A stretch of DNA of 64,000 nt from Ceratodon purpureus. Lineage: Eukaryota; Streptophyta; Bryopsida; Pseudoditrichales; Ditrichaceae. The stretch spans positions 13,394,041 through 13,458,040 of the forward strand of contig CM026428.1 of assembly GCA_014871385.1 (NCBI GenBank), written 5' to 3'. A program made the translations under genes and the position numbers. Under the pieces are notes generated by a model. It did no database searches. It worked only from the letters and a program-made list of their open reading frames with translations, and was not told the origin of the DNA. This document shows, one piece after another, positions 1 through 64,000 of the stretch (position 1 is its first letter; every line of letters begins with the position of its first letter).

Positions 1-874
1 AATGGAAAATGGAAAATGGATTTGATGTCTAAAACAAAGTTGTAGATGTCAATGTGAAGATAACATCTGTACAGTTGGATTCATCATATTTATTAATAAT
101 ATTTTTAAAGTAATTTTGCAAGGTTTTCTTTTGTAATTCAATAAAAAAACCAAAATTAACACTAAAATTTTTAAAAATACCGTAATGAGATTGGAATAAC
201 ATGCATTATAAGATGGTGTAGTTTCCATTATTTGATTCTACTTATTATGAAAAATCATGTTTAAGGTCTTTCTTTTTGAACTAAGATTGAAACTTGATAT
301 AAATCACTTTTGTAATTTTTTGAAAATTCACATTATCTTATTCTGAAAATCCAAACCGAACAAATGGTATAAAACTAGCACAAGAATTGGAAAAAAATAA
401 AAATGGATGAAAAACATCCGTCAGGACAAAAAATGAACTGTTGAAATTCATCCAGCGTTCAGATTCTAGACGCCGGCGGGCTAAAGGGTTAAAGAATAAC
501 AGAACAATTATTATCATAAAAGATCCAAATAAAATGAATTGTAGTTAATGTTATAATACACTTTAAAAGCTATTTCTTTTTTTATATTTTAATTTTTATA
601 TCATCCAAGATACTAGTGCCATGTCCGTCGTTATTTTGTCGTACTTAGTATCTTACAATAGAACCTGATCTGTGTAAAAATGTATTTAAAAAAACATCTT
701 TAAAAATTAGTTTTCAAAATTTTGAAAAATGTAAAAACTAATGAGCTACGATTCTATAAATTGCAAAATTGCCAAAATTTCAAACATAGAAATATCAATT
801 CTTTTATGTCATTGCAACTCAAGATCATCTAGAGGAGTACTTATCTTCTCAACGATAATTTTAAATATTCAATT
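1..874. other. AT-rich intergenic DNA
   Basis: Low-GC sequence with many A and T runs on both strands. I see no exon-like reading frame, RNA gene or clear repeat here. Confidence 0.6.
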
Positions 875-1875
875 CCAAATATGATATTGTAGGTTATTAG
901 CAATCAAGCCATAAAATAATTAATTATAAGTCTGACTGAATTTTCTTGAAATTCTTGATTTTGTTTGCCAAAGAAAAATAAATTAAATTATGGTGCTACT
1001 TAAAATTACATGAATTCAAGTGGCATATGGTAAGTCACAAATTCTTTTTCTACATTAAAAAAACCCTTGTGACACAAGAGAACTGTGGTACACAACAATA
1101 TGTCTATTTAAGGTTAATAATGCAAACATTAGGGTAAAGTTAATTGTAGAAGTAGCCGCCATCCCTAATAAAAGTAACCCTAATCATTTATGAAACTGAA
1201 TGAACACCTTATTAACATTAAACTATAATTTGAAACTGCTCGACCTTGAGATATTATTTTTCAAACTGCTTAACTACTTTATACACTCTCTTTAATCATT
1301 AGGCAAACCAGTGCCAAAACTTCTAAGAGCCTTACAATTAAGCGCCTAAACAATTTTTGCACTCTTATCAATCATTAGGCAAACCAGTGCCAAAGCTCTT
1401 AATAACCTAATAAATAAGCTGCACAACCAATTTTTGCACCCTCATTAATCATTAGATAAATCAGTGCTAAAGCTTCAAATAACCTAATAGTTAAGCAGCT
1501 TGGGCATTGGTTTGTCTAATGATTAATGAGAGGGCAAAAAATGGTTATGCAGTTCAAAAAATGATATCTTAAAGTTTGGGAGTTTTAAATTATGATTTAA
1601 TATAAGACTTTACTCTTATCGTTTGCATCAGTAACCTTAAACAGACATATTGTTGCATGTTACAGTTTGGTTGTGTGCCAGTGGTTTTTTGTATGTAGGT
1701 AAAAGATTTTGTGAGTTACCATATGCCTCTTGAGTTTGTGTAATTTTGGGCAACACCATAATTCAGTTTATTTTCTCTGGCAATCAAAATCAAGAATTTC
1801 TAGAAAAGTTATTGGAACTTGTAATTATTTATTTTCTGCCTAAGCTGCTGGTAACCTACGCCAACACCCAATTGT
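875..1875. repeat. Foldback (long inverted repeat) element
   Basis: The sequence from about 889 onward (gtaggttattagcaatcaag) is matched in reverse complement by the sequence ending near 1858 (ctgctggtaacctac). The two arms share long stretches, including the motifs aaattcttgattttg, ggcatatggtaa and caacaatatgtct, and meet near 1490. The left arm is longer because it holds about three tandem copies of a roughly 75-bp unit containing tcattaggcaaaccagtgcc (1290–1500). There is no coding capacity. This fits a non-autonomous foldback or long-TIR DNA element. The exact ends and a target duplication could not be fixed, and the arms are clearly diverged, so it is not a recent insertion. Confidence 0.7.
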
Positions 1876-2589
1876 ATTGGCCTCCTCACTAATTTTTGTG
1901 GCAAAACAGTACCCACGGATAGAAACCCAAAACCACAACCCATCCAATAGAAATCACTTCCACAGAAAATATAACTACTTGGTGTCATTACTTGATCCAG
2001 TGACTCCCCAGTGGCCCCTCAAAAGCCCCAGCATGAAGACCAGCCCCCCTGAAACGAGTTTAATAATGGACCATGTACAAAGACAATGAGCGACTCTGGG
2101 CTCCCTGATGTTCACTCCAGACTCGGCCGGAATTGTACTTGCCTCTCCCTCCCCCCTGCACCATTATCACCCCTGTCCCATCCTCATGTTATCCCATTCT
2201 AAAATCATTTTTATGTAAACTATACTTAAATATTATCCATTCGTACCACAATGTAAAGTGGGATATATTGATTCACCATACATAGCATTATCAGAACAAC
2301 TTTGGTCTCTTCCAAGGAAGAAGTCACCGTTTTTATCAAATAGTTTGCATCTAAGTCCTAAGCATATCACATCAAAAGTACAAGGCTACAAATTGTACCA
2401 ATTTTTAATCACCATGCAATGTGCCCTCCCAAAAAGCGCAGGTCCAAATGGTAAACCCCACCAGAAGCCCAAGCAGTGAAATTCCCTCGCCCCCAAGTAG
2501 AAACGAGATGAATAATTGCACATGTACATTGTTTTGCAGAAAGAGAGAGAGTAATAATGATGTTACTATTGATTTCACTAGGCTGGGGA

Positions 2590-2660
2590 ACTAGTAACTC
2601 ACTAGTAACTCACTAGTAACTAGTAACTCGTCGTCACTAGTAACTTCACTAACTCAGTAT
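2590..2660. repeat. Short tandem repeat actagtaactc
   Basis: About five imperfect copies of an 11-bp unit actagtaactc in a row, just upstream of the GC-rich leader of the ARID gene. No function is evident. Confidence 0.7.
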
Positions 2661-2889
2661 CAGCGGTGCATGGGACAAAGGCAACGCCAAAGGGACTGGC
2701 CCCTCCTCGTCAGCCACCACCCTCATCCCTCTCAACTCTCGTTCATACATTCATCCAACAAACGACGAAGATCGAACCCTCAGTCGAGACGGAGCTTCAT
2801 TTTCGTCATCCCTCTCAACTCTCGTCCCTACGTTCGTCCAAATAGAGACGAAGATCGAACGAAGCTTCATTTTCCGTCCCTCGGTTAAG

Positions 2890-3534
2890 CTTTTTATCCG
2901 TTTATGCCCCTGACGACGACGAACGACGACGACGACGACAACGAGGATCAAAACTCTCGTCGCTCCTTTCCGTCTGGTAGCGAGCGGGCGTGAACACGAA
3001 GTCGAACGTGCACCCAAAACCGTAACACCACTATCATCTACTAAGAACCCACATATACGTGACGTAGATTCTACTCTTTTCATAGATATCACCGGTCATG
3101 GAAAACGCATCCCATACCCGTCATGTGCTCGTCGCAGCTTTGTTCGAAGGAAAGGCGACGATGACGAAGCAGGGACTGAACATTCAGTCGAGACGGGACC
3201 CAAAACCGTCACACAACCTAACACCACCAATATCTTCAAAAAGTACATCTCGGGAGTCAGGATCTAGGGTGAGAATAGATAGTGATGGGTTTTGGGGGCG
3301 TATCTTAGAAGCGGCAAGCGGTCGACAGAGAGGAGACTGCTGTGGTATGCTTTGTGCTTGGGAATGGTTTGCTTGGCTTGGCTTTAGCTTTTGCAGGGAG
3401 AGAGTCCGGCTATGGCCTGCCATTCCTCTTCTTCCCTTTCCGCGCCATAGCCACTGCGCGCACTTTCACTTCTCGGTCTCGCTCGCTCACGTTGCCGCTC
3501 CGACGCCACGCCGCGCCACGCCGTCCGCTCGCCA
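2890..3534 (+). promoter_or_regulatory. GC-rich promoter / 5' leader region of the ARID–HSP20 gene
   Basis: GC content rises sharply here in an AT-rich neighbourhood, with CGACGA repeats (2917–2945) and CpG-rich sequence. A good splice donor (ctcgccag followed by gtacga) ends the stretch at about 3534. The coding start is at 5296, so this looks like a promoter plus a 5' untranslated exon, followed by a leader intron of about 1.7 kb with a plausible acceptor at about 5216. Short open frames on both strands are composition artefacts. The transcription start is not determined. Confidence 0.45.
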
Positions 3535-3719
3535 GGTACGAACTCACGGCGTCTCCTGTCGTCCTCATTTGCGTCGTCTCTGCTCGTTTCCGTCTCATCG
3601 CTCAGGTTTCTCTCGCGGTTGGATCACTCGTCTAGGTTTTCGGATGGCTGCTTGGAGTGGGAGGTGCTCGGAGTGTTTGTTCGTCTGTATGTTGATGCTG
3701 TGAGCTTTTGCTGTTCGGT

Positions 3720-3720
<1 letters not shown>

Positions 3721-3750
<30 letters not shown>
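3721..3750. repeat. Poly-T tract in the leader intron
   Basis: A run of about 30 T residues inside the presumed leader intron of the ARID gene. Confidence 0.9.
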
Positions 3751-5295
3751 CTGTGTGTTTTTTTTGGTTGTTTTGATGGTTGGTGATGTTTGTGGATGTG
3801 TGAGTTTGAGGTGAGTGTGGTTGAGGGAGAGTGTGGTGTGAGAGGAGTGGTGGAGGTGTCCGGGGTGGTTTGGTGTTGGTTGTGGTGTGAAGCGCTTCTT
3901 GGTATGGCAGGTTATTAGGGTTGTGGGGTTAGTGGGAGGGAGTGATGAAACTGAGGTTGGACGCTGCGGTGTGAGAGCAATGAAAGAGGAGTCTGTGGTT
4001 TTGCGACAGGCGGGAGGTTTTCGGCAATGCTGAGGTTTCGCGCCAGTGCGCGAGGGAAAGGCATGCAGGGAGGCTTTCCGGTTTTCATAAAGTGAGCGTG
4101 GTTGGACGTGTTGCTGCCGACGTGGTAGTGGAAGCAGGGAGCTTGGAGTAGGAGGAGCTCTCGGGCGCGGTTGTTTGTATAGGTGAGTGCGCTATCTCTG
4201 CTCTCCTTTCTCGTCGGTGCCTGAGGGGACCAGAGGTTGTCCTCCGGTGGTTTCTGTTTTGCTATCCATTGTGAAGGTCCCGTGTCGACGACAACTTTTT
4301 TTGTCGGCGGTGCTTGTCTTTGAGCTGTCGCTTGTCTGCTCTTGCAAATATTCCCGGATTTTTTTCGCATACCTGCAGCGGGATTAAGTGATTCGAAGCA
4401 GCTTTGTTGAATTCTAGCGTCGGTAGGAAACCCGCTGGTGCTTGGACTGGGGGTGCAAGTACTCAGAGAGAATCATCTAGACGAACCTGCAGAAAGCTCT
4501 AGGCAAATGAGTTCCATTTATTGGTTCAATGCAGGTGTTGCGCTGCATTTATACTATTTCGATACACCAGCTTTTGCGATGGAGTCGTCTGCGTAAATAA
4601 CCTGAGTGATAACCACGGTCTCGATTCGTTGAGTGTAGGACGCCGCACACTATCTACATACATGCTTTGGCCTTATTGTTTGTAGTATAAGGTGTTACGT
4701 ATTGTGCTTCTGTGCACCCTGTTTGATACTTTAAAGATCTTCCCCAGTGCTCTACCGCTAGGGGTTGTGACAAGTAGTTAAGTTGTAAGCTTCTGAGGTC
4801 GATTGTTGATCGTATCTCTGTGTCGTACCAGCAGCTCCTTGTTCGAGCCATGTTGTAAGTCATGTTTGAGTCGGTCTTTGTGACTACTACGAAGGCTTCG
4901 CAGAACGAAAAAGGTTTGAGAACTCAAAGAGAGCTCTTTCCTGGTGTTGATTAAAAGAAAAAGTCCCCCCGCCGCATGCGATTTTGTTAACTTATAGCCG
5001 ATTGAGATATTAATTGACGCTTTTAGTTACTCGATAATTGTTGTTATCATGATCACCTTCTTTTGCTGGTGAGGTGTGTGAAGTGCTGAAATTGCAACTC
5101 CTTTGTTGTTGGTACATTTTGTCGTTGTTTGGAAGAACGTCACTTCGTGTATATTGTCGTAGACTAAAACTGAATCTGGGCGCTCTTTGACACGTGTGTT
5201 GGCTATGCGTTATCTAGGAAGGAGACTAGGATAGGACCTGGACCGGGTATTGTTCGGCATTGGTCTTGGGGCGCGATATAGGAATTGGAAAAGTA

Positions 5296-8200
5296 ATGAC
5301 TGAGGTAGCTGATGGAAATCCAGTGACAATGTCAGCAACTCAAGATACCTCGTCTCTAGATAGACCGGAGGTCTTCGTGTCGTCGGGGCTATCCCCGTGT
5401 TCCAACGATTCTTTGGGTGGTGCCTTGAAAATTCCAGTAGAAAATGCCGTAAATCCAGATGCAGATCGAGAAACACAGGTCGAAGGCGGTGCCTCCGGGA
5501 AGACTACCTCAGAATCTAACATTTTACCTGGAGAAGTAGCAGCAAGCCACGACGAGGTTGCTCTCTTGGCAGAGAAACAAGAGGTGTTGGTGGAAGCAGA
5601 TGGTTCGAAAACTTCCCTTGGTAGTCCACAGCAAGATAGTAAGGACGGCTCCATTGAGGAACCAGCTTCGGATGCTCCAAACGCAGAGATTGCGGATGTC
5701 TTACCTGCCGTGGAAGCATCTGCCGTGAAGGTATCCACGGTGGAAACATTAACTGTAGAAACGACTACCGTGGAAACATCAGCGGTAGAAAACCCTACTG
5801 AGGAGACCCCTGCCGTTATCGTTTTTAATGTGGAAACACATGCCACAGAAATATCTACTATGGAAACACATTCTACTGAAACATCTACAGTTGAAACACA
5901 TACGACTGAAATATCTGCTGTGGAAACACATGCTGTCGAACTACCCGTCAAGGCAGATCTTAAGGAGGAAGTAATTCTTGTAGTTGAAAACGCTCCTTCC
6001 AAGGATGTGGTTCAGGACGTGGTGTCTGGTGTAGATAAAACAGGTGGAGAAGCTGAAGATGTCATTATGAAGGATACGTCTGCCGACCAAGACGCTGGAG
6101 TTCAACAAGAGTCACTACCTAGTCCAACCAAGGATGAAAGGCAGGATATTGCATCAGAATCTACAACTGTTGAAGAAGCAAAATCGACTGGGACTGAAGA
6201 CGCTGCCCAACAATCTCTTCATAAGAGCGAGGTTCTTCAAAACGGAGTAACAAGAATGGTCGAAGCAGTGTCTGCCACGAATCACATTATCTCATTATCC
6301 GCAACCACCGTGACTAGAGTGGAAAATGAAGTTGTTAACAGTATAGCAGATGATACTACTGGGAGGACTGTGGATGAGACGGCCGACAAGTTGACGGAGG
6401 ACACGGGTGAGAAGCTCGTAGATGAAATGGCCGATAGAATTGCGAGTAAGTTCCCAGGCGGGGTGGCTGATAGAATGGCTGATGCCATTGCCGACGAAAT
6501 CGCTGATCAGATCGCTGATAGGATGGCTGATGAAATTGCTGATAAGATGGCGGATGAGATGGCCGATGGCATCGCCGATGATATGGCAGACAGAATGGCG
6601 GATGAAATGGCGGATAGGATGGCAGATGAAATGGCCGACAGGATGGCAGACGAAATGGCTGACAGGATGGCAGACGAAATGGCTGATAGGATGGCAGATG
6701 AAATGGCGGCTGAAATGGCTGATGAGTTGGCAGATGAAATGGCAGACGAAGTGATCGAAGGGGACTATGGAAGGAGTGAAGGAGGTCATGAAAATGAAAG
6801 GATGGATGAGGAAGAAAATCATGAAGTTGGGGACATGGAAGAAGAAGAGGAAATGGCTGAAGATGTAAACAAGGCGATTGATGATGATTATGAGGACGAT
6901 GAAGGGACTCCAGAGGAGCAGATGGCGTTTGTAGAGGAATTGGAGCGATTCTTCAAGCAACGAAGTCTGGAGTACAAGGCGCCCAAGTTCTACGGGTTGG
7001 AGCTAAATGTTTTGAAGTGAGTCTTTTACTACAAGCATGTATTGTTGACTAGTGAAGTATTTTGAAAAATAAGTGGGGATTGTAAAATTGGGTTTCAAGA
7101 CCTTTGTGATTGCATCATCTAGTGCAAGTAGGTGTGATTATTTCGCATTTACTCCTACCTTTTCTACTTGGATCAACTTTCGAGGAGAATTTTGTTTCTT
7201 TTTATTTCTTTCTTTCTTGAGTAAGCGAATTCACAGATAGTCGTCTGTTGGTGTTTGCAGGCTTTGGAGGGTGGTGTCCAAATATGGTGGCTACGACCAT
7301 GTATGTGCCTTGACTTAGTCCATGCTGCTGTATGCTGACTACCTGTGGGATTCTGAGTCTTTAGAGGGTGTATCAGGAATCAGAATTTATTTTTTGTAGC
7401 GAGGTCGTGCAGGCGAAATACATGAATATTGTCATGTGTTTCCTTCAACTGATGGCCTGCATCCAGTGGTGCAGTCATTCAGTGATGGGACCCATTGTGT
7501 ATGCTTACCAGTAAACTCAGTTTTCAAGTGAAGAGAGAAGAATCTATGTAGATATAGTTATTACCGAGAGGTGTCTATCGTGTGAATAGAGTTTACTGCT
7601 TGATTCTGTATTTTTCGTTGGCAGCTGAGGCACTTGATATGTGAACGCTGTACCATCTCTGTCTTGTTTATGTTGCCGTTCCCGTCTGGTGCGAATTGTT
7701 AATGATCTATCGTTTTCCTGCGTTCTGTAGGTTACGGTGAGCAAGCTTTGGAGGACAGTTGGTGAAGAGTTTAAACCCCCAAAGTAAGATGGCTCGATTC
7801 TTTTAGTTCTGAATTTAGGCCTTGGGAACAGAAGATTGGTTTAACAGTAGTATCACATTTCTGATAGATTCTCTAGTGTGAAATGGGGAAAATTGCTTGT
7901 AATTTTTATCACGCTCATGACCTGTAAATGTTCCTTGCACTGGAACTAGAGTGGTTGTTGTTTGCTTTTCCAGGATACCTTGTCTGTTAGTAAGTTGCTA
8001 TGCTGATTGAAATATTCATGTATTTACAGGACCTGCACGACTATTTCATGGTCATTCCGAGGTTTCTATGAGAAGGTATATTTTTGGTTGACGGATTTGT
8101 TGTGTTTTTGCCTTTTAGTATCTGAAGTCTTGTCATTTTGGATTTGTTCAGTTTATGTTCGAGCTAGACAGTGTCTATGGAAATCTTTAGTTGCGTCTTC

Positions 8201-10954
8201 ACTTGTAGACTAGCCAGTGCGTATTGTCTGATTTTATTTTGTTACCTACTACGCAGGCCTTATTGGATTACGAGAGGTTTAAAACTGGTGTTTCAGCACC
8301 TGACAGTAACCAACGAGCAATCCAAACAACCGGTTTTTATCTGGCCAATGATCAGCGAACAGCATCTCCTGCGACACCGTCCTCTGAAGTATGTTATCTT
8401 TTGATTGTTACGTAGTTTTATATAGATAGAAGTTTGTCTTACCATCTGCTTTTCAGTTTATGGATTACGGTTGTCATTGTTAGCTCGGTCTGACTGGGCT
8501 ATTGTATTAAATAGCAAGGGTACACTCATGAACTTTTGTACACGTACTTCATAGATGAAATTTCTATTCTAGGAGAAGTCCAAGTTTCTTTGATTAGATC
8601 ATTCAATGGTGGCTTCGTATGCACTAACTCTGAAAATCACAATGTTGGTATTCTTGTAGCCAAACATGGGTGGAACACCAGGTTCAGGATCAGGGCGTGC
8701 GCGGAGAGACGCTGCTGCCCGAGCAATGCAAGGCTGGCACTCGCAGCGCATGGGCAACGGGGATGCTAAAGAACCCAATCCAAAGGTAATGAATTGCTCG
8801 GATGGATATCTGGTCTGTTAAGAAACCTATTCGAACTGATGAGTGAAATCTCTACTCTGAGGCCTAATTCATGTTCCTCACTTTCGTCGATGGTCTGGGT
8901 TGATCTGTACTTGTTATGTGTATTTAGGTTTCAGATGTAACATGATGCATAATTATTCTGATTTCCTGGATAACGGATTGGAAGTGGTTTAAGGGTAGAT
9001 TATTGTGAGCAAGGGTAAGATTTTGTGGTTAACATTTTTTTATTGGTGTCAATTAGTTTTTATGACATGAAACGGACTACCTTCGCAGGAAAAAGGCTCT
9101 GGTGGGAAGCATGTGAAGAAAGAAAAAAAGCTAACAAATATAGGTATGGAAGATGCCCTTGATTTTGTCATTTTTATTTTGTTTTTTTACTTTTGGTAGC
9201 TTGGAGTTTATGGCACTTTTAGTCTTAGTGTCTGGTTATGAAATCATACTTAAGTAGTCCATTTTATATTTAAGTCCTGTTTAAGTCTATTTTTTTCCGC
9301 GAATTTAGAAGGTGATTTTTATGCTCTTAAGAATTCGATCTTTTATTTTTGTTCCTATCTCTGGCTATCCTAGCGTTGTTGCACTGCTTTCAACTTTGTA
9401 TTTGCAGGTAGAAGTTATGAGGAACTTCCTACAGAAGCTACTTTGGATCATGATGCAGGAGGAAATGGGTTGAAGAGAAAAGGATCAAACCTTGACCTTC
9501 AGAGAGCAGTAAAGGCTGTTCAGGCCCGAGGAAGGCCGAGATTATATGAAGACAGTCCACCTAGTAACTCTGCAGTAACCGGCAAGAGAAGTATGAAGCA
9601 ACAGGACTCCGGAAGGCGTCCTATGAAGGTTGCTAAGGTGGATGGACCAGTAGGTGGTTTTGATCCTCCAATTGTGGACGAGGGTCCTAAAGCCGATTGG
9701 GTCAAAATCAATGTACATAAACACGTAAGTTGCCGAAAAATCTGATGGTGTCATCATTACTTCCTGCATATATTAAAGTTGATGTTAAGTTTCGTATGAT
9801 GCGATGGTTCTTTCAGTGTATATCTTGATTTTCTTTCTGATTTTGTCGACTTCTTGACGAGGTTTGGTTGAATGAAATAATTTTAATTTTGCCTCTGTTG
9901 TTTTTGCAGCTAGATTGTTTCGAAATTTATGCGCTGGTTCCTGGACTAGCACGTGAGGAGGTGAGATTTACACAACTGGTTTTAGACCTAAAACTATCTG
10001 TACTTAGTTGTATGTTTTCTTTGCCTTTGGAAATATACGTCATCATCTCCTTCTGTGCCTTGATGCTACAATTGCAAATTTTAGAACAATGTGATGTAAG
10101 AAGCTGTGGCACGAATATAATATCATGACATAAAACTACTCAATGTTTTATAAAACATCTGCCTCAAGTTGGATACTGTAATGGATTTTCAGAAGATAGG
10201 ATATATACTCTTGTTGTACAAGGAATATTGCTTTTCTATAGTGTCGGGTGCTAATATAGACGTTTCTTGCAAGATTCTTCTGCGTGATTGCTGACAAAAT
10301 GGTATGGCTTCTCCTTTTGATTCCATTAGGAAAGCATATTCTATTAGTGTTGAAGTTTGACTTTCCAATGTTCATATGAGCAGGTGCGTATCCAATGTGA
10401 GCCTGGAGGCAGGCTAGTGATTGCTGGAATGCCTGAAGATCCAGAGAATCCCTGGGGTGTGACTCCTTTCAGAAAAGTAAGCTTTCAAAACACTGTCAAT
10501 CATGTCAGTATTCCGTGTGCAGAAAGTACCACTATGACAGTCCTGGTCAGTTATTTATGTTAGTCTTATTACTCTTGTTGAAATAATAAAACCTGTAAGG
10601 ATCTCTGGATGGTACCAATTTCAATATTACAACTCATTGAATGTACAAATAAAGCATTAAATAAATATCAACATCATACTAGTGCATATCAAATCTTCTT
10701 TCTGGAAATATAACTGCTGGAATGATCAGTACGATCTTGAAGATGATCGATTTTCTTGTTGCTGCGATTTGGGCTATTCCAGGCTCTAAGTGATTGTATG
10801 GTTATGTGATTGAATTTGTTCTAATAGGTGTTTTCGGGTTCCCCAGGTCATAAGTTTGCCATCTCGAATTGATGCTCATCAAACATCAGCAGTGGTCACT
10901 CTTTATGGCCAGCTTTATGTACGAGTTCCTATTGCAGAAGACAAGTCATCGTAG
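5296..10954 (+). CDS. ARID DNA-binding / HSP20-like protein (chromatin factor)
   Basis: Eleven coding exons with GT-AG borders and consistent phase: 5296–7016, 7261–7300, 7731–7783, 8030–8075, 8257–8388, 8660–8785, 9089–9143, 9408–9724, 9910–9960, 10384–10476, 10847–10954, giving about 913 aa. The ATG at 5296 is the first Met of the open frame. Residues 1–370 are acidic and Thr/Glu-rich with VETxTTE repeats (about 135–218); residues about 377–485 are a tandem MADE/MADR repeat; then a Glu/Asp-rich stretch. An ARID domain follows at about 545–630 (LERFFKQRSLEYKAPKFYG, LWRVVSKYGGYDHV, SFRGFYEKALLDYERF). Residues about 822–908 form an HSP20/alpha-crystallin-like domain (DCFEIYALVPGLAREEV, GGRLVIAGMPEDPENPWG). 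The ARID plus C-terminal HSP20-like pairing is the plant ARID family linked to chromatin-remodelling complexes; a nuclear role is inferred from the family. Confidence 0.9.
6424..6750 (+). repeat. In-frame MADE/MADR coding minisatellite
   Basis: Inside exon 1 of the ARID gene, a 12-bp (often 24-bp) unit repeats in frame and encodes alternating M-A-D-E and M-A-D-R (also IAD, KMAD). Because the period is a multiple of three, the other frames and the opposite strand stay open too; those are not genes. The peptide should form a charged amphipathic helix, possibly a coiled coil. Confidence 0.9.
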
Positions 10955-12660
10955 TGGAATGATATGAACATGCAGATTTCCCACTCAGCCCCTCTTTAAG
11001 ATCTGAATGCTGCCAAGAGTACGAAACTTAAGGATGACGTTTGTCAATTCGCCATGTTCTATGTCGATCAAGTGGAGTACCTTTTTAATGTATTTCATCT
11101 ATTACTGCCTGGGTTTGGCATACCACCCCTAGATGGAGAATGCTTATTTAGGTGAAAACTGAGGGAGCAGTTTAAATGTGTAGGAGAACATGTTTCTCAA
11201 GTTAGGTCAAAGGCAATTATCTTGCACAGAAAGATGTCTTAACAGGGTAGGAGCTTGTAAAGGCAATGCCACGTGCTGGCGTATGCACTCAAATCTGTTT
11301 GAGGTAATAACCCATCCTTTTTAATTTTGTGTCTTTTATTTCATTTCTTTCATCCTTCTCTACTCACCCTGTTCACATTCTTCTATGGATTTCTTATGCA
11401 TCGTTAAATTATCAAATAATATGTATTCATCGCTGGTGTTAGTCCGTAAATCGCATAATTCCAGCATTTTCGAAATGAGATCTACTTCATGACATAATAT
11501 GTTTGCACAAAGCCATCACAATTATGCATTTTGGATATACTACCTAGTATCTAGTTCTAGAATTGTCAGCAGCAGACTCAGCACTAATTATTAGAACACT
11601 TTCAGGAGACAAGGTTTTGGGAGATTTATGGGACCAATTTTAAAAATTCATAAAAAATTGTAGAAATGTTTAAAAACATGTTTTTTCTTTGGAGGCCTCT
11701 GTGCTAGCTTTGCAGAGCATTCAATAATTATAATTTTTTCTTTTAAAGGCCTAAGTATGCAAATCTAAAATTTAATTGGAAATACGCACCACTATTTCAA
11801 ATACAACATGTTGCTTTTGAAACATGTCTTCTTTTCAAGTGTATTTAGATATTAAATTTATATTTGATTAGAAAGTGTATGAGTGATTGAAAATGCTTGC
11901 GTAAAAACATGTGCTCTCATTAATCTCTATATACCAATTACTTTCTCAACATTAAAAGTGACATTTTATATCCCTTCTTATTCTATGGCAAATTTTTGTT
12001 ATCAAAATTAGCAAGTTTTGATCGTGACATCTTATAACTTATGAGTAACTGGAATAAGTCACAAAAACTTAATAATTGATTGTTTGTCATTGCTATGACT
12101 ATAATGTTTGAATTGGGCTAAAAATGTTTTGTTAAGCACTGATCAAAAAACATTTTAATAATCTTTGTTCCATATTACAAGAGTTTTGAAGTTTTTGACT
12201 TTGGTAAGCTAGAAATATTTCAAAGCATTTCAAAGAGCACTTTGCTTAAAAGATCTCAATATTTAAGGTAAAAATGTGAGGTAGCAATTACTTGTCCGAA
12301 ATAGCATGTGACCATATTTTGGTTGCATAGGCTTTTAGGGATTATATGAATAAAACATTGTGGCATTTAAGAAAGATGATGAACATCAATCTCCTGTAAA
12401 GAACCAATGTACATGAAGTGGTTGATAATTCACGTCTAGATGGTTTATTTCATCACATAGAATATGTAGATATGGCATTGGAAAGTAAAGCAATATGATC
12501 TTCCACTTTTAAATATCAAAGTATAATAGATTTGAATCATATATATCTTTTTTTTGGATGGGGATATTTTAATTTTTCAACGCTATATGGTGTGGCTTGA
12601 CCATACAATGTGTTGAAATGCATGTTATATGCATCTTATTAAATTATATTATTCAATTTT
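10955..12660. other. 3' UTR of the ARID gene and AT-rich intergenic DNA
   Basis: The first few hundred bases are probably the 3' untranslated region. The rest, to about 12.66 kb, is AT-rich with no exon-like frame and no repeat that I could recognise. Confidence 0.5.
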
Positions 12661-13640
12661 ATTTCACATATAGCTATGCCAACTACTTTGAATGTAGCTG
12701 ATGTCTACTTTACATGTGGCTGTGTTGATTACTTTGGATAGAAATAAGTTATAGTGATTACTTTGCATGTGGTTGTTTTAATTACTTTGCATGTCTGATT
12801 TACATGTGGCTATGCTGACTTCTTTATATGTGGTTATATTGAATACTATACATGTGGCTATGCTGACTACTTTACATGTGGCCATGTTGACTACTTCACA
12901 TGTGGCTATGCTGACTACTTTACATATGGCTATGCATGTGGCTGTGCATGTGACTATGCATGTGGCTATGTTGTCTACTTTACATGTGTCTATACTGACT
13001 ATTCTAAAGGCGGCAATGTTTGTCTATACTAATCATTCTGACTGCTTCACATGTGGCTGATTCAATTATTCAGAACGCGGCAATGTCGTTATACTGATCA
13101 TTCACTCAGAACGCGGCAATGTCGTCATATTGATCATCCACTCTGAACGCGACAATGTTGTCGATATTGATCATACTGACTGCTTCTGAACGTGGCAATG
13201 TTGTTGATGTTGATCATTATGACTCCTTCACATGTGGCTGTACTGATTACTCTGAGCGCGTCAATGTTGTCTACACTGATTATCCTGAACGCGTCAATGT
13301 TGTCTATACTCTCAACGCGTCAATGTTGTCTACACTGATCATTCTGACTGCTACACATGTGGTTGTACCAATTACTTTGAACGCGGCAATTTTGTCTACA
13401 CTGATCATTCTGACTACTTCACATGTGGCTGTATTGATTGCTTTGAACGCGGCAATGCTGACCATATTGACTATTCAAACTGCATTACATGTGGTTGTAC
13501 TGATTTCTCATGATTTCTCATGTGGTTGTACTGATTTCTCTAAACACAGCAATGCTGGCTACACTGATCACTTCAAATGTAGCTATCCTCTCTACTTCAC
13601 ATATGCCTATGCTGACTACTTTGCATGTAGCTATGTTGTT
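12660..13640. repeat. Degenerate minisatellite, about 24-bp period
   Basis: Repeated units of the form acatgtggctatgctgactactt fill 12.66–13.02 kb. They then alternate with a related unit gaacgcggcaatgttgtctac plus actgatcattctgact up to about 13.64 kb. Units have drifted, with 24-bp and roughly 36-bp spacing. The open frames across it (an HVAMLTTL 8-residue repeat) come from the period being a multiple of three; there is no splice signal, start context or conserved domain, so I do not call a gene. Confidence 0.85.
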
Positions 13641-15100
13641 TACTTCAAAAAATGCATGTCGTTCTATATAAAGCCACATAACAATGGAAATTCAATCAAA
13701 GATTTTTTTCCCATTATTACTTATATTATTCATGAAAATCAATAAACCTCACAAAGAATATAACAAATACAATGTTTGATTTTTTTAATTACATTTTCCA
13801 TTCTTTTTGGATCCAAAACTACATTTTCTAAATATTTTACAATACAAGAATCTTTTCACATTTTTTTGATGTAAATGCATTTACAACAACACTTATTTAG
13901 ACTTCAAAACCTACATTAAATCCATGACATCCCAAATCCAAAAAACAACTAATCTAAGTTTCCCCATCCCCATACACACCAAGTAACAAAGTTAGACACT
14001 CCTAGTCTCCTACCAATTCATTTGTAGAGCCTCATGAATGGTGGAAGTATTTACCATGCAGCCCAATCAAGCACTCAGTGAAAGAGTGAATTATTTTGAT
14101 GAGAGCCAATAAGCAGATGGATGACAGATAAGGGATGATCATTGCCAGCCCATCATTCATCATCCTCGTGGAGGAGTCGTGGACTCGTGCCTGAGTCAGC
14201 TTTTCCCCGACGAATGAACCCCCAAAAGACTCATCCCGAAATGCTCTACCATTTTCAGAAATCCATCCATTTACCGTTCTTCATCCCCATGCCCTCCCCC
14301 AACCGAGTCCCAAACGCATCCCCACGACAAAAATTCATCACTTCCCCAATTCCCATCGTTAAATTTAGCTGAATTGTTACCCAAACATTCAAATTGAGAA
14401 ACACAGTGAAACTAAGGTTACTGTACGTCGATAGCAGGTTTGCTTATAAAAAATAATTCTAAAAAAAAAGGGAATTTTAAGGATGGATAAACAAAATTGT
14501 GAAACTTGATTTCATATAATTTTTGTCCATTTTTTAATCCATCTAAGATTATTTTAGTGTTTTTTTTGGAAAAAAAAACAACCAATTTTTTTTTGGGGAG
14601 GGGGAAATAAACCTTATTTTTCCAAAAATTAAGTACTCGTTCAAGGGTGAACGAACTTGCTATAATTGCAACAAAATTTCGTAAGGTGATAGATAATTTC
14701 CTACATTGTCATATGAATTTTGTTTCCTATATAGCACTAAATAAATGAATTACAGTTTCATCTCCAATTAGTTGGTGATTGTTACACAATTAACAGACAA
14801 TTAAAAGTTTATTCTAAATTAAAAGTGAGTTCGCACAGATTGTCATTGAGGCATTTAGCTTTCAAAAAAAATGCTTACTATCCCTAAGTACCAATGGGTT
14901 AAAATACATATGGTTGGCTCAAGAAGCCCCCTTAATTTAATCCACTCCAATGCTCTTGATCGAACTAGAAATAATTCAATGTTGTTCCCTATTTTTGATA
15001 ACTCAGGTAGCCAAAGTTATTTGCTTATCCATAAAACAGTTCTAGAATCGCTCCTTTTTCCTCATCCCATAACCCAAACATCTCACAAACCAAACATCCA
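13641..15100. other. AT-rich intergenic DNA
   Basis: No gene is supportable. A short open frame at 14142–14372 has no recognisable feature. Homopolymer-rich stretches lie near 14460–14640. Confidence 0.5.
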
Positions 15101-15473
15101 TCCAATCGCCGATCTTCATCCAGAAAACCTCGACGAAAAACCACCTCATTCTCCATCCTTCAACAGACTTCATCTACGCTGTCCTCCTCACCGAGGCAGA
15201 GGAAAAGCAAAAAACGAAGCAAAGTTTGAGGAGCGACGTTGTTGCGTCGCCATCGCCATCGCCATCGCTTCGTGTGCTCTCCACCACGCCACGGTCCTCC
15301 CGAGGGCCTCCCCAGCGCTGCACTACTGCAGGAGTATCATCACTAGCCCCCCCTCGCCTTTCTCATTACCAACTCCCCCGAACGGCATCCCTGGAGGTGC
15401 TCTGTGGAGAGAGAGATCACGCCATCACGGGGTCCGCCTCTGGTTGCGGGAATTCGCGGCGTTGGAGGCTCAG
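15100..15473 (+). promoter_or_regulatory. GC-rich promoter / 5' leader exon of the LCB kinase gene
   Basis: A CpG- and CT-rich stretch containing cgccatcgccatcgcc ends in a good donor (gaggctcag followed by gtatgg) at about 15473. The coding exon opens directly after an acceptor (gtgcag, about 17944). This implies a 5' untranslated exon and a leader intron of about 2.4 kb, the same arrangement as the ARID gene. A GGAGT pentamer run (15547–15600) lies just inside the intron. The transcription start is not determined. Confidence 0.45.
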
Positions 15474-17946
15474 GTATGGTCGCGATCCGGTGCCTTGGTT
15501 GTGTTGGTGATGTTCTTCTCTTTGCTCGAGTTTTTATTCCTTGGATTGGAGTGGATGGTGTGGATTGGAGTGGATTGGAGTGGAGTGGAGTGGAGTGGAG
15601 TGTGTTTGGGGGTAATGTGGTGTGGATGTGGGGTTTGGAGGTTGCGTAGGTTGCAGTGCGGGTGCATTTGCGGGAGAGGGAGTGAGTTGCGAGGGTGAGG
15701 AGTGGAGGAGAGGTCCGTTTTGGAGGATTCGACGGGAGCGTGGGGTTTCGTTTGGTAGGGTTTGGGAATCGTGGTAATTTAGGGTTGTGGGAATGGAGGG
15801 TTCGGGGATCGTGGATGGCGTGGTGATGAGGCGGAGGTCTCGGTGGTTGTAATGCAAGGATGTGGAGGGAATGGGATGGCATTGGGGGAGGAGAGACTGG
15901 TTTGGTGTGAGAATGTAGCTCTTCTGTTCGTGTGCTTGTTTGCATTCGTTTAATTTCGGTGCCTCGTTGGTCGCTACTCGAGGTTTCTGTGAGGTCGTGG
16001 GGGGATCTGGAGTGGCTGTGAGTTTTCGGGCGATTGGTGAATGGTTGGTTGAGTTCCGGGGAAGTATTGGTCATTGGTGAGCGGTGTCGCGAGAGTTCTG
16101 CATTTCAGCGTTTCATGTGGCACGTCATGGTGTTTTAATTTTCGTTGCAGTGTTTTAGTTAGCGTGCGTTGTCGAGGTGTTATCCGATCGCTGTAGGGAC
16201 GCGGGGTGCAAGTGCTTTGCACAGTGCAGTAGGGTGCCTCTGGAAATGCATTTGTTGGTTTCGGGACCGAATTGTGGAGGTGTAAGCTTTTGTTTGGGCC
16301 TGGTGTAATCATTAGATTTCCGAATGGTGTAGAGAGTGGAGGGTCTTTTCGTGACAGGCGACTGTGATTACTTTGGTTTTGGTTGTGTGCTTTTATTTTT
16401 TTCAATTTTAATTAGAAAAATTTCTGGTTCGGGTTCTATTTTTCTCCAGAGCCCGTTGATTAGAATGCAATGGCCTTATGTACAAAAACTGAAAATAAAA
16501 GAAAAACAAGTAACTTAAGAGAGTTGTAGCGGTGCTCTCTTTTGTGTAAGTGCCGGGTTCAGGGCTACACCACGCACGCTCATGGCTTATAGCATACGCG
16601 CTATGGCATGCATTACACTATTTAGAGCTTACACCGCAGAGGTGTAGGCATTCCCTGCTTCTCAGGTCCTCCACTTCTGGTGTGTTGTACATGGAATCGA
16701 TTTCTGGCATATCTAATGTTGTAATTGAGGCAGGGATTGTAGTAGTTCATGATTAGGGGCTGTCGGAGTGGTAGTGGTTAAATGGATTCGTTCTTGTGGT
16801 CCTTAGTGGTGAGCTTCGTCTGGGCTTTCTGTGCCTCAACCAAACTGTGCTTCGCATCTTCTCATTAGCGCTATATGCGTTGTGGACTTATTTCCTGCAA
16901 TTATTCTAACCTCTGCTTTGTATTGCCGAGCTACGAATTAATAGAGTGGAACGAGGAATTTTAGAAGCACGGTTTTTGGTGCGATATGAGGGCGTCCTTT
17001 TGTTGCATTTCAGGATTGTAATCACGAATTTCTGGAGTACATTGTGGAACGATGTGCTGATTCTGGCAAAGCTTAGACGTGAGCGGAGGTGCACTGAGCT
17101 TGTAGAGCGTCTGTGTGCGGTAATAGGTGTGGTTATTATTGGTAGAGAACCTATACCCAGGTCTTTTGGCAAGTCTGTGTTCTATTGGAGGGGCATTTTT
17201 TTCGTCTATTTTATAGACTATTTTCAAGGGTATTTCAACGCACTTATATGTGTACTATTTAGATTCTGTATGAACAACTTATGGACTTTTGAAGTTCTGC
17301 TTCTGACTCTTCAGGTTCATCTGCTTGGTATGTGCACTTCTGGCCAATATTTGCTTGTTCGCCATGTTGAAGTATGGGTTGGAACTTGCGGAGGGCTTAC
17401 GGTGATTGAATAGGATTAATAAGTCTTAAGCTTGGCTACACGACTAAAATAACTTCCTTGCTTCATTCGGTGACATTTCCTTCTATTGCAGAATGTGCAG
17501 GAGCGCTTCGCGAAGCTAGTTAGTTTCTTTTGGAGAAGGCAGATGAGGAGTCTCGTTGGCTTGATGGTCTTTGTTCGCAACGATGGTCTGGATAGGAGGA
17601 GGGGTAGTGGTTGAAAGGCGGGCACTGTTTTGAGGCTACCTTCTGAAAGTAAGGATTCGATTTAGCTCATCAATATTTTCACAATACTTGGAAACATTAC
17701 ATCTATGTCTTGAGAAGATCAGAATGCAGGTGGCTGTTAATGTGGTTAGGCTACTAAAACTGTTTTGTTTCGCCCCTCCGATTGGTGGAAGATCAGCAGG
17801 GCCTGTTATTTCCTGCCATGGCGAGGCTTTGGCAGTGTTGTCCTTGAAAGAAAGAAGCGTTTTTCTGTTCTAGAAGTTTCCAAACCAGTTGAATCTGTGC
17901 CCAGTTCTCTTGTCAGAAAATCTTTGTTTTAGAATAATGTGCAGAG

Positions 17947-20900
17947 ATGCGGACTCCTTGGGGAAAGCTAGGGGCTTTGTCCCGTAAGATCAACCCATTA
18001 GGAACGTCTACCCAAAATCATCATGTGACAGACACTGCGCGAAACGGTAATAGCAACGGGAATGGTAATGGACTTGGGGCGCATTCACTTCCAGCTGTGC
18101 CTGGCGAAACATCTCCAGGACGGGCAGGATGGAGTTTTCGAAGATGCGGTCAGTCTGGTTCTCGATCCTTGAAACGCTGCGGTTCAACTGGTATAATTTC
18201 TTTCGTTGCAAGTGTTCAGGAGTATGTCGAAGATGTGAGAATATGTGTATTGCTCATGCTCTATTTTCACCTAATAGCTTGCGATGCTGTGGTCGTAATA
18301 AGTGTTTCCCATTTCTGCAATAAATCTAGTCAATAGTTCTAGACGAGTCTCATGGCACTTCATTCTAAGTGACACCCAGTTTTTGCATTGATATATACAT
18401 ATGCTTTTGTACAGGCAAAGTGAATGGCTTAGGATCTTTGAAGTCTGGCGACGTAAGAATCGATATCGGTGGGGATGAAGACTCGGATCTTTTGGGAGAG
18501 GTTGTCATGACTGGTAACCTGACTCCTTCAAGTAACGGATTTTCGTCGAAGCTCGCTCCTCCTGTGGAGGTTTCTGCACGACTGACCACGAAGGCCTTTT
18601 ACTGGGGCCTGCGATGTCTAAGCCTTGAAGATGTAGTTGCGGTGAGGACTTATTCAAAGTTGTTGGAATAGAAAATAGAGTCAGAAAAGGATTCATGATT
18701 TCCGATCCATTTTAGTCACCTGTTATGTTGTATTATAAACTCGGAATATGTGTTGTGGTAAGCGTGCTTGTGGGCATTGTGTTAGCATGGGACAGAAAGT
18801 CAGTACACATCTTATTGGGCTCATAACTCAGTCACCAATTATTCCGTCTCTGCTGAGACATTACATGCTCCACTTGATTCTTTGGTGGTTCGAATATCTC
18901 CTGCTTTTGAGAGTCCTTTCTTATGACGGAACCTGTCAGTTTGAACTACGTTTATCTGAGCTGAAGAACTGTATTGACGGTTGAAGTGGGAATGCTTGGC
19001 TAGGTTTCGTGCTACACTGGCAGTGAGCGCTTCACGGTACATTCATATCCTTGGACGCACACTCGTTGGGTACCCAGCGCCTTTGGAAAATCTAGTAGAC
19101 GTCGTGATGACAAACATTTCACGGCGCCTAGTGAAGAAGAAGCCGCAAACTGGGCCAACGTGTTTGCCAATTACTGTCATGTAAACGTCATCAAGGTTGC
19201 TCCAAAGGAGCGGAAAGGAACTTCTGTGAAAGAGAACGTTGCGGTGGATGTGAAGATAGTGTGCAAGCCAGGACCTGTGATGCTTGTTGTTGTGAACCCT
19301 CTTTCTGGTAGAGGCAAGGCGAGCAAAGTGTTCCGGATAAAAGTGAAGCCAATCTTGGAAGTACGTCTGTGATGCCGTCTTTTTTATGTCACCTCTACAG
19401 TGTTTGTCTTAGACTTGCCTTGCGTATATATTTTCACTTCTTTTCAGACCGTAAACCGGGATTGCCTGGTGGCAACTTGAATTATCTTTTGCAGATATTG
19501 GAGTAGTGTTTTACCGTTATTGCTCAGTGTGCACTTATTGATTTGACTTTAAAGTTCCCATGTGTAGGAAAATGATTTTGGCTGCAGTTGCTGTTGTGAT
19601 ATAAATACATGAAATTATCGTAGCTTGGACTTGATTCGTTTTTATCTGAACAGTTAGCAGGCTTCCAGCTGAAAGTTGTGGAGACAAAACATGCGCGTCA
19701 TGCCCAAGAGCTAGCATCTAGCATCAACCTTTCAGAATGTGAAAATGGTAGGTTTACGTGCCCAAATTTCATATCGATTGAACAATATAGAGTTTTCAAC
19801 TTGTCAATCTGTGGCTTTGGTTATGTATGCTTCACTCTGGGACGTGTGATTGAGAGTTCGCACCACCTGATCTGATATTCAGAAGAGAACTGGATCGTTT
19901 TATTTAGTTATTATTTTTGCGATTTTTGCGGTTTGGCGGTTAAAACCCTAGTCTTCTTGGTGGAGGCTCCCAAGCAAGTCTTGGTAGTTTAAGTTGTGGA
20001 TGTTCTTGAAAGTTGTTGAATAAAGTGAGCCAGTATGTGCAAGAGTATGCCATATAATACAGAACGGTTTAAAAACTAATGATATCGAACAATGATGCAG
20101 GCATCATTTGTGTAGGTGGCGACGGCATTCTGAACGAGGTAATTCGGAGTGTTCCTCTGCATTATGATTGTGAATAATCTAGCAACCTTTTTAAAAGTTA
20201 TTCTCTTTAAGAAGTGAACCGACGTACGGATAATTAGCATGCACAGGTCGTTAGAACATTAAAAACTTTATTTTTATGCAAACCTGCCGTTGCGTTTCAT
20301 TTGATGAGATAAAAGGGTCCAAGAACGTGATTTCTATGAATACTGGTCACTGAGGATCAATTTTCTGTCATCGATGTTCTCTGTTGGCTTATGTTTTCTC
20401 TTAGAACATTTTGGAAAGCATTTTGTATCTTGTCAAGTGTTGACATGGCCGAATTCTACTAAATATCTTCTGGTACAGCATGTGAACACTGTTTTAATTT
20501 GCTGGAACATCCTTTGCAGGTCTTGAATGGATTGCTTAGCAGAGACGACGCAGAGGCTGCTCGCGCCATTCCCCTCGGCATTATCCCAGCAGGCTCAGAC
20601 AACTCACTGATATGGACTGTTTTTGGCATCCGGGACGCCACTAGTGCTGCTGTTGCCATCGTTAAGGTGCAGATTCTGTCAATATTACTTTAAATTCGTA
20701 TCCTCTAAAGTAGTGTATACAGGTTATATTGGTCATTGTATCAACTTATGCTCATGTAAGGTGACTATGTGAAGATTAGCATTAGTGATGATTGCCAACA
20801 AGTACAGTTCACCTTAAAATTTTAAGCACGTGCCAAGGAACTCAGCATTTGTGAACAGTTCATATTACCTCTGGCCTTTCTTCTGCGTTTATGAACAGAT

Positions 20901-22743
20901 CTGGATACCTTTGGTTGTATTTGTGAACCTTTCATAATGGTAGCAGGTCTTACATTATGCTGCAGTGGTTAAGATCTGTTTGATATTCCGAGAATTAACA
21001 AATTGCGTTCCTACCTCTGGTTCGGATGGACCGCATATTTTTGGGAAAGCTTATGATTCTGGTGCGGCAATCTAGTGCTTTTCCAAATGGAAGGTAACAA
21101 TTTAAGGGATTATTTGGCAGGGAGGTACTGTTCCAACAGACGTCATTGGAGTGGAGTGGCATAATACGGGTGCGGTACATTTTGGTCTTACAGTGGCTTA
21201 TTATGGCTTCATGAGTGACGGTAAGCCTCACATGAGATCATAACAGTTTCTTTACTTTTCAAAGGTTGGATGAGGGACCTGTTGGTTTGGAGAGACAGGG
21301 TACTTTAAAAGTTAGAACGAAGAACGAAGAAATAATTTTCAGCTACAACTTAAGAATGAAGAAGTAATTTTGAAGAGATCGGAAACATGTAAAATGTGAA
21401 CTTTCCACTATGTATGAGTCGAAGATGGTTCGAGTTAAGGTAATTGCGTTCATATGCCTGACACTTCATGCATGCCTTGGGGATATGTCCGTGTGTATTT
21501 ATCTCATGAGCATAGGAAACGGGTCTAACCTGTTTTACATTATGGGTTTTTGCAGTGCTTGAGCTGTCTGCCAAGTATCAACGCCGATGTGGACCGTTGC
21601 GATACTTTGTGGCAGGAGCCTTGAGGCTTCTCTGTCTTTCTCATTATCAGTGCGAGATTCACTATCTTCCAGCTACAGAAACAGACTTGGAATCAGTACA
21701 CATTGACTATGCTGATGCGGAGAATGTTGACATCCCTGCCCAGGATTCAGGATCTTTAGATACATGTTCCGGAGTAACCATGCCAAGTAGGCTAAGTAAT
21801 GATAATTTGGCTGGCATTGTAGAAGCCAATACTGAGCCCTCTAGTTACATTCGAGGCTTAGATGGCAAAACGAAGCGCAATGCCTCTGGGCGACTGGGTT
21901 CTTCTGCAGAGGATGCAGTTACAGTCAATTCTGCAAGTTCAGCTCCCCGGGCTCGGACACGTTCAAAGTCGAGGAGTCATTCTTTTGGGCTCGGTGGCAT
22001 GGTACCTGAAGCAGGCGCTAGGCCAGCAGCTGTTGGTCGACGTGGATCGACGGATGGGTCCTTTGATAATGAGATGGATGTTGCAAGAACAAGGGGGTGG
22101 GCATTGGAGGAAGAAGATAAGTGGGAGAGTCGGAGTGGAACATATCTAGGAGTAATTATGTGCAACCACCAGGCTAAAACCGTTCAGTGCATGAAGACTC
22201 AATCACTAGCCCCTGGTGCAGAGCACGATGACGGACTGGTGCATTTGCTTCTAGTACGGGATGTTGGCCGTTTCAAGCTCATTCGATTCTTCCTATTGAT
22301 GCAATTTGGAAAGCAACTTTCTCTTCCTTTCGTGGAGTATACTAAGGTAATTATGCTCTCTAGTCATTTCAGAAAAAAACACATATGCCGGTCCACATGG
22401 TCGAAGTGACATTTCATATTATGCCTTCGACCCCAAATCAGTCTTTAGCGCTTGTTAACCATTTTTCTGCGGGAGGTGATGTTCTCTTTTTTTAGAGCTG
22501 ATGTTTTAAGATGGATGTGTTCACTAAGCCGACGTTTTGTAAGTTAATGTTCACGTGAAGCTGATCTGATGTTGGTCGAAATTCGATTTATTGCAACAGG
22601 CCAGGGCGGTTTGGTTAAAGCCAGGTGCTGGAGCGCATCAAGGATGTGGCATTGATGGTGAGCTGCTCACATTGGATGGTCCTGTCACGACACGAATGCA
22701 ACCTTACCAATGTAAACTCATTGGCAAACGCCAACGGTTCTAG
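17947..22743 (+). CDS. LCBK1: Sphingoid long-chain-base kinase (sphingosine kinase)
   Basis: Nine coding exons with consistent phase: 17947–18190, 18415–18641, 19004–19360, 19654–19747, 20101–20138, 20520–20666, 21121–21220, 21556–22346, 22600–22743, giving about 713 aa. The N-terminal part carries the PH-like segment of plant LCBK1 (LTTKAFYWGLRCLSLEDVV, then ERFTVHSYP). The diacylglycerol-kinase-type catalytic domain follows: VVVNPLSGRGKASKVF (about residue 250), GIICVGGDGILNEVLNGLL (about 310–327) and GIIPAGSDNSLIWTVFG (about 340–355). DVLELSAKYQRRCGPLRYF and the C-terminal GCGIDGEL motif complete the fold. The enzyme phosphorylates sphingoid bases with ATP to give long-chain-base 1-phosphates; in plants these are linked to stress and stomatal signalling. 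Residues in the long eighth exon (Ser/Arg-rich) form the variable insert of the family. Length is close to the Arabidopsis protein (about 760 aa). All key motifs are intact. Confidence 0.95.
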
Positions 22744-25700
22744 TGTTGCATCGGGGATCTTTGGAATGGAGAGAGACCACGGTGGGTAGGATACCGGATT
22801 AAGTCTCTTGTACTATGGAGGAGATACAGTGTTATGGACGTAGGAAAGGAATTTGTTTTCTCGCAGTAAGCGGTAGGCGGAGATGTTTGTTTTAGGTTAG
22901 TGCAAAATTGAATTTGGGGTTCGAGACAAAAAAGAAATGCCCGAATTGTTATTGTGAACACAGCTGCAGAGTGCAAGGAAGTGAGGTCTTGTGAGATACA
23001 GAAATTGGCACAGAGCGTGCAAAGATGGCTACTGTAACTTAATCTTTTAGTGGATATTTGAGTTGAATTATCATGTACTTTCTTGACAGCCATTCTTTCC
23101 AATTTGTTAAACAGAATAATATGCACAACTTGGCAAGGACACCAACTGTCCATGTTAGTTATGAACTGGCGGATTTTCATATGCTTGTTTGCAATCAACT
23201 ACATTCATGTTCGTTACATCATTTACGTACATATTTCATCAGAGTGATAAGGAAACTCTTTTAACCCAGCGTCGAGAGGCCAGGCATAGTGTCTACCAAG
23301 ACAATCCAAAGTTTTCTTCTCAACGCCGTGGACAAGCTTGTTTCAAGCGTTGTTAACGATCTGTCTTAAATTGACTATCAGGACTGATTTCATCATTAGC
23401 ATTTCGCCAGCATTCAATGCAGGAAGAAATTGCAGAGGACCATCAAATGATGTGCAACAGATTGTGAAATATTTATAAATCTATAAATTTGATTAATTGA
23501 ACTTCTTCTATAATTAATCATAATCTAGAGTATGTCTCTTGATAAGGGTTGCAAGGGAGGATTACCGTAATGTTTAGCAGCAAGGATCACAAGCTACTAC
23601 GTTTAGTAACAAAGAACAAAAGCCGCTACATCTATTAATAAGGGCTATGACACCACCTCTTCTCTAAATTATGGTAATTATGACAACCTAAGTACGACGT
23701 CACATGTTTTATAAACAAAGAACATAGTAGCTCCTCCAACAAATCTTTTCCACTTAGAGGCTAAAAGACAAATACTTTGCCTAAACTTTTAACTTTTACA
23801 ATCACCTACAAAGATATGCTAATTCACATGAACTTTATCCTTCACTGGATGACTTATATTTTAGAATCTTCTTATGCTGCTAGGTGGGCTAGTCTTACTT
23901 ATCTAGCTAGAAAGACACACAAGAGATACACATCATGAGAGCCTCCATAAAACTTCTACTTCTCCCATGTTCCTTCCATTCAAGTTGGATGTCATCACTA
24001 AGTTGCATCTTGTGCTTAGTGGCACATTTGCAGCAATTGGTTGTGACGTCTCCCAAACATGCACCGCACTAATCCATGCATTCAGACAACATGAATCATC
24101 TACTAACCTACTCCTACATCGCCACTTAGGTGCCGCAACCAATGACTGCATATCCACCACTAAGAGCAAAGAAAATATTGATTGAGGAGATACAAACTGA
24201 ATCAGATTCTGATGCGACCTCCGGATCACTAGAAACTAGCAAAACCAGTCCTCCATGTTCATCTCTTGTGAATGCACTCAGGTTCTACCATGGCAAAGAC
24301 TACATCGATCAGAGAGCTAGCTAGAAGTACAGCTCCAGGATTCAGAGAATGTGATTCGGGCAAGATGAAGACTAAGAGTATGAATGATGGTGCGACGAAG
24401 AGTTTTATTTGTGTGCTGTCGAGGTTCGCAGTGGCGCCATCGTTGCCTCATAATTCCATGAATGTCAACATCGTTGTGGAGCCATGGCAAAGTACTTCGG
24501 AGCCATGTACTCATCTGTCTTGAATTAGCGTCGTTTCATGGTGATGACTTTTATTTATCAGTGTTGTGAAATTTGGGCTAGTCGAGAGATCACAGATTCT
24601 AAGTCGGATAAGGTGCTTTGTGAAAGGAGTTTGTCTGCTGAGTTTGTTCTTCTATTAAGGTTGAGCCACCCACAGTCGACCAGGTCCCCATAGCCGATCA
24701 GTAGACTTCCCCAATTCCGAAAAGTTTTTAGATTTAAAATCTTGGGAGATCTAAAAGAAAGTATGAAGCATGATTGGTAGAAAGGGAATCATTTTGAAAT
24801 ATTCTGGTGATCAAGTTTTGGTGTCATGGTGGTCGGTTTTAGGTGGGTCTACATATCGGTTATATGTATTACACAAAAATGGTTTTAAAAATTCATAGTA
24901 AATTAAATATTGAAGTAGACATGAAATTTAAAGTTGCACTCCTTAAACCTATTTCCCCTTCAAGGAAAAATCTCCCTCAACTTATACACCTCCAATATCA
25001 GTAGGAAATCTCTTAACTGGTCGGTTTTAGGTGTCTCTACCTCAGTCTAGTTTTCGAGGTTTGTTTTAAATTGGTTGGGCTCCTGTAGGAGCATTCCAAA
25101 AAATGAATTATGCCAATGTGTGTGCCCAGCACACAGTATTCTTTAGTAAAAGGCGAAAGAATAGTTCGCACTGTGCTGAGCACATGGCTGAGAGTTATTT
25201 GCGTCTTCCGGAAGCAGTAAATAGTGAGCTAGTATTTCCATGATCGCAAACCATGTGGGAATGGTAGCCCCTTGTTAGACGATGTCCATGGCAGAGGAGC
25301 TAAGTCATGGCGACAAGACCAAATCTTCTCAAAACGCAGCTGCATTCATGAAAGTAGTTCTCTGAAGGGAGTGAAAATCTGGGTCATTACAGCAATTCAT
25401 CATCAGATGGAGATGCAGTCTCATCATGCCGGACGGTGGTGCAATTACACCGCTAGATTGGCTTGTCAATTCTTAGTTTCCAGGTGCCCACCTGCATAAT
25501 GAACTCGCAATTGCTTCGGGAGGGTGCCGAAGTCTAATGCTGACCCTCCTGTGTAAAGAATTAGGGATGGAAGCAAATAGTTGACGCACAGGACGATCGA
25601 CTTGGTGTCTGGCAACAGAGTAACCGTACAAATGTTGGAGGAGTCCGACGCTCCTCACTTCGGGAAGACGCTGACGCGCACAATGCTGAAAAGAAATGAG

Positions 25701-25870
25701 CGAGTGGTGAGTGCCCTAAAACCCTAAACCCTAATAAGTGCTCATGATTTCGACCTGTGAGCTCATCTATGATCATGTCTGCAAAGGGGATACCAGTGCG
25801 GTTCATACACGAGTATGGTGATAAGGATTTTCTTAATAGGTATTACAAATCATCAGCATCAGGGGAAGAT
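22744..25870. other. 3' UTR of the LCB kinase gene and intergenic DNA
   Basis: No gene is supportable. Short frames (for example 23967–24185, 24130–24324, 25272–25499) lack domains and splice support. A roughly 130-bp piece at 24715–24860 is repeated in inverted orientation at 37130–37255. A telomere-like motif (ccctaaaccctaa) occurs at about 25717. Confidence 0.45.
24715..24860 (+). repeat. Dispersed repeat, copy A
   Basis: The segment containing agtatgaagcatgattggta and ctggtgatcaagttttggtg matches the reverse complement of 37130–37255 over about 130 bp with scattered differences. The family is unknown. Confidence 0.75.
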
Positions 25871-25874
25871 CTAG

Positions 25875-26529
25875 AGCACAATAAAGTGGACCACAAAGTG
25901 CAAAATGCGATCACTAAGAAGTGAATATGAAGTGTGTTGTTTTTTAAAGCTCAAAGCTGATTTTGAGCATTTTGGTGTAGTTTTTGAGCATTTTAATCAA
26001 TTTCTAGGGTGTCGTAGGGTATCTTGTATGCATCTTTTAAAAAAAATCATCCCTAATTGAAACTAAATTTGACTACTAGTTCTTTTTATCAATTTAAAAA
26101 ACAATGTTCGGTAAAAAAAAACGCACAAAAAGTACTGCGGAAGTGAGTCATTCTCTTAAAAAACATCTTTGCGGTACTTATGGAACCCTAAACCCTAAAT
26201 AAATATGAATTGACTATTTTAGAATACCTCTTAAACATATAGAGGGCAACACTTAATTAAAAATGATTTTTTGATAATTTATGATTCTATAATAGTCACT
26301 TTTTCAAATGACTGCATTCACTTTGCTTGGATTTAAAGCCCTCATACAATAACTTTAAAGTGTCTACTTTGCACGAAGCTTATCCAAGTCGTACAAAAAC
26401 AAGTTGAGAATCCATATTAGCAAATAAAATTGACTTCAATTACATCTTTCCATAATTTTTGTGCAATTTTTACAAAAGGGCTGAAAGTGGCAAATAGCTA
26501 AGCACTTTTGTGGTCCACTTTATTGTGCT
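25875..26529. mobile_element. Non-autonomous TIR DNA transposon, 655 bp, copy 1 (intact outline)
   Basis: The left end reads AGCACAATAAAGTGGACCAC; the right end is its inverse (gtggtccactttattgtgct). The interior is AT-rich and non-coding. A second copy of the same family lies at 37590–46125, interrupted by another element. Shared internal landmarks include gtgtgttgttttt, gattttgagcattttggtg, aaacaatgttcgg and tgacttcaattacatct. No clear target-site duplication could be found, so the superfamily is left open. The TIR may extend a few bases outward (ggagagaagcac). Confidence 0.85.
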
Positions 26530-27350
26530 TCTCTCCATCACCATGATCCATCTATAAGTATTATGTGTTATTAGTGTTTAAGTATTAACTAAAAGTATGA
26601 TCTTAATCCCTACCACTTATGGAGGTCAGACTATAGTACTATACCACAAATATTTGCAAATTTCCCTAACCATATCGTATAGATATAGCTTGGTCTTGAA
26701 ATCCTAATTTTATATATTATTAAATAATTATGTACATGTGATTCACAATAACACATATGACATAAATTATAATGTATCAAATTAAATCACTTTCTAAATT
26801 AATACAACAAAAATCTATTCATGTGAGTCAACAAAAAATCTCAAAAGAATTACAAACATGAAAGAATTATTCAATGTGGTTATTTCTCCCACAAAATCAC
26901 TCCTTCTTGCAATTGGCATGAAACAAGTCATTATTTTCTGGATTACCTAGAAGACCATAGTTGTGAAGGTAAAATAATCACATTATACTAAGATTCAACA
27001 ACACTGAGAGTTTGAGTCCATGTGAAATGATTTGATTAATTTGTCATAGCAAACTTTTGTTTGAATCTGTTTGCCTAAATTGTACTTCAGTTTTACTATT
27101 GTCAAACTTGATACTGTACAGTTGCAAATTTATACACTGTCAGCTTCAAAATGCCAGCCCGGCCATCTGGCTTGCAATCAGTACAGTCCACCAGCATGCT
27201 GTGAATCGGAGAAATTGATCGTCGAATGTGCACCGGCATCAAGCTTGGATCGCTTGTTTCATGGCTATTCACATATTCTATCACTTCAAACGTTCGCTGC
27301 AACTGTAGACTTGCTTGAATGCCAAGATCCTTTATGATATTCAGTTTATT
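26530..27350. other. AT-rich intergenic DNA
   Basis: Nothing beyond short open frames without features. Confidence 0.5.
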
Positions 27351-27351
27351 A

Positions 27352-27828
27352 TCAAACATGAATCTGGTTGTTATAAGTCTCGTACTCGTCATGAGCCTCC
27401 TCGTCGGAGATTTCCAATTCGCTGGAACTCCAACTGATTGGGGCTGGAATGATCTGAATCAATTGCAGCACATCTATCATGACGTCCACGATGTCGTCGG
27501 AGTCGGCAAGGACTTCATCACATGCCATCCGCTCCTCGCCCACGCCCAGGCCCAGCTGCTTCTGCCCATGATCAGGTTGGAATCGCTCCATGCCGGCATT
27601 ATATTGAGGGCTGCCACCAACACATGCTCAGATGACACCAGCATCTCCACGATGCTCTCCATTGTCTCAGGCTGGTCCACCTCCGTCGTCGCAACCCCGG
27701 GCTTCTCCATGGATGCCTTGAGGGGCCTGGCAGCCTTCCCCTGCCTGATCGCCTCGGAGGGCAGCGCCTCCGACGCCTTCCTCTTAATTGGTGCCCACAA
27801 CACTCTCCACTGCAGTACTCATGGCGGC
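27352..27828 (-). pseudogene. Broken paralog of the acidic protein at 28545–29012
   Basis: On the minus strand this reads KRKASEALPSEAIRQGKAARPLK, then in a different frame ERFQPDHGQKQLGLG, ERMACDEV and EISDEEAHDEYE. These pieces match in order the intact protein encoded divergently at 28545–29012. Relative to that copy there is a length difference that changes frame near 27600 (about 40 against 35 bases between matching anchors). The ATG-initiated frame at about 27828 also closes after 12 codons. It is a host gene copy that is probably no longer functional, or has been reorganised by splicing I cannot see. Confidence 0.6.
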
Positions 27829-28544
27829 TCGAGAGAGAAAAAACCTGCTGCTGAACACTTGTGCAAGTACAATTGATGCAAGACCCCTGATCGCAAATGG
27901 TTTTCACGATGGAGATCAATCGAAGTGGGACTCAGAGCGGTACCATAAAACTTGGCAAGGTGACTCTCAAGTTTAGAGAGCTTCCAATGCAACACAACTG
28001 GAATGAACCGGCATGCGGTGCCATTCCGTTCTTACAGTATCTGACCTAGTCGGGACTCGGAATGTAAAAGTAAAAGCGGTGACTCAAGATTATTTGCTGT
28101 GCAAGTTTAATACAACGACAGAAGCTTGCATTGCACGGAATCCAACTTTACTCCAATTGCAAGAAAGTTGAGGAAGATTTAGGGGCGATAGTAATACCCG
28201 CATGATAACCGGGTAATACCAGGATGAAGTCTCGAGAACATTCCTTAACTTGCGCAGGAAGCAATGAATTACCGGAGTGGAAGTATAAGAAGGGAAGGGC
28301 GATGTCATGCCTCATCACTTCAACTCTCTCGTGAACATTGAGGGCTTCGTTCACGGTCGAGAGGAAGTAAGAGGCACACCTGTATTACCAGACTTGCTTT
28401 TTCATCGCATCATTTGATCTGCTTCAAGGCATAATTTGCAGCCTGATAGCGGTGGTCTTGCAATCGTAGTCGGATAAGTCACCAGCGGCTGTACACTTTT
28501 CTCTCCATCGATCCACCATAGCTGCAGGGGAGCCCGGCTGGAAT

Positions 28545-29012
28545 ATGGGCACCAAGAGGAAGGCCTCGGAGGCGCTGCCCTGCATCGTGATCAGGCAGGT
28601 GAAGGCTGCCAGGCCCCTCAAGGTGGCCGAGGGGAAGGGAGTGGTGCCGTCGAAGGAGGACCAGGAGATAAAGGACAGGTTCGAAGAGAACCTGATGGAG
28701 TCATGTGATCCTGTGTTCTCGGCACCCTACAGTGGCGGGTTGGAGCAATTCCAGCATTTTGATGCGCAGCAAAAACTGCCCCTTTACTGCGAGGCCGAGA
28801 GGCTCGTGTGTGATGAAGTCACCGAAGAGTACACCGAGGACTTCGATGAGGACTCGGAGGACTTTGACAGTATCATTGGCGTGCTGCTGGAGGAGATTCC
28901 AGCCCGTTGGAGGTCCGGAGAGATCACCGACGAGGAGGCTTTTGAATACTATAATGAGCTGGCAAGCCTCATGTCCAATGAACACGATGAGAATTCCAGC
29001 GGATATTTTTGA
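28545..29012 (+). CDS. Acidic protein of unknown function, 155 aa
   Basis: Single-exon open frame from an ATG in the context gaatATGggc. The N-terminus is basic (KRKASEALP, then RQVKAARPLK); the rest is strongly acidic (DFDEDSEDFDS). It ends with a segment around EITDEEAFEYYNELASLM. No signal peptide or membrane segment is seen and I recognise no family. A homologous but broken copy lies in opposite orientation at 27352–27828, about 0.7 kb away, and similarity extends into the upstream sequence (ttttctctc followed by a ctgcag context). Existence of a second recognisable copy with conserved reading-frame blocks supports past coding function. Confidence 0.6.
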   Translation: MGTKRKASEALPCIVIRQVKAARPLKVAEGKGVVPSKEDQEIKDRFEENLMESCDPVFSAPYSGGLEQFQHFDAQQKLPLYCEAERLVCDEVTEEYTEDFDEDSEDFDSIIGVLLEEIPARWRSGEITDEEAFEYYNELASLMSNEHDENSSGYF

Positions 29013-29882
29013 GAAATTATGTGACTAGCCATAGTACGCATTCATGAGGATTAAACGATCCGCGTACCTTTGAAAGACTAGTAGCATTCATCTGGTGATC
29101 CCCAGATATTATATATCAAAGTTCAACTATGATATGCCAGCCATATGTGCTTCAGCCTGCTACTCAATGGGCTTATTAAGTTCAATGCCTGATACAGGTA
29201 AATTATATGATATGCTTGGGCGGAATAATAGTATAGTCCCAGCTTTGTGAAGTGCTCGCTACATTCCTGCACATGAACGAGCATCAGTGGGACGCCAAAT
29301 AAATGTTAAATCACGCATGCCTACAAAACTTCACATTTGTTTTGTAGGAGATCGACGCCAATCTTCATGTCCTGTAACTTGTGCCAGAAAAGTTGGCGTA
29401 ATATATTCATCACATGACGATGTTGTTCTTGTGTTGGAAGACATTATCGTATTCAAGGTCATGGGATGAATGCTTTCTAATATAATGCTAGCCAAAGCAC
29501 TGTTAGACAGATCAATGACTGTCTGGAATGATTTGTAAATTTTGGGCGCAAAGTGTAATGGTCACTACTGCATTTAAAAAACGATAGTTGATCCTCCATC
29601 GCTGCTGATCGATGATTCGATGGGTGTCCTGTGTCAATATTCATAGCACTCCTGTGTTTCAAACATTACTCAATTCTTGAGGAAATTAATTGTAATTTAA
29701 ATTTGCTGGAAATGCCACACAAGAGTGGTCTGCAAACAAACTCACAGTCTGGATATGATATACTCATTGAGTTCAGTACTGTACCTTGTTACACTAAAAT
29801 ATGCTCAGCTCTTCTAAGTTCTACACATGAGCATTACTAATATGACTATCCAGCACAATCACCACAAATTAAGTAGAGTACT
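29013..29882. other. Intergenic DNA between the acidic protein and the receptor kinase
   Basis: AT-rich, no supportable gene. The right part is probably the 3' UTR of the minus-strand receptor kinase. Confidence 0.45.
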
Positions 29883-32800
29883 TCAACATCTAGATCCAAA
29901 AGTAGATCTAGATGACCCTGTATTCAAGCGAACACTATCACCTTCACGAATAGTGTCCAAGCCCAGTTGGGAGATATGGAAACTAGTTGAATTACCTCCG
30001 AAGAAACTTGTTGGTACTTGGGCAGATTCTAGATCTTCAATCACAGAGGCCAAGTCTCCCTGGAGCATGGACACTACACGTGCCATTGGTGGGCGCACAT
30101 CTTCAGAGTATTGCAGACAGTGCATTGCTGTGTAGATGACTCTTTGCACTTCCAAATGCTCAGTTTCACTCAGAGGTTGTAATCTGGAATCCAAAATGCC
30201 CATGATATTGCCTTCTCTATATAACTTTTGTATCTGCCAAAATACCATCCAAGAGTGATTAAATCAAGAAGGGACTTTGAACATTTTAAACTCAAATGTA
30301 ACTGTTTTACTAATTGTAACATTGTAGTGATGTGATAATAAAACAGATTCTATGATTGTAAGAATTCTAAAAATTGTATATTCAATAATGTGAAAATGCA
30401 TATCATTCCATAGTCCTGTTAACCTACTTGTCTTTTCAAAATTGTCAAATCCACTCATAATATCACACTTTCAAAATATTACATAAAATAACCTTTTGCC
30501 ATGAGGAAAGGATGATAAAAGAGAACTTCTTATCAATGAAAATACAATGCACACAGTAGAAAGTAATGATGCAAAATAGAAGCTGATAAGATGAGTCCAT
30601 CTATAAAGTCCATTTTAATTTAATTCTCTTGAAATATTCTATATCTAATAAAAGATCAATAGTTTAAAAAAATAACGTGATGCTTTTAGATGAGGATCTT
30701 TAAAGAAGCTTATATTCCAATTATTACAAATGTGATGTTGGAATATATTGGATATAGAGAATTGAATGAGTTTTTCTATATTCCTAAAATTTTACTGTAA
30801 TGTACTTATTATGATATTATATTAAAATATTATACTCAATCTATGAGTTTTGACATTGTATTCAGTCCACAAAATTTGATACAATGATTAAAGTTATCAA
30901 TTTACTTACCAAATTGATAAGAAATTCCTCAGGGGGCATCTTATTATCAATATTCCTCCTTCCACTCACAATCTCCAGACATACAACTCCAAAGCTGTAA
31001 ACATCTGCTTTTTCACTCAATTGGCCGTATGTTGCATATTCTGGTGCTAAATAGCCTCTGCATATTTTCAAGTGTGATGTTATCAAAACAAATAGAGATT
31101 GAAACTCAATCTCATCAAAACAAGAAGAGAGGACTTCGTTCAGAACTCACTTGGTTCCAGCAACATGCACCGTCATAATATGACTAGTTTCTTCAGGGAA
31201 TAGGAGGGCCAAGCCAAAATCTGCAATCTTTGGTTGCAAATTGTTGTCTAATAGTATATTGGCAGCCTTGATGTCTCTGTGGATGATCTTGGGTTGAGCG
31301 AGAGCATGCAAGTAGTGCAGTCCATGGGCAACCCCCAAGCAAATGTTCAACCGTTCAGGCCAGCTCAAGACCTGAAAGCTGTTGCTTTCTACACATTCCA
31401 ATCAATTCCAACAATGCATTCAAACAGGTGCATTCTACAAATCTCTTCTGATCAATGAAACACTCCATTGATGATTAGAAATTGCACAAAAAAGCATAAC
31501 CGTGACAAACTTGACAATAATCAGCAACCAACGCAAGTGATTCAAGACTTTCAGGTTTTGAACATCATCCAAATGTCGAATCGGACTCAGCAAATTCCAA
31601 TCCAGGTCATGGTTGTCAACATACTCATAAACCAACAAGCGTTGCTTTTCACGAATGCAACAACCCTTCAATTTCACCAAGTTGCGGTGCTTGATTCCAC
31701 TGATCAGTGCCACTTCATTCAGAAACTCGACCATTCCTTGTTGAGAGTTGGTGTGAAGTTGCTTGACAGCTACAACGTTTGAATTAGGCAACACTCCCTG
31801 CCAAAACCATAGGTGATGATAACAACTCAACAAAAGTGACTGAACATTTCGTTCTGAAAGTTTTGATTAAACCCCAAATTGGACTCCAAATTCACAAGGA
31901 ATGTTCGACAAGGAATGTTGCGAAAACAGTTCTCAAAAATGAACCTTGTATACAGCGCCATAGCCTCCCTGGCCCAACTTCATGTCAGGATGAAAATCAC
32001 GTGTAGCAGCACGGAGCTCATTGTATGTGAATATTGTGGGCTTCACGTCATGTTCTTCACAAACTTTGGGAGCAAAGAAAATGTTAGTAATTGGTTAGGA
32101 GTGAGACAAAACTTCTCTAATTTAATGTCACTTTGAGAGCATCATTCTAGATCAGTATGTGCTCAAAATCAAACAAGTTGAAATTCAACTCTATCAATGG
32201 AAACTAAACATGTCCTAATTTGCAAAAGAATGTTGAAATGGATCCACTTTCTGAAAATAACTTTCAATGTCAAAAGCAGGTTCTTACTTCGTTGAACTTG
32301 AAGTAAGAGGTATTGGTGTTTTCTTCTACTTCTATAAAGTAGGAACCCTCCAACAAGAAGCAAAAGGGCAAATGGCACACTTGTTGATAGTGCAATCTTT
32401 AAAATAGTATTTTTCCCTATACATGCATTCAAAACATGATTGCATAAATTAGGAACAATGTTGAAAAGTAGACTTGTTCTTTATCCATTTCTCTCCTAGA
32501 TTTACCTATGAGACCTTAAAATTCTTTGTTACATGTATATGAAATGACGTAGCTAGCCAAATCATGCCGCTCTGAAGGATCTTGCTGAATGTGATATGGT
32601 TCGAATAAGTTGCTGCTACAAACTCATTGACATATGAGAATTAATATTGTGTAGAGAGATAACCCTACAAAGATGACACCGTCAGTATTTCGAGGACTTA
32701 ATGAACATGTCATGTTGCCGTAGGTTTACAACTGGCTCTTCAAAAAGCGACTCGGCAAACTTTATTCTATCCTTGCAATAGCTTCAATAAAAACATATGT

Positions 32801-35800
32801 ACAATAAATGAGTACCTTCATTGCAAGCAGAAGGATCTGAACAATCTTGATGACAGAAGCATCTTGCCGCAAATGCATCTGCACTACAGATATCCGCAAC
32901 GATGTTGCAAAAGGGATTTTCACCTAATCTGCAATTTATCAACGTACATAGGAAAAAGAAGTTGTATAAGAATTTAAAACTGACAGTTTATCTCCACACA
33001 CGTGAAATTTCCAATACATCATCCTGACGGATTTTAACATTTAAAAAAAAATTGGTAGCTTTTCATTGAGTTGTTTGAATGCAACATGATTGTGTTCAAT
33101 TGAAAAAATTAAGTCTGTAAGTCCATCGAAGGTTACCTCATATATAGTAGCACATTCAGTGAATCATTCTTGTTGTATTTCACTGCCGTGATATTATTGT
33201 TCGAAAGGCCTAAGGTTTTGAAGTTTGGATTCTTCCCGATGGTGCTATGCAAGACTTCGTCCACAAAAAGAGTTCCAGAAATATTGTTGCCATCAAGGTA
33301 TCTGCCAGAAACAAATTATATTAGTGAACAAAGTGAGAAACATTCAACACGTGAGTATTGATATGCAACATGAGACTTGGAAGATTATATTGATTTGAAA
33401 GTAAGAAGCACTTACAGCTCTTGTAGGTTGGAACCAAGCCTTCCAATTATGAAAGTCAGATTGCTAATATCACCATTGATAAGATTGTTAGAGAGATCTA
33501 GCACTTGAAGAGAATATTGAGCACATTACTTACAAGTATTTTAATTGTCTATTGTTGGTGAAATCAAAATCTGGAACAGGTCCTGAAAAGTGGTTGTATG
33601 ACAAGTCCCTGCACATCCGCAAACACTATGCTTCACCATATGCCCACGGCAGAAGTGAATATAAATGTAACGAGTATAGCTTTTATTGATAAGTTTCATA
33701 TTTTATCTCACAAGATATTTCTATTCCAAAGAAATTTAGTCAAATATGGCTGATTCCGATTACGGAAATTATTTTGTAAACTTACACTGACTCCAACTGC
33801 GGTGATTCGCCAAAATAACTTTCAGGGAGGTTGCCAGTGAGTTGGTTGTGAGCAAGATTGATCGTGCGTATAACGGATAGTATAAGTGGGAAGGCTGAAA
33901 AATTCCCAGTGAACCTATTTCCACTCAAATCTCTGCAAAACCATTTCCAAGTATAAATTCAAGATCAACTATGAACTTGAACAAGTTGCAAAAGGCTAAA
34001 GCATAGAATTAGCTACAAATTACCTTTCACTTAACGCAAGAGTTGAGATCACGCGGAGTATTGTTTACAATTAAGTATCTAGATGAATAGCATTTGGTCC
34101 ACATCTTTAAATAGCAATACCGGTACAAATTATTTGCAAATACTCCACCAATAAATAAATGAAAAGTTATTACATTGTCAAACTTATATATCTCGAGCGG
34201 ATAAAATTGGAGAAAAGCTGCTATCACTTTGAGCTTAACTCACTCAAAACTGGTCCTTATCAACAAGCAAATCACATCGTCAAAATTTGGTATCGGCTAA
34301 TACTTACAAGTTTTGTAGAAAGGGCAATCTCTCAAAAATATTGGTCGGAACAGCTCCACTTAGATTGTTATTGTGTAGATCCCTGATAGCTTCACAAATA
34401 CATATGCTCAGTTCCCACAAACCATAAGCCTCTGAGATTATCAAAAATAAATTAAGACCAAGGGCCAGTTCTAAATATCTGATTCACCATCCTATATCTA
34501 ATACATGCCTACGGTGTTCAAGAAAAACAGACTATTCATTCAGGCCGATCTGTTCATTAGATCAAAGTTGTTCTTCTGATTCTTCACACAAGGTAAAAAC
34601 GCAACAAGTGCTCCAAGAACTCAACTAATACGCAGAGGAGGGTGTCAGGGCTGTTGTAGAAGGAGATTACACACAAGGTGATGAGAGATGAATTCAATTT
34701 TGTAAACTCCACTGGAATGTTACCGTGCAAGCCTGGATTTCCTGTCAAGGTCCTACATGCACAATTTTCCAGACACGAATGAACGTCAGCTGATTTAATC
34801 AAATGTATGAATGCATCAAAAATAGCAACGGTTATTAAATGGCAATGGGGATCGCAAAAATGTGCCTTACAAGATCCTAAGAGGAGAGAGGTCTCCAATT
34901 GCGGCTGGCAAAGGCCCTGTGATAGAAGCGTTGGAGAGGGTCCTGTAAAATAAACAATTAAATCAAGAAATATTCAGTACTAAAGGTAGTACATGAGCGC
35001 CACTGATCCACAACCTCGTCATTCCTCACAAATCATATGGTGAGCGATGCTACATTCGAAAAACTCCGAATGGATGGTAGCCAATTTAGAAAGGTGCCAA
35101 CGTCGAGCATATGCAAGCAGAGAAAACAACAGCAAGAAAAGGTTGAGAGTTTAATTCTGTAATACTATCTGTGGTCAATGTAGATGAAGTGTGTGATATT
35201 ACAGGTCGGAAATTCGATAAGTCGTTATCGATTGAGTCCCGGTGCAATTGTACATGTAGCCTGGAAAGTTATCATCAAATGTGAAGCAACCCAATCCTTG
35301 CCAAGGTGAGAATATGCAAAGGTCCAACCACCAACTGCTTATGTCCTCGTCCGATAAATTATGGATTACCACTGGCTTCCACCCTTTCAAGTTCTTGTCA
35401 CCGAGGTTTAGAGTCCCTGACCAATTTGTGTAAAGGTCTCCTATGGCTCCCACTGCCGTAGTTCAACGATGCACAATCAAAAACGATACTGTCAATTTGA
35501 AATGATTTCAAGTTTAGCAGGAATCACAATGAACCACTTCCCATGCGATGTAAGCGTGGACAGACCACCTTGAGATATTGGTCCCTGATTACCCGCAACA
35601 GAAGCCTGCTGCACACTAAGGATTATCCTTCTCTCAAAACCAAAAGAGATACATGATAACTCGGGACACACACGTTCCTGTATAAATCATAGGCATCCAG
35701 TTATACTGACCATGCTACCAGCTGACTAGAATCATCCTCAGCGAGCTGGCTCATGAAACAAAATTTAGAATTGTACCGTACTTTGAGGATACGACCCCGA

Positions 35801-35911
35801 GGATCCACGTCCTGAGCAATTTACAGTCGAAGCAGCAGACACAAGGGACCAAGCCTGCAATATCCATAGCAACACCGCAACACAACTCACCAACATCTTC
35901 TCCATCTCCAT
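29883..35911 (-). CDS. LRR receptor-like serine/threonine protein kinase
   Basis: A many-exon minus-strand gene starting at the ATG at 35911. Exon 1 encodes a signal peptide ([21 protein letters not shown]). A Cys/Trp-rich N-terminal LRR cap follows at 35199–35450 ([24 protein letters not shown]). LRR exons come next, roughly one repeat each: near 34945–34870, 34765–34680, 34385–34310, 33945–33790, 33605–33540, 33520–33420 and 33300–33140. A Cys-rich juxtamembrane piece lies at 32935–32820 and a transmembrane helix at about 32400–32330 ([12 protein letters not shown], then RSRRK). Kinase exons: glycine loop [11 protein letters not shown] (about 32000–31945), AVKQL lysine (about 31760), [11 protein letters not shown] and DFGLALLF (31290–31200), APEYATYG (about 31040) and the C-lobe 30248–29883. 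All catalytic motifs are present. It resembles the LRR-VIII subfamily but lacks a malectin domain between LRRs and membrane. Exact exon borders are approximate. Confidence 0.88.
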
Positions 35912-37589
35912 TTCTAGCTTGAACTCCCTGGTGGAGGCTTTGTCTTTAGAGTCTAGCTCTTTAAGGGACAGTGGGTACTATCCACTGATATCGACCTCTA
36001 CGTGCTATATTACCGCTCACTCGACAACACTGCAATACGACCCATCAAACCTGGCTCACTCGATAACATTGGGTCCTCAGTAAGATAAGTTATGTCCAAT
36101 ATTCAAGAGGGTGCGTGTTGTGCATCAGTTTGGGTGAGGAACATTTCGACTAGCAACAAGTCCAACTTGACAATGTGCACTGAAGTCCTCAGATTGCAAC
36201 GGTGTGACAGGTATCGTGGAAAATCTAACTTCGCACTATGAGCAACCTTGACGTTTTAAATCCTATTTTGAGCCACTCCAGAAATAATTGAGGAGTCACA
36301 CGTGTCACAGCAGACAAAATAAGTGGTCTATTCTACAATTTCAGTGCAGACATATTAAAGTGGTATTTTCCACAATTTGAGTGCAGACAAAATAAAGTGG
36401 TCTTTTCCACTGAAAATTGCGTCAGAAGCAACAACGTTGAGGTTGGGCTGGAATCAGCTCGCTCACATTAGAGATTTTGTGCTAAATAAGGATCGAGAAT
36501 CAGTAACTGTTGCTTGTATCAGAAGTATCAGAAGTATCAGAAGTGCGTCATGTAGCAATGCTGAATGAGCTAAACAATGATTAACTTCGTCACACTCAAG
36601 GAATCAATCTTTAACTTGTGGCCCCTTCGCACTCAAGGAAACAATATTTAACTTGTGGCCCCTTCGCACTCGGAGGTGCAGTGTAGTTAACGGCAGGCTT
36701 AGAGCGGTGGCACGGACCCACGCATTCACACCAGCGCATGTAGTTAGCACCCAAACCTAGTCACCATCCGATGTGGCAGGGGAAAGGTTCAACGTTAGCA
36801 GCGGTTGCAGGACGGTGTCAAGACGGTGGTACGAAGGTAGTCCCGTAACTTGGTACTTTCCATTCATAGTAAAAAAACGGTGGTACAAACAGAGGTATGG
36901 ACCAGGCTCCAGCTGCCAGGGCACGGCTAGTAAGGTAGAACCATCTATCTCCGACCAGTTAAGGTTTGAGCATGTGTTTTTGAGGCGACGAATTTGATGA
37001 GGATTTTTCCCCTGTGGAGACATAAGCTTATTCTTGAATGCAATTTTTTTTGGAATTTTATTCCCAAATTCAAAATAGTTACAGATTTTTAAAGTGAAGA
37101 GCGGAAAACCACCCATAAGTAATCAGTAGGCCCACCTAAAACCGACCACCATAACACCAAAACTTGATCACCAGAATATTTCCATATGATTCCCTTTCTA
37201 CCAATCATGCTTGATACTTTCTTCTAGATCTCTCAAGATTTTAGATCTGACAAAAGGTTGGAATTGGAGAAGACTACTGATCGGTTATGAGTCCCCGGTT
37301 GGAGATGGGTGGTTCTACCTTAAGTTGTTTCTAAAGTCTCATTGTTTATCGCGGTCACTCACAACAATCGGCCAGTTCCTCGATGCCCGTAGTGGCTGCC
37401 CAGAAAATTGCCCAGGCTAAAATGTATTTCCAAATGGCTTCATAAGAAGCTCAACACGGGAAGTACTGTTTCCTTTTCTACTGCTTTGGCTCTAGATTCT
37501 GCTCTATCATATTGTTTTTTACTGTGTTTCTAGATAGAACCATGGTACTGTAGTAATTTTTATCTTGCTTTACTTCGACGTTCGGAGGA
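35912..37589. other. Intergenic DNA with small tandem repeats
   Basis: This is the upstream region of the receptor kinase. It contains two or three copies of a unit gtgcagacaaaataaagtgg plus ttttccac at about 36310–36410, an agtatcaga triplet (36520–36545), and two copies of an approximately 38-bp unit actcaaggaa plus acttgtggccccttcgc (36594–36670). No gene is supportable. Confidence 0.55.
37130..37255 (-). repeat. Dispersed repeat, copy B (inverted relative to 24715–24860)
   Basis: The reverse complement of this stretch matches 24715–24860 (shared caccaaaacttgatcaccag and taccaatcatgcttgatac). It lies just outside the TIR element at 37590, as copy A lies near the one at 25875. Confidence 0.75.
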
Positions 37590-38199
37590 AGCATGGTAAA
37601 GTGGACCACAAAGTGACACATGTGATCATTTCGAAGTGATTATGAAGTGTGTTGTTTTTCAAAGCTCAAATCTGATTTTGAGCATTTTGGTGTAGTTTTT
37701 GTGCATTTTAGTCACTTTTTAAGGTGTCATAAGGTATCCTACAGGCATCTCCATAAAAAAAAACATCTTCAATTGAAACTTAATTTCACCACTAGTTCTA
37801 AAGCATGAAAACAAATTTTTCCAAAGTTTTTATTTCTTCATTTAAGGCCCTCTATTGTCCTTAGAGGATGTTTTTTCCAATTTAAAAAACAATGTTCGGT
37901 GAAAAAAACTTCACAAAAACTACCGCAGAAGTGACCCTCCTAAAAAACATCCTTGCGATACTTTGGAACCCTAAACCGATTAATGAGTATATGAATTGAC
38001 TGTTTTAGAATACCTCTTAAACATACAGAGGGCTCCACTTCATCAAAAGTGATTTTTAGATAGTTTTTGATTATTTTCTAGCCACTTTTTTGAATGACCG
38101 CATTCACCTTGCTTGGATTTAAAACCCTCATAAAATAACTTAAAAGTGTCTACTTTGCACAAAACTTTTCCAGGTTGTAGAAAAACAAATTGGGAACAG

Positions 38200-39060
38200 G
38201 GTTGTTCAAATAGACGTCCGACCCGGCTCCGGACGTCAAGACGTCCGACCCGGACGTCTCCCGTCCCGGACGTGGCGTCCCCGACGCTCGAGAATTACGC
38301 CGCGGTAATAATTTTGCGACCCCGGAGGGGTAAAAACATTCCCCAGCCGTCCGATCGGCCGATCCCGCCACCACGCCTCATCTCGGCCGTCCGTTCGCGG
38401 CGACGGCCGCGGGGTCGTTGCGGACGGCCGCACGTCGATCCGACGGCCAAGATGCGGCCGTGCTGGCACATTGCGGGCCGTCGGATGTGGGCGGCCCTCC
38501 AGGGCTGTCGGATCCCACGGCCGTCGCCGCGGCCGACCGCGGGATCCGACGGCCCGGATTGATCCCGGCGCAGGCCATCGGGGACCGCTCGATCGGCGCG
38601 GCCAACCGCGGGCCGTCCGATCCCGCGGCCGTCCCCGTGGCCGTCCCCGCGGTCGGCAACGGCGACGGCCGCGGGATCGGACGGCCCGCGGCAGCCATGG
38701 TCGGCCTGGGTGGGCCGTCCGATCGGGCGGCCGTCTCCGCGGTCGGCCGCGGGGACGGCCACTGGATCGGACGGCCCTCCGCGGCCGACCATGGCTGCCG
38801 CGGAGGGCCGTCCGATCCCGCGGCCGTCCGCGTGGGCGACCGCGGGGAGACACGGCCGTCCGCGTGGCCGACCGCGTGCAGACGGGGCCGACCGCGGAGA
38901 CGGCCGCGTCGGTCGGACGGCCACGCGGCGCCATCGCCCGACGCGGCCGTCCGATCGGACGGCCGGCGCCTTCGGGCGGAGTCGCGCCCGATCGGACGGC
39001 CGCGGGGGCGTAGATCGGACGGCCGCGGGGACGGCCGTGGGGACGGCCGCGAGGTCGGCT
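38200..39060. repeat. GC-rich subterminal array, left
   Basis: Dense copies of GGACGGCC / GGCCGTCC in both orientations, mixed with CGCGG, preceded by GGACGTCC-type copies next to the terminus. Base composition is extreme compared with the flanking AT-rich DNA. All six frames are open for long stretches purely because stop codons are depleted. Similar arrays sit at 43680–44340 and 45560–45990. Subterminal motif arrays are typical transposase-binding regions in hAT-type elements; that role is inferred. Confidence 0.85.
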
Positions 39061-39197
39061 TCCCCTATATAAGGGGAAGCCGCCTCTTCATTTTTTACCT
39101 TTTTTCTCCCTTTTCGAGTGAAGCTGATTGCTACTGGTGGGGGACTTGATCCTTCTCCGTTGGTCGTTCTCACCGGGAGGAAAGGGGTCCTTCATTT

Positions 39198-39217
39198 GGG
39201 GGGGGGGGGGGGGGGGG
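39198..39217. repeat. Run of 20 G
   Basis: Homopolymer of 20 G between the left GC-rich array and the kinase-like gene. A similar run (18 G) occurs at 44319–44336. Homopolymers of this size are prone to sequencing or assembly length error. Confidence 0.9.
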
Positions 39218-39348
39218 ACTTTTCGAAATTTTAAACGGTTTTTTTTAAAACCCTTTGGATTTGTATTGCTCTTATTAATCATTGTGGGAATCGAGGGTTT
39301 CTTTGGAGTTGCGGTTACGATTTCTTGAAGCCTTGAAGGCTTTCCACG

Positions 39349-40824
39349 ATGCCAAAGAATAAGAAGCAGAAGAATGTGGGGGAATGGGCGAACAAATTCG
39401 ATGACATGCCGAGCTTACGTTGCAAGGATTATATTGTGGCACTCATCGTGGAATTTTACCAGGAGAATACCCTTGTTTCATTGAATAGTCGTTACGTTCG
39501 GTATGAGGAAGATGGGCCCAGGAAATTCAAGTCAGAGATGGAGACAAAGATTAGGGATCGTTTGATGGATCCGTGCTGGCATTCGGATATACAAAAGCCC
39601 GGTTACGATCATTTCGTGTCACAACGTGCACACGATGCGTTATGGAATGCTAAAGAGGTTATTACTAAGTATGCAAAGGCGCAAAGGGGGGGAGTCCAGG
39701 CCTTCAAGGATACTATTGCAAAGGCAGATTGCTTCACGAGACTAATGGCGCCCCATAGCTCAAGAAAGCATCGACGGGCGTCTATTACTTGGTGGAATTC
39801 TCCGATTGGGATGGAGACGGCGGCTGACTTACGTAAACGGCATTTGACTATCTTGGCAGACTTTGCAGTTTTCTATTACTTGGACAAGGAAGTCCAGAGA
39901 GGTGGTTATGCTACCATACGTAGGGTTCGTATCGAAGGAAACCCGCAAATCCCACCGTACTGGGAGTTTGCTGAGAAACGGCCGCTCAATTGGTCTATGA
40001 GGCCGGATTTGGCACGTGTGGACCACAACAATGAATCTCTTGCGATAAGGATTCCCCATCCTGGTGTCATCCGCTTCCAGGCCATTCATCAGTTGGAACA
40101 TGTGGGATTCATGTTTTGGTGGAACGGTGGGACCCTTCGAGCCATGCTACAGAGAGACAACGAGGCCCCGGGTGACCTCCCCATCGACTACATCTTCAGA
40201 GAGAATGCAGACGACAGTCCGATTCTAGGGAAGCGTCTCCAACTTTTCCGAAGTAAGCGTACAGAGCTTGCTTCGGCATTGTGTAACATCATAGATGCCG
40301 TACACAAATACGGTTACCTCCACAATGACTTGTCACCGGACAACATCCTACTTCACTTTCCGGAAGATGAGTCCAAGATCTACATCGGGGTTTGTGATTG
40401 GGGCTTGATGACGAAGACACTAGAGAACAGAAGGTCGCCTTGGGTTTTTGAGAATGTCCATCAGAAGGAGGAGACTATGAGGAGGCGATACTGGGTGGAT
40501 CCTCGCGTGGTATACGTACACAAGGAAAACCAAGATATTCAAATCATTCCAGATTTGACGGTTGCATCGGAGGATTTCGCAGCTGCGAAGATAGCGGCGA
40601 AGATCAACAGGGGCAACATGTGCACGGCATACCACGAAGCCGAGCCAGTAGAAACACGCCATTTCCAGAATATCGGAGAACTCGCAATGGTTTTCGAAGG
40701 TTACCTTGAGAGAGTTTGCCAAAACAACAGAGGAACGATTGGTGGACTCGGACATCTTATTAACCGTTTCAGAGATACACACAACTGGCCCACTCCCATC
40801 GAGCACTATCGCGAGGGTTACTGA
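39349..40824 (+). CDS. Protein-kinase-like protein carried by the transposon, 491 aa
   Basis: One uninterrupted frame from ATG 39349 to the stop at 40824. The N-terminal 180 residues are unfamiliar and basic (starts MPKNKKQKN). A kinase fold follows: a possible glycine loop GGYATIRRV (about 186–194), a lysine in EFAEKRP (about 210), a catalytic loop YLHNDLSPDNILL (about 322–334) and a metal motif DWG in VCDWGLM (about 350–356) in place of the usual DFG. The essential Asp and Asn residues are present, so activity is possible. No transmembrane segment. It sits inside the 7.8-kb element between GC-rich arrays and has no introns, unlike neighbouring host genes. Its job for the element is unknown; it could be captured cargo. 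Kinase assignment is from motif order, not from a search. Confidence 0.75.
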   Translation: MPKNKKQKNVGEWANKFDDMPSLRCKDYIVALIVEFYQENTLVSLNSRYVRYEEDGPRKFKSEMETKIRDRLMDPCWHSDIQKPGYDHFVSQRAHDALWNAKEVITKYAKAQRGGVQAFKDTIAKADCFTRLMAPHSSRKHRRASITWWNSPIGMETAADLRKRHLTILADFAVFYYLDKEVQRGGYATIRRVRIEGNPQIPPYWEFAEKRPLNWSMRPDLARVDHNNESLAIRIPHPGVIRFQAIHQLEHVGFMFWWNGGTLRAMLQRDNEAPGDLPIDYIFRENADDSPILGKRLQLFRSKRTELASALCNIIDAVHKYGYLHNDLSPDNILLHFPEDESKIYIGVCDWGLMTKTLENRRSPWVFENVHQKEETMRRRYWVDPRVVYVHKENQDIQIIPDLTVASEDFAAAKIAAKINRGNMCTAYHEAEPVETRHFQNIGELAMVFEGYLERVCQNNRGTIGGLGHLINRFRDTHNWPTPIEHYREGY

Positions 40825-41781
40825 TATGGAGTTACATATCTACCTTTCCGTATTCCTATAAAAGCATAATGTTTTTTTTGTTACCGGACGGCGGGCATAG
40901 CTCTCAGTAGTGAATAGTACTATTTACACTCTATATTATTATGAGATGTTGGAATCTCAATTTTTGTACACCGGTCAATATTTTGTTTATAAAGTTTACT
41001 TGCATTTGGTTCAAATATGGTCTCTGTACTAAGATTGGTCTATTTCTACCCCTTGTATTATGAGGAAAACGGATTGGCTCCACACATCTAGCTAAAAGTC
41101 GATACTCTCAATTCTAATTATGAAAATTATGCGATATGTGAATTGTAACCGTTATGTTTTGTAATTTTTATTCTTACAAATATTGGCAAGCGTATACTCA
41201 AGTTCTTTTCGTGAAGACGAAAGCGTAAGGGCCGCAAAACGTGATTGCTCATAATCCTTTGTACAAACAAATACCTTAGATATAAATATGCAGTCATCAA
41301 AAAATATCATTCACGATATTCCTATTAATTTAGCCAAAAAAATAATTGAAAATTATTTTGCATACTGGTCTTGAGATTCATTATATTCAGGTGCTCGTAA
41401 GCCGTAGACTCGTAAGTTGTAACCCATGTCAATAGGAAGTTGTCATTTTAAAAATAGTGATTTTGATAGTAATGTGCACTTCGAATACGGCTACAAGAAT
41501 ATTAAAATGGTAAATTTCTTTCAAATGTGAAGACAACTACAATATAAAAGACAACACAACTACACTCTAAAACACTAATTATATCTATTCTACTTGCAAA
41601 ATGTGGCACGTGCCTGTATTCTTGAGTCCTTACATTTTAAACCTCCATCTACAAAACTGCAAACTACGTACATACTATGCTTGCATCTTTTACTTTCTGT
41701 TGTAAATTTGTAATATGCAAAGTCCACATTAAAGTCTCGGTACGCTCCGATGCTGTAGAAAGTACTACCATGCACCCCATT
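40825..41781. other. AT-rich spacer between the two genes of the transposon
   Basis: This holds the 3' regions of the two convergent genes. There is no additional gene or repeat that I can support. Confidence 0.5.
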
Positions 41782-43283
41782 CTAATAGTCTCCCCTCCAC
41801 CCTAATCCATTGTAGTCATATGGATGATAATAGTTCCCATCATTGGGGAGTTCGCTTGGACCTCCCCGATCGTACGTTTCTTGTGGCCCGTGCCTTGCAG
41901 AATTTGTGGAGGCTCTCAGAAGTCTCTCTCTCTCCTCCATCAATCTTCGATTATCCCGTCTTAGGTGGAACGCATGATTCTCCATCTGTAGTACGTAATT
42001 TTGCCTTGTTCGCTCCAACTCTAGTTCTTCCTCAAAATAGCTATCTCTTACAACTCGACCGGGAGGGTATCCAAAAGGACGAGGTGGTACTCTGTCATCG
42101 CGATGAAGTACGTTGCGGTTGTCCCCGCTATTGTGATCAGTACCGTCGGTGTGATAACCTAGAGGTGGAGGAAATATTCCAGGCGGAGTCCGCGAAGATG
42201 ATCTGTAATCATCTTCTGCAAATAGGGCAGATGGGGTACCATGACCACCATATCCGCGGTATGGAGGGGGAGTTGCGTAATCATCACGTCCCAGTCTCTG
42301 CGTATCTTCTTCGCGATCTGGGGAATAACCGTGAGGTACCTCTCTCGGAGGTGTTCGATGGCGCGGACTAGCACTCCTTGGAGGACTCGGTATTTCCGAC
42401 CAGCCGTCGTCATAGTTACTAAAGTATCTTGATCCCGTTGCATAATCTGGCCACGGTCGTCCCCCATAGGGTCCATACGTGCTATCCGCAAAGTCAAAGG
42501 GTAAATCAGCTCCTTCCGGTTCCCCGTGGCCATAGCCTTGTTCGTGGGGTCCCATGTCCTGACGATCTAGCGAACGGTGTCCCCCGTGGGCAGAGCTTTG
42601 TCCATACTCCTCATGGTTGGTACGTGATGACTCTCTGGCACGATGCCCTCTGCGATTCCTTGGATTTTTGTTTGAGCGACGCCCTCGATAGTTGTCTTCA
42701 TCATCATAGCTTACACGACGTCTCTCCTGTTCCTCATCATTATATTCGATGCTAGAGTTTGTATTCCTGCATCTTGTGCCGGTGGACTCCGACGGTTTGA
42801 AATATGTAATGGGGGACAATCGCTATGTCCACTCCAGTCTGTTACAAGATCCATGCTGTCTCTGTTCATTCTATCTGTCCTCAGGCCCGAGACTGTAGTC
42901 CAGTCAACCCTCTTATGTAAGACTATCTCCGCCCACACCATTGCCATATTCGAATACAACATGATATGAGGTCGGGAGTTCTGGATTCGTGCTGCTCGAA
43001 AAACCTCGTTGTATCGAATTTTGAAATGATTACTTTCACAATTGTCGATCCTGATCTCTCCCCGTGTTGCTTGTTTCTCCGCAGCCTCGGTACGTAGATG
43101 TACTGGGATCAACTTCATGAGGTGCTTCATCTTGACATATTCCTTGCAAGTTACCATCCGCCATGGTGATGGTTCCCCCTCCCATCCAATCTCTGCTACA
43201 CAATCAGGGTCATTCGTAGCGTATGGATCCAAGGGGTGTTTCCTTTTAGGAGTGGAGGGTCCTCCCCGGTCATTACGAGGCAT
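41782..43283 (-). CDS. Arg/Gly/Asp-rich coiled-coil protein in two overlapping frames, carried by the transposon
   Basis: A first minus-strand frame from ATG 43283 ends at 42711 (about 190 aa; contains PRNDRGGPSTPKRKHPLDPY and WRMVTCKEYVKMKHLMKLI). A second frame, open from about 42819 to the stop at 41782, lacks an early ATG. It is rich in RG, RD, SR and PP (RGRRSNKNPRNRRGHRARES; RTPPGIFPPPLGY). It ends in a coiled coil (EEELELERTRQNYVLQMENH, then RRDNRRLMEERERLL). The frames overlap by about 109 bp. The likeliest reading is one gene whose halves are joined by a very short intron (candidate donor gtaaca near 42785–42845) or a frame change. Composition suggests a nucleic-acid-binding, partly disordered protein. 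I recognise no family. Confidence 0.55.
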
Positions 43284-43343
43284 GGCGAAAGTCCGGTAAG
43301 CGAGTAGCTGTGAATACCGTGTATCGTACCAACCTCGTAACAA

Positions 43344-43680
43344 TGCCTGTAACTTCTCCCCACCGTATAAAAGTTGATTTAATCTCGTATATATCTAGTG
43401 CATAAGGACTAAAACGAAACCCAGAACTCCTGCCAAAAAACCGTACGTATGAAGCACTATATTGTTGGTTTCATAATAACCAACAAACGGTGCTGACAAC
43501 CCTAAACACAATCCTACGATAACCCGTTGGGGAAGTAGTAAAAGCTTGGAGGAACGCAACTGAGCTGAAGTAAATCCAGCACATGTAGCACGAGCACCCA
43601 AGTGAAGAAAAAGGAAGAAGGGCCAGCCATTTATGCTGGCCCGAACCCCTAGGCAGCCAGTTAGGTCAAACGACGGCCCC
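43344..43680. other. Upstream region of the Arg/Gly-rich protein gene
   Basis: Probable promoter and 5' UTR of the minus-strand gene, between its start and the second GC-rich array. A hydrophobic minus-strand frame (43395–43560) is open but continues into the array and is not called. Confidence 0.35.
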
Positions 43681-44336
43681 CCTACGGCCGTTGGATCTCG
43701 GGGAATGGAGAATCCAACGGCCGTAACTGGTCCGTCGCGGGAGCGGTCGCGGCCGTCCACGATCGCGGCCGCGACCGGTCGTGCGGCCGCGACCGCTCCC
43801 CAAAGGGTGCGTCGGTGGACCGCCGCCCCGCGGTCGGGACGGCCGACCACGTCGACGGGCGTCCCCGGGGTCGGCCGCGGCCCACCGCGGGGACGGCCGT
43901 GCTCCACCCCGCGGTCGGAGGCTGCAGCGGCCTGGTCGGCCACGGCCGACCACGCCGACGGCCCTTCCGACCGCGGGGTGGGCCGTGGCCGTCCCCGGGG
44001 ACGGCCTTGTCCGACCCCGCGGGGACGGCCGTGCTCCACCCCGCGGTCGGCCACGGCCGTCCACGCGGTCGGCCAGGGCCGTCCACGCGGACGGACCTTC
44101 CGACCGCGGGGTCGGGCGTGGCCGTCCCCGGGGACGGCCTTGTCCGACCCCGCGGGGACGGCCGCGGCCGACCCCGGGGTCGGGGGGCTGCGACCGCGGG
44201 GTCGGCCACGGCCGTCCCCGCGTGGACGGCCGTCGACTGCAGCCGTAGGATCTTCTCGTCGGAGAAGATCCGACGGCCGTCCACGCGGGGTCGGCCGTGG
44301 CCGTCCGCGGGGACGGCCGGGGGGGGGGGGGGGGGG
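43680..44336. repeat. GC-rich array, internal
   Basis: Same vocabulary as the left array (GGACGGCC, GGTCGGCC, CCGCGGGG in both orientations), ending in an 18-G run at 44319–44336. It contains a perfect small inverted repeat (ggatcttctcg and cgagaagatcc, about 44248–44271). Overlapping long frames on both strands are artefacts of composition. It separates the minus-strand gene from an AT-rich right part. Confidence 0.8.
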
Positions 44337-44339
44337 AGG

Positions 44340-45555
44340 GTGGAAGGAACTCCCCTCCCCTTGTGTTTTCTCTCCTCTCCTCCCCCCTCTCCTCCCCTAC
44401 TGTCCCCCCTCCTTCTTGTCCCAAACAATCCCACTTGGGATTGTTTGGACAGCATATCTCCTACAAATGGAAAATTCAGACATATCCCGGATATTGTGGG
44501 GAATGTCCTGAAGATGCTGTGATCGGGGAGGTGGGGTCGACGTTTGAAATTGGGATCCAATGAACTATGTGATATCTTGGTTCTTTGGGGGTGGATAACC
44601 CCCTAGGATCTACAAATAATGTGAACACGTTTATGAAGAAGAATATATATCCTATTGAATGGAAAGAACCGTAAACATTGTGGGTACACTAAAACAGTTT
44701 TTACCAATTGTCATTTAAAGAAACGAAGTTACTCATGTTTTAGCATACGGTAATGAATTAACATTTTATACTAACGAATCAAAAGAGTAAATGTCAACAA
44801 CAATATGATAAGAGGAACATCGCGGAGAGAATGCACTAGAAGTATTTCAACGCATAAATTGATGTACACACTTGGTTTTTCATGCGGTGCACCTTACGTT
44901 TAAATGGTTAAGAGATTTGCCTTTATATTTCACCGGTTTACGGTTTAGGGTAATCTCTTAGAAATATAGATCCAATTTCTTCTCGTTTAGTGGTATACAA
45001 TGAAAATATTTATATAGATTCTTTGACTCTAATTTTTAATGGAATGATTTACCCCAGTTTTATTTCTTTAATTTTACATACTCTCGTTCTTTAGTATTAT
45101 GCTAGAATCAAAAATAAAAACATAAATAGTAGTTTAGATTATGAGAGAAACTGGAGATAATAATAAAGTGAAATAAACCAAAACAAACATTCCATTCTCT
45201 TGGGATTATGCAATTCATGGGAGGAATAAAACTCAAATCATTGTTTTCATAACAAATGGTCCAATTCTAATTTCTCATGGCTGGTTTAGAGTTATTTGAA
45301 ATATAAAAACTCTCCTTCGTCTTTAATGTCTTTTATTTTACAAACTTCCATACCGTAGTACTGTGTTATCATTAAAAAAAAAATAAAAAATCACTAGCTC
45401 ACATTATGAGATGAGGAAGGGATAATAGTAAAAAACAAAATTAAAAAAGAAAACATTCAACCGTCACTGAATAATGCCAATTCAGAAGTGTAATGGCAAC
45501 TTTCAGGAGGGGTCTTTTATACTCATTCCCTGAAATGCCAAGGGGTAAGCCCTAA
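44340..45555. other. AT-rich non-coding interior of the transposon
   Basis: CT-rich for about 100 bp after the G run, then strongly AT-rich without supportable genes. Two stretches look loosely similar to each other (tttactttaat and taataataaagtg near 45050–45180; tttgaaatataaaaactctcc onward near 45300–45430), suggesting old duplication. Confidence 0.4.
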
Positions 45556-45559
45556 AAAT

Positions 45560-45990
45560 CAACGGAGGACGGCCGTCGAGGCCGTAAGTCAACGACGGGC
45601 CGTCCGATCATGGACTGTCACGGCCGTCGAAGGGGCCGTCGCCGGGGACGGCCCCCCCCACCGCGGCGACGGCAAGGGGCCGTCGCCGGGGACGGCCCCC
45701 CCCACCGCGGCGACGGCCAGGGGTCGTCGCCGGGGACGGCCCCCCCCACCGCGGCGACGGCAAGGGGCCGTCGCTGGGGACGGCCCCTTCCCGACGCGTC
45801 CGACGGCCCCCCCCGCTCCGCGGCGACGGCCGCACCCTCCCCCGCAACCCCTCCGCCGCGTAGAAGATGTGGTTTCACCCCGGGGTGAAACCTATGCGGG
45901 TGATTTTTTTTTTCTAAGTCACAGGACGTCCCCTGGCGCTGGCGGACGTCCGCGGACGTCCCCACGTCCCGAGCGTCCCGGACGACCGTG
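45560..45990. repeat. GC-rich subterminal array, right
   Basis: Tandem units of about 42–43 bp (ccccccaccgcggcgacgg plus caaggggccgtcgccgggga) occupy 45640–45790. GGACGTCC copies follow up to the right terminus. This mirrors the left end of the element, where GGACGTCC copies also lie outside the GGACGGCC copies. Confidence 0.85.
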
Positions 45991-46125
45991 ACAACCCTGA
46001 TTGGGAATCTATATTAGCAAAAAAATTGACTTCAATTACATCTCTCCATCACTTTTGTGCAATTTTTGCAAAAGGGCTGAAACTGACATATAGATAAGCA
46101 CTTTTTTGGTCCACTTTATTGTGCT

Positions 46126-46974
46126 TCTCCTCCGTTGCGCTCCATTGTTCAAGTCTGTTTTTGGTTCACTAGCTACTTCAAATGGCTGCCTCTAAAGGGA
46201 ACCTACCAATAGAGCGGGCGAGACTTGTATGCGAGCGGTGAGCGGTGAGCGGAGAGCGGTGAGCGGAGATTTGGAGAGCGGTGAGCAGAGAATGAGGTCT
46301 TAAATCTAAAAACAGTATTTTTTTTACTAAAAATAAATTCTGTAATTAAAAAAGTGGAATATTCCAAGAATATTCTCTGCCTGTTTTTAATTTTAGCGAC
46401 CCTATTACCGTGGACGCAGTTCCAATTTTAATACATTTCTACCCCATTACCGTGGATTTAGATACTTTTAAAAAATTATTACCCTATATCCGTGGTCCTA
46501 ATCAGGGTTCATTAATAATTGTTAAGTACCTCATATGTTCATATGTGTGTGTTGTTGGAAGTGAGTATGATAGATTAACTAACTTTTATTGTCATACGTC
46601 CATTTTAATATATTTCTTAAATTCTTTCATTTCATTCTTCGTTATGATCATAATTTTTATTTATTTATTTATTTATAAGTATTGAATTTGTTACCCTCCC
46701 CATGATTTTTCAATCTACCTATCTTTTCAATTCCACCTCTATTCGTCTATTCTATTACTCTATTGTATCTTTCTTTCATCGATGAATTTTATCCCCTTTT
46801 CGTCTTCGAATTTGGTTGCTCTTTTTCTTCTTCATTATTCTTTGTTCATTCTTAATTGTAAGATTTCTTCCCATTCCAATTTATTTTTTTGGTTCTGTTA
46901 TCCCTTGTTTTAAGAACACCCCTATTCAGTTGCCTTTCTTGATTTTCATTTTCAACTTTTAGTTTTTATTTTAT

Positions 46975-47006
<32 letters not shown>

Positions 47007-47717
47007 TTATTAATTTCATTTGAATCTATTTTTGCGAACTTTCTTTACATCCATCTCTAGTATCTTTTTTCTTTTTCAACTGAAAACATGTTTTCACATT
47101 TCAATTTTCTTTTTTGGCCCTGTTTCTCTCTTGGTGTACAAACACCCTCCTTCAGTTGTCTTTCTTAATTTTAATTTTCAACCTTTGACTTTTTTTTTTT
47201 TTTTTTTTTTTTTGTTAATTTTTAATTTTTATTAATTTCATTTAAATCTATTTTTGCGAACTTTCTTTACATCCATCTCTAGTATCTTTTTTCTTTTTCA
47301 ACTGAGAACATGTTTTCACATTTCAATTTTCTTTTTTGGCCCTGTTTCTCTCTTGGTGTACAAACACCCTCCTTGAGTTGCCTTTCTTAATTTTAATTTT
47401 CAACCTTTGACTTTTTTTTTTTTTTTTTTTTCGGTTTTTTTTTTTTCTTCATTTTCCTTTGATAATTCTAAACGATCTTTTAATACCGACGCCTGTGTTT
47501 TTGCTTAATTTTTCTTTGTTTCTTTATCGAGGAATGTAATGTGGCCTATCCAAGTCACCCCATTTAGTAGGATGAAATTCGTTAAACAATATATTTTCCA
47601 GCTTTCCAGGGCGCGAAGCACCTACCTCATGGATATTTAAGTGGTGGCAACGCAAGGTCTCTTCCTCTTTGTTCATTGTCTTGTCCAAGCAAGTTCCTGA
47701 AGGAAGGTGTTTAGGCT
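46126..47717. other. AT- and T-rich spacer with tandem repeats
   Basis: It contains a short minisatellite gagcggtgagcg (46218–46290), a (TA)n tract (46981–47007), and a roughly 222-bp tandem duplication (see separate entry). The last 200 bp may be the promoter of the small acidic gene at 47718. Confidence 0.6.
46865..47430. repeat. Tandem repeat, about 222-bp unit, two close copies and one diverged
   Basis: The segment with gcgaactttctttacatcca and ttggccctgtttctctcttg occurs at about 47032–47192 and again, almost identical, at about 47253–47413. A more diverged third copy (caatttatttttttggttctg onward) ends at about 46960. Each close copy ends in a long T run. Confidence 0.85.
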
Positions 47718-48158
47718 ATGGAAGATGCCGGGGATACTGCTCTCTCCCTGGATGATGTGGAAGGCCCATTTCATCCGTTCGTGGAGGTTGAGGAAGCTGA
47801 GGAGAATGGGTGCAATGAAGATCATACTAGAAATGGTGACTTCGATGTAGCATTAGACGTGGTAGGAGAACCATTGGCTGTTGTAGAGCCAAGTTGTCTC
47901 GTAGTACTTGAAGAGGAGCCGGTTGTGCCATTGCCACCTCATGCATATTCCAAGGTTGGGAAGATTCCACCTGGGACTTATTCTAGGGAAGCATTGCAAA
48001 GAAAGAGTGTAGCTCGTCCATTGTTGAAGCGTCCCCAAGTGCCAAGAGGGGAACGAAGTGTGAACGTGGATGTAGCTTGTCCTGTAGCACAGCTGGAGTT
48101 TGGTAAATATGCTGAAAATGCAAATGGGACACCTAAACGCATTAAGTTCAAAGAATAA
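47718..48158 (+). CDS. Small acidic protein of unknown function, 146 aa
   Basis: Single-exon frame starting ATGGAAGATGCC. The N-terminal half is acidic (EVEEAEENGCNEDH); the C-terminal half is basic and Pro/Arg-containing (RKSVARPLLKRPQVPRGER) and ends KRIKFKE. No domain is recognised. It is convergent with the SWIM protein gene, whose stop is 261 bp away, which would suit a two-gene mobile unit. Could be a chance frame, but the ATG context, length and two-part charge pattern favour a real gene. Confidence 0.5.
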   Translation: MEDAGDTALSLDDVEGPFHPFVEVEEAEENGCNEDHTRNGDFDVALDVVGEPLAVVEPSCLVVLEEEPVVPLPPHAYSKVGKIPPGTYSREALQRKSVARPLLKRPQVPRGERSVNVDVACPVAQLEFGKYAENANGTPKRIKFKE

Positions 48159-48418
48159 AAGAGTTATTAATAAGTAGTGATGGCATTAGTACAGTGCAAC
48201 TGTAGTGGATAGAAAGAACAGAGGGCACTTGTCCAATGCAAAAGCTATTGTTACACAATGTAATAAATGTGAATGACAAAACCTTTATATTGGAATAGGC
48301 AATACGAGATTTGTATTGCTGACTCAGTACAAGGAAAAATTCAATCACAAAAGACATGGCCTCACCCTATACCACCGTCCACTAGGTGAATACCTGTCCA
48401 GAAAAAGTACTCTCATTA

Positions 48419-51400
48419 CTATTTCTTTGCCAAAGGGTGAGTCAAGATTCCACTCTCTAGGACTATCTTGACCTCGTTGAAACTAAAGGTGGGCGCATGG
48501 ATGAAAAGATCGGCGTCCGGGTCACGATTGCAGACCTTCAATAGAATGTAATAAAGGTGCTTGCAATAAGAGAATTGCGTCCGTCCTTTGAACTTCGTCA
48601 TGGTCTTTCTGAATGCAGGGCAAGTGCAAGCTGGGTAGGAGCTGATGGTGATGTGGTACTGTGTGATGGCTGGAGCAACGCCGGAATCTAGCCCGATGAT
48701 GCAACCATGGCCCGGGTGAGGTATCATAGTGACAGAGCGCAGGCAAGCTTTGAGTGAGTCGGATGAGCCCATTGAGAGGCGCTGCGCCGGATTTGGACGA
48801 GTGGCAGTGCGTTTCACCATCTTGCCGTCTCTCTTACCAGGGTAGCGGTCAGCTTCTGCAGGAACAGGTACTGATCTCAGATTTGCAGGAGGAGGGGCAG
48901 CAGAGAAGAGGCGTCTTGGGGAGACGGGGATCTTCTTTGGGAGTTGAAACCCTGCCGCTTCGAGTGCTCGAATTTCCGTGAGATTTAGGTTTGTACCTAG
49001 CTTGACCGGCCAAACCTCTGGAATCGGAGGCATCTCTTGGTCCTTAGAGTATTTGGCAACCCACCTGCGTCTCGTACCCTTTACACACCTCTCGATGTCG
49101 TCGGAGCAGAAAAAGAACTCTGTCTTCTCAGCTATGTTTCTGCGAAAGTTGGTCCAGATTCCGGTGTAGGTAGGTGCTGCAGTTGAATTAGCACCCCTTA
49201 CAATTCTCTCGGTACACTTCTTCTTCGTAACTGCTCTCTGTGCCCAGCAACACTTGGCGGAAGTCTTGAGCAGTCTTGAAATGTGCCACTCCTTGACATT
49301 GACCCTGGTTTCTTCAACTGCATTGACATGACGAACCCCCTTCTCGTTCACAGGTGATGATGGGGTATCCTCGGATGATGCTGCCGTAGGTTGAACTTCA
49401 ACTACCTCTATCTCATCTTCGATGTCATCTTCAACTATGACAGGTATTGTCATAGTGCGAGCCCTGACAGAACGTCCTGAACCTTTAGGATGAGAATAGT
49501 TTACCTTGTCCGGACGATGTGATTCTTCTTCAGCTCCAATAGGAAGGTCTGCCTTCCGTTTGATAGACCCAAACACTTCTTCTCCTGGCATGTGAGGCAG
49601 TCTTGTGCAGAACTCATGAGCACCGGGCATCTCCAACATCGCATCCTCTAGCAGTATGGGGTTTCCTGTCTTTTTGGCCCTGCGTTCAGCGTTCCTTAGC
49701 TTGAGTTCCTTCTTGGATGGTCCCGTTCCGCCCACGTCACCTTTCAGGAACTGGTAAAAGTTGACGACCTGTAGAAATGCACGGACGAAGTCGTCCACAG
49801 TAGCAACATACAAATCCTGGCCATTGTTCCCTGAAGCTTGGAGCCATTTGTTGTGGACAGTTTCGGCCAGGTTGCATGAAGGCATCTCTGAGAATTCTTC
49901 TTCTGTAAATTTCTGCAAGAGGGGCACACAAAGTTTTAGAATGGATAAATAAACCTTGACGAGAGAGCTTAATTTGAAGAAGTAGGCCAATAAGTTAGAT
50001 AGGAATTATCATACCTGGGTCATGAAGCCTCCCCACTGTCGAATACGGTAATGCCAGAATGCAAGCCAGAGCTCAAGCTTGTTCAGGGCCTTCTCCGACA
50101 CTATTCCTGCGGATACCCACCAAGCGCGAAGGGCGTTGTACAAGGTATCCGCTTCTTCCATACTCTGCGCTTTTCTGTACTGGTGACACATTTTCTTGTG
50201 CTGTTCCCACAACTCCTCTGGGATGTGCTTCTCCGTGTGATTGACCATGGATTGTGTCCAATGGAACAGGCAAGTTCTCTCTCTGTCCACCATCGGGTCC
50301 TCCTTATTGCCATTTCCATACACAACTCGAACTGCGTTCCAGTTGGCTTGAGCGCTGTCCGCCATGAAGCCCTTAAAGTTTGGCGCCTTGACGCCATTCC
50401 TTTCCATGACCTGGTTGAGGTTCTGCCAAAATAGAATTTGGGCTTGGCTATCCTCGGACTGCATGTCACATGTGGCAATCGTCATGACACGACAGTAGGT
50501 CGAGTCGTACACGTGGCACGCCATCGTGGTCCAGTACTTTACTCTTTTCACATGATCAAACATGACCCATGCGTTCTGCAGATCTTCACCGGGCTGCATT
50601 CTTCTCACCAAGTCGACGCCACTTCCAGGTCCAACTTCAGACATCTTGAAGAGGAACACCTTGTCAAGATCAGCCCCCTGCCCTGGAAACTTGTTCTCTT
50701 GGACATAGGCCCAAAGACTGATACCACGGAGCTTGGTGATGGCGTCCATGACTCCGTACCTTCTCAGCAGCCTGAATGTCATCACCTTGTTGCGGATATT
50801 TGGGGAAGCCATGTCCTTGCACCGGTCAAGTACGGGAACAAGCTCCTCCATCGTCAGTTTCCTCGGGGGTGCATCTTCAGGCTGAAGAAGATAACTGCCA
50901 ATCAGGACCTTGCTCGCCTCCAACACGACGGCACTCTTCTTAGCTCCAGGAGTATTCTCAACTTGTTCCTCGATCAGGCTATTGATCTCTGTCTTAGAGT
51001 CCCTATAGTCCCCTACCTTGACTGGGTGATCATGAGTCCCAACATGGATACATGCCCTAGTCTGATTTAGTTTGCCATAAACATAATAAATCTTAGCTCC
51101 ACATGTAGCAATACATGCAGGAGGTTCCTTACATACCTTGCAGACCAGTGTTGAACTTGTTGGGGGTGGCTGACCCACCAGAAACGCTTGAAGGGTACAT
51201 CCTTCAAACTCCGTCTCGTTGACCTTGGCGATTCGAGGCTGACGGTTCAGAAAGTCACAGTCTTTGTTGTTGCATCGCAGCCAACCAGCGCAGACTGAGT
51301 AGCGAAACGAAAGGCCAACGTCGTTAGTGATGTTGGTGGTCTTCGTCTTGGTCCAGACATGGCCATCGTAACGCTTGTCCATTCCTTGCATTGCCTTGGC

Positions 51401-52141
51401 CTGCAACTTCGCAGCTCCTTTAACAATTGGGGGAAGCTCAAAAACTACAGGACCGTCGAACACTGCAGGCAAGTACTCAACCTTCTCGTGTCTCACTCTT
51501 GAATAATCTATTTTTTTGAGAATGTTTTTCTTTCCAGGTCTCTTTGCAAGTTTCCTAATAAGCGGAATTACACTAACAGCCTCCTCTTCTACGGATTGGG
51601 AGGTACTGGCACATTTGTCTGGAAGTGTAGTTGGCAAGCTAGATTCTACAGCCTGTCTAGAAACATCAGGTGATGCTTTCAGAGGACTACTCTCCTCGTC
51701 TGAGGAAAGGGTTATGACAGGCGTCATTGCTGGAGTATCTAAGCCAGGCTCTACCTTCACCTTGACATCACGAGGGAGAGGAGTCTGAATAGTACAAGTA
51801 GATGACCGACGAGGAGTTAGAATCTCAGTGGACGCCTGCATCTGGGACTCTGTGAGACCATAAACTCTGTACCTACCAGGATAAAGGTTCCAGAACCTAT
51901 TATCATCATCATCTTTCTCAGAAACCTGATCTTGGGTATGTGTGATCTCATGAGTCTCATCGTCATAAATCTCTTCCTCTATACTAACAGTGTCCTCTCT
52001 GAAGTGAAATCTGAGGCTAAGGCGTTGTGCCGTCACAAATGCCAAGCCATCCTCATCTACACGTACTGTAAGTGGAATTCCAACACCATGCGCTCTAAGC
52101 ACGGCCATGCCTAACACTCTGTCTGCAGGGAGATGAGCCAT
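48419..52141 (-). CDS. MULE-transposase-like protein with C-terminal SWIM zinc finger
   Basis: Two coding exons: 52141–50015 and 49912–48419, joined by a 102-bp intron (cag/gtatga to ttgcag/aaa), giving about 1206 aa with no break. The N-terminus is acidic and Ser-rich. About 280–400 is a Cys/His-rich region resembling the WRKY/GCM-type or FLYWCH-like zinc domain ahead of MULE transposases (CAGWLRCNNKDCDF; CKVCKEPPACIATC; THDHPV). A DDE-type core follows: VYDSTYCRVMTIATCDMQSED, then FKGFMADSAQANWNAV and CLFHWTQSMVNH. After the intron comes HNKWLQASG and, near the C-terminus, the SWIM motif CTCPAF to YCKHLYYILL. This is the layout of Mutator-like transposases and their domesticated relatives. 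No terminal inverted repeats were found, so mobile versus domesticated is open. Confidence 0.8.
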
Positions 52142-52648
52142 CGGAGGGAGAGAGGATAGTACTTGAGTAAAGAATTTGAAATTCTAGAATGAGAGGAATG
52201 TTGTTTCGATTGCCATCAATTTATGCAATAGTGTAACTGTCAGGACCCACCCGATTTTTAAAAAAACATCAATGAACGAATGTAGTTCGTTAGGTTATCT
52301 TTCATAACACTTATTTTTATCATGTAGCCGCCCTATGAAATCGGGACATCATGCTAAGAATTCAACTTGCTCACCAAATTCTCTATGATTAGTATTAGCC
52401 GTCTTTCCAAGCGTAAAGTGAAAGAATGTTTTGAATTTAGAATGAATCATTAATTCTGACTAGTTAGTTGTTTATTTCAAGGTCTAAGCTAATTAAGATA
52501 GATCTAGTGGGCATCTAGGGGCATAGCATTTTAGGTTTATATCCCTTTAGCAAGTTCCAGTGTAAGTCTTTAGAGCTGAGGACTGAGGGCTGATACAGGG
52601 TCTTCGTTTATATGAGGGTCGCAGATCCGGTTATGGTTTCTGAGTGAC
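52142..52648. other. Intergenic region between two divergent genes
   Basis: About 500 bp separate the starts of the minus-strand SWIM gene and the plus-strand ParB–methyltransferase gene. It must hold both promoters, possibly shared. No specific element is recognised. Confidence 0.5.
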
Positions 52649-55600
52649 ATGCAGGCAGAGGTTAAGAAGAAGAGAAGGAGAAGGACCACGCATTATAGTA
52701 ACCGGAAAGCACTAGTTAGTAGTAGAATGGCAAAGGTTAGGAAACAAAATGAGAGGTTTGAAAAGAGTGGAATAACTAGAGTATTGGAGTTTCAAGAGAC
52801 GCCAGTTGTAGATAGTGAAGAACCTAAGGAGAACACAAAGCAGTACGAGCGTCGTGGGAGGAACGCGAGGATTGTGATGTCTGAGAAAAGTGTTACGGAC
52901 GAAACAGAGGTGAGCTTTGGGCAAACATGTATCCTTTATGCAAACTTGTGAAATTGTTATATACAATGTTCCATATTATATCAGTTTAGAACATTTACAG
53001 TTGTTTGGATAGCTTTGATGCTTAGTCACTTCGTTATGATTTGTTTGTTCTGATTGAAAATGGAAGCCATTGCAATCTGATCATACCAGGAGTCTAGGTA
53101 GCCGTCGACTGTGTCACAATCATAAGTAATACGGCGCCCGCATTTTTAATGGAGGCAAGTCACATCATGCATTACAAACTTATCATAACAGTTCGTTCAC
53201 TTGAGAAACTAGTAAGGATAGCGATGACTAGTAAGGATGTAGCTAAACCAGGTCGGCTGAAATTACTTTGGTCTTATGATTTTAACCATTTAAGCTCATT
53301 TTGTTAGATTTCACCATTGGATACTCGAGATTGGACATTCTGTTTATCAGAAGCCTTGTTTATTCAGACTCGGTCTTTTTCAAAGTTGCTATCGAGCCTC
53401 GGTTGTCGCATCTCTTCCGTAGCTTAAGTTCTTTATCCCTCATTCAAGTTGCGGAAATGGTATGCCATTTTTTCAAAGTTCCGCTTTAGGGTTCCCATCT
53501 TCTACGACTTTGAGACTTGCTGACGGCTGTCTTGTCTCTGCAGGTGCCGCATACTAAGCGAAACACACGCGCGAAGTCTGGTTCCATGGAGGTGGACAAG
53601 GAACAGCCGTCGGGTACCGCGATGCAAGCTCGTGAAGCACAAGGGGAGGCTGAGGAACTTGGAGGCACGAAGGATGATGGAACTGCCTCGGGGGGAGGGG
53701 AGGATGCAACCACACAAGGAGGAGAGACAGAGGCTCATTTTGGTGGGGCTGAAGAAGAAGGAACCGACATCCAACTAACGCAGCAAGACACAAGTGGTAA
53801 GATGATTTTCGAAGTCATTCTTTTTATTTGAACAGTTTTAGGTTTCTAGATTCTCTTCATATGAGTTGCCGTTGCCGGCATCTAGTCCTACTTGCCCTGT
53901 CTTGCTAGAAAACCTGATAACGAGGGTGCGGAAGATTGCTTCTTTCCTATATAATCTAAGGCAAATGTCGGCTAAGGCAAGTGCTATTCGTTAGGTCCTT
54001 GTAGTCTTGCTGCCCGTAGTCTGGTCCAAGAAAGTGCACCCGCAAAGAGCTATGTATCCCAGGAGCTTGCTTTTCTCGATGCCGCTGCCGGCATCGCCAA
54101 AGGCTTGTTCATTATCTCGCGACACAGGTAATGTTATTGCGTTAGTTGAGTTTTAGAAATGTTGTAATGTCCATATGTTGAGTGGCAGTAATGCTGATCT
54201 ACGAGAGTTACTGTCTTGACAGTGGTAGTAGTATGTACGCTAGTTATCTCAGACGGTAGCTGCATTGGACTCCAGATCAGATTTTGTGTCTCGCAAATGT
54301 CGTCTTGACATCAATGCCGGCAACGGCGATGCCGTTAGATTGATTTTCGGTAGTTCAAAAAGGTCAGATCCCTTTTGGGCTGCAGTCAACACATCTGCAA
54401 AATGTCAAGGAACAAAGCAATGCCGGCACCGGCATTGCTCGGAAACCGTAGATTCTTATTGAACTATTCCATGCCAAGGCCATGGAGAAGCTGATCCAAA
54501 CCCGGCTGCAGTCATTGCGTTGAATATTATTTTTGCAAAATGTTAAAGCTATGAGCGATGCCGGCGACGGCATCGCTCTTCGAGTGGATATTTATCATAG
54601 TTTAGTCTCTCCCAAAGCCAATGCCGGCAACGGCAATGGCCAAGGGAAGCCCGACTGAGTGCCGGCTGCAGTCATTGCGTTGAATATTTTTACTCCAAAA
54701 TGTCAAAGCCATGAGCGATGCCGGCAACGGCATCGCTCTTCCAGTGGATATTTATCATAGTTTAGTCTCTCCCAAAGCCAATGCCGGCAACGGCAATGGC
54801 CAAGGGAAGCCCGATTGACTGCCCGCTGCAGTCATTTCGTTGACTGTTTTTTTTGCAAAATGTCAAAGCCATGAGCGATGCCGGCAACGGCATCGCTCTT
54901 CGAGTGGCTCATCAGTTCACGGCATTGCTTTGTGGGCCTAGTAATATACCTTATAGCCGTCATTATTTTCCTGTTTTAGTCACTGCCGGTAACGGCGAAG
55001 TCCTTCATGGAGGCTTGTGATCATATATCACGCAAATTATATATTTATGCATAAATTCTACTTAGCAAATTTTGTAAAAAGGATGAATTATTGTGTTGCC
55101 GTTGCCGGCATGGATTATTTTGCTGTTTGTTAGGCTTTATTTGACACCTTCAACTGTGCCTTACCTGCAGCGGCAGGGGTATTTTGATGGTAGGCCGCAT
55201 ACTTTGGAACCCGATTCCTCTGTTTGTTTGGAGTCTATTGAGAGGGCTATGTTGTCAATAATGTGAGATGCCGGTAACGGCGTTGGTTATTATGGAAGGT
55301 TTGATTATTAGGAAGTTCGAGAAGACAGCTTTGCCGGTGTCAAATTTATTTAAATCGATTACGCAAACAGTACTGCCGGCAACGGCATGAGCGAAAGGAT
55401 GAATTAATTATGTTTCCTTTACTGTAAATTCGATACAAGTCCTTCTAGGAAACCAAAGACTGAAAGCAAATATGCACCTGGTTTGTAGTCTCATCCTGCT
55501 ATGAGAGCCTATGCTATTTCTTTGAAAGCTTACTAAATTTTTGTAATGTACACTATATTTTATGATGCCGTTGACGGCAATGCATATGACTATAATTCCA

Positions 55601-58600
55601 GGAGTTTTTATTAATACCACAAGTAACAGTCTATGTGGAATTCTGACCAGCCGGGTCTTGTCATTAACCTTCTTTGCAGATCCGGACCCGATTCAGCTAA
55701 CACGGAGCGAGGTCAATTCAAAGCTTCATGATCTTGTTGGTGCAGCCACCGGCAATACGGCGTCACGATTGGACGCTTTGAAGTGGCAGCCGAGGTCCAA
55801 GAGCAGACTAAAAATTCCTCTTTGCAGGATGATATCGCTGCCGGTTGTTCGACCGTACCTCAAGGGTGATGTTTCTACCCTAGCGTCGTATTTTATAGCC
55901 AGTGGGTATATGGAGGGGAACGGATTCTTTTACGTGTCAGCTGTGGATAACAACGGGCAATCAGCAGAGGTTACCAGAGAAATATCGGATTCCTGGAGTC
56001 CAGAGTGGCGGCAGGTCAACGACGAATTTGAGAAGATGCTACAAGCAGACGAAGACTTGTGTGTTTTCTCAGGTGTAATGTTCATGGTCTGGGACGGCAA
56101 TCACCGATTGCAGGCTTGGATGCCTCTAATCAACGAGTACCATAAGGGAGACATAACGTGGCATTATTCCGTGGATAGTATTATCCTTGATCCAAAGGGT
56201 GATGTTCCAGCGGTGGTGGCGGTACTTCATGATGTGAACTGGTAATTATTTTCACGACTTCAATTATTTGATGGTTATTGTCTGCTTGTGATTTTTGTAG
56301 TATTGATTGCTTTCATGCGTTTTTAACCATGGCCTTAACGTGTTCAGGAGAAATCAAAAGTCGCATGTCAAGGCAAATATAGTTCACAAACTATACCGCA
56401 TTCAGAGCATAGCTCCACAACCAATTTCCTACTTCGAAGGTTTAGTATCTAGCGCTGCTCTGGAAGCAGCTAAGGCCAAGCAGGCAGGAAGGTCGCGGAC
56501 ATGGTATACTTTGACTTTGGAATCTCTGAACGCGGTTCTCAATCAGGTAATGTTCCTTATTTGTTTTAAATTCATTAAATCAACATTTTCTAACAAGCAA
56601 AGAGACTGACTTTGTTATTGTTTTCTTGCATGTGACTTTTGTAGCAAGAGTTAGCAGAGGCCGCAGCTATGGCTGAGCGAAAATTTTACGAGAAGTTTCC
56701 TGAAGAACGTCAATGGACAAACAAGTCAGTTGACGACTGGGTTAACCAAGCAGTCAAGAAGGTGGAGGACGGTCAGCAGTCCGATTTGAGAAAATTGTTG
56801 CCTATTGCGGACCCCGAGCTTGGATCCGAGTTCCTTCAGGAGATTAAGATCCATTACGAGAAATATGATGATAATGCGGAGATGCTCAAAGAGAAGCTGT
56901 GGATGTTTGCTACCTCTGCTATGCCGAATAAAATGAAGATCAAATGGCTGCAAAGGTGGAATTCCTCATATGCAATTAGAGAGTCGCACAAGTTCCCCAA
57001 GAAGAATTTCTCAGATGTCGTATTCGGAGTTTGGTTACAGAAAGCTACTTGGTGGGCACAGGTATGCTACATTGGTTTTCGATTATGGTTTTGGTGATAT
57101 GAGAGAGGGATTTAAAATTCTAAATGGCTTGTAGCATCTGTTAGAACCAGTATGTAGGTGGGCAAGCTGAGGGAGGTCTATATGAAAGGGTGCCGGTGTT
57201 TGCCTTTGCCGTTGCCGGCAGAGCTCTCAAATCAGAATTGACGGGGTATTCGGGTACGGCTAGCAGTACGGGTACGGACCCGGGTAAGGGTATGTACTGA
57301 TATGTCGTTGACGAGAAGGGCTGCCGGTGTCCATAGGGGGGGTTGCCGGTGCCGGCACTGCGAGGCCAGGGCTGTTCGGCAATGAGCTAGGAGTATGTGG
57401 GGTATATGGGATGGGGCATGGGGTAAATGGGATGAGGTATGTGGGATGGGGTTTATGGGATGGGGTATGCGGCATGGGGAATGCTGCATGGGGTATATGG
57501 GATGAGCTTTGTGGGGTTGGGCATGCGGGATGGGGTAGCAAGATGGGGTATATGGGATGGGGCATGCTTGGGATTGGGTCAGTTTAGGTGTCCATTTATG
57601 CGATGCCGTCGCCGGCAGTTAACTTAAGGCACGGAATTTTTTATCTAGAGTTCTCTTTGAAGATTAAATGGGCTAGTTGCAACAGGTCAGGGGCAGGGGA
57701 CAGGGGTCATCAGATCAGATTATTTGAGAGTTCTAGGAGCAAACAATCTGATGATTAAGCTCATTGAATCGCAGTTGGCGGTCGAGGCCGAAGAGCTTTT
57801 TAACGGCGTCATTGAGGACATGGGTGTGTCCATCCAGTACAACCCGGATGGGCAGGATCCAATGGAGAACATATTCGACTATGTGGACTCTATGCGCTGT
57901 AATCTATGGGACACGGCGTTTTTTAGGGAATTCAAGGGACAGGAGCCAGTGCACAAGAACAAGTCTGCGCAAAATCAGCCCAACTTCTATCCTGCACTTC
58001 GAAGGGTCATTTACAGGTACTTCAAATATGTCCTTTTCCCAAGGAAGGCCATATCGAAGGTGCCGGCATTCTTCCCAAATTACTTGGATGTGAATGGGAG
58101 TGAATGCATGTTTACTCACGCTATCATGAAGGCATGGGACCCCTGCCATTATGAACGTTGCGGGTGGTATCTAGATTGCCCACCCGCAAAACCGCCATCA
58201 TTTGATATTGCTCTTCGCGACTCCCTACAGCCGGCCCTGTCCAAGCTGCCGGCGACTACACCCACGCGGCGGTCGTCTGGATCGCCTCAAGAATCCACTC
58301 CGAAAGGCAAGGGCGCTGCCAAACCGGGGACGTCACGTGCAGGAAAGAGGAAGGCATCAGATATTGGAGAAGATGAAGAAGACGAGGACATTCCTGCCCT
58401 GAACGTGGCAAACAGCAAACAAGATGAAGCAGCCGCGGTCAAGAACACAGCAGTCGCTCAGGTAACTCAAGCGAAAAAACGGGGAGGTCAGGGATCCCGT
58501 ATGGAGGGTGCAGCAAAGCTTCCTGTTGTTGTTGTGCCAGATAATCGCGTTATGGATTTCACTCCTCCATCGGTAAAATCAATGTCACAGTCTCAGGTTG

Positions 58601-60361
58601 TAACATCCTCGAGTGCAGCGTCAGAGGTACTTATTATCAACGACTCCGTGCACGGGATGCTTGAGTATAAAAGTAAACATGGGAAGTTTCCAACAACGTT
58701 CGATGAGATGAATTCATTCCTGACGAAGGTATGTAATCTCCTTTACTCGCTTTTGTTCAATTTATGTGATTTGCTTTTAATCCAGTAATGTTTACCTTAT
58801 GCCCTGCCCAAACCTTGAACCATGTCGAACTCTCAATAGCACTGCCGGCAGCGGCAGTGCTAAGAAGGCTTTACTTCATATCTCTTCTCACACCATTCGG
58901 GTCTATCTATCAATTTCTTTTTATGTGGGCTCTTTTTATAAATAAACCATAATCTTGGGATGTCGACCTTTGGCTGAGACCAACTTTTATGTCCACCATT
59001 GGCTTTGATCAAGTTTTCTAAGACTTATGTATTTACTATCTTTTAGGTTGGTGGAAGCAAACAATTTTACTTCCAGGGTCGTCTTGTCCAGAAACCGGCC
59101 GCGGATTTTATTATCGTTGAGTACCCAGATGGCCTTCCTGTACCAGGATTATCAAGTGCTGCCCCGAGTGTGCCTGCTTGGAACATGGTAATAAAGGATT
59201 TTCTAAAGTATATCATTGGCTTCTGTGGAGGGTATTTGCATGACGACGGAGGTCTTCTCATTTTCTATCCCGAGAGCTCGCAGATAAGGAGGGAGATTGA
59301 ATCCTACCTGAGAAACAATGACCTGAAGGTCAAAGACGAATGGACAATTATCAACTCAATGCACCTTACGCATCCAACAAACCCTTCAAAATTTGTAAGC
59401 ATATAAACACATCAACAGCCTCTTCATTTTGATAACTTTATTTTCTTTTTTATTTGCCAAGTACTTACCATGCTTTCTTTAAATTGCAGACCCTCAAGTT
59501 TAAAGCTCTTCTATTGGTTCGTTCCATGCCCTTATCAGTAAGGCAGCCAATGGAGCTAGTAATCAAGACAAGTCCACGTTTTGGAAAGGTTAAACTCGAA
59601 AAGGACGACTGCATCAACAATGTCGTCACAGATGATACGGCAGTCAAAGTTCAGAAGGATGGGACGCTCTGGAGAGGACCTAAAGAGAAGGCAGTATCTT
59701 TCATGGAATTGCTTATCACTGGCCTTTGCCCAAACAATGGCATAGTGATTGACCTTATTGCTGGTACAGGTACGAAATGAGATCAATATATTTTCTGGTT
59801 GTTTTCTTACAGTTCTTATCGTGTTTGTTTTACTGTATTTATGAATCTGGTTGCATGTAACAGGGGCATCCATTCGAGCCGCTATGAATACAAGCAGGCA
59901 CATCCTAGCTCTTGAAGCTGACCCTGGACTTTACACAGAGGTTCTAGTACCACTTCAGCCTACCACTCCGATCTTAACTGCAGACGTTCCGACGCTAGAC
60001 GATGACGATGAGGAGGCTCTTCCGGACGTGCATCGAATAGATCTTTGTAAGTAAGTCATTTATGTTAAACGTTGTAGAATTGTCATACTTGTACTTCTAA
60101 TTTACGACCATTATTTCTGACCCGTGCGCTGCTTTTAACCATTGCAGTTTGAGTTCAAGTAGCTCGATGGTTGGATGGGAGTCACCATCAACCTCAGACC
60201 TTCAGTTGCCATGCTATGCAGAAAGTCTGGCTATCCAATTGGCCGAGCAATTTTCCGAAAGCTCCAGTGCCTCCTCTTCACCATTCGGGAAATTCGATCC
60301 TAGAGCCCGCGTTTTTTTGGATTTAAGTGCTTCGGAAGGTGAGGAGGAATTCAGTGCTTGA
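52649..60361 (+). CDS. ParB-like domain / N6-N4 DNA methyltransferase-fold protein
   Basis: Ten exons with consistent phase: 52649–52909, 53544–53796, 55680–56241, 56348–56546, 56645–57061, about 57691–58728, 59047–59394, 59490–59769, 59864–60050, 60148–60361, giving about 1250 aa. The N-terminus is basic (KKKRRRR) then Glu/Gly-rich. Exon 3 encodes a ParB/sulfiredoxin-like domain ending in VWDGNHRLQAW. Later exons hold a beta-class amino-methyltransferase fold. ADFIIVEYPDGLP sits where the (D/S/N)PP(Y/W) catalytic motif is expected. GGLLIFYPESSQIRREIE follows, and then the S-adenosylmethionine site VIDLIAGTGASIRAAM with ALEADPGLY. ParB–methylase pairings are typical of phages and bacterial mobile DNA, yet this copy has spliceosomal introns. 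The replaced catalytic motif makes base methylation doubtful; a binding role is possible. The first base of exon 6 is uncertain. Confidence 0.75.
54382..54910. repeat. 160-bp tandem repeat carrying the palindromes
   Basis: Three copies with a 160-bp step start at gcagtcatt (54507, 54667, 54827; the last is partial). A diverged fourth copy lies upstream (54382, 125 bp long). Full units contain two hairpins: one with GAGCGATGCCG arms and one with GCCAATGCCG arms. The upstream copy has the first hairpin with changed but still complementary arms and lacks the second one. The array lies in intron 2 of the ParB–methyltransferase gene. Confidence 0.9.
57375..57580 (+). repeat. G-rich minisatellite, GGGATGGGGTATAT-type
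   Basis: About fourteen imperfect 14–15 bp units such as gggatggggtatat fill this part of intron 5 of the ParB–methyltransferase gene. Repeated GGGG runs on the plus (transcribed sense) strand could form G-quadruplexes. An open frame across it is due to composition. Confidence 0.85.
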
Positions 60362-60560
60362 GCAGTTAGAAGTACTAGACGTTCATTTTAGGATTCTATG
60401 TACCTTGTAATCCACATTTTCTGGATTTTGTATTGGATTCTAATTGAGTATTTTCGGTATTCGGGATTTTTTTTTTCGTGCGACCATTTTGTTATTTTTT
60501 CCTCTCATATTAACAGATCAGTCTCCCCATACTTCAATGCCGGCAACGGCGCTCGCTTAG
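60362..60560. other. 3' flank of the ParB–methyltransferase gene
   Basis: T-rich presumed 3' UTR, ending with the last palindrome copy at 60538–60551. Confidence 0.45.
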
Positions 60561-60569
60561 TGGGCACGA

Positions 60570-62590
60570 GTTCCCTGTTTTTAATCCTACTCCTTCAACA
60601 CTGTTACACCAGTATTCCCCTGCCCTATCCCCCCTACCCACTTTACTCTAATCACCCTGTCACCAAAATCCCCATTAAGATCCTAAACCCCCTAAACCTC
60701 CTTCCCGATTAACGCCCTAACCCCCCCTCTGGCGGTCACACACGACCCCACTCCCTTGACACACCCTCGCGGTCACTCCCTATCCCATCCCTAAACCCCC
60801 CTCCCCCCTGGCGGTCACTCCCTATCCCATCCCTAATCCCCCCTTCCCCCTCGCGGTCACTCCCTATCACTAAACCCCCTCCATCCCTCGCTTCACTCCC
60901 TGTCCCACTCCCTCAACTCTCCCTATCCCTCCCCCTAACCTCCCCCTCACCCCTCGCTTCACTCCCTGTTTCACCTAGTCACTCAGCACTCCCTATCCCT
61001 CCCCCTTACCCAACCCCCCTCCCCTCACGGTCACACCCTGTCCCCCTCTGTAACTACCCTTCCCCTACCCCCGTCACTCCCTCCCGGTCACTCCCTGTCG
61101 CTCCTCCTAAACCCCCCCTCCTCCCCTCACTTTAACTCCCTGTCCCCCCCCTGGAACCCCCCTTCCCCCACCCCCGTCACTCCCTCGCGGTCACTCCCTA
61201 TCCCTCCCCCTCAACCCCTCATCTCCCCTCAAGGTCACTCCCTGTCCCTCCCCTTAGAACCCCCTAAAAGTATTAAAAAATTAAATGATGCTACATGCAT
61301 GTTGCTTTTGAAAGGGAAAAAAGATTTTGTAAAAATGATTGGAATACATCATTATTTTAGAAGATGGGTAAACAAAAATAAGTAACACTTAAGATATTTT
61401 AATGTGTTGAAAATGACTACAACATTTCGGTGTATAAATGAATGTCATTTGAGTTTATCTTTTGAAATTTGATCTTAACAATAAATTCTGTATGTATTGA
61501 ATGTTCATAAACTATTACCGATTATATTTGTTCTAATGTCTGTATTTATTATATTCATTTTTGTCTTCATTGATTTTAAGTTTTGATCCCCTTACCCCCA
61601 TCACTCCCCCGCGATCACTCCCTTTCTCTCCCCTCACGGTCACTCCCTGTCCCTCCCCCTTGAACCCACCTCCCCTCGCTGTAACTCCATATCCCTCCCC
61701 CTTCTGTCACTCCATATCCCTCCCCCTTACCCGCATCACCCCCTCGCGATCACTCCCTTTCCCTCCCCTCACAGTCACTCCCTGTCCCTCCCCTTAGAAC
61801 CCCCTTCCCCGCGCCTTTATTTCCTATCCCTCCCCCTAACCCCCATCACTCCCCCGCGGTCACTTGTTGTCACTGCCCCTAACCCCCCCCCCCCTCCCCT
61901 CACGGTCACTCCCTGTCCCTCCCCCTTGAACCCACCTCCCCTCGCTGTCACTCCATATCCCTTCCCCTTACCCCCATCATCCCCTCGCGATCACTCCCTA
62001 TCCCTCCCCTCACGGTCACTCCCTGTCCCTCCCCTTAGAACCCCCTTCCCCGCGCCTTTATTCCCTATCCCTCCCCCTAACCCCCATCACTCCCCCGCGG
62101 TCACTCCCTATCCCTCCCCTCACGGTCACTCCCTGTCCCTCCCCTTAGAACCCCCTTCCCCGCGCCTTTATTCCCTATCCCTCCCCCTAACCCCCATCAC
62201 TCCCCCGCGGTCACTTGTTGTCACTGCCCCTAACCCCCCCCCCCTCCCCTCACGGTCACTCCCTGTCCCTCCCCCTTGAACCCACCTCCCCTCGCTGTCA
62301 CTCCATATCCCTTCCCCTTACCCCCATCACCCCCTCGCGATCACTCCCTATCCCTCCCCTCACGGTCACTCCCTGTCCCGCCCCTTAGAACCCCCTTCCC
62401 CGCGCCTTCACTCCCTATCCCTCCCTCTAACCCCCATCACTCCCCCGCGGTCACTTGTTGTCACTGCCCCTAACCCCCCCCCCCCCCCCTCCCCTCACGG
62501 TCACTCCCTGTCCCTCTCCCTAGAACCCCCCTCCCCTCGTTGGCACTCTATATCCCTCCCCTAACCCCCATTACTCCCTTATTATCGTTC
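60570..62590. repeat. C-rich satellite array in two blocks
   Basis: Blocks at about 60570–61265 and 61590–62575 consist almost only of C and T on the plus strand, with phrases ggtcactccctgtccctccc, ccctaacccccatcactccc and cccccttccccgcgcc. In the second block the phrase cctcacggtcactccctgtc recurs at about 61635, 61769 (one change), 61902, 62009, 62122, 62252, 62359 and 62494, a higher-order period of about 107–135 bp. The minus strand carries runs of four or more G. AT-rich DNA (61266–61590) separates the blocks. Open frames here are not genes. Confidence 0.9.
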
Positions 62591-62847
62591 CAGTTGCGAG
62601 TCCAGAGTGGCAACAAATATAACATAGAAAATTTTCTTTAAAATTTATAAATGCCTTAACATCGTCACTTAAGAGTTTTGACCATAGGACTTTTTAAGAG
62701 GCTTACAACTGACCAATATAATTGCCCGTCATTAGACCAAAATTACTACCTCCTACAACCTGTAGTGCTCCTCCTATGATACTACTTACATCTAAAAGAC
62801 AAAAACTTACTAAAGTCGCATTTATAATATCTCAACTCTTGGTCTGT
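62591..62847. other. Spacer between the C-rich array and the RING-like gene
   Basis: AT-rich, probably the 3' UTR of the minus-strand gene. No feature recognised. Confidence 0.4.
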
Positions 62848-64000
62848 TCAACTCTTGGACCCAGTGATTGTTGGAGCATTGATGCAATCACTTGCAGCCT
62901 TCAAAACAGACTCGAAGCCCGTAACCTCAATTTCCTGTTGCGTGTTTAATTCACCACCGAACTGGGCAACCCATGGTGCCGCAAGGTGAATTGGAGATGA
63001 TGCTAAGAGGAGGTCTTTGCAAACCTTGCATCTATAATTTCTGCAAGAAATCATCTCTGCAGCACACGGTGGATGGAGGAAACAGCCACAGGAAGATAGA
63101 ATAGCAGCTTTCCATATGAAACCTTGACCACAGTAGGAACAACCATTCTTACCTGGATAACCCAATGGTGGAATTGATTGCTGCTTCGGATACTGAAACC
63201 TCCTAGGTGTTTTTAGGCTAAGCATCTGTGCCCTTGCCACTGTGACTGCTGCCTGACTCTTTTGTAACTCATCGATAGCTCCCTCCAAGGCTCTAGCTTC
63301 ATTACCCATTGCTAGTTCCAATTGAATGACATTCTCGCGGATTTGAGCTTCGGCATCCCTCATGTCACACAGCTCCTTCAGCAATGCCTCTGACTCTTTA
63401 ATTGTTTGCTTGTATAGTACTGTGGCACCCTCAGAACGTAGAACTTGACGCGCCTCCTTCAGTTTCAAAACATACCTGTTGTTCAAATCCTCTTCAGCAA
63501 TATCAGATGATTCAGCACTCATCCTTTCGAGACACATGTTGTACCTCCCTCGCAATTGATGAAGGCGCTCCTCAACATCCTTCACAACTTCAATATACTG
63601 CTGCTCCACTGCCAGCGCTCCCTGGAGCTCACGGATTAGAAGAGTAGGTTCTCCCTCACCCCTACTGGTACCGCTCAAATCCTTGATGATGGTGATGAGG
63701 CCCTCAACCTGACATCTTGTGGCGACTGGTCCTAGCTTAGTCGGATTTCTCCATGCGTTCTTCAGTCGAGCTTCGTGCCGGTCCAATGCCTCAGCGCACC
63801 AATTCACAGGTTTTCCATGAACAAAAGTTGCAAAGCATGCCTTGAGAAAACGAAGGCAGAAGTAGTTGTTATGTGGTCTATTACCGTAAACCTTGAAATA
63901 CTGCTGACCGAATATCTTCAGTTGCTCCTCGTCTTCGCACCTAGAGAAGTCGTAACGACCCTTGGAAACTCCTTCCTTCCACACTGCAGTAACCTCTTCA
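62848..64000 (-). CDS. Coiled-coil protein with C-terminal RING-like zinc finger (partial, 5' end outside window)
   Basis: The minus-strand frame is open to the right edge, with no ATG start within the first codons, so the gene begins beyond 64000; at least 383 residues are visible. The first 120 residues contain WKEGVSKGRYDFSRCEDEEQ and a Cys/Trp-containing globular part. Residues about 125–270 are predicted coiled coil (EERLHQLRGRYNMCLERM; LELAMGNEARALEGAIDELQ). A RING-like metal-binding pattern follows: CSYCGQGF, SSCGCFLHPPCAAEM, CRNYRCKVC, spaced C-x2-C, C-x-C, H-x3-C, C-x2-C. This suggests a ubiquitin-ligase-type or protein-binding finger. It ends at the stop at 62848. I recognise no specific family. 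Confidence 0.65.
   Translation of the reverse strand, partial: EEVTAVWKEGVSKGRYDFSRCEDEEQLKIFGQQYFKVYGNRPHNNYFCLRFLKACFATFVHGKPVNWCAEALDRHEARLKNAWRNPTKLGPVATRCQVEGLITIIKDLSGTSRGEGEPTLLIRELQGALAVEQQYIEVVKDVEERLHQLRGRYNMCLERMSAESSDIAEEDLNNRYVLKLKEARQVLRSEGATVLYKQTIKESEALLKELCDMRDAEAQIRENVIQLELAMGNEARALEGAIDELQKSQAAVTVARAQMLSLKTPRRFQYPKQQSIPPLGYPGKNGCSYCGQGFIWKAAILSSCGCFLHPPCAAEMISCRNYRCKVCKDLLLASSPIHLAAPWVAQFGGELNTQQEIEVTGFESVLKAASDCINAPTITGSKS

Follow-up and report, generated by a model that had tools for sequence, protein, structure and literature searches.

A local family of short GC-rich palindromes in the introns and 3' flank of one nuclear gene of Ceratodon purpureus

Introduction

A 64,000-nucleotide stretch of the Ceratodon purpureus genome (contig CM026428.1, positions 13,394,041 to 13,458,040; hereafter the window) contains a gene whose introns are studded with copies of one short palindromic hairpin. 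This raises the questions of what multiplied the palindrome within a single nuclear gene, and whether its uniform core reflects a function or the way in which the copies were made. Here we describe the family and weigh the processes that could account for it.

Results and discussion

Number and placement of the hairpins

A pattern scan of both strands of the window located TGCCG-NNNN-CGGC(A/G) at 19 distinct positions, all within 53867-60551, in agreement with a preliminary description of nineteen copies within 6.7 kb. Searched as TGCCGNNNNCGGCR, the family gives 34 strand-matches at these positions, of which 15 are perfect copies matched on both strands and four end in G. Shuffles of the whole window (n = 100) contained a mean of 0.05 matches and at most two; this expectation, set against 19 positions, rules out a chance origin of the cluster, as had been claimed.

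The host gene occupies 52649-60361 on the forward strand. Our model, built by hand from open frames and GT-AG sites, has ten exons (52649-52909, 53544-53796, 55680-56241, 56348-56546, 56645-57061, 57691-58728, 59047-59394, 59490-59769, 59864-60050, and 60148-60361), nine introns that are all GT-AG, and 1,252 codons, with the stop codon ending at 60361; it is shakiest at exon 1 and at the acceptor of intron 5. Intron 2 (53797-55679, forward strand) holds 14 of the hairpins, intron 5 three, intron 6 one, and the 3' flank one. Neither the exons of this model nor the remaining 57 kb of the window contain a TGCCG-form hairpin. The probability of zero exonic copies is 6e-6 for 18 independent copies and 2e-4 for 13, calculated with 3,958 nt of introns and 3,755 nt of exons from a version of the model 4 nt short of the final one. 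The earlier statement that no copy is exonic and no full copy lies elsewhere thus holds for the TGCCG form, whereas the shorter core GCCGNNNNCGGC occurs at 22 positions in the window, and the three beyond the 19 (45641, 45685, and 45729) are all inside a transposon at 38197-45999. The introns had also been called AT-rich, which is accurate only in part (GC 0.44 in intron 2, 0.52 in intron 5, and 0.38 in intron 6).

A general micro-repeat of the genome that happens to cluster here is a very improbable explanation, given the empty remainder of the window and the density of TGCCG/CGGCA half-sites, which is 21 per kb in intron 2 versus 1.2 per kb in 1-52648 (half-sites of full copies counted). The hairpins are a real family of non-coding, GC-rich palindromes, locally confined in this window and far beyond chance.

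Hairpin structure and relationships among copies

The core of each hairpin spans 14 nt, with a 5-bp stem and a 4-nt loop, and in 6 of the 19 the perfect stem reaches 8 to 11 bp. The unit extends past the core first described by the addition of outer arms, and the consensus core TGCCG-GCAA-CGGCA sits within a hairpin of 22-24 nt. In intron 2, the copies (all recorded without strand) begin with 53867-53880 (loop TTGC, or GCAA when read on the opposite strand), 54077-54096 (core 54080-54093, 8-bp stem), 54315-54328 (loop GCAA), and 54416-54439 (core 54421-54434, 10-bp stem). A tandem repeat on the forward strand (54502-54907; 2.5 copies of a 160-bp unit, units 92.7% alike) carries the next five: three with 11-bp stems at 54553-54578 (core 54559-54572, loop GCGA), 54713-54738 (core 54719-54732, loop GCAA), and 54873-54898 (core 54879-54892, loop GCAA), and two at 54622-54635 and 54782-54795, both with loop GCAA, in the first of which arm pairing resumes beyond one mismatch. 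The remaining intron 2 copies are 54984-54997 (GTAA), 55097-55110 (TTGC), 55269-55282 (GTAA), 55374-55387 (GCAA), and 55566-55579 (TTGA). Intron 5 contains 57207-57220 (TTGC), 57344-57357 (GTGC), and 57604-57617 (TCGC), intron 6 contains 58837-58862 (core 58843-58856, 11-bp stem, loop GCAG), and the last copy, 60538-60551 (GCAA), begins 177 nt beyond the stop codon. The four terminal-pair variants (54315, 54984, 55269, and 60538) are all T-G on the sense strand and none is C-A.

These 19 copies are not 19 independent events. Five lie in the array of 160-bp units; the copy at 54421 is related to this unit but has diverged from it (21 to 24 of 40 flanking letters are the same as in the array copies, against a background mean of 10), and 54080 is possibly another relative, inverted and diverged. 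Once tandem-repeat and related copies are merged, 13 to 16 loci remain. Even among 13 loci without array members or 54421 there is weak flank homology at 0-20 nt (identity 0.294 versus 0.253, a value reached by 0 of 1,000 random sets), which falls short of significance when only 3-6 nt (p 0.155) or 20-40 nt (p 0.194) are considered; some copies therefore appear to have spread as larger pieces and drifted afterwards. The loops point the same way, as 55 of 64 loop letters agree with a single GCAA consensus, compared with an average of 31.5 and a maximum of 37 in random loop sets (n = 400), which suggests their common descent. In 14 of the 19 hairpins one of the two strands has a GNRA loop, confirming the earlier count, with 10 in the sense and four in the antisense direction. 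The description of the family as occurring in both orientations is accurate for the loop; it has no meaning for the stem, which is itself palindromic.

Sequence change in stems, arms, and loops

No inner-stem letter differs among the copies; drift is seen in the loops, arms, and flanks. In 16 loci the four inner stem pairs have no change: 0 of 128 inner-stem letters differ, compared with 9 of 64 in the loops (p 3e-5). With the terminal pair included, the stem figure is 4 of 160 (p 0.002). The contrast is partly circular since copies were selected by their intact stem. Candidates for decayed copies in non-coding DNA clear of the intact ones are few (53966, 55162, and 57461, with two mismatches each); adding two possible decayed copies weakens the contrast to p 0.018, and there is a third candidate. 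None of five CpG-decay variants of the hairpin occurs in the window.

The outer arms tend to compensate. Changes on both sides were found in 24 cells versus 16.3 +/- 3.1 in shuffled data (equalled in 4 of 500 shuffles) and in at most 14 when the arms were slid, although the other four of five covariation measures were less striking (52, 100, 99, and 19 of 500 shuffles) and all these tests are inflated by related copies among the 16 rows. A simpler arm test was weak, with p values of 0.025, 0.066, and 0.70 for arms of 6, 8, and 1 nt, respectively. Arm compensation is also produced by template switching at the DNA level, so it does not single out a structured RNA.

The fixed inner stem is what would be expected if the hairpins were an array of sites for a dimeric, sequence-specific protein, either a regulator of the gene or its own product, with selection holding the inner stem and leaving the arms and loop looser. 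This remains unlikely. The stem-versus-loop contrast and the roughly symmetric conservation of the arms about the hairpin centre are in its favor, but the former is subject to the circularity and the weakening noted above, a mere spacer would not be expected to show the conservation and asymmetry of the 4-nt spacer seen here, and no copy was found in the window upstream of the host gene. It is extremely improbable that the cores are selected palindromic sites bound by a ParB/methyltransferase-like product of the very gene whose introns hold them, an arrangement by which the gene would mark or regulate itself.

The identity of that product is itself tentative. The gene had been described as a ParB-methyltransferase gene, and the second half of this name received modest support: the C-terminal region is DNA-methyltransferase-like, with a PHROG match to DNA methyltransferase (E 6.7e-7), and Pfam N6_N4_Mtase matched below the cut-off (E 0.0017) when queried with a 1,158-aa variant (other intron 5 acceptor, early stop at the last junction) rather than the 1,252-codon model. 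The methyltransferase part had no PDB match, and a regular-expression search of the 1,158-aa variant found no DPPY-type motif IV. The ParB label was not supported, its sole basis being a GNHRLQA motif; there was no ParB match in Pfam, PHROGs, or PDB, and NCBIfam gave one irrelevant match. A single-sequence structure model of exon 3 (pLDDT 40) was too poor to use, and a search of viral contigs with a 173-aa segment of the host gene confirmed no close relative. A kinase fragment that is plant-receptor-like by eye and the U5 match described below suggest that the genome is nuclear and of plant type.

Possible role in the transcript

With 18 of the 19 copies intronic, the hairpins could act as transcribed structures in the pre-mRNA, in splicing, processing, or back-splicing. 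Intron 2 gives a more stable fold than its shuffled versions (-631 versus -545 +/- 11; n = 12), and the four terminal variants, all T-G when read on the sense strand, would be U-G in RNA. We nevertheless consider this role very improbable. Excess folding is expected of any hairpin family, 5 of the 14 hairpins are absent from the minimum-energy fold of intron 2, and a single subfamily may account for all four terminal variants. The GNRA loops had been read as a hint of an RNA role, a suggestion that we cannot uphold because such loops occur in both strand senses (4 of 14 antisense); arm mismatches are also nearly as often A-C (9) as G-T (11). A tetraloop function is weakened by both results. 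No Rfam family reached its cut-off within the gene, the best match over 52600-60800 being ryfA (E 0.15; 19.2 bits versus a cut-off of 80). The sole Rfam match at gathering threshold in the window is U5, outside the gene.

Possible origin within a mobile element

Subterminal repeats of plant DNA transposons (CACTA/En-Spm, hAT) adjoin the terminal inverted repeats and bind transposase, and resemble the present family in being short motifs with many copies in both orientations within a limited non-coding stretch. The host gene could accordingly be carried by a mobile element, with the hairpins as that element's family-specific repeats, a possibility that we regard as doubtful. The window does contain a DNA transposon of 7,803 bp (38197-45999, supported by an 8-bp target duplication and an empty site) that is rich in other GC-rich palindromes, and a weak IS256/Mutator-like transposase frame (E 0.006) lies head-to-head with the host gene. 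Separately, stems of at least 10 bp number three in 1-37 kb compared with 0.2 in shuffles. Candidate ends at 53268/62740, with a 7-bp duplication and an 11/12 inverted repeat, were unmatched in 40 shuffles and 13 other region pairs. The stricter of the end scans can overlook true ends, since the known transposon, included as a control, went undetected in it. However, the candidate ends would cut the gene model within its first intron, inverted repeats just as good accompany a 6-bp duplication in five of those 13 region pairs, and a looser scan (8-11 bp duplications, three region pairs) gave scattered matches, with at most 9/14 among the matches listed. The copies cluster in introns, away from the ends of any element found, and in contrast to CACTA/En-Spm and hAT repeats no convincing element ends were found around the cluster. 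A literature search for a CACTA-subterminal link found nothing.

Insertion of intron 2 as a single MITE was rejected, with 0 matches having 5-11 bp duplications at the intron ends. A loose scan gave 12 matches; among the eight listed, all duplications are just 2 bp long and several of the matches coincide with hairpins of the family. Inspection by eye of 25 nt on either side of the 19 hairpins revealed no consistent direct repeats of the kind expected for MITEs.

Proposed multiplication by duplication and template switching

Our leading, though still tentative, interpretation is that a short palindromic repeat multiplied locally, within the non-coding parts of a single nuclear gene, and that the resulting family was spread and homogenized by duplication and hairpin template switching. 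Copies would have arisen partly through tandem and inverted duplication of larger segments and partly through replication template switching at the hairpin, which could copy or repair the arms and flip the loops, and they would be tolerated outside exons only. Passages of PMC8794818 report an excess of 4-nt and GNRA loops among the instantaneous compensatory changes that are ascribed to template switching. An excerpt on the Chlorosarcinopsis eremi plastome (PMC7043297) describes loop micro-inversions together with gain and loss of palindromes; such events would explain why the loops occur in both senses here. On this interpretation, the hairpins are most probably selfish or neutral DNA and correspond, in the nucleus, to the palindromes with which the organelle genomes of some green algae are filled.

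Several observations count against this interpretation. Part of the flank-homology, covariation, and arm tests described above gave weak results. Stem repair alone should make the core covary like the arms, yet the inner pairs are fixed; together with the paucity of decayed copies, this points to either sequence-specific constraint or strong homogenization between copies. In addition, nuclear copies in Volvox carteri are often degenerate according to the portion of PMC2670323 available, unlike these hairpins.

Comparison with known palindromic repeats

The likeness to algal organelle palindromes proposed in the preliminary description was borne out by comparison with passages from three reports (PMC2670323, PMC7043297, and PMC4524435). 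Like organelle-type palindromic repeats, which are hairpin-folding elements of 10-100 nt, the family consists of short hairpins that are present in many copies (19), in both orientations, in introns and intergenic DNA only (0 exonic). As excerpted, PMC2670323 describes short palindromic repeats in the organelle and nuclear DNA of V. carteri that likewise have a recurrent loop type, the two orientations, and the near confinement to introns and intergenic DNA, with nuclear copies, many degenerate, read as inert organelle transfers. The Volvox repeats average ~50 nt, have TAAA/TTTA loops, and fill organelle genomes, whereas the present family has a 14-nt GC-rich core, is confined to a gene within 64 kb, and is largely undecayed. 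In C. eremi, the hairpins are likewise mostly non-coding, and their loop inversions and turnover are attributed to break repair in the same excerpt of PMC7043297, but the stems are AT-rich, the loops are 3 nt, and the genome is that of a plastid. The LIMP palindrome of Lobosphaera incisa, in the part of PMC4524435 that treats it, also has nineteen copies, a conserved loop, and an intergenic location, but has pentanucleotide-repeat stems and a 7-nt loop and is mitochondrial.

A pattern requiring two copies of the hairpin matched 68 stretches in viral contigs and one in prokaryote genomes. Among these 69 stretches, scored by script for copy number and GC, the largest copy count was six, against 19 here; one AT-rich contig was inspected over 281 bases. 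Literature searches on the exact motif returned nothing related among the papers listed, and those on nuclear, intronic, or bryophyte hairpin repeats returned organelle work, unrelated papers, or nothing.

Short palindromic repeats have been described chiefly from organelles, the nuclear copies of Volvox being regarded as inert transfers in the excerpted account (PMC2670323). A dense, largely undecayed family with compensating arms in one nuclear gene would be a tractable case for studying how hairpins copy and repair themselves, and would help to decide whether a fixed core results from function or from the mechanics of copying.

Distribution of the hairpins and structure of the host gene

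A scan of the whole window for the 14-nt palindrome TGCCGNNNNCGGCR identified 19 positions, all within 53867-60551, where chance would give 0.05 in the window (the 34 strand matches reduce to 19 because perfect palindromes are counted twice). The restriction of these hairpins to the non-coding DNA of one gene, as claimed in the preliminary description, is thus borne out, and the 3,755 nt of exon counted in the host-gene model contain no copy. Intron 2 contains 14 hairpins, intron 5 three, and intron 6 one, and the remaining hairpin is located 177 nt beyond the stop codon. Perfect 5-bp stems are present in 15 copies, and a terminal G in four (54315, 54984, 55269, and 60538).

The hand-built host-gene model (52649-60361, plus strand) has 10 exons, GT-AG introns, and 1,252 codons, with the stop codon ending at 60361. 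Its C-terminal region is DNA methyltransferase-like by a PHROG match; a PDB search of this region returned no match, and a regular-expression search of a 1,158-aa variant found no DPPY-type catalytic motif. The ParB label given to the gene was based on a GNHRLQA motif and was not confirmed by family and structure searches. Directly downstream is a CCCTCCCC-type minisatellite (60600-62580) with nested periods, among them 110, 240, and 350 bp. Two long minus-strand frames (48419-52183) are head-to-head with the gene; one is weakly IS256/Mutator-like (E 0.006) and the other has a SWIM-like cysteine pattern by eye; these are possibly a Mutator-like transposase. The DNA of the window is eukaryotic, as shown by the GT-AG introns and by a U5 snRNA (25077-25189). 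Elsewhere, the window contains a fragment of a kinase (Pfam, near 31.5 kb) that by eye looks plant-receptor-like, and a 209-nt inverted repeat (24655-24863 and 37115-37323, 84% complementary, with 12.3 kb between).

Relatedness of the copies

Five copies (54559, 54622, 54719, 54782, and 54879) are held in a 160-bp tandem repeat in intron 2 (54502-54907). The 54421 copy has 21-24 of 40 flanking letters in common with three similar array copies (random pairs, mean 10). The 54080 copy, when read inverted, shares 19-20 of 40 with the same three, a level reached by about 1 in 600 random pairs; given a total of 342 comparisons, this copy can be called no more than a possible relative of the array copies. 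Most statistics use 16 loci, with one per tandem-copy class (two classes) and 54421 counted, and stricter sets have 14 or 13, the last excluding both the array and 54421. In this 13-locus set, flank identity over 0-20 nt is 0.294 versus 0.253 (reached by 0 of 1,000 random sets). Identity is also raised at 12-20 nt (p 0.009), but no significant rise is seen at 3-6 nt (p 0.155) and at 20-40 nt (p 0.194). This raised identity suggests that dispersal was probably in part by duplication of pieces exceeding the hairpin, followed by drift.

Fixed core and variable arms

Across the 16 loci, the four inner stem pairs show no variation. Loop letters depart from GCAA at 9 of 64 positions versus 4 departures among 160 stem letters, all at the last letter (p 0.002, a contrast biased by the selection of copies for an intact stem). 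A two-mismatch search of the non-coding cluster yielded only three decayed-copy candidates (53966, 55162, and 57461), the other matches in the cluster overlapping intact copies or being exonic, and five CpG-decay variants had no match in the window. Adding two decayed copies reduces the contrast to p 0.018.

The repeat unit is larger than this core. Perfect stems of 8-11 bp occur in six hairpins, three of them tandem copies, and the arms of the 16 loci tend toward GCRA 5' and WYGC 3' of the core. Arm letters vary among loci, yet tend to change jointly: cells changed on both sides number 24 versus 16.3 +/- 3.1 when shuffled (4 of 500 shuffles), and at most 14 with a slid partner. Four other measures from the same arm table and shuffles are less striking (cells paired, 52/500; pairs with change, 100/500; further types, 99/500; covariation score, 19/500). 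When arm pairing is tested against re-dealt flanks, the p values are 0.025 (6-nt arms), 0.066 (8-nt arms), and 0.70 (first pair only), and all of these arm tests are inflated by related rows within the alignment.

RNA-level and DNA-level explanations

Ten copies have a GNRA loop when read on the sense strand and 4 when read on the antisense strand; in 5, neither strand reads GNRA. Arm mismatches at the 16 loci comprise 11 G-T and 9 A-C, which gives no clear bias toward the sense strand. The predicted fold of intron 2 is more stable than those of 12 shuffled sequences, as expected of any hairpin family, and the minimum-energy structure includes 9 of the intron's 14 hairpins. On the sense strand, all four terminal variants read T-G, which hints weakly at an RNA role; these four may represent a single subfamily. 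The hairpin family is better accounted for by DNA-level explanations. According to PMC8794818, template switching makes perfect stems and, less certainly, mends them, and four-base and GNRA loops are enriched in such cases.

A nearby transposon

The same window carries a clear 7,803-bp DNA transposon (38197-45999), with an 8-bp target duplication (ATTGGGAA) and 9-bp inverted ends (CAGGGTTGT/ACAACCCTG). The flanks belong to a repeat of which an uninterrupted copy lies at 26293-26536; once joined, they align to it through the junction (217/245, 89%), which supports an empty site. From its ends we take it to be hAT-like. It includes a frame with weak kinase likeness (39337-40824) and, on the minus strand, uncharacterised frames (41782-43394); no transposase was recognised in three scanned frames (Pfam). 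GC-rich blocks inside it (38200-39100, 43500-44500, and 45560-45990) contain dense palindromes whose sequence differs from that of the hairpins (for example, GGCCGTCC-NNNN-GGACGGCC), with loops mostly of 4-6 nt, in excess of local shuffles.

The presence of an element with abundant other GC-rich palindromes in its non-coding DNA is consistent with a transposon-related origin of the hairpins, which we nevertheless consider unlikely. No convincing element ends were found around the host gene, a soft result because the stricter scan, demanding 10 of 12 inverted letters, also missed the known transposon. Candidate ends at 53268 and 62740, enclosing most of the gene, have a 7-bp duplication (AATTACT) and an 11/12 inverted repeat, a combination matched neither in 40 shuffles nor in 13 further pairs of regions. 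However, in 5 of those 13 a 6-bp duplication accompanies an inverted repeat of equal quality, and the candidate pair would cut intron 1 of the gene model and is inconsistent with exon 1.

Origin of the family

The interpretation in the preliminary description is right in part. The likeness to organelle palindromes put forward there holds: the family appears to behave like the palindromes of PMC2670323, PMC7043297, and PMC4524435, those of one plastome showing loop inversions and gain or loss (PMC7043297). In the literature searched, largely outside subscription journals, neither this motif nor a comparable nuclear family restricted to one gene is described. The explanation we favour would combine local duplication, hairpin template switching, and homogenisation between copies. 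Its weakness is the constancy of the inner sequence, which would not be expected from stem repair alone. Selection for a bound site would predict a fixed inner sequence if the hairpins were binding sites for a putative DNA-bound protein, which seems to us as unlikely as the transposon-related origin. Copying between repeats via their common core would predict it too, and under the favoured combination of duplication, switching, and homogenisation, the family would not require a function.
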